A stretch of DNA of 64,000 nucleotides from assembly GCF_015711605.1 (NCBI RefSeq), contig NZ_JABTEZ010000001.1:1392001-1456000 (forward strand), in the 5' to 3' direction. This DNA is from Planomonospora sp. ID67723 (GTDB lineage Bacteria; Actinomycetota; Actinomycetes; Streptosporangiales; Streptosporangiaceae). The translations under genes and the position numbers were made by a program. The notes under the pieces are model-generated. The model ran no database searches, had not been told where the DNA came from, and saw only the letters and a program-made list of their open reading frames with translations. Below, in pieces: positions 1 to 64,000 of this stretch. How positions within the stretch are numbered: position 1 is the first letter of the stretch; every line of letters begins with the position of its first letter.

Positions 1-146
1 CCAGCGCGGCCTACACGCGTGCGGCGGTCCGGCCGCCCTACAGCGTGCTCGGCCATGCCCGCTGGGCGGCGGCCGGCCTGGAGCCGATGCGCGAGTGGCG
101 GGAGGCGCTGCGGCAGGCCTGGCCGGTTCTGGTGGGAACGGGCTGA
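1..146 (+). CDS. rfbD: dTDP-4-dehydrorhamnose reductase, C-terminal end (partial)
   Basis: Reading from base 3, the frame gives about 47 residues ending at a TGA at 144-146. The segment RPPYSVLGHARWAAAGLEPM followed by a WREAL block is the characteristic C-terminus of RmlD/RfbD, which makes dTDP-L-rhamnose with NADPH in the cytoplasm. The N-terminal Rossmann domain lies outside the window, so the call rests on the tail alone. Its stop overlaps the next start (TGATG), which makes it the upstream member of the polysaccharide operon. An rmlC-type gene closes the same locus at 25987, which fits a rhamnose-containing polymer. Confidence 0.8.
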   Translation, partial: SAAYTRAAVRPPYSVLGHARWAAAGLEPMREWREALRQAWPVLVGTG

Positions 147-1375
147 TGTACTTGTCGGAGTCCCGGGTGGCCGGCACCCCGTCCGGCGGAGCCGGCCGAC
201 ATCTCGCGGGCAACGTCCTGGCCCTGGGAACGGTCAGCCTGCTCACCGACGTCTCCTCGGAGATGGTCGCCGCGGTCCTGCCGCTGTATCTGGTCTTCGG
301 CCTGGGCGTGAGCACGTTGCAGTTCGGCCTGCTGGACGGGGTCTACACCGGGGCCACCGCCGTGCTGCGCCTGGCGGGCGGGCACGTCGCGGACCGGTTC
401 CGGCGGCGCAAGCTGGTGGCGGGAGCCGGCTACGGCATGTCCGCGGCGAGCAAGCTGGGGCTCCTCGCGGCGGGCGGCTCCGTGCCGCTGATCGGCTTGG
501 TGATCGGCGTGGACCGCGCCGGCAAGGGGCTCAGAACGGCGCCGCGCGACGCGATGATCTCATTGAGCGTGTCGCCGGAGAGCCAGGGCCGGGCCTTCGG
601 CCTGCACCGGGCGCTCGACACCACCGGGGCGCTGCTGGGACCGGTGGCCGCATTCGGCGTGCTGTGGCTGGCGGCCGACGCCTACGACGCGGTGTTCGTG
701 GCCGCCTTCTGCGTGGCGGTGCTCGGCGTGCTCGTGCTCGCCCTCTTCGTCGGCGAGCCGCGGGGCGTCACGTCGGAGCGGCCGAAGGTGACGCTCCGGG
801 CCGCGACCGCTCTGCTCGGGCCGGGGCCGTTCCGCAGGGTGCTGCTCGCCGTCGTGCCGCTGTCGCTGGCGACGATCAGCGACGGGTTCCTCTACCTGCT
901 GCTCCAGCGCCGGTTCGACATCGCGGTGGGGTGGCTGCCGCTCTTCCCCGTCGGCGTCTCCCTCGCCTACCTGGCGGCGGCGGTGCCGCTGGGCCGGCTG
1001 GCCGACCGCGTCGGCCGGGGGACCGTGGTCGCTGGCGGATACCTGACGATGCTCGCCTGCTACGCGCTGCTCCTGATCGGCGACGGCCTCGCGCCGCTGG
1101 TGGCAGTGCTGCTGCTGCGCGGCCTCTCCTATGCCGCGACCGACGGCGTGGTCAGCGCGCTCGCCGGGCCCCTGCTGCCCGAGCACCAGAGGGCGACGGG
1201 ACTCGCGGTGATCCAGACGGGGCAGGCCCTCGCCGCGATGGCGGCCTCCTGGCTGTTCGGCCTGCTCTGGTCGGCGTGGGGCCCCCAGGCGTCCGTGGCG
1301 GTCATGGCGGGCGGCCTGGCCGTCGCGGTCGCGGTCGCGCTGCCGCCGCTGCGATCCAGGGCGGGGGTCCCATGA
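146..1375 (+). CDS. MFS transporter
   Basis: This 409-residue integral membrane protein has about 12 hydrophobic segments and an MFS loop at residues 80-90 (GGHVADRFRRRK). The TDVSSEM block near residues 34-40 and GKGLRTAPRDA near 127-136 are typical of an MFS subfamily with poorly known substrates. I chose ATG 146 because it overlaps the stop of the upstream rhamnose gene (TGATG). An earlier in-frame ATG at 95 lies inside that gene and has no ribosome-binding site. The stop overlaps the next start (ATGA at 1372). The position suggests export or import linked to the surface-polysaccharide locus, but the substrate cannot be read from sequence. Confidence 0.85.
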   Translation: MYLSESRVAGTPSGGAGRHLAGNVLALGTVSLLTDVSSEMVAAVLPLYLVFGLGVSTLQFGLLDGVYTGATAVLRLAGGHVADRFRRRKLVAGAGYGMSAASKLGLLAAGGSVPLIGLVIGVDRAGKGLRTAPRDAMISLSVSPESQGRAFGLHRALDTTGALLGPVAAFGVLWLAADAYDAVFVAAFCVAVLGVLVLALFVGEPRGVTSERPKVTLRAATALLGPGPFRRVLLAVVPLSLATISDGFLYLLLQRRFDIAVGWLPLFPVGVSLAYLAAAVPLGRLADRVGRGTVVAGGYLTMLACYALLLIGDGLAPLVAVLLLRGLSYAATDGVVSALAGPLLPEHQRATGLAVIQTGQALAAMAASWLFGLLWSAWGPQASVAVMAGGLAVAVAVALPPLRSRAGVP

Positions 1376-2370
1376 GCCTCAGAACCCGGTCGCTGGTCCT
1401 GGCGCTGGCCGCCCTGCTCCTCGCGGGCGCGGCCGGCGGTTACACGCTCTGGGCCGCGGGCCGGCGCGACGCCGCCACCGCCGCCGGGGCGGGCCCTCCG
1501 GACGCGGTCCGCGGGCCGGTGCGGCTGGGAGGGCTGATGTTCCTGGCCGCCGGGGCCGGACCGGACAACGGGCACGTGGCGGGGGAGGCGGGCGGGAGCC
1601 GTACGGTCGCGCCGCAGACGTGCGCCAGGTTCTACGCAGCGGCGGGCACGGCGGTGTGCCTGCGGGCCGAGCGCGGCGCGGTCACCCGCTACCACGCACG
1701 GATCCTGGACCGCGGCCTGAGGGAGACGCGGAGCGTGGAGTTGCCCGGCGTGCCGAGCCGGGCGCGGGTGTCGGCCGCGGGCCACCTGGTGGCCTGGACC
1801 GTGTTCGTCAGCGGCGACTCCTACCTGACCTCGGGCATGTCGACGCGGACCGGGCTGCTCGACACGCGCACCGGGGAGGTGGTCCAGAGCCTGGAGCGGT
1901 TCGCGCTCTTCCGCGAGGGCCGGCGGGTCGAGGAGGCGGATCTCAACTACTGGGGGGTCACGTTCGCCCGGGACGAGGACACCTTCTACGCCTCCGCCTC
2001 CACCGGCGGCGTGGTCCACCTCGTACGGGGCAGCGTCTCCGCCGGCCGGATGGAGGTGCTGCGGGAGAACGCCGAGTGCCCGTCGCTCTCCCCGGACGGC
2101 ACCCGGGTCGTCTACAAGAAGCGGACCGGCGACGCCGCCGGCCCGTGGCGGCTGCACGTCCTGGAGCTGGGCACGGGCGGGGAGAGACCGCTCGCGGAGA
2201 CCGGGAACGTGGACGACCAGGCGGCGTGGCTCGACTCCGGGACCGTGATGTACGCCAAGGTGCGCGGTGACTCCAGCGACGTGTGGGCGGTCCCCGCCGA
2301 CGGGACCGGGAGACCGCGGTTGCTGCTGCGCGACGCCTACTCACCTGCTGCCGTGGAGGACGACGGATGA
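1372..2370 (+). CDS. Membrane-anchored or secreted TolB-like beta-propeller protein
   Basis: This 332-residue protein starts at ATG 1372, overlapping the preceding stop by ATGA. An arginine-containing N-terminus leads into a hydrophobic stretch at residues 8-23, which reads as a signal peptide or anchor. The remainder has repeated beta-propeller-like blades, including CPSLSPDGTRVVYKK near residue 238 and DVWAVPADGTG near the C-terminus, as in WD40/TolB-like proteins. No catalytic motif is visible. It is translationally coupled on both sides, since its stop overlaps the glycosyltransferase start at 2367. A structural or carbohydrate-sensing role at the envelope is inferred from context only. 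Confidence 0.75.
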   Translation: MSLRTRSLVLALAALLLAGAAGGYTLWAAGRRDAATAAGAGPPDAVRGPVRLGGLMFLAAGAGPDNGHVAGEAGGSRTVAPQTCARFYAAAGTAVCLRAERGAVTRYHARILDRGLRETRSVELPGVPSRARVSAAGHLVAWTVFVSGDSYLTSGMSTRTGLLDTRTGEVVQSLERFALFREGRRVEEADLNYWGVTFARDEDTFYASASTGGVVHLVRGSVSAGRMEVLRENAECPSLSPDGTRVVYKKRTGDAAGPWRLHVLELGTGGERPLAETGNVDDQAAWLDSGTVMYAKVRGDSSDVWAVPADGTGRPRLLLRDAYSPAAVEDDG

Positions 2371-3320
2371 AGCTCTCTGTGATCGTCGTGACCTACCGGA
2401 GCGGTGGCTACATCGGCCGCTGCCTGGCGGCGCTGGAGAGCGCCACCAAGGGCCTCGACGCCGAGGTCGTCGTCGTGGACAACAACTCCGGGGACGGGAC
2501 CGTGGACGCCGTGCGGGAGACGGCGCCGTGGGCGAAGGTCGTGGCGCGGGAGCGCAACGGCGGGTTCGCCGAGGGGTGCGTCGCGGGAGCGGAGGCCGCC
2601 CGAGGCCGGTACCTGGTCTTCGTCAATCCCGACGCCGAGGTGCAGGCCGGGGCGCTGTCCGAGCTGATCGCCTGCGCCGAGCGGCATCCTGACGCCGGGA
2701 TCGTCGGCGGGCGCTGCGTCACCGACGCCGGGGAGAGCGACCCCCGGTCCTGGTGGGGGCGGCCCACGCTGTGGTCGCTGTTCTGCTTCGGCACCGGGCT
2801 GTCCACGGTCTTCCCCGGCCACCCCCGCCTCGACCCGGAGTCGCCGCGCCCGTGGTCCGGCGATCCGGACGAGACGCGCCGGGTGCCGATCGTCACGGGC
2901 GCGCTGATGCTGGTCGAGCGCGCGCTCTGGGACCGCGTCGGCGGATTCGACACGCGCATCTTCATGTACGGGGAGGACGCCGACCTCTGCCTGCGCGCAG
3001 CGGCCGCCGGTTTCCGGCCCATGGTGACCGCTCGTGCGGTTTTTCTGCATCCGGGCGGAATGTCCTCAACCAGTCTGCGCAAAATGATGCTCCTTTACAC
3101 GGGGAAGGCGACCGTGGTCCGCCGCCATTTCCCGCCCGCGACCCGCGGGCTCGGCCTGGCGCTGCTCCAGGCGGGGGTGTGGCTGCGCGCGACGGCCAGC
3201 CGGGGCGTGGCGCCGCCGAGCGCGGAGCGGCAGGGACGCCCGACGACCTCGCGGTCCGACTGGCTCCCGCTCTGGAAGGCCAGGGCCGAATGGCGTGGGG
3301 GCTGGGACGACCGCCGTTAA
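2367..3320 (+). CDS. Family 2 glycosyltransferase, WbbL/rhamnosyltransferase-like
   Basis: This 317-residue GT-A fold protein opens with LSVIVVTYRSGGYIGRCL, the GT2 nucleotide-sugar binding strand, followed by VVVVDNNSGDGT. A VFVNPDAEV block near residues 86-94 carries the acidic metal-binding motif, and GGFDTRIFMYGEDADLCLR near residues 191-210 is the acceptor and ED motif typical of rhamnosyltransferases of the WbbL group. ATG 2367 overlaps the preceding stop. The upstream extension to 2283 would run inside the neighbour and was rejected. It probably adds a deoxyhexose, plausibly rhamnose given the flanking rml genes, to a lipid-linked glycan at the inner face of the membrane. Confidence 0.85.
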   Translation: MKLSVIVVTYRSGGYIGRCLAALESATKGLDAEVVVVDNNSGDGTVDAVRETAPWAKVVARERNGGFAEGCVAGAEAARGRYLVFVNPDAEVQAGALSELIACAERHPDAGIVGGRCVTDAGESDPRSWWGRPTLWSLFCFGTGLSTVFPGHPRLDPESPRPWSGDPDETRRVPIVTGALMLVERALWDRVGGFDTRIFMYGEDADLCLRAAAAGFRPMVTARAVFLHPGGMSSTSLRKMMLLYTGKATVVRRHFPPATRGLGLALLQAGVWLRATASRGVAPPSAERQGRPTTSRSDWLPLWKARAEWRGGWDDRR

Positions 3321-3436
3321 CCGCGAGTTTCAAATATCAGGAGAAAATTGAATATGTCTGGCCTTATATCGCTAAATCACTGTTCCCGATTCAAGCACGC
3401 GGCATCGTCTGGTCGAACGAAATGGGGGGTGGGCGG
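3321..3436 (+). promoter_or_regulatory. AT-rich spacer, probable internal promoter or leader region
   Basis: This is the first true gap in the polysaccharide operon, and its base composition falls sharply compared with both neighbours (for example TTTCAAATATCAGGAG and AAAATTGAATATG). Such a change in a high-GC genome usually marks a promoter or 5' leader. It contains an AGGAG at 3339-3343 placed 10 bases before an ATG at 3354, which opens a short frame described separately. I do not identify -35 and -10 boxes with confidence. Confidence 0.4.
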
Positions 3437-3440
3437 ATGA
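3354..3440 (+). CDS. Possible 28-residue leader ORF coupled to the downstream gene
   Basis: ATG 3354 follows AGGAG at 3339-3343 with a 10-base spacer and opens a 28-codon frame. It starts MSGLISLNHC and ends with a TGA at 3438-3440, overlapping ATG 3437 of the next gene as ATGA. The exact stop-start overlap is the same coupling seen across this operon, which favours real translation. Against this, codon use is less GC-biased than in neighbours, the peptide matches no family I know, and one such overlap can arise by chance. It could be a leader peptide that gates translation of the 3437 gene. Confidence 0.3.
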   Translation: MSGLISLNHCSRFKHAASSGRTKWGVGG

Positions 3441-4600
3441 CCCGCCACAGCGATCGTCTCCGCCGGCTCGCCGAGAGCGACGGGGTCTCCGCCGAGCTGG
3501 TCGAGCGCATGCTCGACCTGGCGGTGCGGGGCCTGCCGCCCGGCTACGTCGACGGGGAGTTCGTCTTCACGCGCCGCGGAGCCCTCGGCGCCGACGGCCG
3601 GTGGACGGCCGTCCCCGAGGGACGCAGCATCCGCTACAGCGCGATCGTCGCGCTCGGCGCCGCCACGCTTCCCCCCGACCGCCAGCGCGCCGCGCTCTCC
3701 GGCGACACCGCGCTCGACCTGGCCGGCCGCCTGGTCAAACGGTCCCCGGAGGTGACCGGCCTCGGGGACGCGGCCCTGATCTGCTGGGCGGCGGCCGAGA
3801 CGGGCCATCACGACCTGGAGGCCGCCCTCGGCCGCCTCGCCGAGCTGGACGACGCGTCGCGCTCCGGCGACGGGGTGTACACCGTGGAGGCGGCCTGGGC
3901 GCTGGCCGCGCTCGCCGCCGCCCGCACGGCGGGCGGGTCCGGGCTCGACGACCGGATGGAGCGGGCTCTGCGCCGCCTGCTCGACGGCCTGAAGGGCGAC
4001 CGGCTCTACCGCCACGTGCTGGGGAGCGCTCCCTGGTACCGCGCGCACGTGGGCTGCTTCGCCGACCAGGTCTACCCGCTGCAGGCGCTGGCCAGGGTGC
4101 ACGCGCTCACCGGCGACGGCGAGGCGCTGCGGGCCGCCGAGCAGGTCGCCGAGGGCATCTGCGAGGCGCAGGGCGCCGAGGGCCAGTGGTGGTGGCACTA
4201 CGACGCGCGTACGGGCGCGGTCGTCGAGGGATACCCCGTCTACAGCGTGCACCAGCTCTCCATGGCGCCGATGGCGCTCCTCGACCTGGCGGACGCCGGC
4301 GGCACGGACCGCACCGGGGAGATCGCGCGCGGGCTGGGCTGGATGCTCTCCCGCCCCGAGACGGCGCAGGAACTGATCGTCGAGGAGCTCGACCTCACCT
4401 GGCGCAAGGCGGCCCGGGAGGACCCGCGCAAGCTGGTCCGCGGGGTCCGGGCGGTGGCCACGGCGATCAGCTCCGGTACGAAGGTCGGGGTGCTCGACCG
4501 GATCTACCCGCCTGTGGTGGTCGACCGGGAGTGCCGGCCGTACGAGCTGGGATGGCTGCTGTACGCCTGGCTGTTCTCGCCGGGGCGGGGAGGGCGATGA
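3437..4600 (+). CDS. Uncharacterised alpha/alpha-toroid-like protein of the polysaccharide locus
   Basis: This 387-residue soluble protein has no signal peptide. It is rich in paired helices with regularly spaced aromatic motifs such as GDGVYTVEAAWALAALAAAR, YRAHVGCFADQVYPLQALAR and QWWWHYD. That pattern resembles the alpha/alpha barrels of terpene-cyclase, squalene-cyclase or glycan-processing proteins, but no catalytic signature such as DxDD is present. ATG 3437 was preferred over the in-frame ATG 3422 because GGGGGGTGGGCGG precedes it. The stop overlaps the start of the WecB/TagA gene at 4597, so it is part of the same transcript. A role in processing or binding a glycan or polyprenyl intermediate is a guess from context. 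Confidence 0.6.
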   Translation: MTRHSDRLRRLAESDGVSAELVERMLDLAVRGLPPGYVDGEFVFTRRGALGADGRWTAVPEGRSIRYSAIVALGAATLPPDRQRAALSGDTALDLAGRLVKRSPEVTGLGDAALICWAAAETGHHDLEAALGRLAELDDASRSGDGVYTVEAAWALAALAAARTAGGSGLDDRMERALRRLLDGLKGDRLYRHVLGSAPWYRAHVGCFADQVYPLQALARVHALTGDGEALRAAEQVAEGICEAQGAEGQWWWHYDARTGAVVEGYPVYSVHQLSMAPMALLDLADAGGTDRTGEIARGLGWMLSRPETAQELIVEELDLTWRKAAREDPRKLVRGVRAVATAISSGTKVGVLDRIYPPVVVDRECRPYELGWLLYAWLFSPGRGGR

Positions 4601-5355
4601 CGACGGTCGCGCCGCGCAGCTCCTTCCTCGGGCTGAGCCTGGACGCGCTGACCCTGGAGGAGGCGGTGGCGAGGTGCGCCGTGGCCGTCGCGGCCCGGGA
4701 GAACCTGACCGTCGGGGTGCTCAACGCGGCGAAGATCGTGCATATGCGCGCCGACAGGCGTCTGCGGGACTCGGTCACCTCCTGCGACCTGGTGCTGGCC
4801 GACGGGCAGTCGGTGGTCTGGGCCTCGCGGGTGCTCGGGCAGCCGCTCCCCGAGCGGGTCGCCGGCATCGACCTCTTCACCTCGCTCATGGAGGAGGGGA
4901 GCCGCCGCGGCTGGCGGGTGTACTTCCTGGGCGCCCGGCCGGACGTCCTGGGGCGGATGCTCACCGAGGTGCGCCGCCGGTACCCCGGCCTGGTCGTCGC
5001 CGGGGCGCGTGACGGCTACTTCGCCGACCACGAGGCCGGCGAGGTGGCCGGGGAGATCGGCGGAGCCGGTCCGGACCTGCTGTTCCTCGGCATGACCTCG
5101 CCCAAGAAGGAGATCTTCCTCGCCGAGTGGGCCGGGCGCATCAAGGCCGGCGTCGTGCACGGCGTCGGCGGGTCGTTCGACGTCCTGGCCGGGTACACGC
5201 GCCGTGCGCCGCGCTCCTGGCAGCGCCTGGGGCTGGAGTGGCTGCACCGGCTGCTGCAGGAACCGAGACGGCTCGGGCCCCGCTACCTCTCGACCAACCT
5301 GGCCTTCGTCCGCATCGTGCTCTCCGAGTACACCGCGCAGCGGAGGGCCCGGTGA
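4597..5355 (+). CDS. WecB/TagA/CpsF family glycosyltransferase (GT26)
   Basis: This 252-residue protein has the complete family pattern: an N-terminal LNAAKIVHMRADRRL block near residues 43-57, VLADGQSVVWASR at 66-78, YFLGARPDVL at 109-118, and LFLGMTSPKKEIFLAEW near 164-180, then GVGGSFDVLAG. Members transfer HexNAc or HexNAcA from UDP to a polyprenyl-linked acceptor on the cytoplasmic face of the membrane during teichoic acid, enterobacterial antigen or capsule synthesis. ATG 4597 overlaps the previous stop. The gene converges on the next glycosyltransferase with only five bases between the stops, so it ends the first co-directional run. Confidence 0.88.
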   Translation: MTTVAPRSSFLGLSLDALTLEEAVARCAVAVAARENLTVGVLNAAKIVHMRADRRLRDSVTSCDLVLADGQSVVWASRVLGQPLPERVAGIDLFTSLMEEGSRRGWRVYFLGARPDVLGRMLTEVRRRYPGLVVAGARDGYFADHEAGEVAGEIGGAGPDLLFLGMTSPKKEIFLAEWAGRIKAGVVHGVGGSFDVLAGYTRRAPRSWQRLGLEWLHRLLQEPRRLGPRYLSTNLAFVRIVLSEYTAQRRAR

Positions 5356-5360
5356 GCGGG

Positions 5361-6194
5361 TCAGGTCCGGCTGCTCTCGTCGCGCAGCCAGGTGGTGTAG
5401 TCACGCGCCCGTACGGCGCGGCGCGCCCTGACCCGTGCCGCAAGGGTGACCAGGAGGAAGACGGCCAGGTGGGGCAGGAGCCCGGGTTCGCGGCGCGCGA
5501 TCGCGAGCAGGTCGCCCAGTCCGGTGCGGGCGCCGTTCTCCTGAGCCTCTCCCCGGGCGATCTCGGCGACAGCGGTGACGGCGCGGACACGGCGGCGCAG
5601 CAGGTCGGCGAGCGTCCGGGGCGGGTGGACCACCACGCGGGCGGAGGGGACGACCGCCCGCTCGCCCGGCGCGAACGCCAGGGAGGCCGCCAGATCGTCA
5701 CCCATGACGGGCGGCAGGTCCATGATCCGCCGGTTGCCCTCCTCGCTCACCGCGATCACTCCGCGGCCGAACAGCCCGTCCCGCACGGCGGGCAGGCGGG
5801 TCCAGACCGCGTAGTAGGCGCGGACGGTCCACGGGCGGCCCGCCAGGGCGAGCACGCGCTCGGGCGCGGCGGCGAGCACACCGCCGTCCAGGGCCTCCCG
5901 CAGCGCGCGGACGTCCGCGGTGCCGAGTTCCACGTCCGCGTCCACGTAGACGCGCGGGAAACCGCGGGCGGCGGTGTCGCCCAGGCGCAGGGCCTCGCGT
6001 TTGGAGGGGACAGGCGTCTCGACCACCCTCGCGCCCCGCGCGGCCGCGACGTCCGCGGTGTCGTCGTCGCAGCCGTTGGCCACCACCACGACGTCCAGCT
6101 CTCCGGGGCGGGCGTCCCGGAGCAGGGCGCCGATCAGCCGGCCGATGACCCGGCCCTCGTTGTGGGCGGGGACGACAACACTCGTGATCGCCAT
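5361..6194 (-). CDS. Family 2 glycosyltransferase
   Basis: The 277-residue product starts at ATG 6194 with MAITSVVVPAHNEGRVIGRL, the GT2 N-terminal strand. VVVVANGCDDDTADVA follows, then VYVDADVELG with the acidic metal-binding residues. A hydrophobic segment near the C-terminus (LLPHLAVFLLVTLAARV) suggests membrane association. The longer frame back to 6350 was rejected because it would run through the divergent promoter and into the neighbour. The gene faces opposite to most of the locus and is divergent from the acetyltransferase at 6229, so the 34-base gap must hold two start regions. Donor and acceptor are unknown. Confidence 0.8.
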   Translation of the reverse strand: MAITSVVVPAHNEGRVIGRLIGALLRDARPGELDVVVVANGCDDDTADVAAARGARVVETPVPSKREALRLGDTAARGFPRVYVDADVELGTADVRALREALDGGVLAAAPERVLALAGRPWTVRAYYAVWTRLPAVRDGLFGRGVIAVSEEGNRRIMDLPPVMGDDLAASLAFAPGERAVVPSARVVVHPPRTLADLLRRRVRAVTAVAEIARGEAQENGARTGLGDLLAIARREPGLLPHLAVFLLVTLAARVRARRAVRARDYTTWLRDESSRT

Positions 6195-6228
6195 AGTTCT
6201 GCAGTATCGACCCTGAGGGGGGCACACG

Positions 6229-6852
6229 ATGACCGAACCGCAAATAGCGGTCACCGCCGACGTCGATCCCAGCGCCAAGCTGGGACCCGGCACGGTGATC
6301 TGGCATCTGGCGCAGGTGCGGGAGCACGCTGAGCTGGGCAGCGGCTGCATAGTGGGTCGCGGCGCCTACGTGGGGACCGGCGTGCGCGTCGGGAACAACG
6401 TCAAGCTGCAGAACTACGCGCTGGTCTACGAGCCCGCCGTGCTCGAGGACGGGGTGTTCGTGGGACCCGGCGCCGTGCTGACCAACGACGTCTACCCGCG
6501 TTCGGTCGACGTCACGGGCGGTCTCAAGCGAGGCGGGGACTGGACCGCCCAGGGGGTGGTGGTCCGTACGGGCGCTTCGGTGGGAGCCCGGGCGGTGATC
6601 GTGGCCGGGCGGGAGATCGGGCGTTACGCGCTCGTCGCGGCCGGTGCCGTCGTCAGCCGGGACGTGCCGGACTTCGCCCTCGTCGCGGGGAACCCGGCAC
6701 GCCGCATCGGGTGGGTCGGCAGGGCGGGGGTGCGGCTGGAGCCGGACGGCGAGGGCCGGTGGCGCTGCCCCCGGACGGGCGAGGGCTACGTCGAGACCGA
6801 AGGCGGGCTTGCACCCGCGGCTGACTTCCAGTCAGCTCCGGAATCACCTTAA
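6229..6852 (+). CDS. Left-handed beta-helix N-acetyltransferase, WbpD/WlbB-like
   Basis: This 207-residue protein is dominated by hexapeptide repeats (for example GPGTVIWHLAQVREHAELGS and VGTGVRVGNNVKLQNYALVY). The order IWHLAQV, NNVKLQN, VFVGPGAVLTNDVYPRS is that of the UDP-2-acetamido-3-amino-sugar N-acetyltransferases WbpD/WlbB, which act as acetyl-CoA-dependent trimers. GNPARRIGWV is the usual C-terminal coenzyme A loop. A Gfo/Idh/MocA oxidoreductase and DegT aminotransferases, the partner steps in that pathway, lie at 11120-14252 and 17951. The exact sugar (di-N-acetylated uronate or another 3-amino sugar) is inferred, not shown. Confidence 0.8.
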   Translation: MTEPQIAVTADVDPSAKLGPGTVIWHLAQVREHAELGSGCIVGRGAYVGTGVRVGNNVKLQNYALVYEPAVLEDGVFVGPGAVLTNDVYPRSVDVTGGLKRGGDWTAQGVVVRTGASVGARAVIVAGREIGRYALVAAGAVVSRDVPDFALVAGNPARRIGWVGRAGVRLEPDGEGRWRCPRTGEGYVETEGGLAPAADFQSAPESP

Positions 6853-6981
6853 CCAGCGGAAATACTGCACATCGCCTGTCATCCGGCATCACTCCTGTCA
6901 CGTCTAACCCGTGGCCCGCCACCGGCGGCTCATCGGACCACCCGGCGGTTTCCCCCCGCCTCATGCACCTTGGGAGGACGC

Positions 6982-9900
6982 GTGAAAGCTCCCGCGCGTC
7001 GCATTGCCGCACACATCCGGACCGCGATGGCCGCCGCGGCGGCCATCGTCCTGATCGACGCCGGCGTGGTGCCGGTTGGAACGTTCTGGACGGAGACCGC
7101 CCTGGCCGGCACGGTCGCGGATCCGGTCGGCACGGCCGCGGATCCGGTCGGTGCGGCCGCGGTCACGGTGCCCCAGCTGCCGCCGATCCTCTCGGCGGGT
7201 CCGTGCGATCCGGGCGGAAGCGTCATCGTGTGCGAGAACTCCAAGCAGGGGACTCCCAAGACGCAGTGGGAGCGCAACATCAACGGCGGCGACACCATCG
7301 AGGGCTTCGCCACCGACATGAGCGTCAACGTCGGGCAGACCGTCAATTTCAAGATCCGTACACCGGCGACGTCGTACACGATCGACATCTACCGGATGGG
7401 CTACTACGGCGGGGCCGGCGCCCGTAAGATCACCTCGATCAGCCCGTCGGCGACCCTGCCGCAGACCCAGCCCGACTGCCTCAGCCAGGCCGCCACCGGG
7501 CTGGTCGACTGCGGCAACTGGGCGGTCTCCGCGAGCTGGGCGGTGCCCTCGACGGCGGTGTCGGGCATCTACTTCGCCTACCTCAACCGCACCGACGACG
7601 TCGAGGACGACAACCACGTGGTGTTCGTCGTCCGCAACGACGCCGGCACCTCCGGCCTGCTCTTCCAGACCTCGGACACCACCTGGCAGGCCTACAACGA
7701 CTGGGGCGGCAACAGCTTCTACACCGGAAGCAGCCAGGTCGCCCCGAACCGGGCCGTCAAGATCAGCTACAACCGCCCGTTCGCCAGCCGGGAGAACACC
7801 CCCTGGGGCCGGGACTTCGTCTTCGCCAACGAGTACCCCATGGTGCGCTGGCTGGAGGCCAACGGCTACGACGTCTCCTACACCACCGGCATCGACAGCG
7901 ACCGCCGCGGCAACCTGATCGGCAACCACAAGGCGTTCCTGTCGGTGGGCCACGACGAATACTGGTCCAAGCAGCAGCGCGCCCACGTCGAGGCGGCCAG
8001 GGACGCCGGGGTGAACCTCGCGTTCTTCTCCGGCAACGAGGTGTTCTGGAAGACCCGCTGGGAGAACAGCATCGACGCCTCGAGCACGCCGTACCGCACG
8101 CTCGTCACCTACAAGGAGACCCACGCCAACGCCAAGACCGACCCCTCCCCGGAGTGGACGGGCACCTGGCGGGACCCGCGGTTCACCCCGCCCTCGGACG
8201 GGGCCCGCCCCGAGAACGCGCTGACCGGGCAGTTGTTCGCAATCAACTGCTGCATGGACGAGATGAAGGTCCCCGCGGCCGACGGCAAGATGCGCTTCTG
8301 GCGCGGCACCTCGATCGCCGGCCTCGCCTCGGGCGAGACCGCGACCCTGCCGCACGGCGTGCTCGGGTACGAATGGGACCTCGACCCGGACAACGGGTAC
8401 CGCCCGGCCGGCCTGTTCCGGCTGTCCTCCACGACCGCCACGGCGGAGAAGAAGCTCAAGGACTGGGGCAACACCTACGTCAGGGAAGAGGCCACCCACC
8501 ACCTGACGATGTACCGCGCGGCCAGCGGCGCGCTGGTGTTCGGCGCGGGCACCGTCCAGTGGTCCTGGGGCCTCGACGCCGAGCACGACGGCGACGGCCC
8601 GGCCGGCCCCGACACCCGCATGCGCCAGGCGACCGTGAACCTCTTCGCCGACATGGGCGTGCAGCCCGCGAGCCTGCAGTCCGGGCTGAGCGCGGCGACC
8701 AGGTCCACCGACGCGACCAGGCCCACCACGGTGATCACCGCGCCCGCCGCCGGGGCGAGCGTGGCCAACGGCGCGACCGTGACGATCAGCGGCACGGCCT
8801 CCGACGGCGGCGGCCAGGTCGCCGCGGTCGAGGTCTCCACGGACGGAGGGGCGAGCTGGCATCCGGCCAAGGGCCGGGCGAGCTGGAGCTACGCCTGGCC
8901 GGCCACCGGTGAGGGCCCGGTCGCGATCCAGGTGCGTGCCGTCGACGACAGCGGCAACCTGCAGACCGCGGTGACCAGCCGTACGATCACGGTGAACTGC
9001 CCCTGCCGCCTGTTCGGCGACGCCGAGACTCCCGAGACGGCCTCGGCCGCCACGACCCTCCCGCACGAGCTCGGCGTCAAGTTCCGCACCGCCGTGAACG
9101 GCTGGGTCACCGGGGTGCGCTTCTACAAGGGCGCCGGCAACACCGGCACCCACACCGGCACCCTGTGGACCGGCGGTGGCGCGCAACTGGCCACCGGGAC
9201 CTTCACCGACGAGACCGCCGCGGGCTGGCAGACGCTGTCCTTCCCCGTCCCGGTCCAGGTCTCGGCGGGCACCACCTACGTCGCGTCCTACTACGCCCCG
9301 AACGGCGGGTTCGCGGCCGACAACAGCTGGTTCCAGGCGCGGGCGCTCTCGCGCCCGCCGCTGACCGGCCTGAAGAGCGGCACCGACGGGCCCAACGGCG
9401 TCTACCGGTACGGCTCGCCGGGCTTCCCGGCCTCCTCCTACGAGGGCGCCAACTACTGGGTGGACGCCGTCTTCTCCTCCGTCGAGCCGCCGGACACGCG
9501 GGCCCCTCAGGTGACGGCCCGTTCTCCGCATCCCGGTTCGTCCTCGGTGCCCACGTCGGCCAAGCCCTCGCTCACCTTCGACGAGGTGATCGCCGCGGGC
9601 ACGGCCCAGGTCCAGCTCGCCACGGACGCCGGCGCCCCGGTGGCCGGGACCGCCGCGCTCGACGGCACGGGCAAGGTCCTCACTTTCACGCCGTCCGCTC
9701 CGCTGGCCGCCGACACCCGCTACCTCTTCTCGGTCTCGGGCGCGAAGGACGCCGCGGGCAACGCGGCGGTCGCCGAGGGCTTCGTGTTCACCACGGCCAA
9801 GGCCACGCCGCCGCCCGGCACGTGTCCGTGCTCGATCTGGCCCGACTCCTCCGCTCCCGCGGTCGCCGCGGCCTCCGACACCAAGGCCGTCACGCTCGGG

Positions 9901-11085
9901 TTGAAGCTCCGCTCCGACCGGACCGGGTCGATCACCGGGATCCGGTTCTACAAGGGCCCGGGCAACTCCGGCACCCACACGGGCGCGTTGTGGAGCGCGA
10001 CCGGGACCAAGCTGGCGGAGGTGACCTTCACCGGTGAGACGACGGCCGGCTGGCAGCAGGCGAACCTGTCCACGCCGGTGGACGTCACGGCGAACACCAC
10101 GTACGTGGTGACCTACCACGCCCCGGCCGGCCGCTACTCCTACACGTGGGGCCAGCTGGGGTCGGCGGGGGTGGACAACCCGCCGCTGCACGCGCTGCAG
10201 GGCGGCGGGCTCTACCTGTACGGCCCGGCCGGGAGCTTCCCGACCCAGAGCAGCACGGCCAACTACTGGGTGGACGTCGTGTTCTCGGCCAACGACCCCA
10301 CCCCGCCCGCGGTCACCGCGACCAGCCCGCTGGACACCGAGAACAGCGTGCCGCCGAACACGGCCGTGTCGGCCGCCTTCGACGAGGAGGTCCAGGCCGC
10401 CACCGTCCAGATCGCGGTCAACGGCGTCACCGGATCGGCGGCCTACGACGCGGGGACCCGGACGGTGACGTTCACCCCCTCGGCGGCGCTGGCGGCCGGG
10501 ACCACCTACACCGCGACGGTGTCGGGGGCCAAGGACGGCAACGGCAACCAGATGCAGCCGTTCAGCTGGACGTTCACCACGGCCAAGCCGGCGCCCGCGG
10601 CCGGGGAGTGCCCGTGCTCGATCTGGGCGGACGGCGCCCGACCGGCGGTGCGGGCCGCCTCCGACACCGCCGCGCTGACGGTGGGCCTGAAGTTCCGCTC
10701 CGACCAGAACGGGTCGATCACCGGGATCCGGTTCTACAAGGGTCCGGGCAACTCCGGCACCCACACGGGCGCGCTGTGGACCGAGGGCGGCTCGAAGCTG
10801 GCGGAGGTGACCTTCACCGGTGAGACGGCGGCCGGCTGGCAGCAGGCGAACCTGTCCACGCCGGTGGACGTCACGGCGAACACCACGTACGTGGTGACCT
10901 ACCACGCCCCGGCCGGCCGCTACTCCTACACCTGGGGCCAGCTGGGGTCGGCGGGGGTGGACAACCCGCCGCTGCACGCGCTGCAGGGCGGCGGGCTCTA
11001 CCTGTACGGCCCGGCCGGGAGCTTCCCGACCACGTCCAGTTCAGCGAACTACTGGGTGGACGTCGTCTACAACCGCAGTCAATGA
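6982..11085 (+). CDS. Large secreted protein: N,N-dimethylformamidase beta-like domain plus DUF4082 and Ig-like repeats
   Basis: The 1367-residue product uses GTG 6982, preceded by GGGAGG at 6972-6977. Residues 1-42 form a signal peptide ending near TALA. Residues about 70-570 resemble the catalytic domain of the dimethylformamidase large-subunit family (blocks IYRMGYYGGAGAR, GHDEYWSKQQR and FFSGNEVFWKTRWE). An Ig-like domain follows at about 590-672. Then come three DUF4082 modules at about 674-834, 948-1098 and 1210-1367, each starting near CPCSIW or CPCRLF. They are separated by two SbsA-type Ig domains. Modules two and three are near-identical at the DNA level with a 786-base period, so they arose by recent duplication or are homogenised. 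It is probably a cell-surface or matrix protein. Enzyme activity is unproven. Confidence 0.82.
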   Translation: MKAPARRIAAHIRTAMAAAAAIVLIDAGVVPVGTFWTETALAGTVADPVGTAADPVGAAAVTVPQLPPILSAGPCDPGGSVIVCENSKQGTPKTQWERNINGGDTIEGFATDMSVNVGQTVNFKIRTPATSYTIDIYRMGYYGGAGARKITSISPSATLPQTQPDCLSQAATGLVDCGNWAVSASWAVPSTAVSGIYFAYLNRTDDVEDDNHVVFVVRNDAGTSGLLFQTSDTTWQAYNDWGGNSFYTGSSQVAPNRAVKISYNRPFASRENTPWGRDFVFANEYPMVRWLEANGYDVSYTTGIDSDRRGNLIGNHKAFLSVGHDEYWSKQQRAHVEAARDAGVNLAFFSGNEVFWKTRWENSIDASSTPYRTLVTYKETHANAKTDPSPEWTGTWRDPRFTPPSDGARPENALTGQLFAINCCMDEMKVPAADGKMRFWRGTSIAGLASGETATLPHGVLGYEWDLDPDNGYRPAGLFRLSSTTATAEKKLKDWGNTYVREEATHHLTMYRAASGALVFGAGTVQWSWGLDAEHDGDGPAGPDTRMRQATVNLFADMGVQPASLQSGLSAATRSTDATRPTTVITAPAAGASVANGATVTISGTASDGGGQVAAVEVSTDGGASWHPAKGRASWSYAWPATGEGPVAIQVRAVDDSGNLQTAVTSRTITVNCPCRLFGDAETPETASAATTLPHELGVKFRTAVNGWVTGVRFYKGAGNTGTHTGTLWTGGGAQLATGTFTDETAAGWQTLSFPVPVQVSAGTTYVASYYAPNGGFAADNSWFQARALSRPPLTGLKSGTDGPNGVYRYGSPGFPASSYEGANYWVDAVFSSVEPPDTRAPQVTARSPHPGSSSVPTSAKPSLTFDEVIAAGTAQVQLATDAGAPVAGTAALDGTGKVLTFTPSAPLAADTRYLFSVSGAKDAAGNAAVAEGFVFTTAKATPPPGTCPCSIWPDSSAPAVAAASDTKAVTLGLKLRSDRTGSITGIRFYKGPGNSGTHTGALWSATGTKLAEVTFTGETTAGWQQANLSTPVDVTANTTYVVTYHAPAGRYSYTWGQLGSAGVDNPPLHALQGGGLYLYGPAGSFPTQSSTANYWVDVVFSANDPTPPAVTATSPLDTENSVPPNTAVSAAFDEEVQAATVQIAVNGVTGSAAYDAGTRTVTFTPSAALAAGTTYTATVSGAKDGNGNQMQPFSWTFTTAKPAPAAGECPCSIWADGARPAVRAASDTAALTVGLKFRSDQNGSITGIRFYKGPGNSGTHTGALWTEGGSKLAEVTFTGETAAGWQQANLSTPVDVTANTTYVVTYHAPAGRYSYTWGQLGSAGVDNPPLHALQGGGLYLYGPAGSFPTTSSSANYWVDVVYNRSQ
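9820..11070 (+). repeat. Intragenic tandem repeat with 786-bp period (DUF4082 plus Ig module)
   Basis: The stretch beginning TCGATCACCGGGATCCGG occurs at 9928 and again at 10714, exactly 786 bases (262 codons) later. Long runs around both copies are identical, including the 3' part of the module that ends in the YLYGPAGSFPT codons. The conservation extends to third codon positions, which points to recent duplication or gene conversion rather than protein-level selection alone. Copy number of this unit could vary between strains. Confidence 0.85.
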
Positions 11086-11119
11086 TCTTGGTTTGAACCG
11101 AGAAGAGGGAGGAAGGCGC

Positions 11120-12190
11120 ATGCCGCCGATCGGGATGGCGCTCGTGGGCGCCGGGTACTTCGGCCCGCACCTGCTGCGCAATGCGCAGCAGGTGCCCGAG
11201 CTCCGGGTGAGGGCCGTCTGCGACCTGGACGCGGACCGGGCCCGTGCGGTCGTCGGACCCTACTCCACGATCGAGGTGACCGACTCCTTCAGCCGCATCC
11301 TGGACGACCCGGAGATCGAGGCGGTCGCCATCGCGACCCCGGCGGCGACCCACTTCGACCTGGCCCGCGCCGCCCTGGAGGCGGGCAAGCACGTCCTGGT
11401 GGAGAAGCCCATCACCGCGTCGCTGGCCGAGGGGGAGAAGCTCGTCGAGCTGGCCGAGGAGTCGGGGCGGGTGCTCATGTGCGACCACACGCTCTGCTAC
11501 ACCCCGGTGGTCCAGCGGATCAGGGAGCTGGTCCACGGCGGCGAGATCGGCGAGGTGCTCTTCGTCGACGCGGTCCGGATCAACCTCGGCCTGGTCCAGC
11601 CGGACGTCGACGTGATCTGGGACCTGGCCCCGCACGACCTGTCGGTGTTCGACTTCGTGCTGCCGCCGGGCGTGCGGCCGGTGGCGGTGGCCGCGCACGG
11701 CGCCGACCCGATCGGTGCCGAGCGGGCGTGCGTGGCCTACCTGTCGGTGTGGCTGTCCAACGGGGCGATCGCCCACGTGCACCTGAACTGGCTGAGCCCC
11801 ACCAAGATCCGCACGACGGTCATCGGCGGCTCCCGCCGTACGATCATCTGGGACGACGTGACCCCCGGCCGTCGGCTGGCCGTCTACGACAGGGGCGTCG
11901 ACCGCATCCCCGCCGCGGACCTCGACGAGGGCGAGCGCACCCGCGCCCGGGTCGCCTATCGGGTCGGTGACATTCACATCCCCGCGCTGCCCGAGACGGA
12001 GGCGCTGCGTGGTGTCATGGCGGAGTTCGCCGCCGCGATAGGGAGCGGCCGTCCGGCACTGACGGACGGCTGGGCCGGACTGCGCGTGCTCCAGTTGCTC
12101 ACCGCCGCCGACGAGAGCCTGCGCTCCGGCGGCGCGATCGTCCGGATCGAAGGACACCTCGAAGGACACCGCGAAGGAAGGAAAGCATGA
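11120..12190 (+). CDS. Gfo/Idh/MocA family NAD(P)-dependent sugar oxidoreductase
   Basis: This 356-residue protein starts at ATG 11120 after GGGAGGAAGG. The Rossmann motif GAGYFGPHLLRN sits at residues 9-20, and HVLVEKPIT, with the family EKP lysine that helps hydride transfer, is near residues 93-101. In nucleotide-sugar operons such proteins oxidise the 3-hydroxyl of a UDP-sugar before transamination, as WbpB/WlbA does. The following epimerase and aminotransferase genes overlap successively (ATGA at 12187, GTGA at 13137), supporting a pathway unit. The C-terminus is a low-complexity GHLEGHREGRK tail produced by a short repeat at 12151-12180. Substrate is inferred from the neighbours. Confidence 0.82.
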   Translation: MPPIGMALVGAGYFGPHLLRNAQQVPELRVRAVCDLDADRARAVVGPYSTIEVTDSFSRILDDPEIEAVAIATPAATHFDLARAALEAGKHVLVEKPITASLAEGEKLVELAEESGRVLMCDHTLCYTPVVQRIRELVHGGEIGEVLFVDAVRINLGLVQPDVDVIWDLAPHDLSVFDFVLPPGVRPVAVAAHGADPIGAERACVAYLSVWLSNGAIAHVHLNWLSPTKIRTTVIGGSRRTIIWDDVTPGRRLAVYDRGVDRIPAADLDEGERTRARVAYRVGDIHIPALPETEALRGVMAEFAAAIGSGRPALTDGWAGLRVLQLLTAADESLRSGGAIVRIEGHLEGHREGRKA

Positions 12191-13140
12191 TCAAGGACAG
12201 CCGCTGCCTCGTCACCGGAGGAGCCGGCCTGATCGGTTCGACGATCGTGGACCAGCTCGTCGAGGCGGGTGCGGGCGAGATCGTCGTGCTGGACAACATG
12301 GTCGGCGGCCAGCTCGGCAATCTGAGCGGCGCCCTGGAGAGCGGGCGCGTCCGCCTGGTCGAGGGGGACATCCGCGACCGCGACACCGTCCGCGAGGTGA
12401 TGCGGGACGTCGACGTCCTGTTCCACCAGGCGGCCATCCGCATCGTGCAGTGCGCCCAGGAGCCCCGGCTCGCCCACGACGTGCTGGTCAACGGCACCTA
12501 CGAGGTGGTCGAGGCCGCGGCCGACGCGGGCGTCAGGAAGATCGTGGCCGCGTCGAGCGCGTCGGTGTACGGCCTGGCGGAGGTGTTCCCCACGCGTGAG
12601 GACCACCACCCCTACGACAACGACACGATCTACGGCGCCTCCAAGACCTACAACGAGCTGCTGCTGCGCAGCTACCGGGCGATGCGCGGGATCGACTACG
12701 TGGCGCTGCGCTACTTCAACGTGTACGGGCCGCGCATGGACACGCGCGGCGTCTACACGGCCGTGTTCGTCAAGTGGATGGACCGCATCCGGCAGGGGCT
12801 GCCTCCGGTGATCTTCGGAGACGGCTCGCAGACCATGGACTTCGTCTACACCTCCGACATCGCCCGGGCCAACCTGCTGGCGGCCGGGAGCGACGTCGAG
12901 GAGGGGGTCTTCAACGTCGCCAGCGGCGTCGAGACCAGCCTCAGGGAGCTCGCGGAGACGTTGTTGCGGGTCATGGACGCCGAGCACCTCGGCATCGAGT
13001 ACGGTCCCGAGCGTCCCGTCAACGGGGTCACCCGGCGGCTGGCCGACGTCACCGCGGCGGCCGAGCGGATCGGTTTCAAGGCGGAGATCTCGCTGGAGGA
13101 CGGCCTGCGGCAGGTCGTGAAGTGGTGGGGGACCGCGTGA
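12187..13140 (+). CDS. NAD-dependent nucleotide-sugar epimerase/dehydratase (extended SDR)
   Basis: The 317-residue product has the extended SDR signature: GGAGLIGSTI at residues 9-18 for NAD binding, a DNM acidic loop after the second strand, SSASVYG for the catalytic serine/threonine region and YGASK for the catalytic tyrosine and lysine. RYFNVYGPR follows, as in UDP-hexose 4-epimerases of the WbpP/GalE group. It overlaps the oxidoreductase before it and the aminotransferase after it, so it probably interconverts or modifies the same nucleotide sugar. Sequence alone cannot separate 4-epimerase from dehydratase function. Confidence 0.83.
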   Translation: MIKDSRCLVTGGAGLIGSTIVDQLVEAGAGEIVVLDNMVGGQLGNLSGALESGRVRLVEGDIRDRDTVREVMRDVDVLFHQAAIRIVQCAQEPRLAHDVLVNGTYEVVEAAADAGVRKIVAASSASVYGLAEVFPTREDHHPYDNDTIYGASKTYNELLLRSYRAMRGIDYVALRYFNVYGPRMDTRGVYTAVFVKWMDRIRQGLPPVIFGDGSQTMDFVYTSDIARANLLAAGSDVEEGVFNVASGVETSLRELAETLLRVMDAEHLGIEYGPERPVNGVTRRLADVTAAAERIGFKAEISLEDGLRQVVKWWGTA

Positions 13141-14252
13141 TCCCCGTCATGCGCCCCTGGCTGGGCGAGGAGGAGGCCCGGGCGGCGTCCGAGGCCGTAC
13201 TGTCGGGGTGGGTCGCTCAGGGACCGAGGGTCGCCGAGTTCGAGGCGGCGTTCGCCGGTGCGGTCGGCGTTCCGCACGCGATCGCGGTGTCGTCGTGCAC
13301 CACCGGCCTGCACCTGTGCCTGATCGGCGCGGGCGTCGGGCCGGGCGACGAGGTCGTCGTGCCGTCCCTGTCGTTCATCGCCACGACCAACGCGGTGATG
13401 TACGCCGGGGCCGTCCCGGTCTTCGCCGACGTGGACGCGGCGACGCTCAACCTGACGCCCGAGACGGTCGAGGCCGCCGTCACCCCGCGCACGAAGGCGG
13501 TCATCCTCGTCGACCAGTGCGGGATCCCCGCCGACCTCGACGCGGTCAGGGCGGTGTGCGAACCGCGCGGCATCACGGTGATCGAGGACGCCGCGTGCGC
13601 GGCCGGGGTCACCTACAAGGGCCGGCCCGCCGCGATGGCGGCCGAGCTCGCGGCGTTCTCCTTCCATCCCCGCAAGGTGCTGACCACCGGCGAGGGCGGC
13701 ATGGTGACGGCGCACGACGCCGGGGTCGCCGCGCGCCTGAAGCGGTTGCGCGAGCACGCGATGAGCGTGAGCGCGGCCGATCGGCACGCCTCGTCCACGG
13801 TCACGCTGGAAGGCTACGACGAGGTCGGCTACAACTACCGCATGACCGACATCCAGGCCGCGATCGGCCTGGTGCAGCTGCGCAAGCTGCCGGAGATGGT
13901 GGCCCGCCGCCGGGAGCTGGCCGAGCGCTACCAGAAGGCGCTGTCCGGCATCCCCGGCCTCGTCACCGCCACCGACCCCTCCTACGGCACCACGAACTAC
14001 CAGTCGTTCTGGGTGACGCTCCCCGAGGACCACCCGATCTCGCGGGACGACCTGCTGGTCCGGCTGGCCGAGCGGGGCGTCTCCGCGCGGCGCGCGCTGA
14101 TGGCGGCCCACCTCCAGCCCGCCTACGCCCACATCGGCGCGTCGCTGCCCGTCACCGAGCGGCTCACCCGCGACTCGGTGACCCTCCCGCTGTACCACGA
14201 GATGACCGAGGAGGAGCAGGACCGGGTCGTCGAGGTGCTGTACGACAAATGA
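13137..14252 (+). CDS. DegT/DnrJ/EryC1 family sugar aminotransferase
   Basis: The 371-residue PLP enzyme uses GTG 13137, which overlaps the upstream stop (GTGA) and follows GGTGGGGG. Family blocks are present: SGWVAQGPRVAEFEAAFA at the N-terminus, SSCTTGLHL for the phosphate-binding loop, VIEDAACAAG with the pyridine-nitrogen aspartate, and FHPRKVLTTGEGGM with the Schiff-base lysine. The YNYRMTDIQAAIG block is also typical. It would aminate a keto-sugar, plausibly the 3-keto product of the oxidoreductase two genes upstream. A second, distinct DegT enzyme lies at 17951. Confidence 0.88.
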   Translation: MIPVMRPWLGEEEARAASEAVLSGWVAQGPRVAEFEAAFAGAVGVPHAIAVSSCTTGLHLCLIGAGVGPGDEVVVPSLSFIATTNAVMYAGAVPVFADVDAATLNLTPETVEAAVTPRTKAVILVDQCGIPADLDAVRAVCEPRGITVIEDAACAAGVTYKGRPAAMAAELAAFSFHPRKVLTTGEGGMVTAHDAGVAARLKRLREHAMSVSAADRHASSTVTLEGYDEVGYNYRMTDIQAAIGLVQLRKLPEMVARRRELAERYQKALSGIPGLVTATDPSYGTTNYQSFWVTLPEDHPISRDDLLVRLAERGVSARRALMAAHLQPAYAHIGASLPVTERLTRDSVTLPLYHEMTEEEQDRVVEVLYDK

Positions 14253-15289
14253 TCGAAGCCGCGGTGAGGCGTGTGCTGGCGGCGCGCGAACGCCGGTCCC
14301 GCCGTCTTCCGCCGTTGCGCGTCGGCCCGGCCGGCGGCCGGGGGAGGGTCTACTTCCTGTGCCCGGACCACGCCGCGCCGAGCGGCGGGATACGCACGAT
14401 CTACCGCCATGTCGACGTGCTCAGCGCCGCGGGGCTGCCCGCGGCGGTGCTGCACCGCCGGCCGGGCTTCTCGTGCCGCTGGTTCGAGCACCGGACCCCG
14501 ATCGCCTACGCCCGGCGGGTACGGCTCTCGCCCGCCGACGTGCTCGTGGTCCCGGAGATCTACGGCCCCGGCCTGCACGCCCTGCCGCGCGGTCCCAAGG
14601 TGGTCGTGTTCAACCAGAACGCCTACCTGACGTTCGCCGGGATGCCTCCCGGGCGCTCGCCGTACGAGGGCGTCCCGGGGCTGCGGGGGCTGCTGGCGGT
14701 CTCCGGCGACAACGCGGACTACCTCCGCTTCGCCTTCCCCGGCATCCCGGTGACGGTGGTCCCCCCCGCCGTCGACCCGGAGGTGTTCCATCCGGGCGGG
14801 GACGGCGTGCCCGGGCGGCGCATCGCCTTCATGCCCCGCAAGCGGCGCGAGGACGCCGAGCAGGTCTTCGCGATGCTCGCCGCCCGGGGAGTCCTGGAGG
14901 GCTGGGAGACGGTGGCCATCGGAGGCCGCTCCGAGACCGAGACCGCCGCCCTCCTGCGGACCTGCCCGCTGTTCCTGGCGCTGGGCAGGCGCGAGGGCTT
15001 CGGGCTGCCACCGGCCGAGGCCATGCTCTCGGGCTGCTACGTCGTGGGGTTCACCGGCCTGGCGGGACGGGAGGTCATGCTGCCCGAGTTCTCCCTCCCG
15101 GTCGAGGAGGACGACGTGCGCGCGCTGGCCGTCGCCCTGGCGGACGCGATGGGCCGCTACGAGAAGGACCCCGATTCGGTCCGGGCCCTGGGCGGGCTCG
15201 CCGCCGGGCACGTCCGCCGTACCTACACCCCCGAGCGCCAGCGCCACGACCTGCTGGCCTTCTTCTCCCCGCTGCTGGAACAGGAGTAG
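14249..15289 (+). CDS. Glycosyltransferase, GT4-like
   Basis: The 346-residue protein starts at ATG 14249, overlapping the previous stop. A basic N-terminus is followed by VYFLCPDHAAPSGGIRTIYR, a GT-B N-terminal Rossmann strand with a glycine-rich acceptor loop. Near residues 243-265, LALGRREGFGLPPAEAMLSG is the GT4/GT1 donor-binding E-x7-E motif. The N-terminal half is more divergent than the C-terminal half, so the acceptor is unpredictable. It is coupled with the aminotransferase upstream and ends five bases before the TTG start of the next glycosyltransferase. Confidence 0.78.
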   Translation: MIEAAVRRVLAARERRSRRLPPLRVGPAGGRGRVYFLCPDHAAPSGGIRTIYRHVDVLSAAGLPAAVLHRRPGFSCRWFEHRTPIAYARRVRLSPADVLVVPEIYGPGLHALPRGPKVVVFNQNAYLTFAGMPPGRSPYEGVPGLRGLLAVSGDNADYLRFAFPGIPVTVVPPAVDPEVFHPGGDGVPGRRIAFMPRKRREDAEQVFAMLAARGVLEGWETVAIGGRSETETAALLRTCPLFLALGRREGFGLPPAEAMLSGCYVVGFTGLAGREVMLPEFSLPVEEDDVRALAVALADAMGRYEKDPDSVRALGGLAAGHVRRTYTPERQRHDLLAFFSPLLEQE

Positions 15290-15294
15290 CCGCC

Positions 15295-16533
15295 TTGCGT
15301 CTCCTCGTCGGTCTGCACCACCTCGAACTGGGTGGCAGCCAGCTCAACGCGCTCGACCTCGCGCTGCGCATGCGCGACCGGGGCCACCACGTGGCCCTGC
15401 TGGGCACCCACACGGGACGGCCGGGCCCGATGGCGGACCTGGCCCGCGAACGGGGACTGGAGATCACTCTCGTCCGGCATCCGCGGGAGCGCACCCGGCC
15501 CGTGGCGCCCTACCGGGCCGCGGTGGCCGCGGAGCTGACCCGCCTGGTGCGCGAGCAGCGCTTCGACCTGGTGCACACCTACGAATACCCGCTGGCGCTG
15601 GACGCGGTCTACGGCCCGCACGCCCGCCTCGGCACCCCCCTGGTGAGCACCGTCTACACGATGCGGCTGCCCCGCTGGCTGCCCAGGAACATCACCCTGG
15701 TCGCGGCCTACGAGGAGATCGCCGCCGCGGCCCGTGCCTGCGGGCAGAACTGCCTGCTCATCGAGCCTCCGGTGGACACCGACGCCGACAGCCCGCAGGC
15801 GGTCGACGGCGCGGCCTACCGGGCCGGGCTGGGCATCTCCCCCGAGGAGATCGTCGTGGGCATCGTCACCCGGCTGGAGCCGGAGATGAAGGCCGAAGGG
15901 GTCGTCCGGGCCATGGAGGCGGTGCGGCGCCTGGACCCGGAGATCCCGCTGCGGCTGCTGGTCGTCGGCACCGGTCCGTCCTACGACGAGCTGGCCGCAC
16001 GCGGCGCCGAGGTCAACGAGGCACTCGGCAGGCAGGCGGTCCTGGTGCCCGGCGCGCTGGGCGATCCGCGCCCGGCCTACGCCGCCTCCGACATCTCGGT
16101 CGGCATGGGGGGCTCGGCCGTGCGGGGGATGAGCTTCGCCAGGCCGCTCATCGTGATCGGGACCAGGGGCTTCTCCAGGACCTTCCGTCCGGACACGGCG
16201 GACCACTTCCTGCATGTCGGCTACTACGGCGTCGGCGAGGGGATCGAGGACCCCGACCCGCTGGCCGGCCAGATCCGGGAACTGGCCCTCGACGCCGGGC
16301 TCCGGAGCGAGCTGGGGTCGTGGTCCCGGCGGCTCGTCGTCGACCGCTACAGCCTCGACGCCGCGGCGAACAGGCTGGAGCACATTTACCTGGAGGCCCG
16401 GACCGGGCAGCGCAGACGCGGTTCCGAGCTGGCCCGCACGGCGGTCTACCGGGCGGTGGCCGACATGGTGCCCGACGGCGCCAAGACCGGCCTGCGCCCG
16501 ATGGCCCGGCGCGTGCTGGGGCAGCGGGCATGA
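15295..16533 (+). CDS. GT4 family glycosyltransferase
   Basis: The 412-residue product uses TTG 15295. CAGGAG at 15281-15286 provides a ribosome-binding site inside the end of the upstream gene, and no better start exists after that gene's stop. LLVGLHHLELGGSQLNALDL is the classic N-terminal GT4 motif, VGIVTRLEPEMKAEGVVRAM the central beta strand with the donor phosphate-binding arginine region, and VVGTGPSYDELAARG the following loop. The usual E-x7-E motif is weak (SDISVGMGGSAVRGMSFARP), which is unusual and may indicate a diverged donor site. Its stop overlaps the flippase start (ATGA at 16530). Confidence 0.8.
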   Translation: MRLLVGLHHLELGGSQLNALDLALRMRDRGHHVALLGTHTGRPGPMADLARERGLEITLVRHPRERTRPVAPYRAAVAAELTRLVREQRFDLVHTYEYPLALDAVYGPHARLGTPLVSTVYTMRLPRWLPRNITLVAAYEEIAAAARACGQNCLLIEPPVDTDADSPQAVDGAAYRAGLGISPEEIVVGIVTRLEPEMKAEGVVRAMEAVRRLDPEIPLRLLVVGTGPSYDELAARGAEVNEALGRQAVLVPGALGDPRPAYAASDISVGMGGSAVRGMSFARPLIVIGTRGFSRTFRPDTADHFLHVGYYGVGEGIEDPDPLAGQIRELALDAGLRSELGSWSRRLVVDRYSLDAAANRLEHIYLEARTGQRRRGSELARTAVYRAVADMVPDGAKTGLRPMARRVLGQRA

Positions 16534-17954
16534 CGGCTCTCGGGGGCCGGGCCGGCCGAGCCCTCGGCTGGAGCTTCCTGAACACCGTCGTCGCCCGGCT
16601 GGGCACCCTCGCCATCGGCATCGCTCTGGCCCGCATCCTCGGGCCCGAGGAGTTCGGCGTGTTCGCCGTGGCGATGGTGGCGCTCCTGGCCATGCTCAGC
16701 TTCAACGAGCTGGGCGTCAGCCTGGCGATCGTGCGCTGGCCCGGTGATCCGAGGGAGATCGCCCCCACGGTGATGACCCTCGCCACGCTGTCCAGCTGCG
16801 TGGTCTACGCCGGGTGCTATCTGGGCGCGCCCGCCTTCACCGCGGCGATGAGGGCTCCCGAGGCCACCGACGAGGTCCGCCTGCTGGCCCTCAACGTGAT
16901 CATCGCGGGTCTGGTCATCACGCCGGTGGCCCTGCTCCAGCGGGAGTTCCGCCAGGACCGCAAGATGCTCGCCGACCAGGTCAACAACTGGCTCGGCGCC
17001 TTCGTCTCGATCGGCCTGGCGCTGCTGGACTGGGGGGCGATGAGCCTGGCCGTGGGGCGGCTGGCCGGTTCCGTGGCCTCGGGGATCCTGTTCCTCGTCT
17101 TCGCGCCGGTGCGTTTCGGCTTCGACCCCGGCAGGGCCCGCGCGCTGCTCGGCTTCGGCCTGCCGCTGGCGGGCTCCAGCATCGTCTTCTTCGCCGTGTC
17201 CTACGTCGACCAGCTGGTCATCGGCAGCCTGCTCGGCCCGGTCGCGCTCGGCTCCTACAGCCTGGCCATCAACCTGGCCAACTGGCCGCACGGCATGTTC
17301 TCCCAGCCGGCCCGGCAGGTGGCTCCCGCGGTCTGGGCGCGGCTGCAGGGGGAGCCGGTCGTCATGCGCCGCACCTTCCTGACCCACATCGGGCTGCTCG
17401 CCGCGGTGACCTTCCCGGTCTGCGTGCTGCTGACCGGTACGGCCGAGTCCCTCATCCGGTTCGTCTACGGCCCGGAGTGGCTGGCGGCGGCCGACGCGCT
17501 GGTCTGGCTCGGCGCGCTGGTGGCGATGCGCATCCTCTTCGACCTGATCTACGACTACTTCATCACGATCGGCTCCACCCGGGTGCTGTTCGCCATCCAG
17601 GTGACCTGGCTCGTCACGCTGGTCCCGGCCGTCTACTTCGGCGTGAGCCGGGCCGGGATCTTCGGGGCCGGCGGCGCCCTCGTGGGGGTGGCCGCGCTGG
17701 TCATCCTGCCCCTCTACGTCACGCAGCTGCGGCGCACGGGCGTCGCGGCGGGCGCTCTGGCAGGAAAGCTCGCCGTACCGCTCCTGGTGGCCGTGACGGT
17801 CGGTCTGGCGTGCGTGCTGGTGCGCCAGGTGATAACGCCTGATTTCCCCGCGCTGGTGGTCTGCGGGCTGATCGCCGTGGCGGCGGTCGGACTGCTGGGC
17901 CTGGGCATGCGCGAGACCATTCGCGGACTACGAAGCATGGAGGCCACAGGGTGA
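16530..17954 (+). CDS. Wzx-type polysaccharide flippase (oligosaccharide repeat-unit transporter)
   Basis: This 474-residue polytopic protein has about 12-14 membrane segments. It opens with GWSFLNTVVARLGTLAIGI and ARILGPEEFGVFAVA, the signature of the RfbX/Wzx polysaccharide transporter family (MATE/MOP superfamily). Such proteins move undecaprenyl-linked repeat units to the outer face of the membrane for polymerisation. ATG 16530 overlaps the upstream glycosyltransferase and GTG 17951 of the aminotransferase overlaps its stop, so it is embedded in the biosynthetic operon. Its presence, with an O-antigen polymerase-like and Wzz-like proteins nearby, indicates Wzx/Wzy-dependent rather than ABC-dependent export. 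Confidence 0.87.
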   Translation: MTALGGRAGRALGWSFLNTVVARLGTLAIGIALARILGPEEFGVFAVAMVALLAMLSFNELGVSLAIVRWPGDPREIAPTVMTLATLSSCVVYAGCYLGAPAFTAAMRAPEATDEVRLLALNVIIAGLVITPVALLQREFRQDRKMLADQVNNWLGAFVSIGLALLDWGAMSLAVGRLAGSVASGILFLVFAPVRFGFDPGRARALLGFGLPLAGSSIVFFAVSYVDQLVIGSLLGPVALGSYSLAINLANWPHGMFSQPARQVAPAVWARLQGEPVVMRRTFLTHIGLLAAVTFPVCVLLTGTAESLIRFVYGPEWLAAADALVWLGALVAMRILFDLIYDYFITIGSTRVLFAIQVTWLVTLVPAVYFGVSRAGIFGAGGALVGVAALVILPLYVTQLRRTGVAAGALAGKLAVPLLVAVTVGLACVLVRQVITPDFPALVVCGLIAVAAVGLLGLGMRETIRGLRSMEATG

Positions 17955-19054
17955 TCAACGTTTCGAGCGTCTCCCTCCCGCCCGAGACCGAGGAACTGGT
18001 GCTGGAGGTGCTCCGCTCCGGGATGATCGCTCAGGGGCCCCGGGTGGCGGAACTGGAGGAGGCGTTCGCCGCCGTGTGCGGCGTGCCCCACGCGGTCGCG
18101 GTGAACAACGGGACCACCGCGCTGGTCGCCGCGTTGCAGGCGCTCGACCTGCGGCCGGGCGACGAGGTGGTCACCACCCCGTTCAGTTTCGTCGCGACCC
18201 TGAACGCGATCCTGGAGGCGGGCGCGACGGTCCGCTTCGCCGACGTCCTCGACGACTTCACCATCGACCCGGCCGCGGTCGGGGCGCTGGTCGGCGAACG
18301 CACCCGGGCGATCATCCCGGTGCACCTGTACGGCCTGCCGGCCGACATGGCCGCGCTGGAGGCCCTGGCCCTGCCGGCGGGGGTCGCGCTCGTCGAGGAC
18401 GCGGCCCAAGCCGTCGGCGCCCGGTTCGGCGGCCGGCCGGTGGGCTCGTTCGGTCTCGGCTGCTTCTCCCTCTACGCCACCAAGAACGTCACCAGCGGCG
18501 AGGGCGGGATGGTGACCACGGCCGACGACGGTCTCGCCGACCGCCTCCGCCTCCTCCGCAACCAGGGCATGCGCCGCCGCTACGCGTACGAGATCCCGGG
18601 CCACAACTACCGGATGACCGATCTCCAGGCGGCCGTGGCCCTCCCCCAGATGGCACGGCTCAAGGAGATCAACGACCGGCGGGCCGGGAACGCCCGCGAG
18701 CTCACCGCGGGCCTGGAGGGGATCGCCGGGCTCGTGCTGCCCGCCGAGGTGGAGGGGCGCTCCCACGTGTGGCACCAGTACACCGTGCGGGTGACGCCGG
18801 ACGCCCGGCTGACCCGTGACGAGCTCGCGGCACGGCTCGCCGAGGCGGGCGTCGGCACCGGTGTCTACTATCCCCGCCTCATGCACGACTATCCCTGTTA
18901 CCAGGGCCACCCGCTGATCCGGGCCGACGGCGGGACCCCGCGCGCCGCGTCGCTCGTCCACGAGGTGCTGTCGCTGCCGGTCCACCCGGCCCTGTCCGAC
19001 GCCGACCTCCGGCGCGTCACGGAAGCCGTGCGATCGCTGCTGGGCGAGGACTAG
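17951..19054 (+). CDS. DegT/DnrJ/EryC1 family aminotransferase (second copy)
   Basis: The 367-residue PLP enzyme starts at GTG 17951, overlapping the flippase stop. Conserved blocks are SGMIAQGPRVAELEEAFA, NNGTTALVAALQAL, LVEDAAQAVGA with the cofactor aspartate and LYATKNVTSGEGGM with the Schiff-base lysine. HNYRMTDLQAAVALPQ follows. It resembles WlbC/WbpE and related UDP-3-keto-sugar aminotransferases more closely than the 13137 copy does. Two DegT genes in one locus suggest two different amino sugars or two positions on one sugar. It is the last gene of the forward run and converges on the gene ending at 19088. Confidence 0.87.
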   Translation: MINVSSVSLPPETEELVLEVLRSGMIAQGPRVAELEEAFAAVCGVPHAVAVNNGTTALVAALQALDLRPGDEVVTTPFSFVATLNAILEAGATVRFADVLDDFTIDPAAVGALVGERTRAIIPVHLYGLPADMAALEALALPAGVALVEDAAQAVGARFGGRPVGSFGLGCFSLYATKNVTSGEGGMVTTADDGLADRLRLLRNQGMRRRYAYEIPGHNYRMTDLQAAVALPQMARLKEINDRRAGNARELTAGLEGIAGLVLPAEVEGRSHVWHQYTVRVTPDARLTRDELAARLAEAGVGTGVYYPRLMHDYPCYQGHPLIRADGGTPRAASLVHEVLSLPVHPALSDADLRRVTEAVRSLLGED

Positions 19055-19087
19055 GAGGAGGGATCCGCGCGAGCCGGTGCGGAGGAG

Positions 19088-20401
19088 TCAGCGCAGGAGC
19101 CGCCACAGCGCGCCGCAGCACCCCAGGATCAGGAAGCTCAGGCCCGCGATCATGGGGAAGGAGAGCGCGTCGAACGTCCCGTAGCTGAACGCGACGACGA
19201 GCACCGAGGCGCCGAAGGAGCGGGCCAGGTGGCGCTCGCCGAGGTCCGGAGTGGCCCGGCGGGCGCTTCCGGCGAGGATCCAGCCGGTGACGAAGAGCGC
19301 GAAGAACGTCACGGTGCCGACCACCCCCATCTCCACCGCGATCACCAGGTACTGGTTGTCGAAGACCCGGTAGAGCTGGGGCAGGAACGTTCCCATGCCC
19401 CGGCCGAACCAGGGCGTCTGGCTGAAGTATGACCAGGCGTCCGAGTAGTCGTCGGTGCGCGCGGTCGTGCTGGAGTCCGTCCCGATCGAGGTGACGAGGT
19501 TCCTGAGGGTCCCGATGAGGCCGCGGGCGACGAAGTTCATGACGCCGAGGAAGGCCAGGATGGCGACGTAGACGATGCGCCGCTCCTTCTTGGGCCACGA
19601 GGGCATCAGCACCAGCATCGTGATGAGCCCGCCCAGCACCGCCGACCGGGAGACGCTCATCATCATGCCGGTGGCGATGACGACCACCGTGCTCCAGCGC
19701 CAGAACACCCGGCCCGCGGGGGCGTATCTCGCCCCGTGCAGGGCCAGGGGGAGCAGGGTCGCCAGGACGACGCCCAGCTCGATGGCGTGCAGGGCGGTCG
19801 AGGTGGGCCGGAAGAACTCGTCGCGGGCGCCGACCGACACGTAGCCGCCGTTGAGCGTCAGCCCGGGGATGGACACGTACTGGACGATGTCCACGCCGGT
19901 GAAGAACTGCAGGATCCCGATGCCCGCCACCGCGGTGCCCGCGTTCACGATGCGCTGGCGCAGCGTGTCGAGGTCGTCGAGATGGGCGATGCTGTCCGCG
20001 GTGATGAGGGCGATGCCCAGCCACGCGCAGGTGTTGATGAGGGCGATGTCGGCGCTGTTGAGCTCCGCGCCGGACATCTGGCGGGTCATCGAGGAGGCGT
20101 AGCTCGCCAGCACCGAGACGAGGAGGACTCCGAGGGCGGCCCGCAGCGGCTGCTTCTGGTGGATGACCGTGGACTGCGGGCTGAGCCAGGCGATGACGTA
20201 CCAGCAGAACAGGCCGATGCCGATGACGCCCGCGATGGTGCCGGCACTGCCCAGCGGTCCGACGATGAGCCGCGAGGGCACGAGGAGCAGGGCCATGGAG
20301 TAGAACGTCAGCAGGACGAGGGCGGGCGTCCTCGCCAGATCGGCCCTGGGGGGTGGTTCCGCGATGAGCGCACGCCGGGAGAACCGGTCGGTGAGGCTCA
20401 T
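19088..20401 (-). CDS. O-antigen ligase/polymerase-like (Wzy/WaaL) membrane protein
   Basis: The 437-residue protein has about 11-12 transmembrane segments and one large periplasmic-side loop around residues 290-340 (TDSSTTARTDDYSDAWSYF, then TPWFGRGMGTF), the layout of the Wzy_C family. R-x10-W and GRG-like residues in that loop are typical of O-antigen ligases and polymerases. It would polymerise flipped repeat units or attach polymer to an acceptor outside the membrane. It is transcribed with the Wzz-like gene upstream on the same strand, with six bases between them, opposite to most glycosyltransferase genes. Confidence 0.82.
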   Translation of the reverse strand: MSLTDRFSRRALIAEPPPRADLARTPALVLLTFYSMALLLVPSRLIVGPLGSAGTIAGVIGIGLFCWYVIAWLSPQSTVIHQKQPLRAALGVLLVSVLASYASSMTRQMSGAELNSADIALINTCAWLGIALITADSIAHLDDLDTLRQRIVNAGTAVAGIGILQFFTGVDIVQYVSIPGLTLNGGYVSVGARDEFFRPTSTALHAIELGVVLATLLPLALHGARYAPAGRVFWRWSTVVVIATGMMMSVSRSAVLGGLITMLVLMPSWPKKERRIVYVAILAFLGVMNFVARGLIGTLRNLVTSIGTDSSTTARTDDYSDAWSYFSQTPWFGRGMGTFLPQLYRVFDNQYLVIAVEMGVVGTVTFFALFVTGWILAGSARRATPDLGERHLARSFGASVLVVAFSYGTFDALSFPMIAGLSFLILGCCGALWRLLR

Positions 20402-20407
20402 CCCGGG

Positions 20408-21343
20408 TTACCTGCGTCCGTCACCGTTGACCGGGGAAGCCTCGTCGTTCTTCTCCTTGAGCCACGGCAGCGCGAACGTCACCGTCGCGGAGGCGTCGTC
20501 GTCGCTGTCGTCCTCCGGTCTCCCGGAGTCCTCCTGCTCCGGCTTCCCGGTGTCCTCCCGCGTTCTCCTCTCACCGGCGACCTTCGTGCCGCCGGTTTCG
20601 GTGACGACGACGACCTCCTCGGCTCTGGCCGGTTCCTCCCGCGCCCTGGCCGGCTCGCGCGCCGGGACCGGGGCATCCCGCCAGAGGAACAGGTCGGCGT
20701 CGGGGTCGGGCGGAGCGGCGGCGGCCTTGGCCCGGCGGGCGGCGGTCCTGCGCCGCTCCGCCGACGCCTCCAGAGCGGCCGGTACGGCGAGGCAGAGCAC
20801 CAGCCCGAACGCGGCCACCACGGCCACGATGCGGATCTTCTGCGTCGGCTTCAGCTCGGGCTCGGTGGTGACCATGATGGAGTTGGTGCGCACCCGGGTG
20901 CTCGACGGCAGGTTGCTCTGCAACGCGTCGACCTGCTTGGGGACGGCTGCGAGCAGGGCCGTGAGGGTGGCCTGCGCGGCCCGCGGGTCGGACGCCTCGG
21001 TCACCACGTCGAGCAGGGGGCCCACGCTGTCGGGGGCCAGTGCCACCTTGTAGATGGCGGTGAGGCCCGCCTCCTTCATGAGCGTGCCCTGGCGCTCGCT
21101 CATCAGGGAGCGGCTGACGATCTCGGCCGTGACCTTCAGGGAGGAGTCGAAGTAGAGATAGGGGTTGCCCCCGGCCTCCTTGGACAGCTGCTGGGAGGAC
21201 AGGAAAACGACGTTCGCCCTGGCTTCGTAGGTCCAGGGGAGGAGGAACATCGTGGTGGTGACGGAGGCGACGGTGACGAGCAGGAGGGCGAGGGCCAGTA
21301 TCCAACGTCGGCGTACGGCCCGGATCACGCCGAGAAGATCCAT
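20408..21343 (-). CDS. Wzz-like chain-length determinant without kinase domain
   Basis: The 311-residue protein starts at ATG 21343 behind AAAGGGGTGTA. A first transmembrane segment lies at residues 14-36 (WILALALLLVTVASV), an extracytoplasmic Wzz domain at about 37-168 and a second membrane segment at about 170-190. The 120-residue C-terminal tail is charged and disordered, rich in Glu, Arg and Asp, with no Walker motif and no terminal tyrosine cluster, so it is not a BY-kinase. Such proteins set polysaccharide chain length with the Wzy polymerase, encoded next. It is divergent from a second Wzz-like gene at 21502, with a shared promoter region between them. Confidence 0.78.
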   Translation of the reverse strand: MDLLGVIRAVRRRWILALALLLVTVASVTTTMFLLPWTYEARANVVFLSSQQLSKEAGGNPYLYFDSSLKVTAEIVSRSLMSERQGTLMKEAGLTAIYKVALAPDSVGPLLDVVTEASDPRAAQATLTALLAAVPKQVDALQSNLPSSTRVRTNSIMVTTEPELKPTQKIRIVAVVAAFGLVLCLAVPAALEASAERRRTAARRAKAAAAPPDPDADLFLWRDAPVPAREPARAREEPARAEEVVVVTETGGTKVAGERRTREDTGKPEQEDSGRPEDDSDDDASATVTFALPWLKEKNDEASPVNGDGRR

Positions 21344-21501
21344 TACACCCCTTTGCCCCTATGACCGTCATCGGTCTATAACCAACGAATAGCATAGACG
21401 CCGTTGGTGCCCAAGGTTAGGCATGCACCAGGGACGCTGGGTAAACGGCGAGAAATCTGTGCTTGTCCTGAATGTCAGCCGAGAGGACTTTTTCATCCCG
21501 T

Positions 21502-22149
21502 ATGACGCTTCTCGAGATCGCTCGGTTGCTTTGGCGGCACAAGCTCATCGTCTTTCTGATTCTGGTTGTCAGCGCGGGGGCGGGTGCCCGTGTCATGACA
21601 GAGGATCCGGTTTATGAGAGCACCGCCGGTGTTTGGTACGTCGCTCCGAGTAGCGATTTCCCGCAGAGCCCTTTCGAGAACTTCAGCCCCAGCCTCATCG
21701 TCATGGGCGAGCTGTCGGTCACGGTGCTGAACGGGCCGCACGGGCACCGGCTGGTCCGCGAGCACGGGGGCACCGCCGACTTCGAGGCCGAGCTGGTCAA
21801 CCACGGCAACCTGGAGACCCCCTACCATGATCAGCCCTACGTCACGCTGACCGTGTCCTCCCGCGACCCGGTCGAGGTGAACGACACGATGCGCGCGCTG
21901 GTGAACGTGCTCCACATCGAACTGGAGGAACGGCAGGCGAAACTGGGGGCACGTGAGAAGTGGATGGTGACCGCGGAGGTCCTGACGCGCAGCGTGAACC
22001 CCACGTCCCTGGAGGGGCGGCGGTCCCGTTCCCTGGGAGCGCTGGCCCTGCTGAGCCTGGTGAGTGCGCTGGGAGCGGCGCTGTGGGCCGAGCGCAGGCG
22101 CACGGGGGGCCCGCTCGGGGCGCCCGCCCTGCTCGGCGGCCGTCCGTAG
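21502..22149 (+). CDS. Second Wzz-like membrane protein
   Basis: The 215-residue protein begins MTLLEIARLLWRHKLIVFL, like the start of the divergent Wzz-like paralogue. It has membrane segments at about 14-31 and 174-193 flanking an extracytoplasmic domain, and a short basic tail. ATG 21502 was preferred because it gives the family-typical short cytoplasmic N-terminus and lies 14 bases after GAGAGGA. ATG 21472 in the same frame is possible but lacks a Shine-Dalgarno. No kinase domain is present. It probably forms a hetero-oligomeric chain-length regulator with the 20408 product, which is an inference from topology and adjacency. Confidence 0.68.
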   Translation: MTLLEIARLLWRHKLIVFLILVVSAGAGARVMTEDPVYESTAGVWYVAPSSDFPQSPFENFSPSLIVMGELSVTVLNGPHGHRLVREHGGTADFEAELVNHGNLETPYHDQPYVTLTVSSRDPVEVNDTMRALVNVLHIELEERQAKLGAREKWMVTAEVLTRSVNPTSLEGRRSRSLGALALLSLVSALGAALWAERRRTGGPLGAPALLGGRP

Positions 22150-22208
22150 CCGTGGGCTTTCACCGGCAACCGGTTGACGTTGGACCGATCCCAGTGGAGG
22201 CTGACCCC

Positions 22209-23450
22209 GTGTCTCCAAAGGATGGCGCCGGGCAGGCGGAGGGCCGCATCCGCCTCGCCTACCTCGACGGCATCCGGGCGATCGCCGCGATCTACGTCGC
22301 GGTCCATCACATGTGGCTCGGGGCGTGGCAGGAGTACCCCGCCAACGCCGGTCCCTGGTGGGTCGGCTGGCTGGCGTACGGCCATCTCGCCGTCGCCGTC
22401 TTCATCGTGCTCTCGGGGTTCTCGCTCGCGATCGAGCCCGTCCGTCGCGAGGGCCACCTGGTGGGAGGCGCGCGGAGGTTCTTCCGCCGCAGGGCGTGGC
22501 GGATCCTCCCGACGTACTGGGCGGCGCTGGCGCTGTCCTGCCTGCTCCTGCTGGTACGGGACCAGCAGATCCTGGGCGCCGACGGCACGGTGGTCGGAGA
22601 GCAGCCCGTCACCGCCAAGGGCGTGGTCGTGCACGCCCTCCTGCTGCAGGACGTGATCGGCAGCGAGACGCCCAACGGGGCGTTCTGGTCGATCGCCATC
22701 GAGTGGCAGATCTACTTCCTGTTCCCGCTGCTGCTCTGGTGGGCCCGGCGCTTCGGCGCGGCCGGGCTGGCCGTGACCGTGACGCTCACCGTGGTGGGCA
22801 GCCAGTACCTCTCGCTGGCGATCCCCCTGTTCGCGCCCCTCCAGAACCTGGTGCCGCAGTTCCTCGCCCTCTTCGTGTTCGGCATGGTGGGCGCCGAGGC
22901 GCTGCGGCGGACCCCGTCGATCCGCGCCTCCCGCGCCATGCTGTCCGCCGCGGCCGCGGGAGCGGCGCTCTTCGTCGCCTGGGCCTGGTCCGCCGGATCC
23001 GCGGCGGTCGTCGAGCACTACTTCTGGATCGACCTGGGGGTCGGGGTGCTCTCGGTTTTCCTCCTGGCCGGCCTGGCGCATTCCCGGCCCAACCGGTTCC
23101 GTTCCTTCCTGCAGGTGGGCTTCCTGCGCTGGACGGGGCGTTTCTCCTACAGCATCTATCTGGTGCACGCGCCGATCCTCGGCGTCGTCTGGCATTTCGT
23201 CGTCGCCCCTCTGCGCCTGCCGCCGGTCGCCGCCTTCCTGACGATTCTCGTCCTCGGGACTCCTGGGATAATTCTCGGCTCATGGCTTTTCGCGCGCGTT
23301 TTCGAGGAGCCTTTTCTGCGCCACCGGAGCCTTTCCGCGCTCCGGGACGCGTTTGCCGCCCGGTTCCGCGGCGGCGCGGTTCCGGGCCGAGGCCGGTCCG
23401 CCGACGTCGTTCCCCTGCGGAAAGACGTGCTGGCGGCGCCGGAGGACTGA
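22209..23450 (+). CDS. Acyltransferase-3 family membrane protein
   Basis: The 413-residue protein uses GTG 22209, eight bases after GTGGAGG. RLAYLDGIRAIAAIYVAVHH carries the R/D and H motif of acyltransferase-3 (Pfam PF01757). Its FWSIAIEWQIYFLFPLLLWW block and about ten membrane helices are typical. VFIVLSGFSLAI and RFFRRRAWRILPTYW complete the signature. These proteins O-acetylate or succinylate exported polysaccharides, taking acyl groups across the membrane. The tail after residue 385 is basic and cytoplasmic. Position within the locus suggests O-acylation of the polymer, with acyl donor and target unknown. Confidence 0.85.
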   Translation: MSPKDGAGQAEGRIRLAYLDGIRAIAAIYVAVHHMWLGAWQEYPANAGPWWVGWLAYGHLAVAVFIVLSGFSLAIEPVRREGHLVGGARRFFRRRAWRILPTYWAALALSCLLLLVRDQQILGADGTVVGEQPVTAKGVVVHALLLQDVIGSETPNGAFWSIAIEWQIYFLFPLLLWWARRFGAAGLAVTVTLTVVGSQYLSLAIPLFAPLQNLVPQFLALFVFGMVGAEALRRTPSIRASRAMLSAAAAGAALFVAWAWSAGSAAVVEHYFWIDLGVGVLSVFLLAGLAHSRPNRFRSFLQVGFLRWTGRFSYSIYLVHAPILGVVWHFVVAPLRLPPVAAFLTILVLGTPGIILGSWLFARVFEEPFLRHRSLSALRDAFAARFRGGAVPGRGRSADVVPLRKDVLAAPED

Positions 23451-23501
23451 GCCGGCACCCCGGCTGCGGGAGAAAAGTGATCAGGAAGAAATGGGGGGAG
23501 A

Positions 23502-24422
23502 ATGTCCCGACGTGCTCTCGCACGCAGAGAGACGGTGACGGTCGTGGCTGTCATGACCGTCTGCGCGCTCCTGACGGGTTGTCAGAGCGACACTCCGCCG
23601 GTGGGGAAGGACCAGGGGCCCCCGACCCCCGGCCCGATTCCTCCCACGCACCTCAAGGGAGGCTGGCCCGGACCGGACAACACGGGCGTCCCCGACGGGA
23701 TCAGGCTCCGTTCCACCAAGGCCATGAAGGTGACGGTGCCAGGCGCGGTCATCGACGGCGTCGAGGTGTTCGGGGACATCGACATCTCGGCGGACGACGT
23801 GACGATCCGCAATGTCCGGGTGCACGCGCCGCCCGGCGAATGGGGGATCATCCAGCGGTCCGGATACAGCGGGCTCACCATCGAGGACAGCGAGGTCTTC
23901 GGCAACGGCAAGGACCGCACCCAGATCGGGATCCTCAACCAGGGGGTCATGCTGACCGTCCGCCGGACGGACGTCCACACCATCACCGACGGTGTGGTGA
24001 CCAACCAGGGACTGGTCGAGGACTCCTACATCCACGACCCCGAGTTCTTCGAGGGCGACCACTCCGACCTGATCGCGGCGACGGGGGGCCCGGCCGAGGG
24101 GAAGGATCTCGTGATCCGCCGTAACACGATCATCAACTCCCTGGGGCAGACCGGCGCCATCGGGCTCTTCCAGGACTTCGGGGTGGTCCACGACGTGCTG
24201 ATCGAGAACAATCTGATCGCGGGCGGCGGTTACTCGATCTATGCCGGCGGCGGCAAGATGGGCAAGACCTACAACATTCGCGTGATCGCGAACATGTTCA
24301 GCAGGAGGGTGTGGCCCAAGGGCGGATATCACGGCCCCCTCGCCTACTGGGATCTCGACGGCAAGGGCAACGAGTGGCGCGGCAACGTGTGGGAGGACGG
24401 AAAGCCGGTGCCGACGGGCTGA
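23502..24422 (+). CDS. Lipoprotein with right-handed parallel beta-helix (pectate-lyase-like) fold
   Basis: The 306-residue product starts at ATG 23502 after GGGGGAGA. A lipobox VCALLTGC places the lipidated cysteine at about residue 27. A short Pro-rich linker is followed from about residue 70 by repeated strands of beta-helix type (DDVTIRNVRV, GLTIEDSEVFGN, MLTVRRTDVHTITDGV, DSYIHDPEFFEGDH). It could bind or cleave a polysaccharide at the cell surface. No certain catalytic triad is visible. It is alignable along most of its length with the product of the next gene, so the two arose by tandem duplication. Confidence 0.78.
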   Translation: MSRRALARRETVTVVAVMTVCALLTGCQSDTPPVGKDQGPPTPGPIPPTHLKGGWPGPDNTGVPDGIRLRSTKAMKVTVPGAVIDGVEVFGDIDISADDVTIRNVRVHAPPGEWGIIQRSGYSGLTIEDSEVFGNGKDRTQIGILNQGVMLTVRRTDVHTITDGVVTNQGLVEDSYIHDPEFFEGDHSDLIAATGGPAEGKDLVIRRNTIINSLGQTGAIGLFQDFGVVHDVLIENNLIAGGGYSIYAGGGKMGKTYNIRVIANMFSRRVWPKGGYHGPLAYWDLDGKGNEWRGNVWEDGKPVPTG

Positions 24423-24442
24423 TCTTGCGGGTATTAAGTGTG

Positions 24443-24458
24443 ACTTCTGTCCAGAAGT
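24443..24458. promoter_or_regulatory. Inverted repeat between the two beta-helix genes
   Basis: ACTTCTG at 24443-24449 is mirrored by CAGAAGT at 24452-24458, with TC between. It lies 20 bases after the stop of the first gene in an AT-rich gap (24423-24600) that otherwise contrasts with the surrounding GC. The arms are short and not followed by a clear T-run, so a repressor site for the second gene is as likely as a weak terminator for the first. Confidence 0.35.
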
Positions 24459-24603
24459 AACTATTTATCCGAATTCCCGATGAGATTCATAGCTTTTTAT
24501 GAGAAATAAGTGACTCGGGAGGTATTCCGTCGTTACCATCTCGCAATGAGCTGCTCCCTTGGGGCGAGCTGTCCACGTACTGGCTGTTCGGAAGGGGCCG
24601 TTC

Positions 24604-25977
24604 GTGCGCAAGAGCCGGAGGGGTGACAGACGGCGGGCACATGCCGTACTGATCGGGGTGTCGGCCGCGACGGTGCTGCTCACCGCATGCGAGCCGGGCG
24701 ACATCGCGGCGAACGCGCCCCGCGGGGGCGAGCCCGCGGCGGACGGCTCCTCGCCCACGGCGAGCAGGAAGCCCAAGCCCAAACGCACCCGCACGGCGTC
24801 GCCCTCACCCCGGGAAACGCGGGAGTCCTCTCCGGGGCCCGGGGTGACCGGCCCGGACGAGCCCGAGCAGACCTCCTCGGCCCCCGAGGCGACGCCCTTC
24901 CCCGGCACGGGGAGTCCCGACCCGACCGGTTCCACGCCCGAGGCCTCCTCCTCCCGGTCCGCCACGCCATCGGGAGGGCCGGAGACCTCCGCGTCCCCGA
25001 CCCCCACCGCGTCGAAGTCCCCGGCCCCTACTCCGTCGAGGTCGTCGAAGTCTCCGACGCCCACCCCGTCGAGGTCGTCGTCCGCGTCCCCGGCCCCCAC
25101 CGCGTCGAAGTCCCCGACCCCCACCGCGTCGAAGTCGAGCCCTCCGGACCCGTTCCCGCCGGACTCCCCGGCTCCGTCGCCGTCGTCCTCCCCGGTGGAC
25201 CCCTTCCCCGACCAGACGGGCGGCTGGCCGGGTGAGTCGACCACCGGGGTGGAAGGCGGAGCCGAGCTCAAGCGGAGCAAGTCGCTGACCATCACCAAGG
25301 ACGGGACCGTCGTCGAGAACCTGGAGGTCCGCGGCGGCATCGACGTCCGCGCGGACGATGTCACCATCCGCAACGTCCGCCTGGTGGGCGCGGGACACTG
25401 GGGGATCGCCCAGCAGGAGGGCCGGACCGGGCTGACCGTCGAGGACAGCGAGATCAGCGGCAACGGCACCGACCGGCTGCAGATCGGCATCGTCAACCAC
25501 GGTCTGGACATCACGGTGCGCAGGGTGGACATCCACACCATCACCGACGGCGTCGTCACGCCCCAGGGGCTGATCGAGGACTCCTACATCCACGACCCCC
25601 TGGAGTTCCCCGGCGACCACGTGGACATGGTGTCGGCCCTGTCGGGGCCGTTGAAGGGCAGGCTCGTCGTCCGGAACAACACCATCGTCAACAACGTCGG
25701 CCAGACCAGCGCGATCGCGCTCTTCCAGGACTTCGGCGTGATCCGCAACGCGGTCATCGAGGGCAACTTCCTGGCGGGAGGCGGCTACACCCTTTATGCG
25801 GGAGCCGGCGGCAAGGGCACCTCGTCGAACGTCCAGATCATCAACAATGTCTTCAGCAAGCAGATCTGGCCGAAGGGCGGCTATTACGGGCCGGTGGCCT
25901 ACTGGGACAAGAACGGGCCGGGAAACGTGTGGGAAGGAAATGTGTGGGAGAACCACGTCTCCGTTCCCGAGCCGTAA
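24604..25977 (+). CDS. Lipoprotein with Pro/Ser/Thr-rich linker and beta-helix domain (paralogue of 23502)
   Basis: The 457-residue product uses GTG 24604, six bases after GAAGGGG. A basic N-terminus and lipobox VLLTAC give a lipid-anchored protein. Residues about 60-205 are a low-complexity linker of repeated Pro-Thr-Ser-Lys units (for example SKSPTPTPSRSSSASPAPT), and the DNA under it is a degenerate tandem repeat at about 25000-25140. From residue 215 a beta-helix domain aligns with the upstream paralogue (DDVTIRNVRL, LTVEDSEISGN, HTITDGVVT, LFQDFGV, GNVWE). The long linker would hold the domain away from the membrane, through peptidoglycan, so the pair may act at different depths. Confidence 0.78.
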   Translation: MRKSRRGDRRRAHAVLIGVSAATVLLTACEPGDIAANAPRGGEPAADGSSPTASRKPKPKRTRTASPSPRETRESSPGPGVTGPDEPEQTSSAPEATPFPGTGSPDPTGSTPEASSSRSATPSGGPETSASPTPTASKSPAPTPSRSSKSPTPTPSRSSSASPAPTASKSPTPTASKSSPPDPFPPDSPAPSPSSSPVDPFPDQTGGWPGESTTGVEGGAELKRSKSLTITKDGTVVENLEVRGGIDVRADDVTIRNVRLVGAGHWGIAQQEGRTGLTVEDSEISGNGTDRLQIGIVNHGLDITVRRVDIHTITDGVVTPQGLIEDSYIHDPLEFPGDHVDMVSALSGPLKGRLVVRNNTIVNNVGQTSAIALFQDFGVIRNAVIEGNFLAGGGYTLYAGAGGKGTSSNVQIINNVFSKQIWPKGGYYGPVAYWDKNGPGNVWEGNVWENHVSVPEP

Positions 25978-25986
25978 GGTAAGAAA

Positions 25987-26586
25987 GTGAGACGACTCGA
26001 AATCGAAGGCGCCCATCTGTTCACGCCGGTCATTCACGAGGATGACCGGGGGGCTTTCCTGGAGTGGTTCCAGGGGGACCGGCTCGCCGAAACCGTGGGC
26101 CACCGGCTGAACCTCGCCCAGGCCAACTGCTCGGTCTCCCGGCGCGGCGTGCTCCGCGGCGTGCATTTCGCCGAGGTCCCGGCCGGCCAGGCGAAGTACG
26201 TGACGTGCGTCAGCGGAGCGGTGCTGGACGTGGTGGTGGACATCCGGGTCGGATCGCCGACGTTCGGGCGGTGGGAGGCCGTCGAGCTCGACGACAGGAC
26301 CCGCAGGGGGGTCTACATCGCGGAAGGGCTGGGACACGCCTTCCTGACCCTCAGCGAGCAGGCCACGATCGTCTACCTGTGCTCCCAGCCCTACGCGCCG
26401 GGGCGCGAGCACGGGGTGCACCCGCTCGATCCCGGGCTCGGCATCGCCTGGCCGGCCGGGACGGAGCCGATCCTGTCGCCCAAGGACGCCGCGGCGCCCA
26501 CTCTCGCCGAGGCTGAGGCCGCCGGGCTGCTCCCCCTGTACACCGACTGCCTGGCCTACTACGACAAGCTTCGCGACCCCGCCTGA
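25987..26586 (+). CDS. rfbC: dTDP-4-dehydrorhamnose 3,5-epimerase family protein
   Basis: The 199-residue cupin starts at GTG 25987. IHEDDRGAFLEWF is the family N-terminal motif. GVLRGVHF supplies the catalytic base at His60, and Lys70 in AGQAKYV is the conserved active-site lysine. It would epimerise C3 and C5 of dTDP-4-keto-6-deoxyglucose before RfbD reduction. The closely related 3-epimerases for other 6-deoxysugars cannot be excluded. It is nine bases downstream of the second beta-helix gene and convergent with korB. A hairpin at 26592-26622 separates the two. Confidence 0.87.
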   Translation: MRRLEIEGAHLFTPVIHEDDRGAFLEWFQGDRLAETVGHRLNLAQANCSVSRRGVLRGVHFAEVPAGQAKYVTCVSGAVLDVVVDIRVGSPTFGRWEAVELDDRTRRGVYIAEGLGHAFLTLSEQATIVYLCSQPYAPGREHGVHPLDPGLGIAWPAGTEPILSPKDAAAPTLAEAEAAGLLPLYTDCLAYYDKLRDPA

Positions 26587-26591
26587 CGGCG

Positions 26592-26622
26592 AAAGCCCGC
26601 CACGGAGATCGTGACGGGCCTT
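26592..26622. terminator. Hairpin between convergent rfbC and korB
   Basis: AAAGCCCGCCACG and CGTGACGGGCCTT form an imperfect inverted repeat with one mismatch in the arm and a five-base loop. The complementary AA and TT ends allow it to work in both directions. It lies exactly between the stops of two convergent genes. Confidence 0.6.
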
Positions 26623-26647
26623 CCCGGCTGAGGTGCTCCGGCGAGGT

Positions 26648-27694
26648 TCAGCCGATGCGCCAGGTGTCCCCGGCCAGGAGCAGGTCGTCCAGGTCGCCCC
26701 GGCCGCCCTGTGCGACGGCCTCTTCCAGCTGCGCCGACATCTGCTCGTCGTAGGACGGGCGGTCCACGCTGCGGAAGATCCCGACCGGGACGTGCTCGAA
26801 CGCCGGCTCGTCCAGCCGGGAGAGCGCGAAGGCCAGCGACGGGTCGGCGCGGTGCGCGTCGTGGACGAGGATCTCCTCCTCGCGCACCGACGCCCGGTCG
26901 ACGACCTCGATGCCGCCGTCGGCCGACCGCCGTACCGCCTTGGACGCCGAGACGATCGGCTGCCCGTGCTCCAGGCGCAGCGTGATGTCGTCGCGCTGCT
27001 CGGGGTCCTTGAGCTGGTCGAAGGCGCCGTCGTTGAAGATGTTGCAGTTCTGGTAGATCTCCACCAGCGAGGTGCCGTTGTGCTCGGCGGCCTCGCGCAG
27101 CACCGACTGCAGGTGCTTGCGGTCGGAGTCGAGGGTCCTGGCCACGAAGGAGGCCTCGGCGCCGATCGCCAGCGAGATCGGGTTGAACGGCTTGTCCAGC
27201 GAGCCCATCGGGGTGGACTTCGTGATCTTGCCGACCTCGGAGGTGGGGGAGTACTGGCCCTTGGTCAGGCCGTAGATCCTGTTGTTGAACAGCAGGATGT
27301 TCAGGTTGACGTTGCGGCGCAGCGCGTGGATCAGGTGGTTGCCGCCGATGGAGAGCGAGTCGCCGTCACCGGTGATCACCCACACGCTCAGGTCGGGACG
27401 CGAGGCGGCCAGGCCGGTGGCGATCGCCGGGGCACGGCCGTGGATGGAGTGGAAGCCGTAGGTGTTCATGTAGTACGGGAAGCGGGAGGAGCAGCCGATG
27501 CCCGAGACGAACACCATGTTCTCGCGCTTGAGGCCGAGCTCCGGGACGAAGGACTGGACCGCGGCCAGGATCGCGTAGTCACCGCAGCCCGGGCACCAGC
27601 GCACCTCCTGGTCGCTCTTGTAGTCCTTCATGGACTGCTTGGCGTCGGACTTGGGGACCAGGGACAGACCCCGGCCGTTCATGAGCTCACTCAC
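26648..27694 (-). CDS. korB: 2-oxoacid:ferredoxin oxidoreductase, beta subunit
   Basis: The 348-residue protein carries VRWCPGCGDYAILAAVQ and SGIGCSSRFPYY, two of the cysteine blocks that bind the [4Fe-4S] cluster. GDGDSLSIGGNHLIHALRRN is the thiamine-diphosphate GDG-x-N motif. It oxidatively decarboxylates 2-oxoglutarate, or another 2-oxoacid, with coenzyme A, passing electrons to ferredoxin. The GTG start at 27694 overlaps the end of korA by eight bases, and ATG 27682 in the same frame is an alternative. In many actinomycetes korAB replaces or supplements 2-oxoglutarate dehydrogenase. Here it lies upstream of a ferredoxin-type partial complex I locus, which matters for the electron flow. 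Confidence 0.9.
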   Translation of the reverse strand: MSELMNGRGLSLVPKSDAKQSMKDYKSDQEVRWCPGCGDYAILAAVQSFVPELGLKRENMVFVSGIGCSSRFPYYMNTYGFHSIHGRAPAIATGLAASRPDLSVWVITGDGDSLSIGGNHLIHALRRNVNLNILLFNNRIYGLTKGQYSPTSEVGKITKSTPMGSLDKPFNPISLAIGAEASFVARTLDSDRKHLQSVLREAAEHNGTSLVEIYQNCNIFNDGAFDQLKDPEQRDDITLRLEHGQPIVSASKAVRRSADGGIEVVDRASVREEEILVHDAHRADPSLAFALSRLDEPAFEHVPVGIFRSVDRPSYDEQMSAQLEEAVAQGGRGDLDDLLLAGDTWRIG

Positions 27695-29543
27695 TGTCGA
27701 TCACGTCCTGGATCACGCCGGCCAGTTCCTCCGCCTTGAACGGAAGCCCGCGCACGCGGTTGTAGCTGATGATGTCGACCAGGAAGCGGGCGCGCAGCAG
27801 CAGCGCGAGCTGGCCGAGGTTGATCTCCGGGAGCAGCACCTTGTCGTAGGACTTCAGCACCTCGCCGGTGTTGGCGGGCAGCGGGTTGAGGTGCCGCAGG
27901 TGCGCCTGGGCGACCTTCCCGCCGGCCGAGCGGATGCGCCGTACGGCCGCCGCGATCGGGCCGTAGGTCGAACCCCAGCCCAGCACGAGCACGCGGGTCC
28001 CGCCCTCGGGGCCGTCCGGGTCGTCGACCTCCAGCGCCGGGATGTCCTTGGCGATCCCGTCGATCTTGGCCTGGCGGAGCCGGACCATGCGGTCGTGGTT
28101 GTCCGGGTCGTAGGAGATGTTGCCGGTGCCGTCGGCCTTCTCGATGCCGCCGATGCGGTGCTCCAGGCCGGGGGTGCCCGGGATGGCCCAGGGGCGGGCG
28201 AGGGTCTCGGGGTCGCGCTTGAAGGGCAGGAACGTCTCGCCGTCGTTCGGCCCGGAGGCGAACTCGGTGGAGATGTCCGGCAGGTCGGCGGCGGCCGGCA
28301 CCTTCCACGGCTCGGAGCCGTTGGCGAGGTAGCCGTCGGAGAGCAGCATGACCGGCGTGCGGTACTTCACCGCGAGCCGGGCCGCCTCGACGGCCGCGTC
28401 GAAGCAGTCGCTCGGCGACATCGGCGCGACGACCGGCAGCGGCGACTCGCCGTTGCGGCCGTACATCGCCATCAGCAGGTCGGTCTGCTCGGTCTTGGTG
28501 GGCATGCCGGTCGACGGGCCCGCGCGCTGCACGTCCACCACGATCAGCGGCAGCTCGGTGGTGACGGCCAGGCCGACGGTCTCGGCCTTCAGCGCCACGC
28601 CGGGGCCGGAGGTCGTGGTGACGCCCAGCGCTCCGCCGAAGGACGCGCCGAGCGCCGCGCCGACGCCCGCGATCTCGTCCTCGGCCTGGAAGGTGCGGAT
28701 GCCGAACCGCTTGTGCTTGGAGAGCTCGTGCAGGATGTCGGAGGCCGGCGTGATCGGGTAGGACCCGAGGAACAGCGGGAGCTTCGACTGCACGCTCGCG
28801 GCGATCAGGCCGTAGGCGAGGGCCTGGTTGCCGGAGATGTTGCGGTAGACGCCCGCGGGCAGCTTGGCGGGCTTGACCTCGTAGGAGACCGAGAAGGACT
28901 CGGTGGTCTCGCCGTAGTTCCAGCCCGCGGTGAAGGCCGCGATGTTGGCCTTGGCGATGTCGGGCTTCTTGGCGAACTTGGTCTCCAGGAACGAGATCGT
29001 CGCCTCGGTCGGCCGGTGGTAGAGCCAGCTCAGCAGGCCGAGGGCGAACATGTTCTTGGAGCGCTCGGCGTCCTTCTTGGACAGGTCGAAGCCCTCGAGC
29101 GCCTTCACCGTCAGGGAGGTCAGCGGCACCGCGTGGACCCGCCACTCGGCGAGCGAGCCGTCCTCCAGCGGGCTGGCGTCGTAACCGACCTTCTGCAGGT
29201 TGCGCTTGGTGAACTCGTCGGTGTTGGCGATGATGTCGGCCCCGCGCGGCAGGTCGCCCAGGTTGGCCTTGAGTGCGGCGGGGTTCATCGCGACCAGGAC
29301 GTTGGGGGCGTCGCCGGGGGTGAGGATGTCGTGGTCGGCGAAGTGGAGCTGGAAGCTCGACACGCCCGGCAGTGTTCCTGCGGGGGCGCGGATCTCGGCC
29401 GGGAAGTTGGGCAGGGTGGACAGGTCGTTGCCGAACTCCGCCGTTCCCGCGGTGAAGCGATCACCCGTCAGCTGCATGCCGTCGCCGGAGTCGCCGGCGA
29501 AGCGGATGATCACGCGGTCGAGTTGCTGAACCTGCTTGGTCAC
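27687..29543 (-). CDS. korA: 2-oxoacid:ferredoxin oxidoreductase, fused gamma/alpha subunit
   Basis: The 618-residue protein fuses an N-terminal gamma domain (about 1-190, starting VIIRFAGDSGDGMQLTGDRF) with the alpha pyrophosphate-binding domain (from about 210, GNQALAYGLIAASVQSKLPL). LGSYPITPASDIL is the 2-oxoacid-binding block, and GVTTTSGPGVALKAETVGL the conserved loop. The fusion is the usual actinobacterial form. It forms an alpha2beta2 complex with the product of the overlapping korB gene. The start at 29543 is preceded by GAGGAGGACTGAGCTGTG on the coding strand. Expression is presumably driven from the upstream gap 29544-29928. Confidence 0.9.
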   Translation of the reverse strand: MTKQVQQLDRVIIRFAGDSGDGMQLTGDRFTAGTAEFGNDLSTLPNFPAEIRAPAGTLPGVSSFQLHFADHDILTPGDAPNVLVAMNPAALKANLGDLPRGADIIANTDEFTKRNLQKVGYDASPLEDGSLAEWRVHAVPLTSLTVKALEGFDLSKKDAERSKNMFALGLLSWLYHRPTEATISFLETKFAKKPDIAKANIAAFTAGWNYGETTESFSVSYEVKPAKLPAGVYRNISGNQALAYGLIAASVQSKLPLFLGSYPITPASDILHELSKHKRFGIRTFQAEDEIAGVGAALGASFGGALGVTTTSGPGVALKAETVGLAVTTELPLIVVDVQRAGPSTGMPTKTEQTDLLMAMYGRNGESPLPVVAPMSPSDCFDAAVEAARLAVKYRTPVMLLSDGYLANGSEPWKVPAAADLPDISTEFASGPNDGETFLPFKRDPETLARPWAIPGTPGLEHRIGGIEKADGTGNISYDPDNHDRMVRLRQAKIDGIAKDIPALEVDDPDGPEGGTRVLVLGWGSTYGPIAAAVRRIRSAGGKVAQAHLRHLNPLPANTGEVLKSYDKVLLPEINLGQLALLLRARFLVDIISYNRVRGLPFKAEELAGVIQDVIDSE

Positions 29544-29928
29544 AGCTCAGTCCTCCTCGACGCGCCAGGGCGCCGTTGCTGATGGCACGTTCTTCATTTC
29601 CATGCTAGATCCCTCGGGGTCACGCGGCGGTCTTTCGCATTGCGTTCCACTCGGCGAAGGAATGTGACGTACGTCGCATATCCTCGGCGGGCCGCAGCGG
29701 GTGGGGGCTGGGGGCGCGGGCATCGTGCTCGTGGCGCTGGGGCGACCACGAGAGGTCACGATCGCGAACGGTGAGCCCGACACAGCCCGGCAGCAAGCCG
29801 GCACAGATCTACGTGCAGGCGGCCGAAGAGGACGGTTGGGGTCACGGTGCCCAACTATATGTCCCGCCGGGCACCGATCCCCATCCCCTCCGGCTATGGG
29901 GCCATAGTCCCTGGCTATGACGGCCGCC
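29544..29928. other. Non-coding gap upstream of korA
   Basis: These 385 bases separate korA from the deacetylase gene, both on the minus strand. No frame here has a ribosome-binding site and family-like protein sequence. The part nearest korA must hold its promoter, but I see no confident -35/-10 pair, riboswitch or strong hairpin. Confidence 0.5.
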
Positions 29929-31398
29929 CTACCGCGCCGGGGTCGGACCGGAGTCATAGATCGTTCCCGGTCGCATCCCGGCGGAGCCGTACAGCTCGGG
30001 CACCGTGACGAAGGTGTAGCCCCGCTCGGACAGGGTCCGCAGGATCTCGGGGGTCGCCTCGACGGTCGGGCGGTGGACGTCGTGCATCAGGATGATCGCT
30101 CCCTGGCCGGCCCCGGAGACGGCCCTGCGGGCGACGGCCCCGGCGTCGGGGGCCCGCAGGTCCTCCGTGTCGACGCTCCAGCGGACCACCGACAGGCCCA
30201 GCCTGCCCGCGACCTCGGTGACCTCCCGGTCGACGGCGCCGTACGGCGGCCGCATCAGGGCCGGGGTCTGCCCGGTCGCGTGCGTGATCGCCTGCTGGCC
30301 CCGGGTGAGCTGGTGGGCGATCTTGCTGGTGGACAGGGAGGAGAGGGAGCGATGGGACCAGGTGTGGTTGGCCACGAGGTGGCCTTCCTCGCTCATCCGG
30401 CGGAGCAGCTCGGGGCGGGCGTAGGCGTTGGCGCCGAGGGTGAAGAAGGTGGCCCGCGCCCCGTGCTCGTTCAGGACGTCCAGCAGCCTCCCGGTGTCGG
30501 GGCCGGGGCCGTCGTCGTAGGTCAGCGCCACGCACTTGGCCTTCGCGCAGTCCACGGTGCCGGCCTTCGTGCTCCTGGCCTCGGGCCCGCCGGCCACCGT
30601 CGTCTCGATCGTCTTCTCGTAGGAGACCGGGACCGTGGTCTCCCGCACCGCGACGGCGGCCTGCCGCGCCCGCCGCCCGGAGGGGGAGAGCAGGTTCTCC
30701 ACCCGCTCTCCCGGTACGGCCACCGCCACCCGGCCGAGAGACCCGGCCGCCACCTGGTAGTCGTCGAACTCCACGACGAGGTCGCCGTGGCGGTTGAAGG
30801 CGATGGAGTCGAAGAGCCGCTCGTCCGCCCTGACCGCGTCCGCGTCCACGCCGGTCCGACGGCCGGCCAGCTCCTCGCGGGCCAGGGCGGCCAGCACCGT
30901 CAGGGCGGAGCGGTCCTTGAGCAGGCCGGTGGAGTCCATGGCCCGCTCCTCCACCCGGTCGTACCAGACCGTGGTCCTGGAGTTGGCCCAGCCGGTTCCC
31001 GCGAACTCGCCGATGCCCAGCCGTACCCCGACGACCTGGTCCGAGGCGGCGGCGAGCTGCCAGTCCACGTTGAGCTCGGGGGAGGCGGTGGCCGTGCCGG
31101 CGGCGGTGGCGCGCCGGAAGCGGTCGAGCTGCCCGGAGACCACCGTACGGAGCTTCTCGGTGAGGTGCGGGGCGTCGTCCAGCACGGGGTAGACGGCATG
31201 CGCGCGGCGGTCGCCGGAGTCACCCTGGGTGATGGTCTCCGTGCTCAGCCCCTGGATCCGCGAGGGGTCCACGTACTCGATCAGCGTGGGCTCGGAGGGG
31301 AGGAGCTCCTCCGCCGCTATGGAGGTGGTGGCCGCGCCGCAACCGAGCATGGTCGCGGTGAGCAGCGTGATTCCTCCGGCGAATCGCAGTTTGCGCAT
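29929..31398 (-). CDS. Lipoprotein polysaccharide deacetylase (NodB/CE4 family)
   Basis: The 489-residue protein starts at ATG 31398 (GTG 31407 is an in-frame alternative). TMLGC at residues 16-20 is a lipobox, so it is membrane-tethered. Residues about 35-260 form a DUF3298/RsiV-like region. The NodB domain at about 285-480 contains ALTYDDGPGPD with the catalytic base and metal aspartate, HTWSHRSL with two metal histidines, RPPYGA with the arginine, and ILMHDVHR with the catalytic histidine. All CE4 motifs are intact, so it should be an active zinc-dependent N- or O-deacetylase of peptidoglycan or exopolysaccharide. It is divergent from nuoA. Confidence 0.87.
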   Translation of the reverse strand: MRKLRFAGGITLLTATMLGCGAATTSIAAEELLPSEPTLIEYVDPSRIQGLSTETITQGDSGDRRAHAVYPVLDDAPHLTEKLRTVVSGQLDRFRRATAAGTATASPELNVDWQLAAASDQVVGVRLGIGEFAGTGWANSRTTVWYDRVEERAMDSTGLLKDRSALTVLAALAREELAGRRTGVDADAVRADERLFDSIAFNRHGDLVVEFDDYQVAAGSLGRVAVAVPGERVENLLSPSGRRARQAAVAVRETTVPVSYEKTIETTVAGGPEARSTKAGTVDCAKAKCVALTYDDGPGPDTGRLLDVLNEHGARATFFTLGANAYARPELLRRMSEEGHLVANHTWSHRSLSSLSTSKIAHQLTRGQQAITHATGQTPALMRPPYGAVDREVTEVAGRLGLSVVRWSVDTEDLRAPDAGAVARRAVSGAGQGAIILMHDVHRPTVEATPEILRTLSERGYTFVTVPELYGSAGMRPGTIYDSGPTPAR

Positions 31399-31580
31399 GA
31401 ATGTCACGCTAGACGGAGAGTAATGCGCTTTACCCTCTCTTGGGGTTAATCGGAAAGAGGCTTTGTCGAATCCAGGTTTAGCCGCTCCGGAGCGTGATGG
31501 AGCCTGCGACGACAGTCATCGGATCCGGTCGCCCGGCCCGGCCCTGTGACGGAGGGGGTGCCTGCGGTTACGATCGATCC

Positions 31581-31952
31581 GTGGACGGGTATTTCGATCG
31601 CTACGCCGTGGTCGTCGTGCTTTTCGCGATCGGGATCGCCGTGGTCGCGGGAGGCCTGTTCGTCAACCGGATGCTCCGCCCGGACCGGCCGACCCCGGAC
31701 AAGCTGACGACCTACGAGTGCGGCGTCGACCCCGTGGGCGAGGGCTGGGCCCAGTCCCAGGTCCGCTACTACGTGTTCACCTATCTCTACGTGGTGTTCG
31801 CGGTGGACGCGGTCTTCCTCTTCCCCTGGGCCACGGTCTTCGCCGCGCCCGGGTTCGGGATGACCACGCTGGTGGAGATGTTCGTGTTCCTGGGCTTCAT
31901 CGCGATCGGAATCCTCTACGCCTGGCGCAAGCGCGTACTCGCCTGGACGTGA
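31581..31952 (+). CDS. nuoA: NADH-quinone oxidoreductase subunit A (complex I)
   Basis: The 123-residue membrane protein has three helices. The loop [15 protein letters not shown] carries the cysteine conserved in NuoA, where substrate access to the quinone site is gated. [20 protein letters not shown] is the second helix. GTG 31581 is chosen because translation upstream is not family-like and the family starts at the short DGYFDRYAV segment. The Shine-Dalgarno is weak. It opens a co-directional set nuoA-B-C-H, followed after a divergent kinase by nuoI to nuoN. NuoA belongs to the membrane arm next to NuoH. Confidence 0.88.
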
Positions 31953-31965
31953 CCGGGGAGGGAGA

Positions 31966-32526
31966 ATGCGTGACATGGCGGATCTCCCGATGCCCACTGT
32001 GCGATCTACTGCGCGACCCACCGTGGGGCCGCTCTCGCGGCTGGCTCCCAAACCCATGCGCTTCATCCTCAACTGGGGGCGGCGCTACTCGCTCTGGGCG
32101 TTCAACTTCGGCCTGGCCTGCTGCGCGATCGAGTTCATCGCGACCTCGATGAGCCGGCACGACTTCATCAGGTTCGGGGTGATCCCGTTCGCGAACGGTC
32201 CCCGGCAGGCCGACCTGATGATCGTCTCGGGCACGGTGACCGACAAGATGGCCCCGGCCGTGAAGCGGCTCTACGAGCAGATGCCCGACCCGAAGTACGT
32301 GATCTCCTTCGGGGCCTGCTCCAACACCGGCGGGCCGTACTGGGACTCCTACTGCGTCACCAAGGGCGTCGACCAGATCATCCCGGTGGACGTCTACGTC
32401 CCCGGCTGCCCGCCCCGGCCCGAGGCCCTGCTCCACGGGATCATGAAGCTCCAGGAGAAGATCGCCTCCGAGTCGCTCACCGACCGATACCGCCTCTCCG
32501 GGCCCTCGGGCGAGGAGGTCGTATGA
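31966..32526 (+). CDS. nuoB: NADH-quinone oxidoreductase subunit B
   Basis: The 186-residue protein carries the four ligands of the terminal N2 [4Fe-4S] cluster: adjacent Cys52 and Cys53 in GLACCAIEF, Cys118 in SFGACSN, and Cys148 in [10 protein letters not shown]2 passes electrons to quinone, so the subunit is built for catalysis. ATG 31966 follows GGGAGGGAGA. In complete complex I, NuoB contacts NuoD to form the quinone cavity, but no nuoD is present in this cluster. Its stop overlaps nuoC (ATGA at 32523). Confidence 0.92.
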
Positions 32527-33062
32527 GTTTCCCCGCGGAGCGGTACGGCTCCCGCGTCCGGCTCTCGGAGTCCTTCGGCGAGACCACCGCGGACGTGGCG
32601 GCCGAAGACTGGCTGGAGCTGCTGACGGCCGCCCGGGACGCGGGCTACGCGTTCCTCGACTGGCTGACCGGCGTCGACGACCCGCCGGACGGGTTCTGCG
32701 TCGTCGCGCACGTCTACGACCCCGCGGCGCACGCCCGGCTGCTGCTGCGCACCCGGGTGCCGCGCGCCGACCCCCGCCTGCCCAGCGCGGTGGGCGTGTT
32801 CCGGGGTGCGAACTGGCACGAGCGTGAGACCTTCGAGATGTTCGGCGTGGTCTTCGAGGGGCACCCGAACCTCGTCCCGCTGCTGCTTCCCGAGGGCTTC
32901 GAGGGCTTCCCGCTCCGCAAGGACTTCGTGCTGGCCTCGCGGGTCGCCAAGGCCTGGCCGGGGGCGAAGGAGCCCGGCGAGGGCCGCGAGTCGGAGGGCT
33001 CTCCGAGCCGCCGCAAGACGCTCCCGCCCGGGGTGCCGGCCGACTGGGGCCGTGATGGGTGA
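32523..33062 (+). CDS. nuoC: NADH-quinone oxidoreductase subunit C (30 kDa)
   Basis: The 179-residue protein contains the family signature [20 protein letters not shown] followed by [15 protein letters not shown]. It lacks the NuoD domain found in fused NuoCD forms, so the 49-kDa subunit is genuinely missing at this locus. A short charged tail follows residue 145. Its start overlaps the nuoB stop, and nuoH begins 52 bases downstream. That leaves no room for nuoD, E, F or G. Confidence 0.88.
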
Positions 33063-33114
33063 GCCCGGCCGTGACATGACGGTTCCCGGATGAAAGTTCT
33101 CAGTTGGAGGCGGC

Positions 33115-34068
33115 ATGCCTGAGGTGCTCGACGTCGCCGTCCGGCTCGTCGTGATCGTCGCGGCCTTCCTCGTGCTGCCGCTGGTCGCGGGGCAGATGGA
33201 GCACAAGGTCATGGCCCACATGCAGGCCCGGCTCGGCCCGATGTACGCCGGAGGCTTCCACGGCTGGGCCCAGCTGATCGCCGACGGGGTCAAGTTCGTC
33301 CAGAAGGAGGACGTGATCCCGGCCGCGGCCGACCGCCGGGTCTTCGGCCTGGCCCCGGGCGTCGCGCTGGTGCCGTACCTGGTGGTGATGGTCGTCATCC
33401 CGGTCGGTCCCGGTCTGGTCGGGGTGGACCTGGACGCCGGGCTGTTCTTCGTGCTCGCGGTGATGGGCATCGGCGTGCTGGGCTCGATCATGGCCGGCTG
33501 GTCCTCCGGGAACAAATACTCCCTGATGGGCGGGATGCGTTCGGCCGCCCAGCTCATGTCCTACGAGCTGCCGCTGGTGCTGGCGGCCTCCAGCGTCGCG
33601 ATGGCGGCGGGCACGCTCTCCCTGCCCGGCATCGTGGAGGCCTGGCAGTGGTGGTGGCTGCCCTGGCAGGCGATCGGCGGGGTGGTGTTCTTCACCGCGG
33701 GCCTCGCCGAGCTGCGCCGCCCGCCGTTCGACATGCCGATCGCCGACTCCGAGATCATCATGGGGCCCATGACGGAGTACGCCGGCATCCGGTTCGCCCT
33801 GTTCATGCTGGCCGAGTACGCAGGGATCATCGTGATCTCCGCGCTCACCAGCGTGCTGTTCCTGGGCGGCTGGCACGGGCCGCTGCTGCCCGGGCCCGTG
33901 TGGATGCTCCTGAAGGTGTTCGCGCTGGTGTTCGTGGTGATCTGGCTGCGGGTCAGCTACCCGCGGCTCCGCGAGGACCAGCTGCAGAAGCTCGCCTGGG
34001 CGGGGCTGGTCCCGCTGGCGCTGGTCCAGCTCGCGCTCACCGGGGTCGTCAGGGTCCTCGCCGTGTGA
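33115..34068 (+). CDS. nuoH: NADH-quinone oxidoreductase subunit H (complex I subunit 1)
   Basis: The 317-residue protein has about eight membrane helices and the conserved quinone-channel loops. LGPMYAGGFHGWAQLIADGVK corresponds to the first conserved loop, ELRRPPFDMPIADSEIIMG carries the acidic residues facing the quinone site, and MTEYAGIRFALFMLAEYAG follows. ATG 33115 is preceded by TTGGAGGCGG. It is slightly short compared with many NuoH proteins but has all core loops. Downstream, transcription is interrupted by a kinase gene on the other strand, and nuoI resumes at 35600. Confidence 0.9.
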   Translation: MPEVLDVAVRLVVIVAAFLVLPLVAGQMEHKVMAHMQARLGPMYAGGFHGWAQLIADGVKFVQKEDVIPAAADRRVFGLAPGVALVPYLVVMVVIPVGPGLVGVDLDAGLFFVLAVMGIGVLGSIMAGWSSGNKYSLMGGMRSAAQLMSYELPLVLAASSVAMAAGTLSLPGIVEAWQWWWLPWQAIGGVVFFTAGLAELRRPPFDMPIADSEIIMGPMTEYAGIRFALFMLAEYAGIIVISALTSVLFLGGWHGPLLPGPVWMLLKVFALVFVVIWLRVSYPRLREDQLQKLAWAGLVPLALVQLALTGVVRVLAV

Positions 34069-34086
34069 CGGCCCCGCCTCCCGGGC

Positions 34087-35412
34087 TCACTGGACGATCC
34101 GCAGCATGATGTCGGCGGCCGTGGGCCGGTTGGCGGGGTGCTTCTCCAGGCAGGCGGCGGCCAGCGGGCGCAGGGAGGGCGGCAGCGGTGACAGGTCCGG
34201 CTGGTGGTTGATCACCCGGTTGAGGATGGCCGGGATGGTGTCCGAGCCGAAGGCGACGCGGCCCGAGGCGGCGTAGATCATGGTGGACGCCCAGCTGAAC
34301 ACGTCGGACTCCGGGCCGACGTGCCCGCCGGCGAGCTGCTCGGGGGACATGTAGGCGGGGGTGCCCATGACACTGGAGGTCGCGGTGACCTGGTCCAGCG
34401 CGCGGGCGATGCCGAAGTCGATCACCCGGGGGCCGTCGGCGCCGATCAGCACGTTGGCCGGCTTGAAGTCCCGGTGCACGATCCCCGCCCGGTGGATGGC
34501 GGCCAGCGCCCCGGCGGTGGACAGGGCCAGCCGGGTCAGCCCGTCGCCGTCCCGCGGTCCCCGGTCGCGCACGAGCTGCTCCAGCGAGACCCCGTCCACG
34601 TACTCGCTGACGACGTAGGCCTGGTCGTCGTTGATGCTCACGTCCAGCACGCGGGCGGTGGAGAACGTCGCGACCTTGCGCGTCGCCTCCACCTCGCGCA
34701 GGAACCGCTCCCGGGCGGCGCGGTCCCCGACGAAGTGCTCGTGCAGGACCTTGATCGCCACTTTCTGCCCCTGCGGGGTGAGAGCCAGGTGGACCGTGCC
34801 CTGGCCGCCCTTGCCGAGGCTGCCGATCAGCCGGTAGGGCCCGATCCAGCCGTTCGGGGCCGGAGCGGGCTGCGGCTGCCGTACGTGCTGGTCCTGGGGG
34901 TGGTGCCCCTGGGTGGGCTGGCTCTGGAAATGGTGCTGCGGAGGGATCGGGGTGTGCATGTGCGAGGGCTGGGTGGTCGCCACGGGGGGAGGGTACGGCC
35001 CGGCGGAAGGGTGGGCCGGGGCGTGGTGGACCTGCTGGATCCCGGGCTGCTGACGGAAGACCGAACCCCGGATGATCAGGGCGTGGATCATCCCGCCGAG
35101 CCAGCTGCCGAGCAGCCCGATCGTGAGCACGGCGTTCAGCCAGCCCGGGATCAGGTCGGAGTCCCCGTAGGTGCCCGCCCCGATGACGAACACGCCCATC
35201 CCGAGGGTGTACAGGGCGGTCGCGAAGACGAGGGGCACGCTCCGCAGCCGCCGTGCGGCGAATCCCATGATGAACGGCGTTCCGAACCCGCAGGTGAACA
35301 GGGGGACCATCGCCCACAGCACGGTCAGGCCCGTGTTGGAGGGCACGGGCTGCGGCCCGTGCGGCTGCTGCGGGTGGTGCGGGCGCCAGTTGGGGCCGTA
35401 CTGCTGGGACAT
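34087..35412 (-). CDS. Membrane Ser/Thr protein kinase with C-terminal catalytic domain
   Basis: The 441-residue protein starts at ATG 35412. Residues 29-115 contain about three membrane helices, and residues 120-188 are a Pro/Gln/His-rich linker. A complete Hanks-type kinase domain runs from about 193 to the end: GKGGQGTVHLAL for the P-loop, Lys221 in VAIKVL, HRDFKPANV with catalytic Asp315, DFG at 332-334 and GTPAYMSPEQLAG for the activation loop. The order is reversed compared with PknB types, where the kinase is N-terminal, and no extracellular PASTA or sensor domain exists. It sits antisense between nuoH and nuoI, so it may be a local regulator of the respiratory cluster or a bystander. 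Confidence 0.85.
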   Translation of the reverse strand: MSQQYGPNWRPHHPQQPHGPQPVPSNTGLTVLWAMVPLFTCGFGTPFIMGFAARRLRSVPLVFATALYTLGMGVFVIGAGTYGDSDLIPGWLNAVLTIGLLGSWLGGMIHALIIRGSVFRQQPGIQQVHHAPAHPSAGPYPPPVATTQPSHMHTPIPPQHHFQSQPTQGHHPQDQHVRQPQPAPAPNGWIGPYRLIGSLGKGGQGTVHLALTPQGQKVAIKVLHEHFVGDRAARERFLREVEATRKVATFSTARVLDVSINDDQAYVVSEYVDGVSLEQLVRDRGPRDGDGLTRLALSTAGALAAIHRAGIVHRDFKPANVLIGADGPRVIDFGIARALDQVTATSSVMGTPAYMSPEQLAGGHVGPESDVFSWASTMIYAASGRVAFGSDTIPAILNRVINHQPDLSPLPPSLRPLAAACLEKHPANRPTAADIMLRIVQ

Positions 35413-35510
35413 GGCGCGAACAATACGTACATCTGAAGACTCTTGCAGTCCCCTTACCGATGGTTTCCCGCGATCGGGCACAGGAGTCGAACACACAGAC
35501 TGTGGATAAC

Positions 35511-35532
35511 TGCTGTGGATAACCGGGGAAGT
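35511..35532. promoter_or_regulatory. Two perfect DnaA-box 9-mers upstream of nuoI and the kinase
   Basis: TGTGGATAA occurs at 35511-35519 and again at 35524-35532, in the same orientation with 13 bases between starts. Its reverse complement TTATCCACA is the canonical DnaA box. The pair lies in the 187-base gap between the divergent kinase (start 35412) and nuoI (start 35600). Whether DnaA binds here is inferred from the motif alone. Confidence 0.55.
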
Positions 35533-35599
35533 CGGGGAACGGCGTCCTCCCCCGGACTGCCGCATTCCCGAGCGGCGTGCCGTACGTCATGATGTTGAA

Positions 35600-36481
35600 G
35601 TGGCGCGGATACCAGGAGTAGGACTGGCGAAGGGGCTGTCGGTCACCCTTCGGCACATGTTGAGCAGGTCGGTGACCCAGCAGTACCCCGAGGTGCGGCC
35701 GGACCTGCCCGCCCGCAGCCGGGGGGTGATCGCGCTGGTCGAGGAGAACTGCACGGTGTGCATGCTCTGCGCCCGTGAGTGTCCCGACTGGTGCATCTAC
35801 ATCGACTCGCACAAGGAGACGCTCCCCGCCCCGGAGGGCGGGCGCCCGCGCGCCCGGAACGTGCTCGACCGCTTCGCGATCGACTTCTCCCTGTGCATGT
35901 ACTGCGGGATCTGCATCGAGGTCTGCCCCTTCGACGCGCTGTTCTGGTCGCCGGAGTTCGAGTACGCCGAGGGCGACATCCGCAACCTCGTCCACGAGAA
36001 GGACCGCCTGGCGGCCTGGGTGCAGACGGTTCCGCCGCCGCCCGCCCACGAGCCCAACGCCGACCCGCCCAAGGAGCTCGCCGCGGCCTCCCGTCCCGCC
36101 CGTCCCGACGCCCCTCGTGCCGCCCGCGCCCGTCCGGGTGCCGCCGGGGAGGCGGAGACCGTACGGCCCGGCGGCGAGGAGCGGCCCGCACGGCCGGGCA
36201 GGGAGGAGAGGCCCGCCGGGGAGCGGCCGGGCAGGGATGAGCGGCCCGCACGGCCGGGCGCCGGGCATGCCAGCGTCCGGGCGATCAAGCCGCCGGGCGC
36301 GCTCCCGAAGAAGCCGGGTCCGTCCCCCGACCCTGACCCGCCGGCCACCGGAACGCCGTCCACAGGCGGGCCGTCATCCGACACGTCGTCCACAGGTGGG
36401 GGCGACCTGCCGCCGGTGAAGGGCACGCCGGAGCAGACTGCTGGCACGGACCCCGGTGGAGAGCCCGAGGAGGAGTCGTGA
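35600..36481 (+). CDS. nuoI: NADH-quinone oxidoreductase subunit I with long disordered tail
   Basis: The 293-residue product uses GTG 35600. The N-terminal part is a normal NuoI with two [4Fe-4S] motifs: cysteines 51, 54, 57 and 61 in [12 protein letters not shown], and 99, 102, 105 and 109 in [12 protein letters not shown]. These form the N6a/N6b relay from ferredoxin-like donors to NuoB. After about residue 150 comes an unusual tail of about 140 residues, rich in Pro, Arg, Gly, Glu and Asp, with imperfect repeats ([18 protein letters not shown]). Most NuoI proteins end near 160-220. Its stop overlaps nuoJ (GTGA at 36478). Confidence 0.87.
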
Positions 36482-37017
36482 CGGAAACGGTGCCGTCCTA
36501 CCTGTCGCCGACCGGTCAGGAGATCGTCTTCCTCCTCCTGGGTGCGGTGGCGGTCGGGTCGGCGCTCCTGGTCGTGGTCACCAGGCAGCTCGTCCACGCC
36601 GCGCTCTGGCTGGTCCTCTGCTTCGGCGCCCTGGCGGGGTGCTACCTGGTCCTGACGGCCGAGTTCGTCGCGTGGGTCCAGGTGCTGATCTACGTCGGGG
36701 CCGTCGTCGTCCTGCTGCTGTTCGGCATCATGCTCACCCGCGCCCCGATCGGCAGGGCCGCCGACCTGGACAGCGGAAACAAGATCGTCGCCGCGGTGGT
36801 GGCGATCGCGACCGCGGTCGTGCTGGTGACCGTGGTCGTCGACGGTTTCCGCACGGCCTACGCCCCCCTCGACTCCGCGACGGGTTCGGCCAAGGAGCTC
36901 GGCTCCGCCGTCTTCCGCAACTGGGTGCTGCCCTTCGAGGCGCTCTCGGTCCTCCTGCTGGCCGCCCTGATCGGCGCCATCGTCATCTCCCGCACCGACA
37001 TCCGGGGGAGGGACTGA
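36478..37017 (+). CDS. nuoJ: NADH-quinone oxidoreductase subunit J
   Basis: The 179-residue membrane protein has five helices typical of ND6/Nuo[21 protein letters not shown] and [20 protein letters not shown] are the conserved second and third helices, the latter including the pi-bulge-forming YVGA segment of this subunit. GTG 36478 overlaps the nuoI stop, so translation is coupled. NuoJ lies in the membrane arm between NuoH/A and NuoK and helps link redox chemistry to proton pumping. The gap to nuoK is one base. Confidence 0.88.
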
Positions 37018-37018
37018 C

Positions 37019-37492
37019 GTGCACGTCGTCTACCCGGCGATCGTCTCGGCCCTGCTGTTCTCCATCGGCGTGTACGGCGTGCTCGCCCGCCGCAACACCA
37101 TCCTGGTCCTGATGTCCGTCGAGCTCATGCTCAACGCGGTCAACCTCAACCTGGTCGCCTTCGACGTGTGGCTGCGCGACCGGCTCCACGGCGGCCAGGT
37201 CCTCACGCTCTTCGTCATAGTGATCGCCGCCGCCGAGGTGGGACTCGGCCTGGCGATCGTCCTGGCGCTCTACCGCAACCGCCGGACCGTGGATCTCGAC
37301 CGTCTCCGCACCCTCGCCGAGACTCCGCCCTCCGCGGCGGACCCGGCCTCCGCCGCGTCCCCCACGGGACCCGATTCCCCCGCGGTCGCCGGCCGGGGCC
37401 GGCCCGGAGGCGAGGGCGGGCCGCCCGCCGGGGCCGCCGCGGCGCCGGGGGCCGGGCCGGAGCGCGTGGCCCGAGCGGAGGAGACGTCATGA
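37019..37492 (+). CDS. nuoK: NADH-quinone oxidoreductase subunit K with C-terminal extension
   Basis: The 157-residue product uses GTG 37019. The first 100 residues match NuoK/ND4L, with [19 protein letters not shown] holding the two membrane glutamates region and [20 protein letters not shown] the second helix with its glutamate. A 55-residue Ala/Pro/Gly-rich tail follows, absent from the usual 100-residue subunit. The stop overlaps nuoL (ATGA at 37489). The tail appears disordered. It parallels the unusual tail of NuoI and the loop in NuoM. Confidence 0.86.
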
Positions 37493-39483
37493 TCACGATC
37501 GCCGCGCTCACCGTCCTGCTGCCGTTCCTGGCCGCCGTCGCCGGTCTTCTCGGCTCCCGATGGCCCGGGCGCGTCCGCGGTGAGAGCGCCGCCGACGCCC
37601 GGGCCGGGGCGACGCAGGCCCGGGACGCGCACGAGACGGAGCAGACCGACCGGGTGGCGGGCCGCCGGGCCGCCTGGATCGCCGTCGTGCCCGCGGCGGT
37701 CTCCGCGGCCCTCGCGGGCTGGCTGGCCTACGCCGGCTGGACGGGGCTCGGCGCGGGCGGAGGAGAGCCGTTCCCGGCCTCGGCCGGGTCCACCGTCGTG
37801 CCCGGGATGGAAGGCGTCACGGGCACGCTCACCGTCATCGACACGGGCTCGGTCCCGATCTCCGTCGGGCTGCTCGTCGACGGCCTCGCCGCGACGATCG
37901 GCGTGCTGGTCACGGTGGTCGCGCTCGCCGTGCAGATCTACTCCGTCGGCTACCTGCACGGCGACCGCCGCTACCCCTCCTACAGCGCTTTCATCAGCCT
38001 GTTCACCAGCGCCATGCTCCTGGTCGTCTACGCGGCCGACCTCCTCGTCCTCTACGTGGGCTGGGAGATCATGGGTCTGTGCTCCTACCTGCTGATCGGG
38101 CACTGGTGGGAGGACCGGGCCAACTCCCGGGCCGCGGTCAAGGCGTTCCTGGTCACCCGGCTCGGCGACGTCGGCTTCCTGTTCGGGATCTTCGTCCTCG
38201 GCACGGCGGCCGGCAGCTTCAGGATCGCCGACGTCCTCGCCGCGCTCCCGGACATGTCCTCCGGCACGGTCATCGCCGCGACCATGCTGCTCCTCGCCGG
38301 GGTGGCGGGCAAGAGCGCCCAGGTCCCGCTGCACACCTGGCTCCCGGACGCGATGGCGGGCCCGACCCCGATCAGCGCGCTCATCCATGCCGCCACCATG
38401 GTCGCCGCCGGGATCTTCATCGTCGCCCGGCTCCACCCCGTCTTCCTCGCCGCCGGACCCACCATGGACGTGCTCGCCGTCCTCGCCGCGCTCGGCATGC
38501 TCGGCGCTGCGCTGGCGGCCCTCGCGCAAGACGACCTCAAGCGCGTCCTGGCCTACTCCACGATCAGCCAGCTCGCCTACATGGCGGCGGCGCTGGCCGC
38601 CGGCTCCGCCGACGCGGCCGTCTTCCACCTGGTCACCCACGGCGCGTTCAAGGCGCTGCTCTTCCTCTGCGCCGGGGTGGTCATCCACGCGGTGGGATCC
38701 AACCTGATGAGTTCGATGGGAGGTCTCCGCCGGGAGCTTCCCGTCACCTTCGTCACGATGACGGTCGGCTTCGCCGCGCTGATGGGCCTCCCTCCGGCCA
38801 GCGGCTTCTTCAGCAAGGACGAGGTGCTGGTCGCCGTCGAGCGCTCCGTCGCGCAGGGGCCGCTCACCGACGCGGCCGCCCTGCTGCTGTACGGCAGCGC
38901 CCTGGCCACGATCGCGGTGACCGGCGCCTACGCCACCCGCGCGTGGTTGCGGACGTTCTTCGGGCCCCGCACGGTCACCGCGCTCCCCGAGCCCGCCCCC
39001 GGCACGGCCCACGTGATCGACACCCGGGAGGCCCCCGCCACCATGCGCTGGCCGATCACCGTCCTCGCGGTCCCGGCGCTGCTGCTGGGGTTCGCCGGTC
39101 TCACCGGTGTCCACTGGGGCACGGCCGCGCTGAGCGTCGCCGTGGCCCTGCTCGGTGCCGGAGCGGTCTACGCCTTCTGGCGGAGCGACCCCGTGAACGA
39201 TCCGGCTCGCATGCTCGGCCCCTTCCGCGTCCCCTGCGAGCGGGCCTTCTACGTCGACTCCGCCTACCAGGCGCTGTTCGCCCGCCCGGTCCTCGCCCTC
39301 GCCCGCATGGTCGTCCGCGCCGACGACCATGTGGTGGACGGCGCGGTGCGCGGCTCGGGCCGGGCGGCTCTGGGCCTGTCCGGCCTGGTTCGCCTCGCGC
39401 AGAACGGCAACGTCCAGCTCTACGTGACCGGCCTGCTCGCGGGCGTGCTCCTCATCGCGGTCGGGGCGGTGGTGTTCGGTTGA
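37489..39483 (+). CDS. nuoL: NADH-quinone oxidoreductase subunit L (antiporter-like)
   Basis: The 664-residue protein has about 16 membrane segments. [20 protein letters not shown] carries the conserved helix-5 glutamate, [20 protein letters not shown] the helix-7 lysine and PT block, and [16 protein letters not shown] the helix-8 region. [13 protein letters not shown] is also characteristic. A lateral helix and the C-terminal region are present, as expected for NuoL at the distal end of the membrane arm. A short hydrophilic insert follows the first helix (residues about 24-60, [20 protein letters not shown]). It starts by overlapping the nuoK stop. Confidence 0.88.
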
Positions 39484-39554
39484 TCTTCCTCATGCTGTTC
39501 CTGGTGGCTCTCGTGGTGCTGTTGCTGATCCGGCCGGTGGTGATGCGGCGATGA
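39480..39554 (+). CDS. Possible 24-residue membrane microprotein between nuoL and nuoM
   Basis: TTG 39480 overlaps the nuoL stop (TTGA) and opens a 24-codon frame to the TGA at 39552-39554. The peptide starts [17 protein letters not shown] and ends VVMRR, so it is one hydrophobic helix followed by a basic end, the shape of an inner-membrane microprotein. The same overlap style couples other genes in this cluster. An ATG at 39492 inside could also start it. No Shine-Dalgarno is obvious, and the region could simply be intergenic, since nuoM begins at 39595. Confidence 0.35.
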   Translation: MIFLMLFLVALVVLLLIRPVVMRR

Positions 39555-39594
39555 CCGCGACATCGATGACCTCACCGGGTGAGGTGGCCGTCCC

Positions 39595-41295
39595 GTGAAC
39601 TGGTTGCCGATCCTGCTGCTCGCGGCGCCGCTGGCCGGGGCCGCCGCGCTGCTCGCGCCGTCGCGGATGGACGCCGCCTCCCGGGGGAGGCTGCTCCGCG
39701 TCCACGGCCTGGCCGTCTCCGGGGTGACGTTCGTGCTGGCCGTGGTGCTCGCGGCCACCTTCGACTACGGCGACCCGGCCCGGGTGCAGTTCGAGACCGA
39801 CCTGGCCTGGATCCCCGGCCTGGACCTCAGGTTCCACCTCGGGGTCGACGGGATCTCGATGCCGCTGGTCGTGCTGACCGCGCTGCTGACCTTCCTGTGC
39901 TTCGTCTACCTGTGCCGGGGCCGCGCCGACGGCCCCGGGCAGCTGCTGCGACCCAAGGCGGGCGGAAACAGGCCGCGTGCCCTGGTCTTCACGCTGCTCG
40001 TCCTCGAAGTCGGCATGATCGGCACGTTCCTCGCCCTCGACCTGCTGCTGTTCTTCGTGTTCTTCGAGGTCGTCCTCATCCCGATGTACTTCGTGATCGC
40101 CGTCTGGGGCGGTCGGGCCCGCCGGGCGGCGGCGGTCAAGTTCATCCTCTACACGCTGCTCGGCTCGGTCGTGCTGCTGCTCGGCCTCCTGCTCATCTGG
40201 GCCCAGACCGGCACCCTGGACATGGTCGCCCTCGCCCGGGCGCACGGCACCGGCATGTCTCATTCGGTGCAGGTCATCGCCTTCGTCGCGGTCGGGATCG
40301 GCCTGGCGGTCAAGACCCCGATGTGGCCGCTGCACACCTGGCTGCCCGATGCCCACACCGAGGCGCCCACCGTCGGCTCGGTGCTCCTGGCGGGTGTGCT
40401 GCTCAAGATGGGCACCTACGGCTTCGCCCGCATCGCGATCCCGGTCCTGCCTGACGGCGCCGCCGAGGTCGCCCCCTGGCTGGGCGCCCTGGCGGTGATC
40501 GGCATCATCTACGGCTCCCTCGCCTGCCTGGCCCAGCGCGACCTCAAGCGGATGATCGCCTACTCCTCGATCGGGCACATGGGCTTCGTGCTGCTCGGCT
40601 TCGCCACGCTGACCCCGGTCGGCGTCAACGCCGCCCTGTTCGGCAACATCGCCCACGGCCTGATCACGGGCCTGTTGTTCTTCGTCGCCGGGGCGATCAA
40701 GGAGCGGTACGGCACCGCCGACATGCCCGCGCTCGGCGGGGGCATGCTCTCCCGCCTGCCCCACCTCGGATCCCTGCTGACCTTCGCCTGCATCGCCTCG
40801 CTCGGACTGCCGGGACTGGCCGGTTTCTGGGGCGAGATGCTCGCCCTCCTCGGAGCCTTCGAACCGGCCCCGGGCCTGTCCCGCCCGCTCTTCCTGGCCT
40901 TCATGGCCGTCGGCGGCCTCGGCGCCGTGCTGACTGCCGCCTATTTCCTGGTGATGCTCTCCCGCGTCACCCACGGACGTCCCACCGAGACCGTCCACGC
41001 TCCCGTGCTCGCCGCGGCGGGAGGCTCCGCCGGACCCGATGCCCCGGCCCTCCCGGACGCCGGGGCCCATGCCGCAGGTGACGGCGACGGCGACGGCGAC
41101 GGGAAGGACGCAACCGGAGGGAAGGGCGCAGGATCCGGAGGCGCCGCCAGAGGCGGCGGGCTCCGCGACGTCATGGGGCACGAACTGGCCGCCTGGGTGC
41201 CGCTGATCCTGCTGATCCTGCTGTTCGGCCTCTGGCCGAAGGCGCTCCTCCTCATCACCGATCCGGTGGTCCGGACCTTCATGGGGGCACCGTGA
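39595..41295 (+). CDS. nuoM: NADH-quinone oxidoreductase subunit M (antiporter-like)
   Basis: The 566-residue protein has about 14 membrane segments. LRFHLGVDGISMPLVVLTAL is the conserved start of helix 3, FFVFFEVVLIPMYFVIAVWG contains the key glutamate, and [20 protein letters not shown] the lysine and PT motif. LPGLAGFWGEMLALLGAF follows. Between the last two helices is an inserted Gly/Asp/Ala-rich segment at about residues 465-520 (for example AGDGDGDGDGKDATGG), longer than in typical NuoM. GTG 39595 follows a gap of 40 bases. The stop overlaps nuoN (GTGA at 41292). Confidence 0.88.
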   Translation: MNWLPILLLAAPLAGAAALLAPSRMDAASRGRLLRVHGLAVSGVTFVLAVVLAATFDYGDPARVQFETDLAWIPGLDLRFHLGVDGISMPLVVLTALLTFLCFVYLCRGRADGPGQLLRPKAGGNRPRALVFTLLVLEVGMIGTFLALDLLLFFVFFEVVLIPMYFVIAVWGGRARRAAAVKFILYTLLGSVVLLLGLLLIWAQTGTLDMVALARAHGTGMSHSVQVIAFVAVGIGLAVKTPMWPLHTWLPDAHTEAPTVGSVLLAGVLLKMGTYGFARIAIPVLPDGAAEVAPWLGALAVIGIIYGSLACLAQRDLKRMIAYSSIGHMGFVLLGFATLTPVGVNAALFGNIAHGLITGLLFFVAGAIKERYGTADMPALGGGMLSRLPHLGSLLTFACIASLGLPGLAGFWGEMLALLGAFEPAPGLSRPLFLAFMAVGGLGAVLTAAYFLVMLSRVTHGRPTETVHAPVLAAAGGSAGPDAPALPDAGAHAAGDGDGDGDGKDATGGKGAGSGGAARGGGLRDVMGHELAAWVPLILLILLFGLWPKALLLITDPVVRTFMGAP

Positions 41296-43007
41296 TCCAG
41301 TCGATCGACTACTACGCGATCGCCGCACCGCTGATCCTCGCGCTGGTCGCCGGGCTCGTCCTGCTCCTGGACGCCTTCCTGCCGCGCAGGCCGTACGCGC
41401 GGCCCGCGCTGGGGCTGATCACGCTGGCCGGAGTGCTGGGGGCGCTGGGCGTGGTCGTCTCCCAGGCGCTGCGCGGCGGGGCCCCGCTGCGGACGTTCTG
41501 CGTCCCCGAAGGCCTGGCGGGTCCCGCGCGAGCCGGGCTGGGCGCCCTTCCCCCCGCGGGCGGACCCTCCGCGGCGGCCGGTGCCTCGTGCTCGTTCGTG
41601 GTGGACGGTTTCACCCTGGTCTTCGCGGGACTCGTGCTCCTGGCCGGAGCCGTCGTGGTGCTGCTGTCGATGGCGGAGCTCGCCGACGGGGACGTCCCCG
41701 TCGGCGAGTGGTACTTCCTGCTGCTCTGCGCCCTTGTCGGAGCGGTCTCCCTGCCCGCCGCGAGGGACATGGTCATGCTGGTGGTCGCGCTGGAGCTGGT
41801 CTCGCTGCCGGTCTTCGCGCTCACCGCGCTCAGACGTTACGACGGGCGGGCCTCCGAGGCCGCCGTCAAGCTCTTCCTGGTCTCGGTGGTCTCGACGGCG
41901 GTGATGCTCTTCGGCGTCTCCCTCCTCTACGGCATGACCGGGACCGTCTATCTCGACCGGCTGGCCCAGACCCTGCGGGAGACCCTTCACGAGTCCGTAA
42001 CGGGGTCGGGGCGGCCCGAGGCGCTCTCCGGCGCCGGCGGGGTCGGCCAGGCCGACCGGAGCGATGCGGCCTACACCTCCCTCCTGGAGATCACCTACGA
42101 CCTTCCGCCCGTGGTCACCGTGGCCGTGGTGCTGGTCATCGCCGGGTTCGCCTTCAAGGTCGCGGCGGTGCCGTTCCACGCCTGGGCGGCCGACGTCTAC
42201 CAGGGGGCTCCGATCCCGGTGGCGGCGCTGCTCTCGGTGATCTCCAAGGCGGCGGGGTTCGCGGGGCTGATCCTCGTGCTGGTCGCCGCCCTGGGCGACC
42301 AGGCCGCCGTCTGGGCCCCGATCATCGCGATCATCGCCGCGCTGACCATGACCGCGGGCAACCTCCTGGCGCTCCGGCAGCGCAACGCCGTCCGCCTGCT
42401 CGCGTGGTCCTCCGTTGCCCAGTCCGGTTACATCCTCGCCCCGCTCGGCGTCCAGAGCCGCGAGGCGATGGGCGCCTCCATCGCCTACCTGGTCTTCTAC
42501 GCGGCGATGAACCTCGGGGCTTTCACCGTGGTCATGCTGGTGTCACGGCGGGACGGCGGTGAGCTCGACGACTACCGGGGACTGGTGTTCCGGAGCCCGG
42601 CGGCCGGACTGGGACTGGCGTTCTTCCTGGTCTGCCTGGCCGGGCTGCCGCCGGGGCTGGCCGGGCTGTTCGCCAAGATCGTGGTGTTCAGGGAGATCGT
42701 CGACGGCGGAGGGGCCTGGCTGGCCGCGGTGATGGCGGTCAACACCGTCATCGGTCTCTACTACTACATCGCCTGGGCCGTACGGATCTTCGCTCCCGTT
42801 CGCGTACCGCTGGACGGCGGCGCGGGCCCGGCCGTCACAGGAGGAGGCGAGAGCGCCGGTGCGGTCTTCGGGACGGGCGGTACGCACCGGGGGGTGCTGC
42901 CCGTGGGCGTGGCGATCGCCCTGACGGGGCTCGTCGCGGTGGCGTTCTCGGTGGCTCCGCAATGGGCGCTCGACCTGGTGCCGGGAGCCTTCACCGGCTC
43001 CGGCTGA
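41292..43007 (+). CDS. nuoN: NADH-quinone oxidoreductase subunit N (antiporter-like)
   Basis: The 571-residue protein has about 14 membrane segments. VVALELVSLPVFALTALRR carries the helix-5 glutamate, VAAVPFHAWAADVYQGAPIP the helix-7 region, and WSSVAQSGYILAPLG the helix-8 block. LAGLPPGLAGLFAKIVVF is typical of NuoN. Loops after residues 225 and 520 are longer than usual and Gly/Ser-rich. It ends the nuo cluster, and htpX begins 118 bases later. GTG 41292 overlaps the nuoM stop. Confidence 0.88.
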   Translation: MIQSIDYYAIAAPLILALVAGLVLLLDAFLPRRPYARPALGLITLAGVLGALGVVVSQALRGGAPLRTFCVPEGLAGPARAGLGALPPAGGPSAAAGASCSFVVDGFTLVFAGLVLLAGAVVVLLSMAELADGDVPVGEWYFLLLCALVGAVSLPAARDMVMLVVALELVSLPVFALTALRRYDGRASEAAVKLFLVSVVSTAVMLFGVSLLYGMTGTVYLDRLAQTLRETLHESVTGSGRPEALSGAGGVGQADRSDAAYTSLLEITYDLPPVVTVAVVLVIAGFAFKVAAVPFHAWAADVYQGAPIPVAALLSVISKAAGFAGLILVLVAALGDQAAVWAPIIAIIAALTMTAGNLLALRQRNAVRLLAWSSVAQSGYILAPLGVQSREAMGASIAYLVFYAAMNLGAFTVVMLVSRRDGGELDDYRGLVFRSPAAGLGLAFFLVCLAGLPPGLAGLFAKIVVFREIVDGGGAWLAAVMAVNTVIGLYYYIAWAVRIFAPVRVPLDGGAGPAVTGGGESAGAVFGTGGTHRGVLPVGVAIALTGLVAVAFSVAPQWALDLVPGAFTGSG

Positions 43008-43124
43008 CAGTCCCCCCGCGTCACCGCCGTCACAGGCCGGGGAACCCCCTCGCCGTCGCCGGGAACGTTCGGCCAGGCCGGAGACGTTGGACAGGTGAAT
43101 CACCATCACCGAAAGGGGGATGTG

Positions 43125-43976
43125 GTGCGCCACAACGGCCTGCGTACCGCAGTCCTCCTCGGCGCGCTCTCCGCGGTGATCATCGCGGTGGGGGCGTGGC
43201 TGGGAGGCGGCACCGGCGTGCAACTCGCGGTCCTGGTCGCCCTGCTGGCCAACGGCGCCGCCTACTTCTTCTCCGACCGGATCGCCCTGTCCGCCATGCG
43301 GGCCCGGCCGGTCGGCGAGGTCGAGCAACCGGTCCTCTACCGGATCGTGCGCGAGCTCTCCACCGAGACCCGCCAGCCCATGCCCCGGCTCTACGTCTCG
43401 CCGACCATGCAGCCCAACGCCTTCGCGACCGGCCGCAACCCGCGCAACGCCGCGATCTGCGTGACCTACGGCATCACTCAGCTCCTCGACGAGCGCGAGC
43501 TGCGCGGGGTCATCGGGCACGAGCTCTCCCATGTCTACAACCGGGACATCCTGATCTCCTCGGTGGCCGGCGCCCTCTCCGCGATGATCACCTACCTCGG
43601 CTACGCCGGCCTGTTCTTCGGCGGAGGGGACGACGACGAGGGGCCCGGCTTCCTGGGCGCGCTGCTCATGATGGTGCTCGGCCCGGTCGCCGCCGGGATG
43701 ATCCAGCTGGCCATCTCCCGGTCCCGCGAGTTCCAGGCGGACGAGTCGGGCGCCCGGCTGACCGGTGACCCGCTGGCTCTGGCCTCGGCGCTGCGGAAGA
43801 TCGAGATGGGTGCGCGGCAGTTGCCGCTCCCCGAGAACGGGCGTCTCGCCTCCGCGTCCCACCTCATGATCGCCAACCCCTTCCGGGGGGCGGGAATCGG
43901 CCGGATGTTCTCCACCCACCCGCCCACCTCCGAGCGGGTCGCGAGGCTGGAGCGGATGGCCGGCTACCGCCGCTGA
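43125..43976 (+). CDS. htpX: HtpX-family membrane zinc metalloprotease
   Basis: The 283-residue protein starts at GTG 43125 (43122 is equally possible), seven bases after GGGGGA. An earlier GTG at 43095 lacks a suitable site. Two N-terminal helices (about 8-28 and 32-50) precede HELSH at residues 132-136, the zinc and catalytic motif, and [13 protein letters not shown] supplies the third ligand glutamate. Two further hydrophobic segments lie after the active site. It degrades misfolded membrane proteins. It is convergent with the decayed sigma factor region, and its position next to nuoN resembles arrangements in Streptomyces, from general recollection. Confidence 0.88.
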
Positions 43977-43986
43977 ACCGTCGGCC

Positions 43987-44043
43987 TCACCGGCCCGGGG
44001 CCTCGTCCGGGATCTCATGCGGGGTGTCGCGCAGCCGGGTCAT
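43987..44043 (-). pseudogene. Remnant of the gene once following the SigE-type sigma factor
   Basis: ATG 44043 overlaps the sigma-factor stop (ATGA), as for a coupled partner gene. The frame stops after 18 codons (MTRLRDTPHE to EAPGR). The short sequence resembles the N-terminal LRDxLHEIADEAP start of the membrane or anti-sigma proteins often encoded next to SigE-family factors. It is followed at once by the convergent htpX end, so the rest appears deleted. The reading is tentative because only 18 residues remain. Confidence 0.4.
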
Positions 44044-44560
44044 CGGTTCCCCTCCAGGGTCTCGATCCCGGCGAACAGGTGGGCCGGCTCGGGTGCGAGC
44101 ACGCGCAGGCGTCCCAGCGCGTGGCAGGTCTGGTTCTTGACGGTGCCGAGCGAGCAGTTCAGCGGCTCGGCGGTCTCGCGTTCGCTGCGGTCCTCGTAGA
44201 AGCGCAGGACGATCACGGCACGCTGCCGGGGAGTCAGCCGGGTGAGGGCCTGACGGAGGACGATCCGGTCGACTGTGGAGTCGCCGTGGGAGTGGCCGTG
44301 CTCGGGCGGGCGGCGCCGGGCGGCTCTTTGCGGATCCGGCGCCGCCAGGAGACGTGCTGGTTGACCAGCGCCTTGCGGGTGCACGCCTCGGGATTGCCGT
44401 CCCGCAGGAGCTTGGGCCACTGCCCGGCGACCCTGATGAGAACGCTCTGCAGCAGGTCCTCGGCAAGGTGGACGTCTCCTGTGAGCAGGTACGCGGTCCG
44501 GATCAGCGACTGCTGGCGGGCGCGTACGAACTCACGGAAGCCGTCATAACGGTCCGACGC
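44040..44560 (-). pseudogene. SigE-family ECF sigma factor, frameshifted and lacking a start
   Basis: Two overlapping minus-strand frames together give one SigE-type sigma factor of about 170 residues. The first, from 44560, has region 2 (FREFVRARQQSLIRTAYLL, then AEDLLQSVLIRVAGQW and NPEACTRKALVNQHVSW). The second has region 4 (LTRLTPRQRAVIVLRFYED, then GTVKNQTCHALGRLRVL). The join near 44300-44320, in a C/G-rich run, needs a one-base shift. At the expected start, GGGAGG is followed five bases later by GCG instead of GTG, and no in-frame start follows. Both lesions indicate a dead gene unless they are sequence errors. Confidence 0.65.
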
Positions 44561-44628
44561 GGTCTCCTCCCGCCTGTTGACAACACGCGTGAGGGCCGCC
44601 GAGGTCGGAACCTCTCGGGAATACCGGT

Positions 44629-45204
44629 TCAGGAGTGGTGCACGACCGGGTCGGTCTCCTCCGGAGCGAGGCCGGGGATGCCGTCGATGCTCTCGCGGTT
44701 GTGCTTGGCCCGGTAGGCCCGCTTGGCCTGGGTGTCCTTGCGCTGGGCCCACTCGTCCAGCAGCGTGCGGTCCTCGTCGAAGGACATGAAGGGCACCGAG
44801 TAGCCGCAGGAGTCGGCGATGCGGTCGCAGTCGACGACGATGACCGACCGTACCCCGGGATGCGGGCCGAACCGCTTGATCAGCTCGGCGAACTCCGGGT
44901 CCTCGGGGACGACCACCCGGCCGGTGCCGTACAGGCGCACGATGTTCGGCGGGCCGGAGAAGGCGCAGAACATGACCGTGATGCGGCCGTTCTGGCGGAG
45001 GTGGGCGATGGTCTCGACGCCGCTGCCGTCGAGATCGAGGTAGGCGACCGTGGTGTCGTCGAGCACGCTGAAGGTGTCGGCGTATCCCTTGGGGGAGACG
45101 TTGACGTGACCGCCGTGTTCGGGGGCGGTGGCGACGAAGTAGACCGGCTGCGCTCCGATGAACTTGCGCAGCCGGTCGTTGATCCGGTCATGAATTTTCC
45201 CCAT
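44629..45204 (-). CDS. Pyridoxamine 5'-phosphate oxidase family protein
   Basis: The 191-residue protein has the split-barrel FMN-binding fold: FVATAPEHGGHVNVSPKGYA at the N-terminus, then ITVMFCAFSGPPNIVRLYGT with the conserved flavin-contact region. Start ATG 45204 gives the family-typical MGKIHDRIN opening. A SCGYSVPFMSFDEDR block near the C-terminus is common in this subgroup, whose substrates are mostly unknown. It is immediately upstream, on the same strand, of the decayed sigma factor. FMN or F420 use cannot be told apart here. Confidence 0.8.
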   Translation of the reverse strand: MGKIHDRINDRLRKFIGAQPVYFVATAPEHGGHVNVSPKGYADTFSVLDDTTVAYLDLDGSGVETIAHLRQNGRITVMFCAFSGPPNIVRLYGTGRVVVPEDPEFAELIKRFGPHPGVRSVIVVDCDRIADSCGYSVPFMSFDEDRTLLDEWAQRKDTQAKRAYRAKHNRESIDGIPGLAPEETDPVVHHS

Positions 45205-45225
45205 GAAGGGGAAGATATCCGGCTA

Positions 45226-46236
45226 TCACTCGCCGGGCAGCCACCAGGTCCACGTGGCGCTCTTGACCCGGAAGGAGTCCAGCTTTCGGGTGGCGCCGGT
45301 CTCGGCGTTCACCGTCCGCTGCACGGCCGCGATGGTCTTCTCGTCTCCGCTCTCGCGGGAGGTCCAGAGCGTGAGCGTGCCGGCGGGGTCCCAGAAGAGG
45401 CGCTGTGCGGTCTCGTTCTTGGGGGTGCCGAGCGCGACGGCCTCGGAGACGGTGTCGGCGGCCAGGTCGTAGGTGCGCAGGCGGGGCTTGTTCGACCCGC
45501 CCGTGACGACCACGGCCACCGTGTTGCCGTCGTCGGCCAGCGCGATCGGGCTGTTGTTGGACACGATCTGCGGGACGACCTGGCTCGAGGTCTGCTTGCC
45601 CTCGGCGTCGAAGACCGCGAACTCGGTGGTGTTGTCGTCGGTGAACCGGCTGGTGAGCAGGTGCTCGCCGTCCGGGCTGAAGCTCTGCACGCTGTTGCTG
45701 GTCGGCAGCGTGACGACCTTGCCGGTCTTCAGGTTCGTGACGAGCGTGGGGAGCTTCTCCGCCGAGTCGTAGTAGTCGACCACGAGGATCGAGCCGTCCG
45801 GGGAGATCACCGTGTCGACGTCGACCATGCCCAGCCCCTTGGGGAGGGTGGCGGCCTTGCCGGGCAGCGGGCGGACCTCCCCGCTGTTCACGTCGCGGAT
45901 GACGAGCTTGCCGTCCTTGAAGTAGTTGACGAAACGACCGTCACCGCTGACCGCGAACAGGGCGGTGCTCTCCTTGTCCACCTTGCCCTCGGCGTTCTTC
46001 GGGTGGACCTGGGCGTCGGTCAGCTTGATGGTCTTCCCGCTGCGCATGGTCAGCGTCCAGTCGCCGCAGGGGACGGTGTAGTCCTTCTTCGGGCAACTGC
46101 CGATCCATGCGTACCGGACGGCGTCGGCGGAGGCGGCTCCCGTATACGCCTGCGCCGGGGCGACGATCACGGTGGAGGCCGCTGCGGCGGCCAGGGCGAG
46201 TGCGGCGAGGCCGCGGGAGGGGTTGATGGGGGCCAT
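45226..46236 (-). CDS. Secreted TolB-like beta-propeller protein
   Basis: The 336-residue product has a classic signal peptide at residues 1-30 (LAALALAAAAASTVIVAPAQA) with an AQA cleavage motif. Two cysteines in GSCPKKDYTVPCGDW may form a disulphide in the mature protein. The rest consists of propeller-like repeats: FAVSGDGRFVNYF, VISPDGSILVVDYY, SFSPDGEHLLTSRF and IALADDGNTVAVVV, each with the SPDG-type turn. No catalytic signature is visible. It is a probable exported ligand- or protein-binding scaffold. The start at 46236 follows AAAGGATTCCCCG on the coding strand. Confidence 0.78.
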   Translation of the reverse strand: MAPINPSRGLAALALAAAAASTVIVAPAQAYTGAASADAVRYAWIGSCPKKDYTVPCGDWTLTMRSGKTIKLTDAQVHPKNAEGKVDKESTALFAVSGDGRFVNYFKDGKLVIRDVNSGEVRPLPGKAATLPKGLGMVDVDTVISPDGSILVVDYYDSAEKLPTLVTNLKTGKVVTLPTSNSVQSFSPDGEHLLTSRFTDDNTTEFAVFDAEGKQTSSQVVPQIVSNNSPIALADDGNTVAVVVTGGSNKPRLRTYDLAADTVSEAVALGTPKNETAQRLFWDPAGTLTLWTSRESGDEKTIAAVQRTVNAETGATRKLDSFRVKSATWTWWLPGE

Positions 46237-46790
46237 CGGGGAATCCTTTCGTCACCTGGTAGATGCGGGATGGTGACGAAAGGTTGCGTCACGAATCGGC
46301 CACGAACGGCTCCCCCACGGCCATGCGCGAGACCGGATCGAGCACGGCGGGCCGCCCGCCGTCAGCGTCGAGCCACCGGCTCACCCGGCACGCGGATTCG
46401 GCGTGGGTCCGTTCGTCCGCACCGGCCGCGCAGCCGTTCCTCCAGCGTAACGGGAGGCGGTGTCTCCGCCGGGGAGGTCGGGCACGGCCGGCGGAGGTGT
46501 CCGGCGCCGGGTAGTGCGGACCACCGGAGGCCGCGACGGCGAGCCCCTCGCCGAACGACTGTCGTGCCCGGCCCGTCATCGCCGCCTACGAGCGCGGTCC
46601 TGTCCCCGCGGCGGGCAGAGGAACCGCCCCGCCGCGGTGACGACACGCGGCACCTCTCGGCGGCCGGGACAGCGGTGCGCGGCATCCACGGCGCAGGCGG
46701 ACGCCTGCGCCGGCTGCGTGCCCCGGATGCGGCCCTCCGGCAGGGGCAGGGCGCTGGAATCCCAGGCCCGAGCCCTGATCACCCGTCCGG
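46237..46790. other. Non-coding gap with no supported gene
   Basis: These 554 bases lie between a secreted-protein gene and yajQ. Several open frames exist on both strands, but all are high-GC shadow-like (Arg/Pro/Ala-rich) and lack a Shine-Dalgarno. I see no tRNA, riboswitch motif or strong hairpin. The sequence may include decayed coding DNA, but nothing is recognisable. Confidence 0.5.
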
Positions 46791-47285
46791 CTAGCGGTAG
46801 TTCGTGAACTGGAGGGCGATCTCCAGGTCCTTGCCCTTGAGCAGGGCGATGACCTCCTGGAGTTCGTCTCGCTTCTTGGAGCTCACCCGCAGTTCGTCGC
46901 CCTGGATCTGGGCCTTGACGCCCTTCGGGCCCTCGTCTCGGATGATCTTCGAGATCTTCTTGGCGTGCTCCTGGTCGATGCCCTCCTTGAGGGTGACCAT
47001 GAGGCGGTACTCCTTGCCGGACAGCTTGGGCTCGCCCGCGTCAAGGATCTTGAGCGACAGGCCCCGCCTGATCAGCTTGTCCTTGAACACGTCGAGGACC
47101 GCGTTGGCTCGCTCCTCGCTGTTGGCCTTGATCTCGACGGCCTTCTGACCGCCGGACCAAGCGATGCTCGCGCCAGTGCCCTTGAAGTCGAACCGGTGCC
47201 CGACCTCCTTGACCGTCTGGTTCAGCGCGTTGTCGGCCTCCTGGTGGTCGATCTTGCTGACGATGTCGAAACTGCTGTCGGCCAT
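46791..47285 (-). CDS. YajQ-family nucleotide-binding protein
   Basis: The 164-residue protein matches the YajQ (UPF0234) length and pattern: [20 protein letters not shown] at the start, [26 protein letters not shown] and [18 protein letters not shown] near the end. ATG 47285 is chosen because the N-terminus then matches the family exactly, and GAGAGGACAG precedes it. A longer frame to 47384 was rejected. Some homologues bind cyclic di-GMP, and others are phage-related host factors. The function in actinomycetes is not established. Confidence 0.88.
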
Positions 47286-47567
47286 GCGTCGACTGTCCTC
47301 TCTGACTCTCCCGAACGACCATAGCGCTTCGCCCATCGGCAGATGGCGAAGGTGATCGTCAACACCGGAACGCTTACGGCGCAAAAGGGGGTGTCCCGGA
47401 TCGCCGTCGGCGCCCTCGCCCCGGGCAGGGCAGTGATCATGGTGAAGACCCGAATGCCCTGCTCACACCCTGGTACGGCGAGCTGCCGGGGGTGGTCGCC
47501 GCCGATGTCACATCACGTCCCGAAGTCCGCTATTCTTCTTCCTGTCGCCGCTTCGAGCGGATGATGC

Positions 47568-47652
47568 GGCAGGTTGCCCGAGTGGTCAAAGGGAGCGGTC
47601 TGTAAAACCGTCGGCTCAGCCTACGCAGGTTCAAGTCCTGCACCTGCCACCA
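47568..47652 (+). tRNA. tRNA-Tyr (anticodon GTA)
   Basis: The acceptor stem GGCAGGT at 47568-47574 pairs with ACCTGCC at 47642-47648, followed by A and an encoded CCA to 47652. The anticodon loop CTGTAAA contains GTA. The long variable arm (CGTCGGCTCAGCCTACG) marks a class II tRNA, as expected for bacterial tyrosine tRNA. GGTTCAAGTCC is the T-loop. Confidence 0.93.
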
Positions 47653-47661
47653 GCAGCAGAT

Positions 47662-47702
47662 AAGGCCCCTGACCAGCAGAGATGCAGGTCGGGGCCTTTT
47701 TC
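47662..47702 (+). terminator. Rho-independent terminator after tRNA-Tyr
   Basis: AAGGCCCC and GACC pair with GGTC and GGGGCCTT across a loop of about twelve bases, with one bulge between the paired blocks. A T-rich run TTTTTC follows at 47697-47702. It starts ten bases after the CCA of the tRNA, so it should end the tRNA transcript. Confidence 0.75.
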
Positions 47703-47863
47703 GTCGATCTCCCGCGAGCCCCCGTGGTTACCCCTGATTGATCGTCACCGCGGTCATCGAGCTTGGACATCATGACGACCCCAGCGATGAGCGTGATCCA
47801 CCAGGCCCAGCCGTAGACACGATGCCTCATCGGAGGGCTTGCCTTTCGGCGCACTCTCCGGGG

Positions 47864-48261
47864 TTATGGGGTCTCACCAGCTGTGACGGCCGAGCTGAGG
47901 CAGGAGCGGATCGAAGGCGGCGGTGCGGGACTGTCCTGCCATCGACCGGCGGCCGGGTCGAAGAGGAAGTCGACGCGTCGGCGAAGTACGGGAAGCCCGT
48001 TCCTGGGGACGGTCGTCGGACGGAGGCCGCGGAGAAGCATCGTGATGTCTCCGATCGGCAACCGGTCGACCCTGCTGCCGGGTTCTACGGCTTCCAGCAG
48101 CAGCGATCCCGACTCGCTGTCCGAGTCGATCGACGAGACCCGTGAGAGTCGTCCGCCCATGCCCGGAGTGCGACCGCCTCGGTGAGGCCGATCTCCGGCT
48201 CGGGAGTGAGTTTGAGGAAGGCCGGGCTGCCGTCGGCCCGCCGGACCTGGGGGGTGCGCAT
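47864..48261 (-). pseudogene. Aminoglycoside phosphotransferase-like fragment, frameshifted
   Basis: Two minus-strand frames share one protein. The first (48261 to about 48144) reads RTPQVRRADGSPAFLKLTPE followed by EAVALRAWADDSH, the N-lobe ATP-binding lysine region of APH(6)/streptomycin-phosphotransferase-like proteins. The second (about 48154 to 47864) continues DSESGSLLLEAVEPGSRVDR, then LLRGLR, the hinge region. A one- or two-base shift near 48150 separates them. The catalytic HGD loop region is missing, so the gene is truncated as well as shifted. No ribosome-binding site lies before it. Confidence 0.5.
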
Positions 48262-48589
48262 CAATCGAGGGTCGGCTAGACCGTCTGCCGCACCGGAGCG
48301 GGGACACTTCCGAGTGCGGGACGCGCAGGCGCTTCCGGGTCGGTTCCCCCGGACGGGACACTGGCCGATGAGCGGCACTCTGCCGGGCCGCGAAGCGGAT
48401 CGCCGCAACGGCCACAGCGAGGCTGCCGATGGTCGCGATGAGACCGCCGACGGCGACGATGCCTTCGATCACTTGCCCTCCGGAGAATCGGATCATTCGC
48501 GCTCGACAGAGGAACGTCCGCCGGACGGAATTCGCTCCCGGTGGACGGGAGTCTCATCAGGGCGCCGCGGGCGTGGCCGCGGCAGGCGG

Positions 48590-48901
48590 TCACCTGTCGA
48601 GCGCGGCCCACAGGGTGGCGAACTCCTCGGCGGTCAGGGAGTTCAGGCCGAAGTCGTCCGGATAGAGCGGCCCTTCGGCCAGGAAGCCGTGCTCGTCCTC
48701 CAGATGGCGCCATGAGTACTTCCGGGCGAGGCCGTCCGAGCCGAGTTCGGCATGGCGGACCGGCCAGTACTCGCCGCCGTCGTCGATGACGGTCTCGAAC
48801 AGCCACACCCGGCCGTCGTCGTCCATGCCGTGCCAGTACAGGTGCGGCCGGTCGCTCTCGTCAAGCGCCCGGATCATGTACTTGCGCTGGTCCTGCAGCA
48901 T
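48590..48901 (-). CDS. Hypothetical protein
   Basis: This 103-residue acidic, aromatic-rich soluble protein begins MLQDQRKYMIRALDES. Its composition (many Asp, Glu, Trp and Tyr, for example HLYWHGMDDDGRVWLFETV) is protein-like and unlike shadow frames, and codon third positions are strongly G/C on this strand. No signal peptide or helix bundle is visible, and I recognise no family. The start at 48901 follows a region with AGGTGAAGGATG on the coding strand, so the Shine-Dalgarno is adequate. Confidence 0.6.
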   Translation of the reverse strand: MLQDQRKYMIRALDESDRPHLYWHGMDDDGRVWLFETVIDDGGEYWPVRHAELGSDGLARKYSWRHLEDEHGFLAEGPLYPDDFGLNSLTAEEFATLWAALDR

Positions 48902-49092
48902 CCTTCACCTCGTCGCCGAGAAGCCGTCGATCGACAAAACCATCCGGTCCATAGTCTGGCCTCGTCACGTCGCGGGCGGTCCGGGGAGCACGGGTGGAGG
49001 GGGCGGCAGCGTGCGGTCATTCGATTTCACATCGCGCGCGGGAGGAGTGTATGGTTACACCTGTCCGCGAGAGCGACAGCGACAACGGACAG

Positions 49093-49168
49093 GCCCCTAT
49101 AGCTCAGTCGGCAGAGCGTCTCCATGGTAAGGAGAAGGTCAACGGTTCGATTCCGTTTGGGGGCTCCA
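49093..49168 (+). tRNA. tRNA-Thr (anticodon GGT)
   Basis: GCCCCTA at 49093-49099 pairs with TGGGGGC at 49158-49164 (one G-T pair), then T and an encoded CCA to 49168. The anticodon stem TCTCC/GGAGA encloses ATGGTAA, giving GGT for threonine. D- and T-arms are regular, including GGTTCGATTCC. It is followed by tRNA-Met and rpmG, a known actinobacterial order. Confidence 0.93.
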
Positions 49169-49367
49169 CAGCCTAGATGCCCTGACCGTTCGGTTGGGGC
49201 ATTCGGCTTGGGTGGATGTCAAGGCCACCCGGAAATGCTCAAGGTTCCCGGCACACAGACGGGCATGGTGGGAGAAATCCCCCGACGACCGCCCTGACGT
49301 GCGCAAGTGCGCACTAGCACTGCGAGTCGGGTATCCTTGCGGGGCCGGTCGATTTCACCGGCTCCAA

Positions 49368-49441
49368 GGCGGAGTAGCTCAGTCAGGCAGAGCAAACGGC
49401 TCATAATCGTTGTGTCGCCGGTTCAAGTCCGGCCTCCGCTA
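49368..49441 (+). tRNA. tRNA-Met, elongator type (anticodon CAT)
   Basis: GGCGGAG at 49368-49374 pairs with CTCCGCT at 49434-49440, with a G-T pair at the end, then A. The anticodon loop CTCATAA contains CAT. The D-arm AGCTCAGTCAGGCAGAGC and T-loop GGTTCAAGTCC are normal. It lacks the unpaired 1-72 feature of initiator tRNA. A CCA is not encoded. Confidence 0.92.
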
Positions 49442-49520
49442 CTACCCTCCCGGGCCCCATCCACCAACAGGGGCTCTGGCGCGGGTTGTCCCAGTCCCGA
49501 ACGTAGAAAGGCACTCCCAA

Positions 49521-49685
49521 GTGGCTGCCACAGACGTTAGGCCGAAGATCACGCTGGCCTGCCAGGAGTGCAAGCACCGCAACTACATCACGCGGAAGAA
49601 CCGGCGTAACGACCCGGACCGGCTTGAGCTCAAGAAGTACTGCCCGAACTGCAAGACGCACCAGGCGCACCGCGAGACCCGCTAG
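49521..49685 (+). CDS. rpmG: 50S ribosomal protein L33
   Basis: The 54-residue protein starts at GTG 49521 behind [24 protein letters not shown] and [14 protein letters not shown] are the family blocks, with two CxxC pairs (zinc-binding form). It is part of the large ribosomal subunit. The zinc form may be supplemented by a cysteine-free paralogue under zinc starvation elsewhere in such genomes. Its position after tRNA-Thr and tRNA-Met, and before hadAB, matches the arrangement known from Mycobacterium (rpmG2-hadABC). Confidence 0.95.
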
Positions 49686-49820
49686 GTCCTGAACGCGGAG
49701 ACCGTCCGGCCTCCGCGCCGTCAGGAGACCCGCTGGGTCCCCGTGCCGCAGTCTCTGCGGAGCCTCCCGTCCCTCGGCGGGAGATGAAGCACTTCTCCAG
49801 CGCTCACACACGCACCCCAG

Positions 49821-49850
49821 ACCGGCGTCCTCATGTATGAGGACGCCGGT
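49821..49850. terminator. Perfect 14-bp palindromic hairpin after rpmG
   Basis: ACCGGCGTCCTCAT and ATGAGGACGCCGGT are exact inverted repeats with a two-base GT centre. It lies in the 329-base rpmG-hadA gap (49686-50014), where no gene is visible. The 3' side continues TTGTCG, a weak T-run. It most likely ends the tRNA-rpmG transcript, although a binding site is possible. Confidence 0.6.
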
Positions 49851-50014
49851 TTGTCGTATCCGCACATCTTTCCGGCTCGGGCGTTGACCGCGATCGACAC
49901 GCGGCCCCGGGGTGCGCCGGGCTACGGTTTTCTGGTGGCCGAGCGGGGGATCGACCTCCCGAATCTTGTTCTGTTAATCTCGCCGCACCAGCTCGGATTC
50001 CGTAAAGGAGCACG

Positions 50015-50461
50015 ATGGCTCTGAACCGTGATTTCGTCGGGCGGGCGTCCGCGCCTTCCGCGCCCTACGAGGTCAGCCGCGTGAAGATCAAAGAGTTCGC
50101 GACGGCGATCGGCGACAACAACCCGATCTACCACGACAGGGAGGCCGCGCAGGCCGCCGGGCACCCGGACGTCATCGCCCCGCCGACCTTCCCCATCGTG
50201 TTCAGCCTGTCGGGCGGGGCGATCCTGGCCGACCCCGAGCTCGGTCTGAACTTCGCGATGGTGGTCCACGGCGAGCAGCGCTTCGAGTACCGCCGCCCGG
50301 TCCACGCCGGTGACGAGCTGGTCAGCGTCTCCACCGTGACCGACATCCGCAGCGTCGGCCGCAACGAGTTCATCACCGTGCGGAGCGACGTCACGACCGT
50401 CGAGGGCGAGCTCGTCTGCACGACCTACAACACCATCGTCGAGCGCGGAGGGGCAGGCTGA
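50015..50461 (+). CDS. hadA: MaoC-family (3R)-hydroxyacyl-ACP dehydratase subunit HadA-like
   Basis: The 148-residue hot-dog-fold protein starts at ATG 50015 behind AAAGGAG. IGDNNPIYHDREAAQAAGHP aligns with the hydratase-2 motif but has Tyr where the catalytic His should be. That is the known feature of HadA-type stabilising subunits, which pair with an active HadB. The next gene supplies the active form. The heterodimer dehydrates 3-hydroxyacyl-ACP in fatty-acid elongation. In mycobacteria it serves mycolate synthesis, but this genome gives no sign of mycolates, so the role may lie in general or specialised fatty acids. Confidence 0.85.
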   Translation: MALNRDFVGRASAPSAPYEVSRVKIKEFATAIGDNNPIYHDREAAQAAGHPDVIAPPTFPIVFSLSGGAILADPELGLNFAMVVHGEQRFEYRRPVHAGDELVSVSTVTDIRSVGRNEFITVRSDVTTVEGELVCTTYNTIVERGGAG

Positions 50462-50462
50462 C

Positions 50463-50891
50463 ATGGCCGCGACTGTCAAGTACGACGAGGTCGAGACCGG
50501 CCAGGAGATCCCGGCCGCCGACTACCCGGTCCGCCGCGCCAACCTGGTGATGTACGCCGGCGCGTCGGGGGACTTCAACCCCATCCACTGGAACGAGCGT
50601 TTCGCCAAGACCGTCGGCCTGCCCGACGTCATCGCGCACGGCATGTTCACCATGGCCCAGGCGGGCCGCTTCGTCACCGACTGGGCCGGCGACCCCGGCG
50701 CGGTCGTCGACTACGGGGTGCGCTTCTCCTCCATGGTGGTCGTCCCCGACGACGACAACGGCGCCGTCATCACGGTGAGCGGCGTCGTGGAGGAGAAGCT
50801 CGAGGACAAGCGCGTGGTGGTCGCCCTGACCGCGAAGTGCGCCGACTCCCGGGTGCTCTCCAAGGCCCGCGCGGTGGTCCAGCTCTCCTGA
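50463..50891 (+). CDS. hadB: MaoC-family (3R)-hydroxyacyl-ACP dehydratase subunit HadB-like
   Basis: The 142-residue hot-dog protein starts at ATG 50463, one base after the hadA stop. GASGDFNPIHWNERFAK carries the full hydratase motif, with catalytic Asp and His, followed by GLPDVIAHGMFTMA. It is therefore the catalytic partner of the 50015 product. No HadC homologue follows, since the next gene encodes an unrelated disordered protein and murB comes after it. A hairpin at 50897-50924 ends the transcript. Confidence 0.88.
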   Translation: MAATVKYDEVETGQEIPAADYPVRRANLVMYAGASGDFNPIHWNERFAKTVGLPDVIAHGMFTMAQAGRFVTDWAGDPGAVVDYGVRFSSMVVVPDDDNGAVITVSGVVEEKLEDKRVVVALTAKCADSRVLSKARAVVQLS

Positions 50892-50896
50892 GCGCG

Positions 50897-50924
50897 CCGC
50901 GGGCCGGGAGCCCCCGGCCCGCGG
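50897..50924 (+). terminator. GC-rich hairpin after hadB
   Basis: CCGCGGGCCGGG at 50897-50908 pairs perfectly with CCCGGCCCGCGG at 50913-50924 across AGCC. It is five bases after the hadB stop. No T-run follows, as is common for actinomycete terminators. Confidence 0.65.
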
Positions 50925-51003
50925 ACCGGCGGCCCCGGACCGGGCCCGCGACCTGCGAGCCGAGCCGGAGAATCTTCTCCCGGCCCGTGGGTAGCGTCAG
51001 GAA

Positions 51004-51375
51004 ATGAGCGAAACACCACGTCACGTGAGCCATCGAGCCGAAGTCCGGGCCGGAGAACGGGTCAACGATCGGCCGGATGAGGAAGCCGCCGAGGCGGCGC
51101 GGCCGGGTGGCTCCCCTGAGCGGATCGACCCGCCCGGCGCCAAGCTGCTCGCCGACGAGGAGGCGGCACCGGAACAGGTCCCCGAGGGCTCCGAGCTCGT
51201 CGGCAGGGAAGGCGACAACGAACTGGAGGGCGATCCCGAGCGGGCGGTCCACTCGCAACGGCTCTGGGACGGATCCACGGCGACGTCGCGCATCGATGAG
51301 GCCATGCCCCGGGGCCAGGACGAGGATCCCGCGGGAGCGCCCGGCTCCGGGGAGCGGCACGGCGCGGCGAGCTGA
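51004..51375 (+). CDS. Small hydrophilic hypothetical protein, likely disordered
   Basis: The 123-residue protein starts at ATG 51004, with AGGAA just before. It is strongly acidic and basic, with very few hydrophobic residues, and no Cys (for example ADEEAAPEQVPEGSELVG). It is probably disordered. Short acidic proteins of this kind occur next to murB in related genomes, but I do not recognise a family. The weak ribosome-binding site and lack of homology evidence leave this call uncertain. Confidence 0.5.
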   Translation: MSETPRHVSHRAEVRAGERVNDRPDEEAAEAARPGGSPERIDPPGAKLLADEEAAPEQVPEGSELVGREGDNELEGDPERAVHSQRLWDGSTATSRIDEAMPRGQDEDPAGAPGSGERHGAAS

Positions 51376-51506
51376 GACCCCGCCCTGCGCGCCCCGCTCC
51401 CACGAGGCCCGTCTTCCGCGAGGCTCCGTCTTCCGCGAGGTGCCGGTGCCGTCGCGCGCCGCATAGGGTGGGCGGCGGATTTCGGATCGACCCCCGGGGA
51501 TGTGGC

Positions 51507-52547
51507 ATGGCGGAGCGGGTGGCAGGCGTACGGCTGGCGCCGTACACGACGTTGGGACTGGGCGGGCCGGCAGGGGCGTTCGCGGAGGCGTCCTCGGCCG
51601 AGGAGATCGTCGAGCTGGTCGCCGCGGCCGACCGGGCGGGCGAGCCGGTGCTCGTGCTCGGCGGCGGCAGCAACCTGGTCGTCTCCGACGACGGGTTCGA
51701 CGGGCTGGTCGTGCGGGTCGCCTCGCGGGGTGTCGAGATCGACGGTGACCTGGTCACCGTGCAGGCGGGGGAGGACTGGGACGCGCTGGTCACGCAGGCC
51801 GTGGCGGAGCGGCGCTCGGGCGTCGAGTGCCTGTCGGGCATCCCCGGCCTGGTCGGCTCCACCCCGATCCAGAACGTCGGGGCCTACGGGCAGGACGTCT
51901 CGCAGACGATCACCGGGGTGCGGGTGTACGACCGGGCGATCCGCCAGGTGTGCGACCTCAACGCCAGGGAGTGCGGGTTCGCCTACCGGCACAGTGCCTT
52001 CAAGCGGGCACCCGAGCGTCACGTCGTCCTCTCGGTCACCTACGAGCTGCCCCCGGACGGGCTCTCCGGTCCGGTCGCCTACAAGGAGCTGGCCGTACGG
52101 CTCGGCGTGGAGCTCGGCGCGCGGGTGCCGCTGGCCGAGGTCCGGCAGGCGGTCCTGGAGCTGCGCGCGGGCAAGGGCATGGTCCTCGACGCCGCCGACC
52201 CGGACACCAGGAGTGCGGGCTCCTTCTTCACCAACCCGGTCCTCACCGCCGCGCAGGCGGCCGAGCTGGAGCTGCGCGCCCCCGGCTTCCCCCGGTGGGA
52301 CATGCCCGGCGGGGACGGCGTGAAGGTCCCGGCGGCCTGGCTGATCGAGAACGCCGGGTTCCCCAAGGGCTACCGGCGCGGCCCGGCCGCGATCTCCACC
52401 AAGCACACCCTCGCCATGACCAATCCCGAGCTCGCGGCGACCACCGAGGACCTCCTCGACCTGGCCCGCGAGGTCCGCGACGGGGTCCGCGAGAAGTTCG
52501 GCGTGACGCTGGTCAACGAGCCTGTGCTGGTCGGCACGCGGCTCTGA
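51507..52547 (+). CDS. murB: UDP-N-acetylmuramate dehydrogenase
   Basis: The 346-residue protein starts at ATG 51507 after GGGGA. VLGGGSNLVVSDDGFDG is the FAD-binding core, SGIPGLVGSTPIQNVGAYGQ the conserved active-site block, YRHSAFK the arginine-containing segment, and SAGSFFTNPV carries the catalytic serine that protonates the substrate. KHTLAMTNP and IENAGFPKG complete the pattern. It reduces UDP-GlcNAc-enolpyruvate to UDP-MurNAc with NADPH in the cytoplasm. Upstream in-frame starts are inferior. A small hairpin (CCGCCGG/CCGGCGG, 52587-52603) follows. Confidence 0.93.
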   Translation: MAERVAGVRLAPYTTLGLGGPAGAFAEASSAEEIVELVAAADRAGEPVLVLGGGSNLVVSDDGFDGLVVRVASRGVEIDGDLVTVQAGEDWDALVTQAVAERRSGVECLSGIPGLVGSTPIQNVGAYGQDVSQTITGVRVYDRAIRQVCDLNARECGFAYRHSAFKRAPERHVVLSVTYELPPDGLSGPVAYKELAVRLGVELGARVPLAEVRQAVLELRAGKGMVLDAADPDTRSAGSFFTNPVLTAAQAAELELRAPGFPRWDMPGGDGVKVPAAWLIENAGFPKGYRRGPAAISTKHTLAMTNPELAATTEDLLDLAREVRDGVREKFGVTLVNEPVLVGTRL

Positions 52548-52699
52548 CGTCCTCCCCGGCCTGAGAACGTCAGAGCCGTGTGTGGTCCGCCGGCCCCCGG
52601 CGGGCGGTCCCGGTCCCCCGGGAGCGCTGCGGCGCACGGGTCCCGGGCGATGGGCTGCCGCCCGGGAATGAGCATTCCGTCCCCGCTGTTAGGGTCAGG

Positions 52700-52850
52700 T
52701 GGAAACACCCGAAGGGGAGTAGTCCCAATCGCGTGATCGACATACTGGCGCCCTCGTGCGCCCGGTCGCGCGGGCCTCGCCGCCGGTGAAGACGACGATC
52801 TTCCCGGTGACAGGCGGACGAGACCTTCGGCCTGGCAGGCATACCGAAAA
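52700..52850 (+). promoter_or_regulatory. yybP-ykoY manganese-sensing riboswitch
   Basis: The 5' part has GAAGGGGAGTAGTCCC at 52711-52726, the conserved GGGGAGTAG of this class. The 3' part has GGACGAGACCTTCGG near 52816-52830, the conserved ACGAGACC loop. These are the two most conserved segments, here about 100 bases apart, and the middle contains GC-rich helices. It lies 80-230 bases before a GDT1/TMEM165-type gene at 52932, a class often controlled by this riboswitch. By family knowledge Mn2+ binding turns on expression. I assigned the ends approximately. Confidence 0.85.
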
Positions 52851-52931
52851 TGCTGCCGGGCCGAAGCCGCGCCCGAACTCCCCGGGTGCCCCCCTTCCGG
52901 CCCGGTCGCGCGTCAGTGAAGGGCGACCCCG

Positions 52932-53501
52932 TTGGAAGCGTTCTGGCTCAGCCTTGTTGTGATCTTCGTCGCCGAGCTCGGTGACAAGAGCCAGCTCATG
53001 GCGATGACCTTCGCCACCCGGTTCAGGCCGTGGCCGGTCCTGGCCGGCATCACCCTGGCCACCGCGGTGGTCCACCTGGTCAGCGTCGGTCTCGGCGGTC
53101 TGGTGGGGGACTTCCTTCCCACCGCCGCCATCTCGATGGCCGCCGGTGTCGCGTTCCTCGGCTTCGCGCTCTGGACCCTGCGCGGGGACGAGCTGACCGA
53201 CGAGGAGTCGCAGAAGGCGAAGCGCACCACCCGGTCGGCGATCGTCGCCGTGACGGTCGCCTTCTTCCTCGCCGAGCTCGGCGACAAGACCATGCTCGCC
53301 ACCATCACCCTGGCCACCCAGCACGGCTGGTTCGGCACCTGGATCGGCTCGACGGTCGGCATGGTCGCCGCCGACGCGCTCGCCATCGCGGTCGGCCGCC
53401 TGCTGGGCAGGAACCTGCCCGAGCGGGTCATCCGGTACGGCGCCGCCGCCGCGTTCGCCGTCTTCGGCGTGATCCTGCTGCTGGAGCCTCTCGTCGCCTG
53501 A
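52932..53501 (+). CDS. TMEM165/GDT1 (UPF0016) family cation transporter
   Basis: The 189-residue protein has six or seven membrane helices and two copies of the signature E-x-G-D-(K/R)-(S/T): VAELGDKSQLMA in the first half and LAELGDKTMLAT in the second, with antiparallel repeat symmetry. Family members move Mn2+ or Ca2+ in exchange for protons, exporting excess manganese from the cytoplasm. TTG 52932 is chosen behind GAAGGG. It is directly downstream of a yybP-ykoY riboswitch, which strongly supports a manganese-homeostasis role. It converges on the gene at 53616. Confidence 0.9.
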   Translation: MEAFWLSLVVIFVAELGDKSQLMAMTFATRFRPWPVLAGITLATAVVHLVSVGLGGLVGDFLPTAAISMAAGVAFLGFALWTLRGDELTDEESQKAKRTTRSAIVAVTVAFFLAELGDKTMLATITLATQHGWFGTWIGSTVGMVAADALAIAVGRLLGRNLPERVIRYGAAAAFAVFGVILLLEPLVA

Positions 53502-53615
53502 TTCCGGCCGGGCGCCCCGGCCCCTCCGCCAGGCGGAAGAACGGCAGGAGCGGACGAGGCTGTGGACAGCCGGGGTTGAGTGACCGACCCGGACGAGGTC
53601 GGGCGGCCGAGCCCG

Positions 53616-53972
53616 TCAGGCGGCGGAAGCCGGGTGGCCGGCCGGGACGGGGCGGGCGGCCGAGCCTCGTGCCGCCGCCGCCCCCGCCAGGCGGCAGCCG
53701 AGGCAGCCGGCGTGGCCCGTCATGGGGTCCTTCACCCTCCAGCCCCACTGGTCGCGCGGCCGGACTCCGCTGGGCTTGCCCCAGCCCGCCAGATGCAGCG
53801 CCCAGGAGATCAGCCCGCCGAGAGCCATGACGCCCAGTCCGATCCAGACGCCGGGGGGCCATGCCGCGCACAGAGCGGCCCCGGCTCCCGCGAACCCGGC
53901 GAGGGCGATGCCGACGCCGGTCCATCCGGCGACGGTGTGGCCCATGTCGTAGTCGCCGTGCATGCCGCTCAC
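53616..53972 (-). CDS. HGxxPAAW-like small membrane protein
   Basis: The 118-residue protein begins MSGMHGDYDMGHTVAGWTGV, a variant of the HGxxPAAW motif, and has two helices (about 18-38 and 42-62). The C-terminal part is soluble, with two cysteines in HAGCLGCRLAG (CxxC). In Streptomyces such proteins are often encoded near trp genes, but none are here. The core motif is partly lost (HTVAGW for HTPAAW), so the family assignment is moderate. It is divergent from the MarR gene. Confidence 0.65.
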   Translation of the reverse strand: MSGMHGDYDMGHTVAGWTGVGIALAGFAGAGAALCAAWPPGVWIGLGVMALGGLISWALHLAGWGKPSGVRPRDQWGWRVKDPMTGHAGCLGCRLAGAAAARGSAARPVPAGHPASAA

Positions 53973-54039
53973 GTTTCTCCTCGCAATGGTCGTGCGGCCT
54001 CGGTAGAGTGGATAAAGACTTATCTCGCTTACTAAATAT

Positions 54040-54052
54040 CTTAGACTCTAAG
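54040..54052. promoter_or_regulatory. Palindrome at the MarR ribosome-binding site (candidate operator)
   Basis: CTTAGA and TCTAAG form an exact inverted repeat around a single C. It overlaps the AAGGAG of the MarR gene, whose GTG start is at 54063. The surrounding 54010-54060 is AT-rich compared with its neighbours. MarR proteins usually bind 16-20 base near-palindromes in such gaps, repressing themselves and a divergent gene. Here the divergent gene is at 53616. Confidence 0.45.
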
Positions 54053-54062
54053 GAGAATTCCG

Positions 54063-54545
54063 GTGGAGGGCAACCCCCGTCCGGCGGCCTCGGCCGAGCA
54101 GGTGGTGGCCGCCATGGACCGCCTCATCTCGCTGAGCCTCGTCGGACAGCACGACATCGCCCAGCGGCTCGGGCTGAACGTCACCGACCTCACCTGCTTC
54201 GGCCACATCCTGGAGGCCGGGGAGAAGCACCTCACCGCGGGGGACCTCGCCGAGCGGGCGAACCTCACCACCGGGGCCGTCACCGGGGTTCTCAACCGTC
54301 TGGAGCAGGCCGGGTACGCGCGCAGGCAGGCTGATCCGGCGGACCGCAGACGGGTGCGGATCGTCCCCGACGAAGGCTCCGCCGCCCGGGTCATAGCGGT
54401 GTACGGCCCCTTCTACCGGCGGCTCGCCGAACTGTCCGCCGGCTACTCGGCGGAGGAGATCGGCGCGCTGGCCGACTGGTTCACCCGGGCAGCCGACGCG
54501 ATGCGGACCACCCTTGAGGAGATCCGGCGGGGCGAGACCTCCTGA
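54063..54545 (+). CDS. MarR-family transcriptional regulator
   Basis: The 160-residue protein starts at GTG 54063, after AAGGAG. A winged helix-turn-helix lies at about residues 57-100 (LTAGDLAERANLTTGAVTGV, then LNRLEQAGYARRQADPADRR with the wing RR/DxRR). It should act as a dimer, with the N-terminal helix (QVVAAMDRLISLSL) and C-terminal helices for dimerisation. It sits divergent from a small membrane-protein gene, which is its most likely target, together with itself. A palindrome overlapping its ribosome-binding site supports autoregulation. Confidence 0.85.
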   Translation: MEGNPRPAASAEQVVAAMDRLISLSLVGQHDIAQRLGLNVTDLTCFGHILEAGEKHLTAGDLAERANLTTGAVTGVLNRLEQAGYARRQADPADRRRVRIVPDEGSAARVIAVYGPFYRRLAELSAGYSAEEIGALADWFTRAADAMRTTLEEIRRGETS

Positions 54546-54576
54546 TCACCTCGTGACGGGTACGCGGGAGGGCGGC

Positions 54577-57465
54577 TCAGCCGATCAGCGCGAGGCGGTG
54601 GGCGGCCGCGGCGGCCTCGCCGCGCGTTGAGACGCCCAGCTTGCCCAGGATGTTCGAGACGTGCACGCTCACCGTCTTGGCGGAGATGAACAGCTCGGCG
54701 GCGATGTCGCGGTTCGAGCGGCCCTGCGCGACGAGCCGGAGCACCTCCTGCTCGCGCGGGGTGAGCAGCGGCGTGCCCGAGGGCTCCTCGGAGGAGGTCT
54801 GCGCGTCCGGTGCGAGCACGGCGCCGGTCCGCCGGGCGAGGGCCTCGATCTCGGCGGCCAGAGGCCGGGCCGACAGCGCGAGGGCGATGGGGTGGGCGGC
54901 GCGCAGCCGTACGGCGACGCCTTCGCGGTCGCCCGCCTCCGCGGCGGCGCGCCCCGCCTGGAGCAGCGCCCTCGCCTGCTCGAAGGGGCGGCCGAGCCGC
55001 TCCCAGGCAGAGGCCGCCGCGTCGTGGTCACCGCTCACGCCGAGCCGGTAGGCCTCGGCGACCGGGCCGTCCGCGGTCATCGCGGCCACGGTCTCCTCGA
55101 TCCGGCCGCGCAGCGCCGCGGCCCGCCCGGGGGCGATCGCCGCGGCGGCGTCGCACACCAGGGCCAGCTGGGAGACCAGCCGCCAGCCCAGCATGGGCTT
55201 GCTCAGGACGCGCGCCTCCAGGGTGACCCGCTCGGCCACGTCCAGCGCGGCCAGCGGCTCGCCCTCCAGCAGGTGCAGCCTCATCGCGAGGCGGGCGTTG
55301 GCGACCGCCTCCTGGGTGAACTCCTCCTGCTCGGGGGAGAGGGCGAGCCCGGCGAGCACGGACCTGAGCGTCTCGACGTCGCCGCGCGCGGCGGCCACCT
55401 CCGCGCGCATCCGGTTCAGGTGGTGCCGGTCGCGTGTGGCGGGGTCCATGGCGAGCTCCCGCTCGGCCAGCGCGGTCACCTCGTCGAAACGGCCCAGCGC
55501 CTCCAGGGCCTCGGCCCTGTTGTTGGCGATGAAGACGCCCTGGACGCGGTAGCGGCCGTACTTCCTGGCCCGCCGCTCGCCTTCGAGGGCCAGCTCGATG
55601 GCCTCCGCGGAGCGGCCGACGTTGTTCAGCGAGTCCACGGTGTTGGCCAGCGCGCGCAGCACGATGCGGGCGGAGCGGAGGCGCTCGCCGATCTCCCGGG
55701 CGACCTCGTTTATGTCGACCGTGGTCTGCATCCGCCCGGCGATCGAGTGGCCCACCGCGAGGTTGAGCAGCAGGTCGGCCTCGAGGCACTCCTCGCCGTG
55801 GGCGCGGGCGATGGCCAGCGCCTCCTCGGTGAGCGCGGTCCCCTCGTCCACCTCGCTGAGGAACATCAGGTAGGAGCCGAGGCGTGCCAGCACCCGGGCG
55901 CGGGTCAAACTCGGCCCGGGCACCAGGCGCTCGGCGTAACGCAGGTCGTCGAGCGCCCCGGCCCGCCGCTTGGCCAGCTTGAGCTGCGAGAGCCGTACGA
56001 CCAGATCGGCCACCCGTTCGGGTTCCGCCCGCTCGTCCAGTTCGCCCAGGGCCGCCTTGACGAACTTGACGCCGCGGTCGAACTCGCCGCAGGCGTGGGC
56101 GGCGTCCGCGGCCTGCTCCAGCACCGTGGTGTGGTCGGCGCCGATGCGCGCCTCGGCGTCGGGCACCTTGCTCCACAGGGTGAGCACCCGCTCCAGGAGC
56201 TGCACCTTCTCGTTGTAGGCGAAGGTCTTGGCGGCCTTCTGCGCGGCCTGCCAGGCCGAGACGAGAGCCCACAGGTCGTCGCGGGCGGCGTACCAGTGGT
56301 GGGCGATCTCGATGGCGGCCCGGCCGGGCGGGACCAGCGTGCGGTCCTTCTCGATCTCCTCGGCGAAGCGGGCGTGCATCCGCACGTGCTCGCCCGGCAG
56401 GAGCTCCTCGTGTACGGCCTCGCGGATCAGCGCGTGCCGGAAGACGTAGGCGCGGCCGTCGGCCACCTGGAGCACGTTGGTCGCGATGGCGGGCCGGAGG
56501 GCGTCCTCCAGGTCGGGGCCGGACAGGCCGCTGACCGCGGCGAGCAGGTCGTGGCCGACCCGGATGCCGCCCGCGGCGGCGACGCGCAGCACGCGCTGGG
56601 TCTCGTCGGGGAGCTGCTCGACGGAGCCGATGATCAGGTCGTGCAGGGACTCGGGGAAGACGCAGTCACCGCCGTCGCAGTCCAGCAGCGCCTCGACGAA
56701 CAGGGGGATCCCCTCGCTGCGCTGGTAGACGTTGCCGACCTTGGTGAACTCCGGGGTGGTGCCGAGGATGCCGGCCATCTGCGCGGCCACCTCGTCGCGG
56801 GTGAGCCGGGGCAGCTCCAGCCGGAGGACCCCGTCCACCCGTCCGAGCTCGGCGAGCACGGGCCGGAGCGGGTGCTGCCGGTGCAGGTCGTCCGAACGGT
56901 AGGTGAGGATCATCAGGACCGGCACGGCACGCAGGTTGCGGCTGAGAAAGGCGATCAGGTCGCGGCTGGAGCGGTCGGCCCAGTGGATGTCCTCGATGAT
57001 CAGGATGATCGGGCGGCGCTCGGCCAGGCGCTCCAGGAGGGTGAGGATCTGCTCGAAGAGGCGCGCGCGGGCGGTCTCGCTCTCCGCGTCGGCGCCGGGC
57101 TCGCCGAACTCGGGCAGCAGCCGGGCCAGGTCGCGGGCGGCGCCGTCGGGCAGGAGCGCGGCGACCTCCTCGGCGCCCTGCTCGCGGACGAGCTGGCGGA
57201 TCGCCGCGGTGAACGGCGCGTAGGCCAGGCCCTCGGTGGAGAGCTCCACGCAGCCGCCGACCAGCACGTGCGCGCCGTCGACGGCGGCCCGCTCGGCGAA
57301 GCACGTGATCAGCCGGGTCTTGCCGACCCCGGCCTCGCCGCCGAGCAGCACGGCCGCCGCGGCGTTCTTGCGTGCCTGCTCGAAGGCCTCGCTCAGGCCC
57401 GCGAGCTCCGCCTCCCGCCCCACGAAGACGGGGCTCACCGCCCGACCCATCATGTCGTCCAGCAT
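54577..57465 (-). CDS. Large LuxR-family ATP-binding transcriptional regulator (LAL type)
   Basis: The 962-residue protein starts at ATG 57465. Residues 15-23 (FVGREAELA) begin an AAA-ATPase module with Walker A GGEAGVGKT at 42-50 and Walker B IILIIEDIHWAD near 152-163. The middle (about 380-850) is a helical TPR-like array. The C-terminus (about 895-962) is a LuxR HTH: TPREQEVLRLVAQGRSNRDI, then AKTVSVHVSNILGKLGV. LAL regulators activate pathways such as maltose use or polyketide clusters after ligand or partner binding. The target is not evident here. It is followed at a distance of 111 bases, on the same strand upstream, by a small gene at 57577. Confidence 0.87.
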   Translation of the reverse strand: MLDDMMGRAVSPVFVGREAELAGLSEAFEQARKNAAAAVLLGGEAGVGKTRLITCFAERAAVDGAHVLVGGCVELSTEGLAYAPFTAAIRQLVREQGAEEVAALLPDGAARDLARLLPEFGEPGADAESETARARLFEQILTLLERLAERRPIILIIEDIHWADRSSRDLIAFLSRNLRAVPVLMILTYRSDDLHRQHPLRPVLAELGRVDGVLRLELPRLTRDEVAAQMAGILGTTPEFTKVGNVYQRSEGIPLFVEALLDCDGGDCVFPESLHDLIIGSVEQLPDETQRVLRVAAAGGIRVGHDLLAAVSGLSGPDLEDALRPAIATNVLQVADGRAYVFRHALIREAVHEELLPGEHVRMHARFAEEIEKDRTLVPPGRAAIEIAHHWYAARDDLWALVSAWQAAQKAAKTFAYNEKVQLLERVLTLWSKVPDAEARIGADHTTVLEQAADAAHACGEFDRGVKFVKAALGELDERAEPERVADLVVRLSQLKLAKRRAGALDDLRYAERLVPGPSLTRARVLARLGSYLMFLSEVDEGTALTEEALAIARAHGEECLEADLLLNLAVGHSIAGRMQTTVDINEVAREIGERLRSARIVLRALANTVDSLNNVGRSAEAIELALEGERRARKYGRYRVQGVFIANNRAEALEALGRFDEVTALAERELAMDPATRDRHHLNRMRAEVAAARGDVETLRSVLAGLALSPEQEEFTQEAVANARLAMRLHLLEGEPLAALDVAERVTLEARVLSKPMLGWRLVSQLALVCDAAAAIAPGRAAALRGRIEETVAAMTADGPVAEAYRLGVSGDHDAAASAWERLGRPFEQARALLQAGRAAAEAGDREGVAVRLRAAHPIALALSARPLAAEIEALARRTGAVLAPDAQTSSEEPSGTPLLTPREQEVLRLVAQGRSNRDIAAELFISAKTVSVHVSNILGKLGVSTRGEAAAAAHRLALIG

Positions 57466-57527
57466 GTCATGCCTTATGTCTGCTTTTCTCCCTCTTATTC
57501 GACGCCGCCGAGGGGCGTCAGGGGGGT

Positions 57528-57568
57528 CGAGAGGCCCGGCCGGGCGGGAGGAGACGGCCGGGCTCTCG
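57528..57568 (-). terminator. Hairpin after the small gene at 57577
   Basis: CGAGAG and CCCGGCC at 57528-57541 (one bulged G) pair with GGCCGGG and CTCTCG at 57556-57568, over a 14-base loop. It is nine bases beyond the stop of the minus-strand gene 57577-57744, before the LuxR gene. The long loop and lack of a T-run make the efficiency uncertain. Confidence 0.55.
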
Positions 57569-57576
57569 TGTCAGGG

Positions 57577-57744
57577 TCATGCCGCGCTGGTCTTGCGGAA
57601 GAGGTTCAGCCCGCGGCGGCGCTCGCCGTCGGAGCGGTTCTTCCTGGCCGCGATGACCTCGCGGGCCCGCCGGTGCTCGGCCGCCTCGGCGCGGAGCTCG
57701 GCGTTGCGGGTGACCATCAGATCGAAGTGAATGTCCGGACCCAT
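57577..57744 (-). CDS. Small conserved-looking hypothetical protein
   Basis: The 55-residue protein starts at ATG 57744, behind AAGGAGGAACCCGAA, a near-perfect Shine-Dalgarno. It reads MGPDIHFDLMVTRNAELRAE and then AAEHRRAREVIAARKNRSDG, an amphipathic helix rich in Glu, Arg and Ala, and ends LNLFRKTSAA. Proteins of this type are common, uncharacterised actinomycete microproteins. A longer upstream frame to 57783 was rejected because its own start lacks a site. A hairpin separates it from the LuxR gene downstream. Confidence 0.72.
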   Translation of the reverse strand: MGPDIHFDLMVTRNAELRAEAAEHRRAREVIAARKNRSDGERRRGLNLFRKTSAA

Positions 57745-57983
57745 TTCGGGTTCCTCCTTGAGCAGTGCGCTTTCCTTACACACTCAAGGTTCGTCCTAAG
57801 GCCCCCGGTCCCACATCGGGCGGATGCCTTATCTCCGGGCCGGTCGCCGGCCGGAGGGTACCTAGGACAGCCCCGCCGCCCGCCCGGGAACCGTCTAGGT
57901 CATCCCTAAGACCTCCTGATGGAATGATCTCCGTTGCGGTCGACCTGCCGTCGGACGCCCGGAAGGCACAGAGTAGGGATGAA

Positions 57984-58014
57984 GTAGATAGTCTTTAACA
58001 AAACTATCTGCTAC
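57984..58014 (+). promoter_or_regulatory. Inverted-repeat operator upstream of the PPOX gene
   Basis: GTAGATAGT at 57984-57992 is mirrored by ACTATCT at 58003-58009 and, after one G, CTAC at 58011-58014. The 10-base centre CTTTAACAAA is AT-rich. The arrangement is typical of TetR/MarR-type operators and lies about 90 bases before the 58104 start, in a 359-base gap (57745-58103) with no other gene. No matching regulator gene lies next to it. Confidence 0.5.
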
Positions 58015-58103
58015 GGTTTCGACTGTTGCTCCGGACAGGAGAACGGCGGTGCCCCCTCCTTCTCGGAGGGGACCGCACCGCCTCCGACGGCGAAAGAGAG
58101 ACC

Positions 58104-58535
58104 ATGGAAGAGAACCAGTCGGGTCCCGCCCCTCGGAGCCTCACCCGAGAAGAGCTGGAGAAGCTCCTCGGCGACGGGCGCTTCGGCGTGCTGTCCACGG
58201 TGAACCGCGGCGGGTATCCCGCCATGTCCAACGTCCTGTACTGGTGGGACCCCGCCGAGGGGGTCATCCGGATCTCCACCACGGCCGATCGGCTCAAAGC
58301 CCGCCAGGTGCGGAACAATCCGCACGTCGCCCTCCACGTGAGCGGCCCGGACGTCTGGTCCTTCGCCGTCGCCGAGGGGGAGGCCGAGGTGTCGGACGCG
58401 CCCGGGGAACTGCTGGCCCTCGCGGACGGCGCGGACGATCCCGCCGCCTATCTGGAGCAGCAGGCGCGCGAGGGACGTGTGGTGATCAAGATCAAGGTCT
58501 CCCGCCTGTACGGCACGGCCCTGGACATCGCCTGA
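58104..58535 (+). CDS. PPOX class (F420- or flavin-dependent) enzyme
   Basis: The 143-residue protein starts at ATG 58104, behind AAAGAGAG. LLGDGRFGVLSTVNRGGYPA and SNVLYWWDPAEGVIRISTTA are the split-barrel strands of the pyridoxamine-oxidase-like fold, and RLKARQVRNNPHVALHVSG the conserved cofactor-contact block. Many actinomycete members use coenzyme F420, and the exact cofactor cannot be told from sequence. An inverted-repeat operator lies upstream, so it may be inducible. The next gene (deoC) is 282 bases away with no obvious shared promoter. Confidence 0.82.
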   Translation: MEENQSGPAPRSLTREELEKLLGDGRFGVLSTVNRGGYPAMSNVLYWWDPAEGVIRISTTADRLKARQVRNNPHVALHVSGPDVWSFAVAEGEAEVSDAPGELLALADGADDPAAYLEQQAREGRVVIKIKVSRLYGTALDIA

Positions 58536-58817
58536 GGCGGCCTCCGCGGTCTCGCGCCGAGGTCCCGGCAACGAGGCGGCGATCATCCTCGAAGGGGAGA
58601 GCATCCGGTCCATCGAGCGATCGTGTTCCGGGCGCGGCCGCCCTCGTCCTGTCAGGAGCCGCAAGGCCTCTCGCGCGGGGATCCGCCTGCCGCGCGACCG
58701 TGCCCGGGCCCGGTAGGGGTTGAACTCGGCGAATGTTGACGAAAAGCTGTGGGAGGACTCGGCCACGTCCAGTTTGGAACTAATCACACCAGTCGGCATG
58801 CTGGTGTGGTGTCAACT

Positions 58818-59756
58818 ATGACTACTCCGCTCGCTGACGTGGCCTCGTCCGGCGCCACGCTGCGGGCCTTCCTGCACGGCCTGCCCGGTGTCGACCGGGT
58901 GGGCGCCGACCAGCGGGCCAAGATGCTCGGCACCCGGTCGATCAAGACCACCGCCAAGGCGGAGGCCATCGACCTGGCCATCCGCATGGTGGACCTGACG
59001 ACCCTGGAGGGCGCGGACACGCCCGGCAAGGTCCGCGCGATGTGCGCCAAGGCCGCCCACCCCGACCCGAGCGACCCCTCCGTGCCCAAGGTGGCCGCGG
59101 TCTGCGTCTACCCCGACCTGGTGGGCCTGGCGGTGGAGGCGCTCGGCGGATCCGGCGTCAAGGTCGCCAGCGTCGCCACCGCCTTCCCGAGCGGCCGTTC
59201 CTCCCTGGAGGTCAAGGTCGCCGACACCGCGCTCGCGGTGGCCGCCGGGGCCGACGAGATCGACATGGTGATCGACCGGGGCGCGTTCCTCGCGGGCGAC
59301 TACCTGAAGGTCTACGAGGAGATCGTCGCGATCAAGGCCGCCTGCGGTGAGGCTCATCTGAAGGTGATCCTGGAGACCGGCGAGCTGGCGACCTACGACA
59401 ACGTACGGCGCGCGTCCTGGCTGGCCATGCTGGCCGGAGGCGACTTCATCAAGACCTCCACCGGCAAGGTCCAGCCCGCCGCGACCCTCCCGGTGACCCT
59501 GATCATGCTGGAGGCGGTCCGCGACTTCCTCGCGGCGACCGGCCGCAAGGTCGGCGTGAAGCCCGCGGGCGGCATCCGGACGACCAAGGACGCGATCAAG
59601 ATGCTCGTCCTGGTCAACGAGACCGTCGGCGAGGGCTGGCTGGACCCCGACTGGTTCCGCCTGGGCGCCTCCACCCTGCTCAACGACCTGCTGATGCAGC
59701 GCCAGAAGATGGCCACCGGCCGGTACGCGGGCCCCGACTACTTCACCCTGGACTAA
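58818..59756 (+). CDS. deoC: Deoxyribose-phosphate aldolase
   Basis: The 312-residue TIM-barrel class I aldolase starts at ATG 58818 (GTG codons at 58806 and 58809 are alternatives). KVAAVCVYPDLVG, ATAFPSGRSSLEVKV and DEIDMVIDRGAFLAG are family blocks. FIKTSTGK contains the Schiff-base lysine and VKPAGGIRT the second catalytic lysine. It splits 2-deoxyribose 5-phosphate to glyceraldehyde 3-phosphate and acetaldehyde. It is followed directly by two aldehyde dehydrogenase genes, a logical pair for removing acetaldehyde or other aldehydes. It is longer than the 220-260 residue E. coli type, as in other actinomycetes. Confidence 0.92.
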   Translation: MTTPLADVASSGATLRAFLHGLPGVDRVGADQRAKMLGTRSIKTTAKAEAIDLAIRMVDLTTLEGADTPGKVRAMCAKAAHPDPSDPSVPKVAAVCVYPDLVGLAVEALGGSGVKVASVATAFPSGRSSLEVKVADTALAVAAGADEIDMVIDRGAFLAGDYLKVYEEIVAIKAACGEAHLKVILETGELATYDNVRRASWLAMLAGGDFIKTSTGKVQPAATLPVTLIMLEAVRDFLAATGRKVGVKPAGGIRTTKDAIKMLVLVNETVGEGWLDPDWFRLGASTLLNDLLMQRQKMATGRYAGPDYFTLD

Positions 59757-59759
59757 GCG

Positions 59760-61184
59760 ATGTTCGAATACGCACCGGCACCCGAGTCCCGCGACGTCGT
59801 CGACATCAAGCCGTCCTACGGTCTGTTCATCGACGGCGAGTTCGTCGACGGCACGGGCGCGCCCTTCAAGACGATCAACCCCGCGACCGAGGAGGCGCTG
59901 GCCGAGGTGGCCGCCGCCTCCCAGGCCGACGTGGACCGCGCCGTCCAGGCCGCGCGCAAGGCGTTCGGCGTCTGGTCGGCGATGCCCGGCTCCGAGCGGG
60001 CCAAGTACCTGTTCCGGATCGCCCGCATCATCCAGGAGCGCTCGCGCGAGCTGGCGGTGCTGGAGACGCTGGACAACGGCAAGCCGATCCGCGAGGCGCG
60101 CGACGTGGACCTGCCGCTGGTCGCCGCGCACTTCTTCTACTACGCGGGCTGGGCCGACAAGCTCGGCTACGCCGGGTACGGCCCGGACCCGAAACCGCTG
60201 GGCGTGGCCGGCCAGGTCATCCCGTGGAACTTCCCGCTGCTCATGCTCGCCTGGAAGATCGCTCCCGCGCTGGCCTGCGGCAACACGGTGGTGCTCAAGC
60301 CCGCCGAGACCACGCCGCTGACCGCGCTGCTGTTCGCCGAGATCTGCCGCCAGGCCGACCTGCCGCCCGGCGTGGTGAACATCGTGACCGGCGCCGGGGA
60401 GACCGGCGCGGCCGTGGTGAACCACCCCGACGTGAACAAGGTCGCCTTCACCGGCTCCACCGAGGTCGGCCGGCTCATCGCGCGCAGCGTCGCGGGCTCC
60501 GGCAAGAAGGTCACGCTGGAGCTGGGCGGCAAGGCCGCCAACATCGTGTTCGACGACGCCGCGATCGACCAGGCCGTCGAGGGCATCGTCGACGGCATCT
60601 TCTTCAACCAGGGCCACGTCTGCTGCGCGGGCTCCCGCCTGCTGGTCCAGGAGTCGATCGCCGAGGAGCTGCTGGAGTCGCTCAAGCGCCGGCTGGCCCG
60701 GCTCCGGCTCGGCGACCCGATGGACAAGAACACCGACATCGGTGCGATCAACTCCGCCGAGCAGCTCGCCCGGGTCCGCGAGCTGTCCGACATCGGCGAG
60801 GCCGAGGGCGCCGAGCGCTGGTCCCCGGCGTGCACACTGCCCGAGCGTGGCTTCTGGTTCCCGCCGACCGTCTTCACCGGCGTCGCCCAGTCGCACCGGA
60901 TCGCCCGCGACGAGGTCTTCGGCCCGGTTCTGGCCATGCTGACCTTCCGCACCCCGGCCGAGGCCGTGGAGAAGGCCAACAACACCCCCTACGGCCTGTC
61001 GGCCGGGGTGTGGACCGAGAAGGGGTCGCGCATCCTGTGGATGGCCGACCGGCTCCGCGCGGGCGTGGTGTGGGCCAACACCTTCAACAAGTTCGACCCG
61101 ACCTCGCCGTTCGGCGGTTACAAGGAGTCGGGTTACGGCAGGGAAGGCGGGCGGCACGGGCTGGAGGCGTATCTCGATGTGTGA
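59760..61184 (+). CDS. Aldehyde dehydrogenase family protein (full length)
   Basis: The 474-residue enzyme starts at ATG 59760, three bases after deoC. VIPWNFPLLMLAWKIAPALA is the NAD-binding block, TLELGGKAANIV includes the catalytic glutamate, and NQGHVCCAGSR the catalytic cysteine. The FDPTSPFGGYKESGYGREGG tail is typical. It oxidises an aldehyde to a carboxylate with NAD(P). Following deoC, acetaldehyde is a plausible substrate. It is paired with a truncated homologue beginning at 61367, with 182 bases between. Confidence 0.9.
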   Translation: MFEYAPAPESRDVVDIKPSYGLFIDGEFVDGTGAPFKTINPATEEALAEVAAASQADVDRAVQAARKAFGVWSAMPGSERAKYLFRIARIIQERSRELAVLETLDNGKPIREARDVDLPLVAAHFFYYAGWADKLGYAGYGPDPKPLGVAGQVIPWNFPLLMLAWKIAPALACGNTVVLKPAETTPLTALLFAEICRQADLPPGVVNIVTGAGETGAAVVNHPDVNKVAFTGSTEVGRLIARSVAGSGKKVTLELGGKAANIVFDDAAIDQAVEGIVDGIFFNQGHVCCAGSRLLVQESIAEELLESLKRRLARLRLGDPMDKNTDIGAINSAEQLARVRELSDIGEAEGAERWSPACTLPERGFWFPPTVFTGVAQSHRIARDEVFGPVLAMLTFRTPAEAVEKANNTPYGLSAGVWTEKGSRILWMADRLRAGVVWANTFNKFDPTSPFGGYKESGYGREGGRHGLEAYLDV

Positions 61185-61366
61185 CCATCGCAGGGCACAG
61201 CGCCGTGCCCGTCGTGCCCAGAGCACCCGGGGCCGCGGCTTCGCCCGCGCCGGCCGTCCGGCGCTGCGCGGCTGGTTCGCCCACCGGTGCGGGGTGAGCC
61301 GCTGCGGGCAGGTCTTCGTGCCGGTACGGCTGGCACAGCAGCAGAGCACGTGGAGAGGGCGCGGAG

Positions 61367-62239
61367 ATGAGTGACACGCAGGCCGTACGGCTGGCCGTGC
61401 GCAAGACGTACAAGCTGTACATCGGCGGGGCGTTCCCCCGTTCGGAGAGCGGAAGGTCGTACGTCGTGACCTCCTCCAAGGGCGACTTCCTGGCCAACGC
61501 CTCCAAGGCCTCCCGCAAGGACGCCCGCGACGCGGTGTCCGCCGCGCGCAAGGCCTTCGCCGGCTGGTCCGGCGCGACCGCCTACAACCGGGGTCAGATC
61601 CTCTACCGCATCGCCGAGATGCTGGAGGGCCGCCGCGCGCAGTTCGTCGCCGAGCTGACCGAGGCGGGCACGAGGAAGGCCAAGGACGCCGGGGGCATCG
61701 TGGACGCGGCGATCGACCGGCTGGTCTGGTACGCCGGATGGTCGGACAAGATCGCCGCGGTGGCCGGGGCGGCCAACCCGGTCGCCGGGCCGTACCTCAA
61801 CATCTCCTCGCCGGAGCCGACCGGCGTCGTCGCGGTGATCGCCCCGGACGAGCCGCTGCTCGGGCTCGTCTCGGTGATCGCCCCGGTGATCGTCACGGGC
61901 AACACGTGCGTCGTGGTCGCGAGCGAGCGGGCCCCGCTGCCCTCGATCACGCTGGCCGAGGTGCTCGCCACCTCCGACCTGCCCGGCGGGGTGGTGAACG
62001 TGCTGACCGGTTCGGTGAAGGAGATCGCCCCCTGGCTGGCCGCGCACATGGACGTCAACGCGATCGACCTCACCGGTGTCGCCGAGGAGGACCTGGCGAT
62101 CGCCTGCGAGCAGGCCGCGGCGGAGAACCTCAAGCGGGTCCTGCGCCCGTCCGCGCCCGACTGGTCCGCCGACCCCGGCACCAAGCGGATGACGGCCTTC
62201 CTGGAGACCAAGACCGTCTGGCACCCCACCGGCATCTGA
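61367..62239 (+). CDS. Truncated aldehyde dehydrogenase-like protein lacking the catalytic domain
   Basis: The 290-residue protein starts at ATG 61367, after GAGAGGGCGCGGAG. It matches the N-terminal and cofactor-binding half of the ALDH fold (KLYIGGAFPRSESGRSYVV, ARKAFAGWSGATAYNRGQIL, PTGVVAVIAPDEPLLGLVSV, ATSDLPGGVVNVLTGSVKEI). It stops before the segment that would hold the catalytic cysteine, which is absent, as is the ELGG glutamate. So it should not be active alone. In some bacteria a catalytic ALDH is paired with such a non-catalytic partner, or both are fused (ALDH16-like), suggesting a heteromeric complex with the 59760 product. The reading frame shows no frameshift or decay. Confidence 0.78.
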   Translation: MSDTQAVRLAVRKTYKLYIGGAFPRSESGRSYVVTSSKGDFLANASKASRKDARDAVSAARKAFAGWSGATAYNRGQILYRIAEMLEGRRAQFVAELTEAGTRKAKDAGGIVDAAIDRLVWYAGWSDKIAAVAGAANPVAGPYLNISSPEPTGVVAVIAPDEPLLGLVSVIAPVIVTGNTCVVVASERAPLPSITLAEVLATSDLPGGVVNVLTGSVKEIAPWLAAHMDVNAIDLTGVAEEDLAIACEQAAAENLKRVLRPSAPDWSADPGTKRMTAFLETKTVWHPTGI

Positions 62240-62247
62240 TCCCCGCC

Positions 62248-62275
62248 GCCGCGCCCCGCTCGAGCGGGGCGCGGC
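62248..62275 (+). terminator. Perfect GC-rich hairpin after the truncated ALDH gene
   Basis: GCCGCGCCCCGCT at 62248-62260 is mirrored exactly by AGCGGGGCGCGGC at 62263-62275, over a two-base centre. It lies nine bases after the stop codon. No T-run follows, as is often seen in actinomycetes. It separates the deoC-ALDH set from the sigma factor gene. Confidence 0.65.
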
Positions 62276-62409
62276 GCGAGGCCGGAAGAGGTCCGCGACA
62301 CCCGCCCGGCGCTTCCGGCCCGCCTGTTCCCCGCGTCCCGCCATCGCACTCCGGGCTGCGGCCCCGATTCCGGATTCTGTATCGGACGGCGGTAATCGCG
62401 GGATTTCTC

Positions 62410-62928
62410 ATGACATTACTAAGTGTGAATGATCCCGAAGCACAGTTCATCGAGCTGTACGACCGGTACTACCGGAGCGTGCTGGGATACGTCCTCCTCC
62501 GAGCCGACCCCGGCATGGCGGAGGACATCACCAGCGAGACCTTCCTGGTGGCTTGGCGGCGCTTCGACAAGATGCCCGAGCCGCCGTTGCCGTGGCTGTT
62601 CGGCGTGGCCCGCAACCTGCTGCGCAACCAGCGCGCCCGCCGGTTGCGCGGTGACGCGCTGCTCGCCCGGCTCGCCGAGCTGAACCACGTCGCCGAGGGC
62701 GACGTGGCCGACCGGGTGACCGATCGCGAGGTCGCGCTCGCCGCGCTCGGCCACCTGAGGGAGGACGACGTCGAGGCGGTGATCCTGGCCGGCTGGTACG
62801 GACTCACCCCGCAGGAGGCCTCCCAGGTGGTCGGCTGCTCGCAGCGTACGTACAACGTCCGGCTGCATCGTGCCCGGCGCCGCCTGTCGGACGCGATCAA
62901 GATCGAGCTCGCTCTTCTCGCCTTCTAG
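62410..62928 (+). CDS. ECF RNA polymerase sigma factor (sigma-70 family)
   Basis: The 172-residue protein starts at ATG 62410, with GTG 62425 as an alternative. Region 2 (residues about 18-82) has FIELYDRYYRSVLGYVLLRA and AEDITSETFLVAWRRF, for core and -10 binding. Region 4 (about 115-165) has LTPQEASQVVGCSQRTYNVR, an HTH for the -35 element. No sigma-3 domain is present, so it is ECF type. It is followed nine bases later by a membrane protein of the CU044_5270 type, commonly the regulatory partner of such factors in actinomycetes. Confidence 0.85.
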   Translation: MTLLSVNDPEAQFIELYDRYYRSVLGYVLLRADPGMAEDITSETFLVAWRRFDKMPEPPLPWLFGVARNLLRNQRARRLRGDALLARLAELNHVAEGDVADRVTDREVALAALGHLREDDVEAVILAGWYGLTPQEASQVVGCSQRTYNVRLHRARRRLSDAIKIELALLAF

Positions 62929-62936
62929 GAGCTGTC

Positions 62937-64000
62937 ATGAATGACTCCCACGACGAGCTGGTCGCCGTCTTGCGGCCCGACGCCTTCACGGAGGACGCCT
63001 ACCGCAGGAGGCGGGAGGCCGACCTCGCCCGAGCCCTCCGGCCGTCCCGCGCCGAGGAGCGTTCCATCCGCCGTATCTCGCACCGTCTCCGGAGGTTCCC
63101 GATGCCCAGGCCGTTCGCCCTGATCGCCACCACGGCGGTCGCGGGTCTGGCCGCGGCCGCGATCGTCGTTCCCGGGGCGTTCTCCGGCGACGCCTCGCGG
63201 GGGATCGCCCCCGTCGTCGGCTCGCAGACTCCCCCGGCCGCCGGCGCACAGAACCTGGACGCGCGGTCCTTCCTGCTGGCCGCGGCGGTGATCAGCGAGC
63301 GCGAGCCGGACTCGGGCCGCTACTGGTACTCGCGTGTCCGCAGATTCTCCTCGGTCCGCTTCCTGGGCGAGGGCGGCGAGAAGATCCTCGCCGTGGAGAG
63401 CGAGCTCAGCTCCAAGCTCATGGAACTGGTGGACGATCCGGAGAAGTCCACGGCGCTGGTCGAGGAGTATCGCCGGAAGGTCGGGAGAATGGTGGAGGAG
63501 GCGAAGGTCCCGTTCTCGGCAGGGATCGCCATGATGACCGAGATTTGGCAGGCGCGCGACCCGAACGCGTACAGCCGCCACACGATCGAACCCGACAAGA
63601 TCGAGTTCGCCTCGCCCGAGGATGAGAGAAAGTGGAAGGAGATGGGCTCTCCCAGCCTGGGCGACCTGAACGAGAAGAGCCGGACCGAGGACCTCCGAAA
63701 CCTTCACGACTACAACGACAAACGAGGCATCGACGTACAGCTCCGCATGCCCACCGACAAGGACGCGCTGGAGCGGTGGCTCCGCGACGCGTACGAGAGG
63801 GAGCAGAGGCCCGACGGGACGCAGTCGCCTGCCGTGTTCCGGAAGACGCCCTTCACCCTGTGGGTGTGGCGCGAAGCCGAGATGCTGCTGGCGCGTCCGC
63901 TCACCTCGGGCACCCGGGCGGCGTTCTACCGGGTGCTGGCCGAGCAGCCGGGGATCACGTCCCTGGGAACCGTCACCGATCCGCTGGGGCGCACGGGGAC
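62937..64000 (+). CDS. CU044_5270-like membrane protein, possible sigma-factor partner (3' partial)
   Basis: ATG 62937 follows AGGAGCTGTC. The cytoplasmic N-terminus (MNDSHDELVAVLRPDAFTE) is Arg-rich up to residue 58. A single membrane helix at about residues 60-80 (FALIATTAVAGLAAAAIVV) precedes a large extracytoplasmic domain with charged helices (RYWYSRVRR, WQARDPNAYSRH). The frame stays open to the window end, so the C-terminus is missing. The topology and adjacency to the ECF sigma factor suggest an anti-sigma-like function, but no zinc-binding anti-sigma motif is visible in the N-terminus. The family name is from memory of similar actinomycete proteins and is moderately certain. Confidence 0.7.
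   Translation, partial: MNDSHDELVAVLRPDAFTEDAYRRRREADLARALRPSRAEERSIRRISHRLRRFPMPRPFALIATTAVAGLAAAAIVVPGAFSGDASRGIAPVVGSQTPPAAGAQNLDARSFLLAAAVISEREPDSGRYWYSRVRRFSSVRFLGEGGEKILAVESELSSKLMELVDDPEKSTALVEEYRRKVGRMVEEAKVPFSAGIAMMTEIWQARDPNAYSRHTIEPDKIEFASPEDERKWKEMGSPSLGDLNEKSRTEDLRNLHDYNDKRGIDVQLRMPTDKDALERWLRDAYEREQRPDGTQSPAVFRKTPFTLWVWREAEMLLARPLTSGTRAAFYRVLAEQPGITSLGTVTDPLGRTG

Follow-up and report, generated by a model that had tools for sequence, protein, structure and literature searches.

The gene at positions 34087 to 35412 of the window, by which we mean the whole stretch of 64,000 nucleotides of Planomonospora sp. ID67723 DNA that was analysed, raises the question of what a protein kinase gene is doing between nuoH and nuoI, on the strand opposite to both. 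The features that bear on the answer are given here by position in the window:

26648..27694, minus strand: korB, 2-oxoacid:ferredoxin oxidoreductase beta subunit, in the conserved neighbourhood
27687..29543, minus strand: korA, 2-oxoacid:ferredoxin oxidoreductase alpha subunit
31494..31952, plus strand: nuoA2
31966..32526, plus strand: nuoB2 (Pfam)
32523..33062, plus strand: nuoC2 (Pfam)
33115..34068, plus strand: nuoH2 (Pfam NADHdh, E = 2.5e-103)
34087..35412, minus strand: TM-kinase gene (441 aa) for a membrane domain, a disordered linker and a C-terminal Hanks-type kinase (ORF, translation, Pfam, alignment)
34105..34836, minus strand: protein kinase domain, residues 193-436 (Pfam; catalytic residues invariant in 30 relatives)
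34855..35055, minus strand: Pro/Gln/His-rich linker, mostly predicted disordered (sequence, structure model)
35038..35376 (contig 1427038-1427376), minus strand: membrane domain common with TM-HhH proteins (A1 profile positions 1-110, E = 1.8e-42)
35501..35509, minus strand: exact copy of TTATCCACA, a DnaA-box-like site between the divergent genes, upstream of nuoI
35514..35522, minus strand: another exact copy of TTATCCACA, at a distance of 13 bp
35600..36481, plus strand: nuoI2 with a long C-terminal tail (293 aa; Pfam)
36478..37017, plus strand: nuoJ2 (Pfam)
37019..37492, plus strand: nuoK2, with a tail (157 aa; Pfam)
37168..39483, plus strand: open frame with nuoL2; the match begins at about frame residue 114, the true start lying downstream of 37168
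39595..41295, plus strand: nuoM2
41292..43007, plus strand: nuoN2

The kinase gene and the cluster that surrounds it

The cluster encodes subunits A, B, C, H, I, J, K, L, M and N, is without NuoD, E, F and G, and is flanked by the divergent korA/korB genes and a polysaccharide deacetylase gene before it and by an M48 peptidase gene after it. NuoD homologues are found elsewhere on the same contig, and a second NuoH (42% identical) about 100 kb upstream fits a canonical nuo operon at that place. The partial subunit set, together with NuoD and a second NuoH elsewhere, thus marks the cluster as nuo2 and not the canonical one. Close NuoI2 homologues occur in 89 of 296 class-level genomes.

The kinase gene ends 18 bp from nuoH (end 34068), to which it is convergent, and starts 187 bp from the divergent nuoI (start 35600). 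The reading frame is open upstream as far as an alternative start at 35565, and 35412 was retained as the start. A chance or false ORF was ruled out by the codon-position G+C, which is that of a real gene, by the Pfam Pkinase match to residues 193-436, which at E = 2e-42 and 145.8 bits (cut-off 31.7) is far beyond chance, and by the invariance of Lys221, Glu240, HRD 313-315, Lys317, Asn320, DFG 332-334 and PE 357-358 in 30 of 30 aligned nuo2-linked kinases, among which the window protein itself and the kinase of a reduced cluster (G123, see below) are counted. These residues include the Hanks-type catalytic set (K221, E240, HRD, N320, DFG and the APE-like PE 357-358), and their intactness suggests a working kinase with predicted Ser/Thr phosphotransfer activity.

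N-terminal to the kinase are three hydrophobic segments (approximately residues 27-56, 59-81 and 90-118), the first of which appears as a helix broken around a conserved TCGFGTPF motif in a structure model that is itself poor (mean pLDDT 63), and a linker of which residues 123-133 and 149-186 are predicted to be disordered (pLDDT <50). In Pfam searches the window protein matched kinase-type families only, with no HhH domain and no PASTA domain, and neither it nor 32 members of its membrane-domain family matched any of the 14 core Nuo subunits. The earlier note on this DNA, made from the sequence alone, had described a complete kinase (Lys221, Asp315, DFG) placed C-terminally behind three membrane helices and a Pro/Gln/His linker, lacking a sensor domain and lying antisense between nuoH and nuoI; our analysis agrees on each of these points, with the refinements that the first helix is broken in the model, that the missing sensor is an extracytoplasmic one, and that the nuo cluster is a partial nuo2.

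One membrane domain with two alternative C-terminal domains

We surveyed 120 genomes of the window's family (Streptosporangiaceae) and found a close NuoH2 in 63 and a close NuoI2 in 68, both being on one contig and strand in 62. The nuoH2-nuoI2 gap is 14-177 bp in 14 of these 62 genomes and 876-6667 bp in the other 48. All 48 long gaps were fetched and a profile of the kinase's N-terminal domain was iterated over them, whereupon a gene with the membrane domain was found in 44 (44 of 62 genomes), every one antisense; it was not found in four long gaps (L052, L053, L071 and L084). The kinase form lies within the interval in 21 of the 62 genomes, and the kinase was therefore rejected as the conserved item of the interval, the membrane domain being common to 44. 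The idea that a kinase sits at nuo in one species only was likewise rejected, since it recurs across the sampled genomes and at named loci. The latter are 76 loci that were found by a membrane-domain motif and not by position, and overlap partly with the survey genomes. In 73 of the 76, nuoI2 lies upstream of and divergent from the gene for the membrane protein (TM gene), which has the kinase at 43 and only the HhH form described below at 30; nuoI2 directly adjoins it in most, with genes between in, for example, L133. The remaining three are without nuoI2: L122, at a contig end, and L145 and L156, which are unlinked TM-kinases. The nearest named relative found was Planomonospora venezuelensis (L103). 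From the start of the membrane domain to nuoI the median distance is 281 bp, and the TM gene is usually the one nearest nuoI, with L075 as an exception. The linkage of kinase and nuoI, which the earlier note had proposed to look for in related genomes, is thus conserved (21 of 62 family genomes, 43 of 76 named loci).

The membrane domain, of about 104 aa, is the same in kinase and non-kinase proteins and is without a Pfam match (weak matches only among the 32 members searched, best E 0.012). The non-kinase proteins end in a conserved domain of about 110 aa that matches the helix-hairpin-helix family HHH_3 (E = 1.4e-8), above the cut-off in L058 (35.1 vs 27 bits) and below it in L072 (23.8 bits); we refer to them as TM-HhH. 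In fold this domain resembles ComEA (Z 10.4, rmsd 1.4, 65 residues aligned; by Foldseek alone, E = 0.13), Tex (Z 9.7) and, with a lower score, PsbU. The membrane part of the TM-HhH model gave fold matches of Z 4.1 or less only, which are uninformative either way. TM-HhH begins with a Pro-rich N-terminus, which is followed by three membrane helices, one of them broken and two full, and by an HhH domain that is presumably cytosolic.

At the 44 survey loci the HhH form stands alone in 23, the kinase form alone in 12, and both occur in tandem in 9. Among the 148 nuo2-linked membrane domains of the tree set, 82 run in frame into an HhH domain, 66 into a kinase and none into neither. By genus, the named loci of Actinomadura, Microbispora and Sphaerimonospora have the HhH form only, those of Nonomuraea, Planomonospora, Planobispora and Thermocatellispora the kinase only, and Acrocarpospora and most Sphaerisporangium loci both (L120 has HhH only). 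One gap (L054, genome G028, positions 248-3083) holds three consecutive antisense genes of the family. Besides a TM-kinase and a TM-HhH gene there is a further one, with its membrane domain divided between two frames. What is conserved between nuoH2 and nuoI2 is a membrane protein encoded antisense, which comes with either of two heads, kinase or HhH, the latter being the more widespread. The simplest reading is that an older TM-HhH gene was duplicated, that the duplicate became a TM-kinase, and that one or the other copy was then lost.

Outside the family, nuoH2 and nuoI2 lie within 145 bp of each other in 52 of 59 class-level genomes and 422-5124 bp apart in seven, and no TM gene was found inside these seven longer intervals. 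This comparison excludes rows that lacked a partner (NuoH of G143, G235, G245 and the second of G156; NuoI of G143 and G152), NuoI rows with an E value of 3.0e-58 or weaker, and every genome of the window's own family. Among the seven, G054, which belongs to a different family (f17), has a TM-HhH gene divergent from nuoA2 instead. Apart from rare other cases, the antisense gene is confined to the window's family.

Presence of the membrane domain also follows that of NuoI2. At a threshold of E<=1e-12 the domain is found in 56 of the 120 family genomes, 55 of which have NuoI2, and is absent from 51 of the 52 genomes without NuoI2 (Fisher p about 2e-20, not corrected for kinship). Of the 56 bearing genomes, 48 have it at nuo2 and eight (G005, G010, G093, G100, G112, G121, G136 and G142) only away from it. 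Since the A1 searches scored no more than 38 candidates per genome (family) or 15 (class), these absences are soft, and since the A1 profile was built from members of nuo2 intervals, such members score best by construction. NuoI2 is present without the membrane domain in 13 of 68 family genomes at this threshold, and this, together with the 14 of 62 genomes in which nuoH2 and nuoI2 are 14-177 bp apart, indicates that the membrane gene is dispensable.

Unlinked copies exist and bear on a point raised by the earlier note, which held that finding the kinase at other loci in close relatives would count against a tie to nuo. A tree of 82 kinase domains puts the 45 that are nuo2-linked on one side of a branch with moderate support (SH-aLRT 88), and 11 unlinked TM-kinases form a group of their own (SH-aLRT 99) that is sister to the linked group (93); the unlinked genes are therefore a separate clade, and the tie to nuo is not refuted by them. 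They share the domain order of the window protein, are located elsewhere in the same genomes, and share 53-61% identity with the catalytic domain of the window protein; in 9 of 14 rows the neighbouring gene encodes another, distant kinase. The pair formed by an unlinked TM-kinase and an opposite-strand distant kinase (about 30% identical) recurs in L180-L183, L186, L043 and L044. The trees are from quick searches, on rows thinned from 92 different to 82 (kinase) and from 172 to 127 (membrane domain), the latter with 105 columns only. On the membrane-domain tree two changes are required for the linked kinases and five for the linked HhH copies, and one Acrocarpospora HhH copy groups with kinase copies, which, on these few columns, suggests swapping of the C-terminal domain. 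Unlinked TM-HhH paralogues were seen in L187, L188, L190 and L192, and also in L189, L191 and L198. An M24 peptidase gene adjoins the first four, which were scanned, and a LigD-like gene those of L187 and L188; these neighbours were set aside as a functional clue, there being no redox theme in the four scanned loci.

Reduced clusters and the competing explanations

Five genomes have lost most of the nuo2 cluster. NuoH2 is absent genome-wide from G123 (genus code g6), G081 and G117 (g79) and G088 and G264 (g86), in which the canonical protein (40-42% identity with NuoH2) is the sole NuoH. Their nuo2 loci (L258, L260, L261, L262 and L259) are without A, H, J, K, L, M and N, save for a 43-residue NuoJ remnant in G123 (L262), and retain, in the usual order, KorBA, NuoB, NuoC, an intact TM gene, NuoI and M48; in G088 (L259) the contig starts inside the cluster and the TM gene, NuoI and M48 only are visible. 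The retained TM gene encodes the kinase form in G123 and the HhH form in the other four. Other members of g6 and g86 (G006, G119, G141 and G394) have both NuoH2 and the TM gene, so that in these two genera the loss took place within the genus. One further genome (G071, g69) has kept B, C and I and has no TM gene. Because the TM gene stays beside NuoI after the loss of A, H and J-N, the family is tied to NuoI (B-C-I) and not to the pump. The membrane protein probably serves the Kor/NuoB-C-I module, a view which gene content supports well, if short of proof.

Our main reading, to which we give a probability of about one half, is that the window gene is the kinase form of a nuo2-dedicated membrane family and acts on the NuoB-C-I module. 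The membrane domain would keep the protein at or near this peripheral module, possibly in physical contact with it, and the module would probably be fed electrons by a ferredoxin that the neighbouring KorAB reduces. In part of the Streptosporangiaceae a copy has an intact Hanks-type kinase where the ordinary member has HhH, and this form would place a membrane-bound kinase beside the module. The kinase might then phosphorylate a subunit or an assembly partner (a Nuo2 or Kor protein would be our guess) and so set the amount of reductant that enters. Against this reading count the dispensability of the gene, the eight genomes that have the domain only away from nuo2, the case of G071, the varied cargo of the H-I junction described below, and the moderate support for the group of linked kinases. 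In a broader and more tentative form, which we regard as possible and no better than that, this undescribed family would be a dedicated NuoB-C-I partner that outlives the pump arm and comes in interchangeable HhH and kinase forms, and after loss of the pump the TM protein may be the only membrane attachment of a KorAB-ferredoxin-NuoBCI path.

The TM genes could instead be passengers at a permissive junction, tolerated there because nuoI has its own promoter, with the kinase acting on something unrelated. In favour of this are the wide spread in length of the H-I interval (14 to 6667 bp), its varied cargo, and the existence of unlinked TM-kinase and TM-HhH genes. The cargo includes genes for a histidine kinase, an ABC transporter, an SDR, a TetR protein and an alpha/beta hydrolase (L079, L071, L075 and L086), and its variety indicates that the junction is indeed permissive, which keeps the passenger explanation alive at a lower probability. 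However, one family occupies 44 of 48 long intervals in constant orientation, usually nearest nuoI with other cargo mostly on the nuoH side (L075 excepted); it persists where the neighbouring nuo genes have been deleted, is linked to nuo2 in G054 as well, there at a different site, and is nearly absent from genomes without NuoI2. We therefore consider a mere passenger unlikely.

The earlier note had suggested control of the respiratory complex by phosphorylation, perhaps of the long disordered tails of NuoI and NuoK. The tie of the kinase to the respiratory complex stands in so far as the linkage is conserved, and calls for revision in so far as the kinase is only one of two C-termini on the nuo2-linked membrane domain. 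The long NuoI (293 aa) and NuoK (157 aa) of the window were confirmed. These NuoI2 and NuoK2 tails are rich in Pro, Arg and Gly, and their length depends strongly on the species (NuoI 154-684 aa). Both subunits are on average longer at kinase-bearing loci; with Actinomadura set aside, the NuoI median is 365 aa at loci with the kinase and 271.5 aa at those without it (p = 0.005, uncorrected). In a test of independent pairs, with five loci that repeat named genomes left out, the two supported pairs had on average 0.8 in the expected direction and 0.1 in the opposite one; there were only these two (p = 1), and phosphorylation of the tails thus found no phylogenetically independent support. Moreover, NuoI is long without a kinase in L200 (519 aa), L203 (437 aa), L205 (389 aa) and L210 (456 aa) and nearly tailless with one in Acrocarpospora (L108-L112, 186-189 aa), and NuoK2 is gone from the reduced clusters, yet G123 keeps an intact kinase. 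Regulation of the complex through its tails is on this evidence very unlikely.

A DNA-binding role, in which the family would be an assembly or transcription factor whose HhH domain binds DNA as ComEA does and controls the divergent nuoI promoter, the kinase form signalling to transcription, draws on the ComEA/Tex-like sequence and fold (Z 10.4 and 9.7), the divergent arrangement, and conserved sites about 100 bp upstream of nuoI. The DnaA box has the 9-mer consensus TTRTCCACA, and both copies of TTATCCACA in the window fit it and are candidate boxes; the sequence occurs twice in the whole window, both times in the kinase-nuoI region, where 0.03 would be expected. In the 450 bp that precede nuoI2, 63 of 122 loci have the consensus (the window being counted twice and overlapping genomes included), with 93 sites against 0.19 expected from shuffles, mostly near -100. 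Among 75 aligned sites matched in one orientation with TGTGG[AT][TC]AA, A fills the first free position every time, T (55 sites) or C (20 sites) fills the second, and 68 are followed by a C. Against such a role, the same HhH fold serves in protein-contact proteins (PsbU, the T2SS minor pseudopilin). In addition, the Actinomadura loci have TM-HhH and none has TTRTCCACA upstream of nuoI2, and three genomes with an interval devoid of the TM gene (L052, L071 and L084) have the sites, which means that the sites do not track the protein. We hold control of the nuoI promoter to be the least probable of these explanations, and highly doubtful.

Should the broader form of our reading be true, a respiratory-type module carries its own built-in kinase in some lineages, and if the kinase does act on the module, a complex of respiratory type would have a Ser/Thr kinase of its own, dedicated to it and linked by gene position. 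Natural genomes with HhH or kinase on the same anchor are a ready-made comparison. The nuo2 cluster is widespread in actinomycetes, and a gene that remains with NuoB, C and I after loss of the membrane arm is a concrete handle on the role of that module.

Comparison with known systems

The window cluster has a counterpart in Streptomyces coelicolor, where SCO4599-SCO4608 are described as a second nuo cluster missing several subunits and of unclear function (PMC9239103). The two are alike in being partial and apart from the canonical nuo genes. Unlike the window's H-I interval with its antisense gene, the nuo2 clusters outside the window's family have nuoH and nuoI at most 145 bp apart in 52 of 59 genomes. 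In the literature searched, as title listings and the beginnings of abstracts, we found no kinase or HhH protein in a nuo interval.

The C-terminal domain of TM-HhH is like the HhH domains (HHH_3) of ComEA, T2SS-K and PsbU in sequence and ComEA-like in fold, and differs from the ComEA type in that the HhH is fused to a membrane domain that is undescribed; in the loci looked at, no genes for competence or secretion were recognised next to TM-HhH.

Among solved structures the kinase best matches PknA, PknB and StkP (E about 1e-31 to 1e-30), with which it has the full catalytic domain in common. The best NCBIfam matches cover the kinase domain only and lie far below their cut-offs (AfsK, 204.6 of 1300 bits; PASTA kinase, 183.4 of 450 bits). 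A receptor kinase of the PASTA/PknB type has an N-terminal kinase, a single TM helix and an extracytoplasmic PASTA sensor. In contrast to the PknB/StkP type, the window kinase is C-terminal, behind a polytopic membrane domain, and has no extracytoplasmic sensor. The window protein is a new domain combination within a known kinase class.
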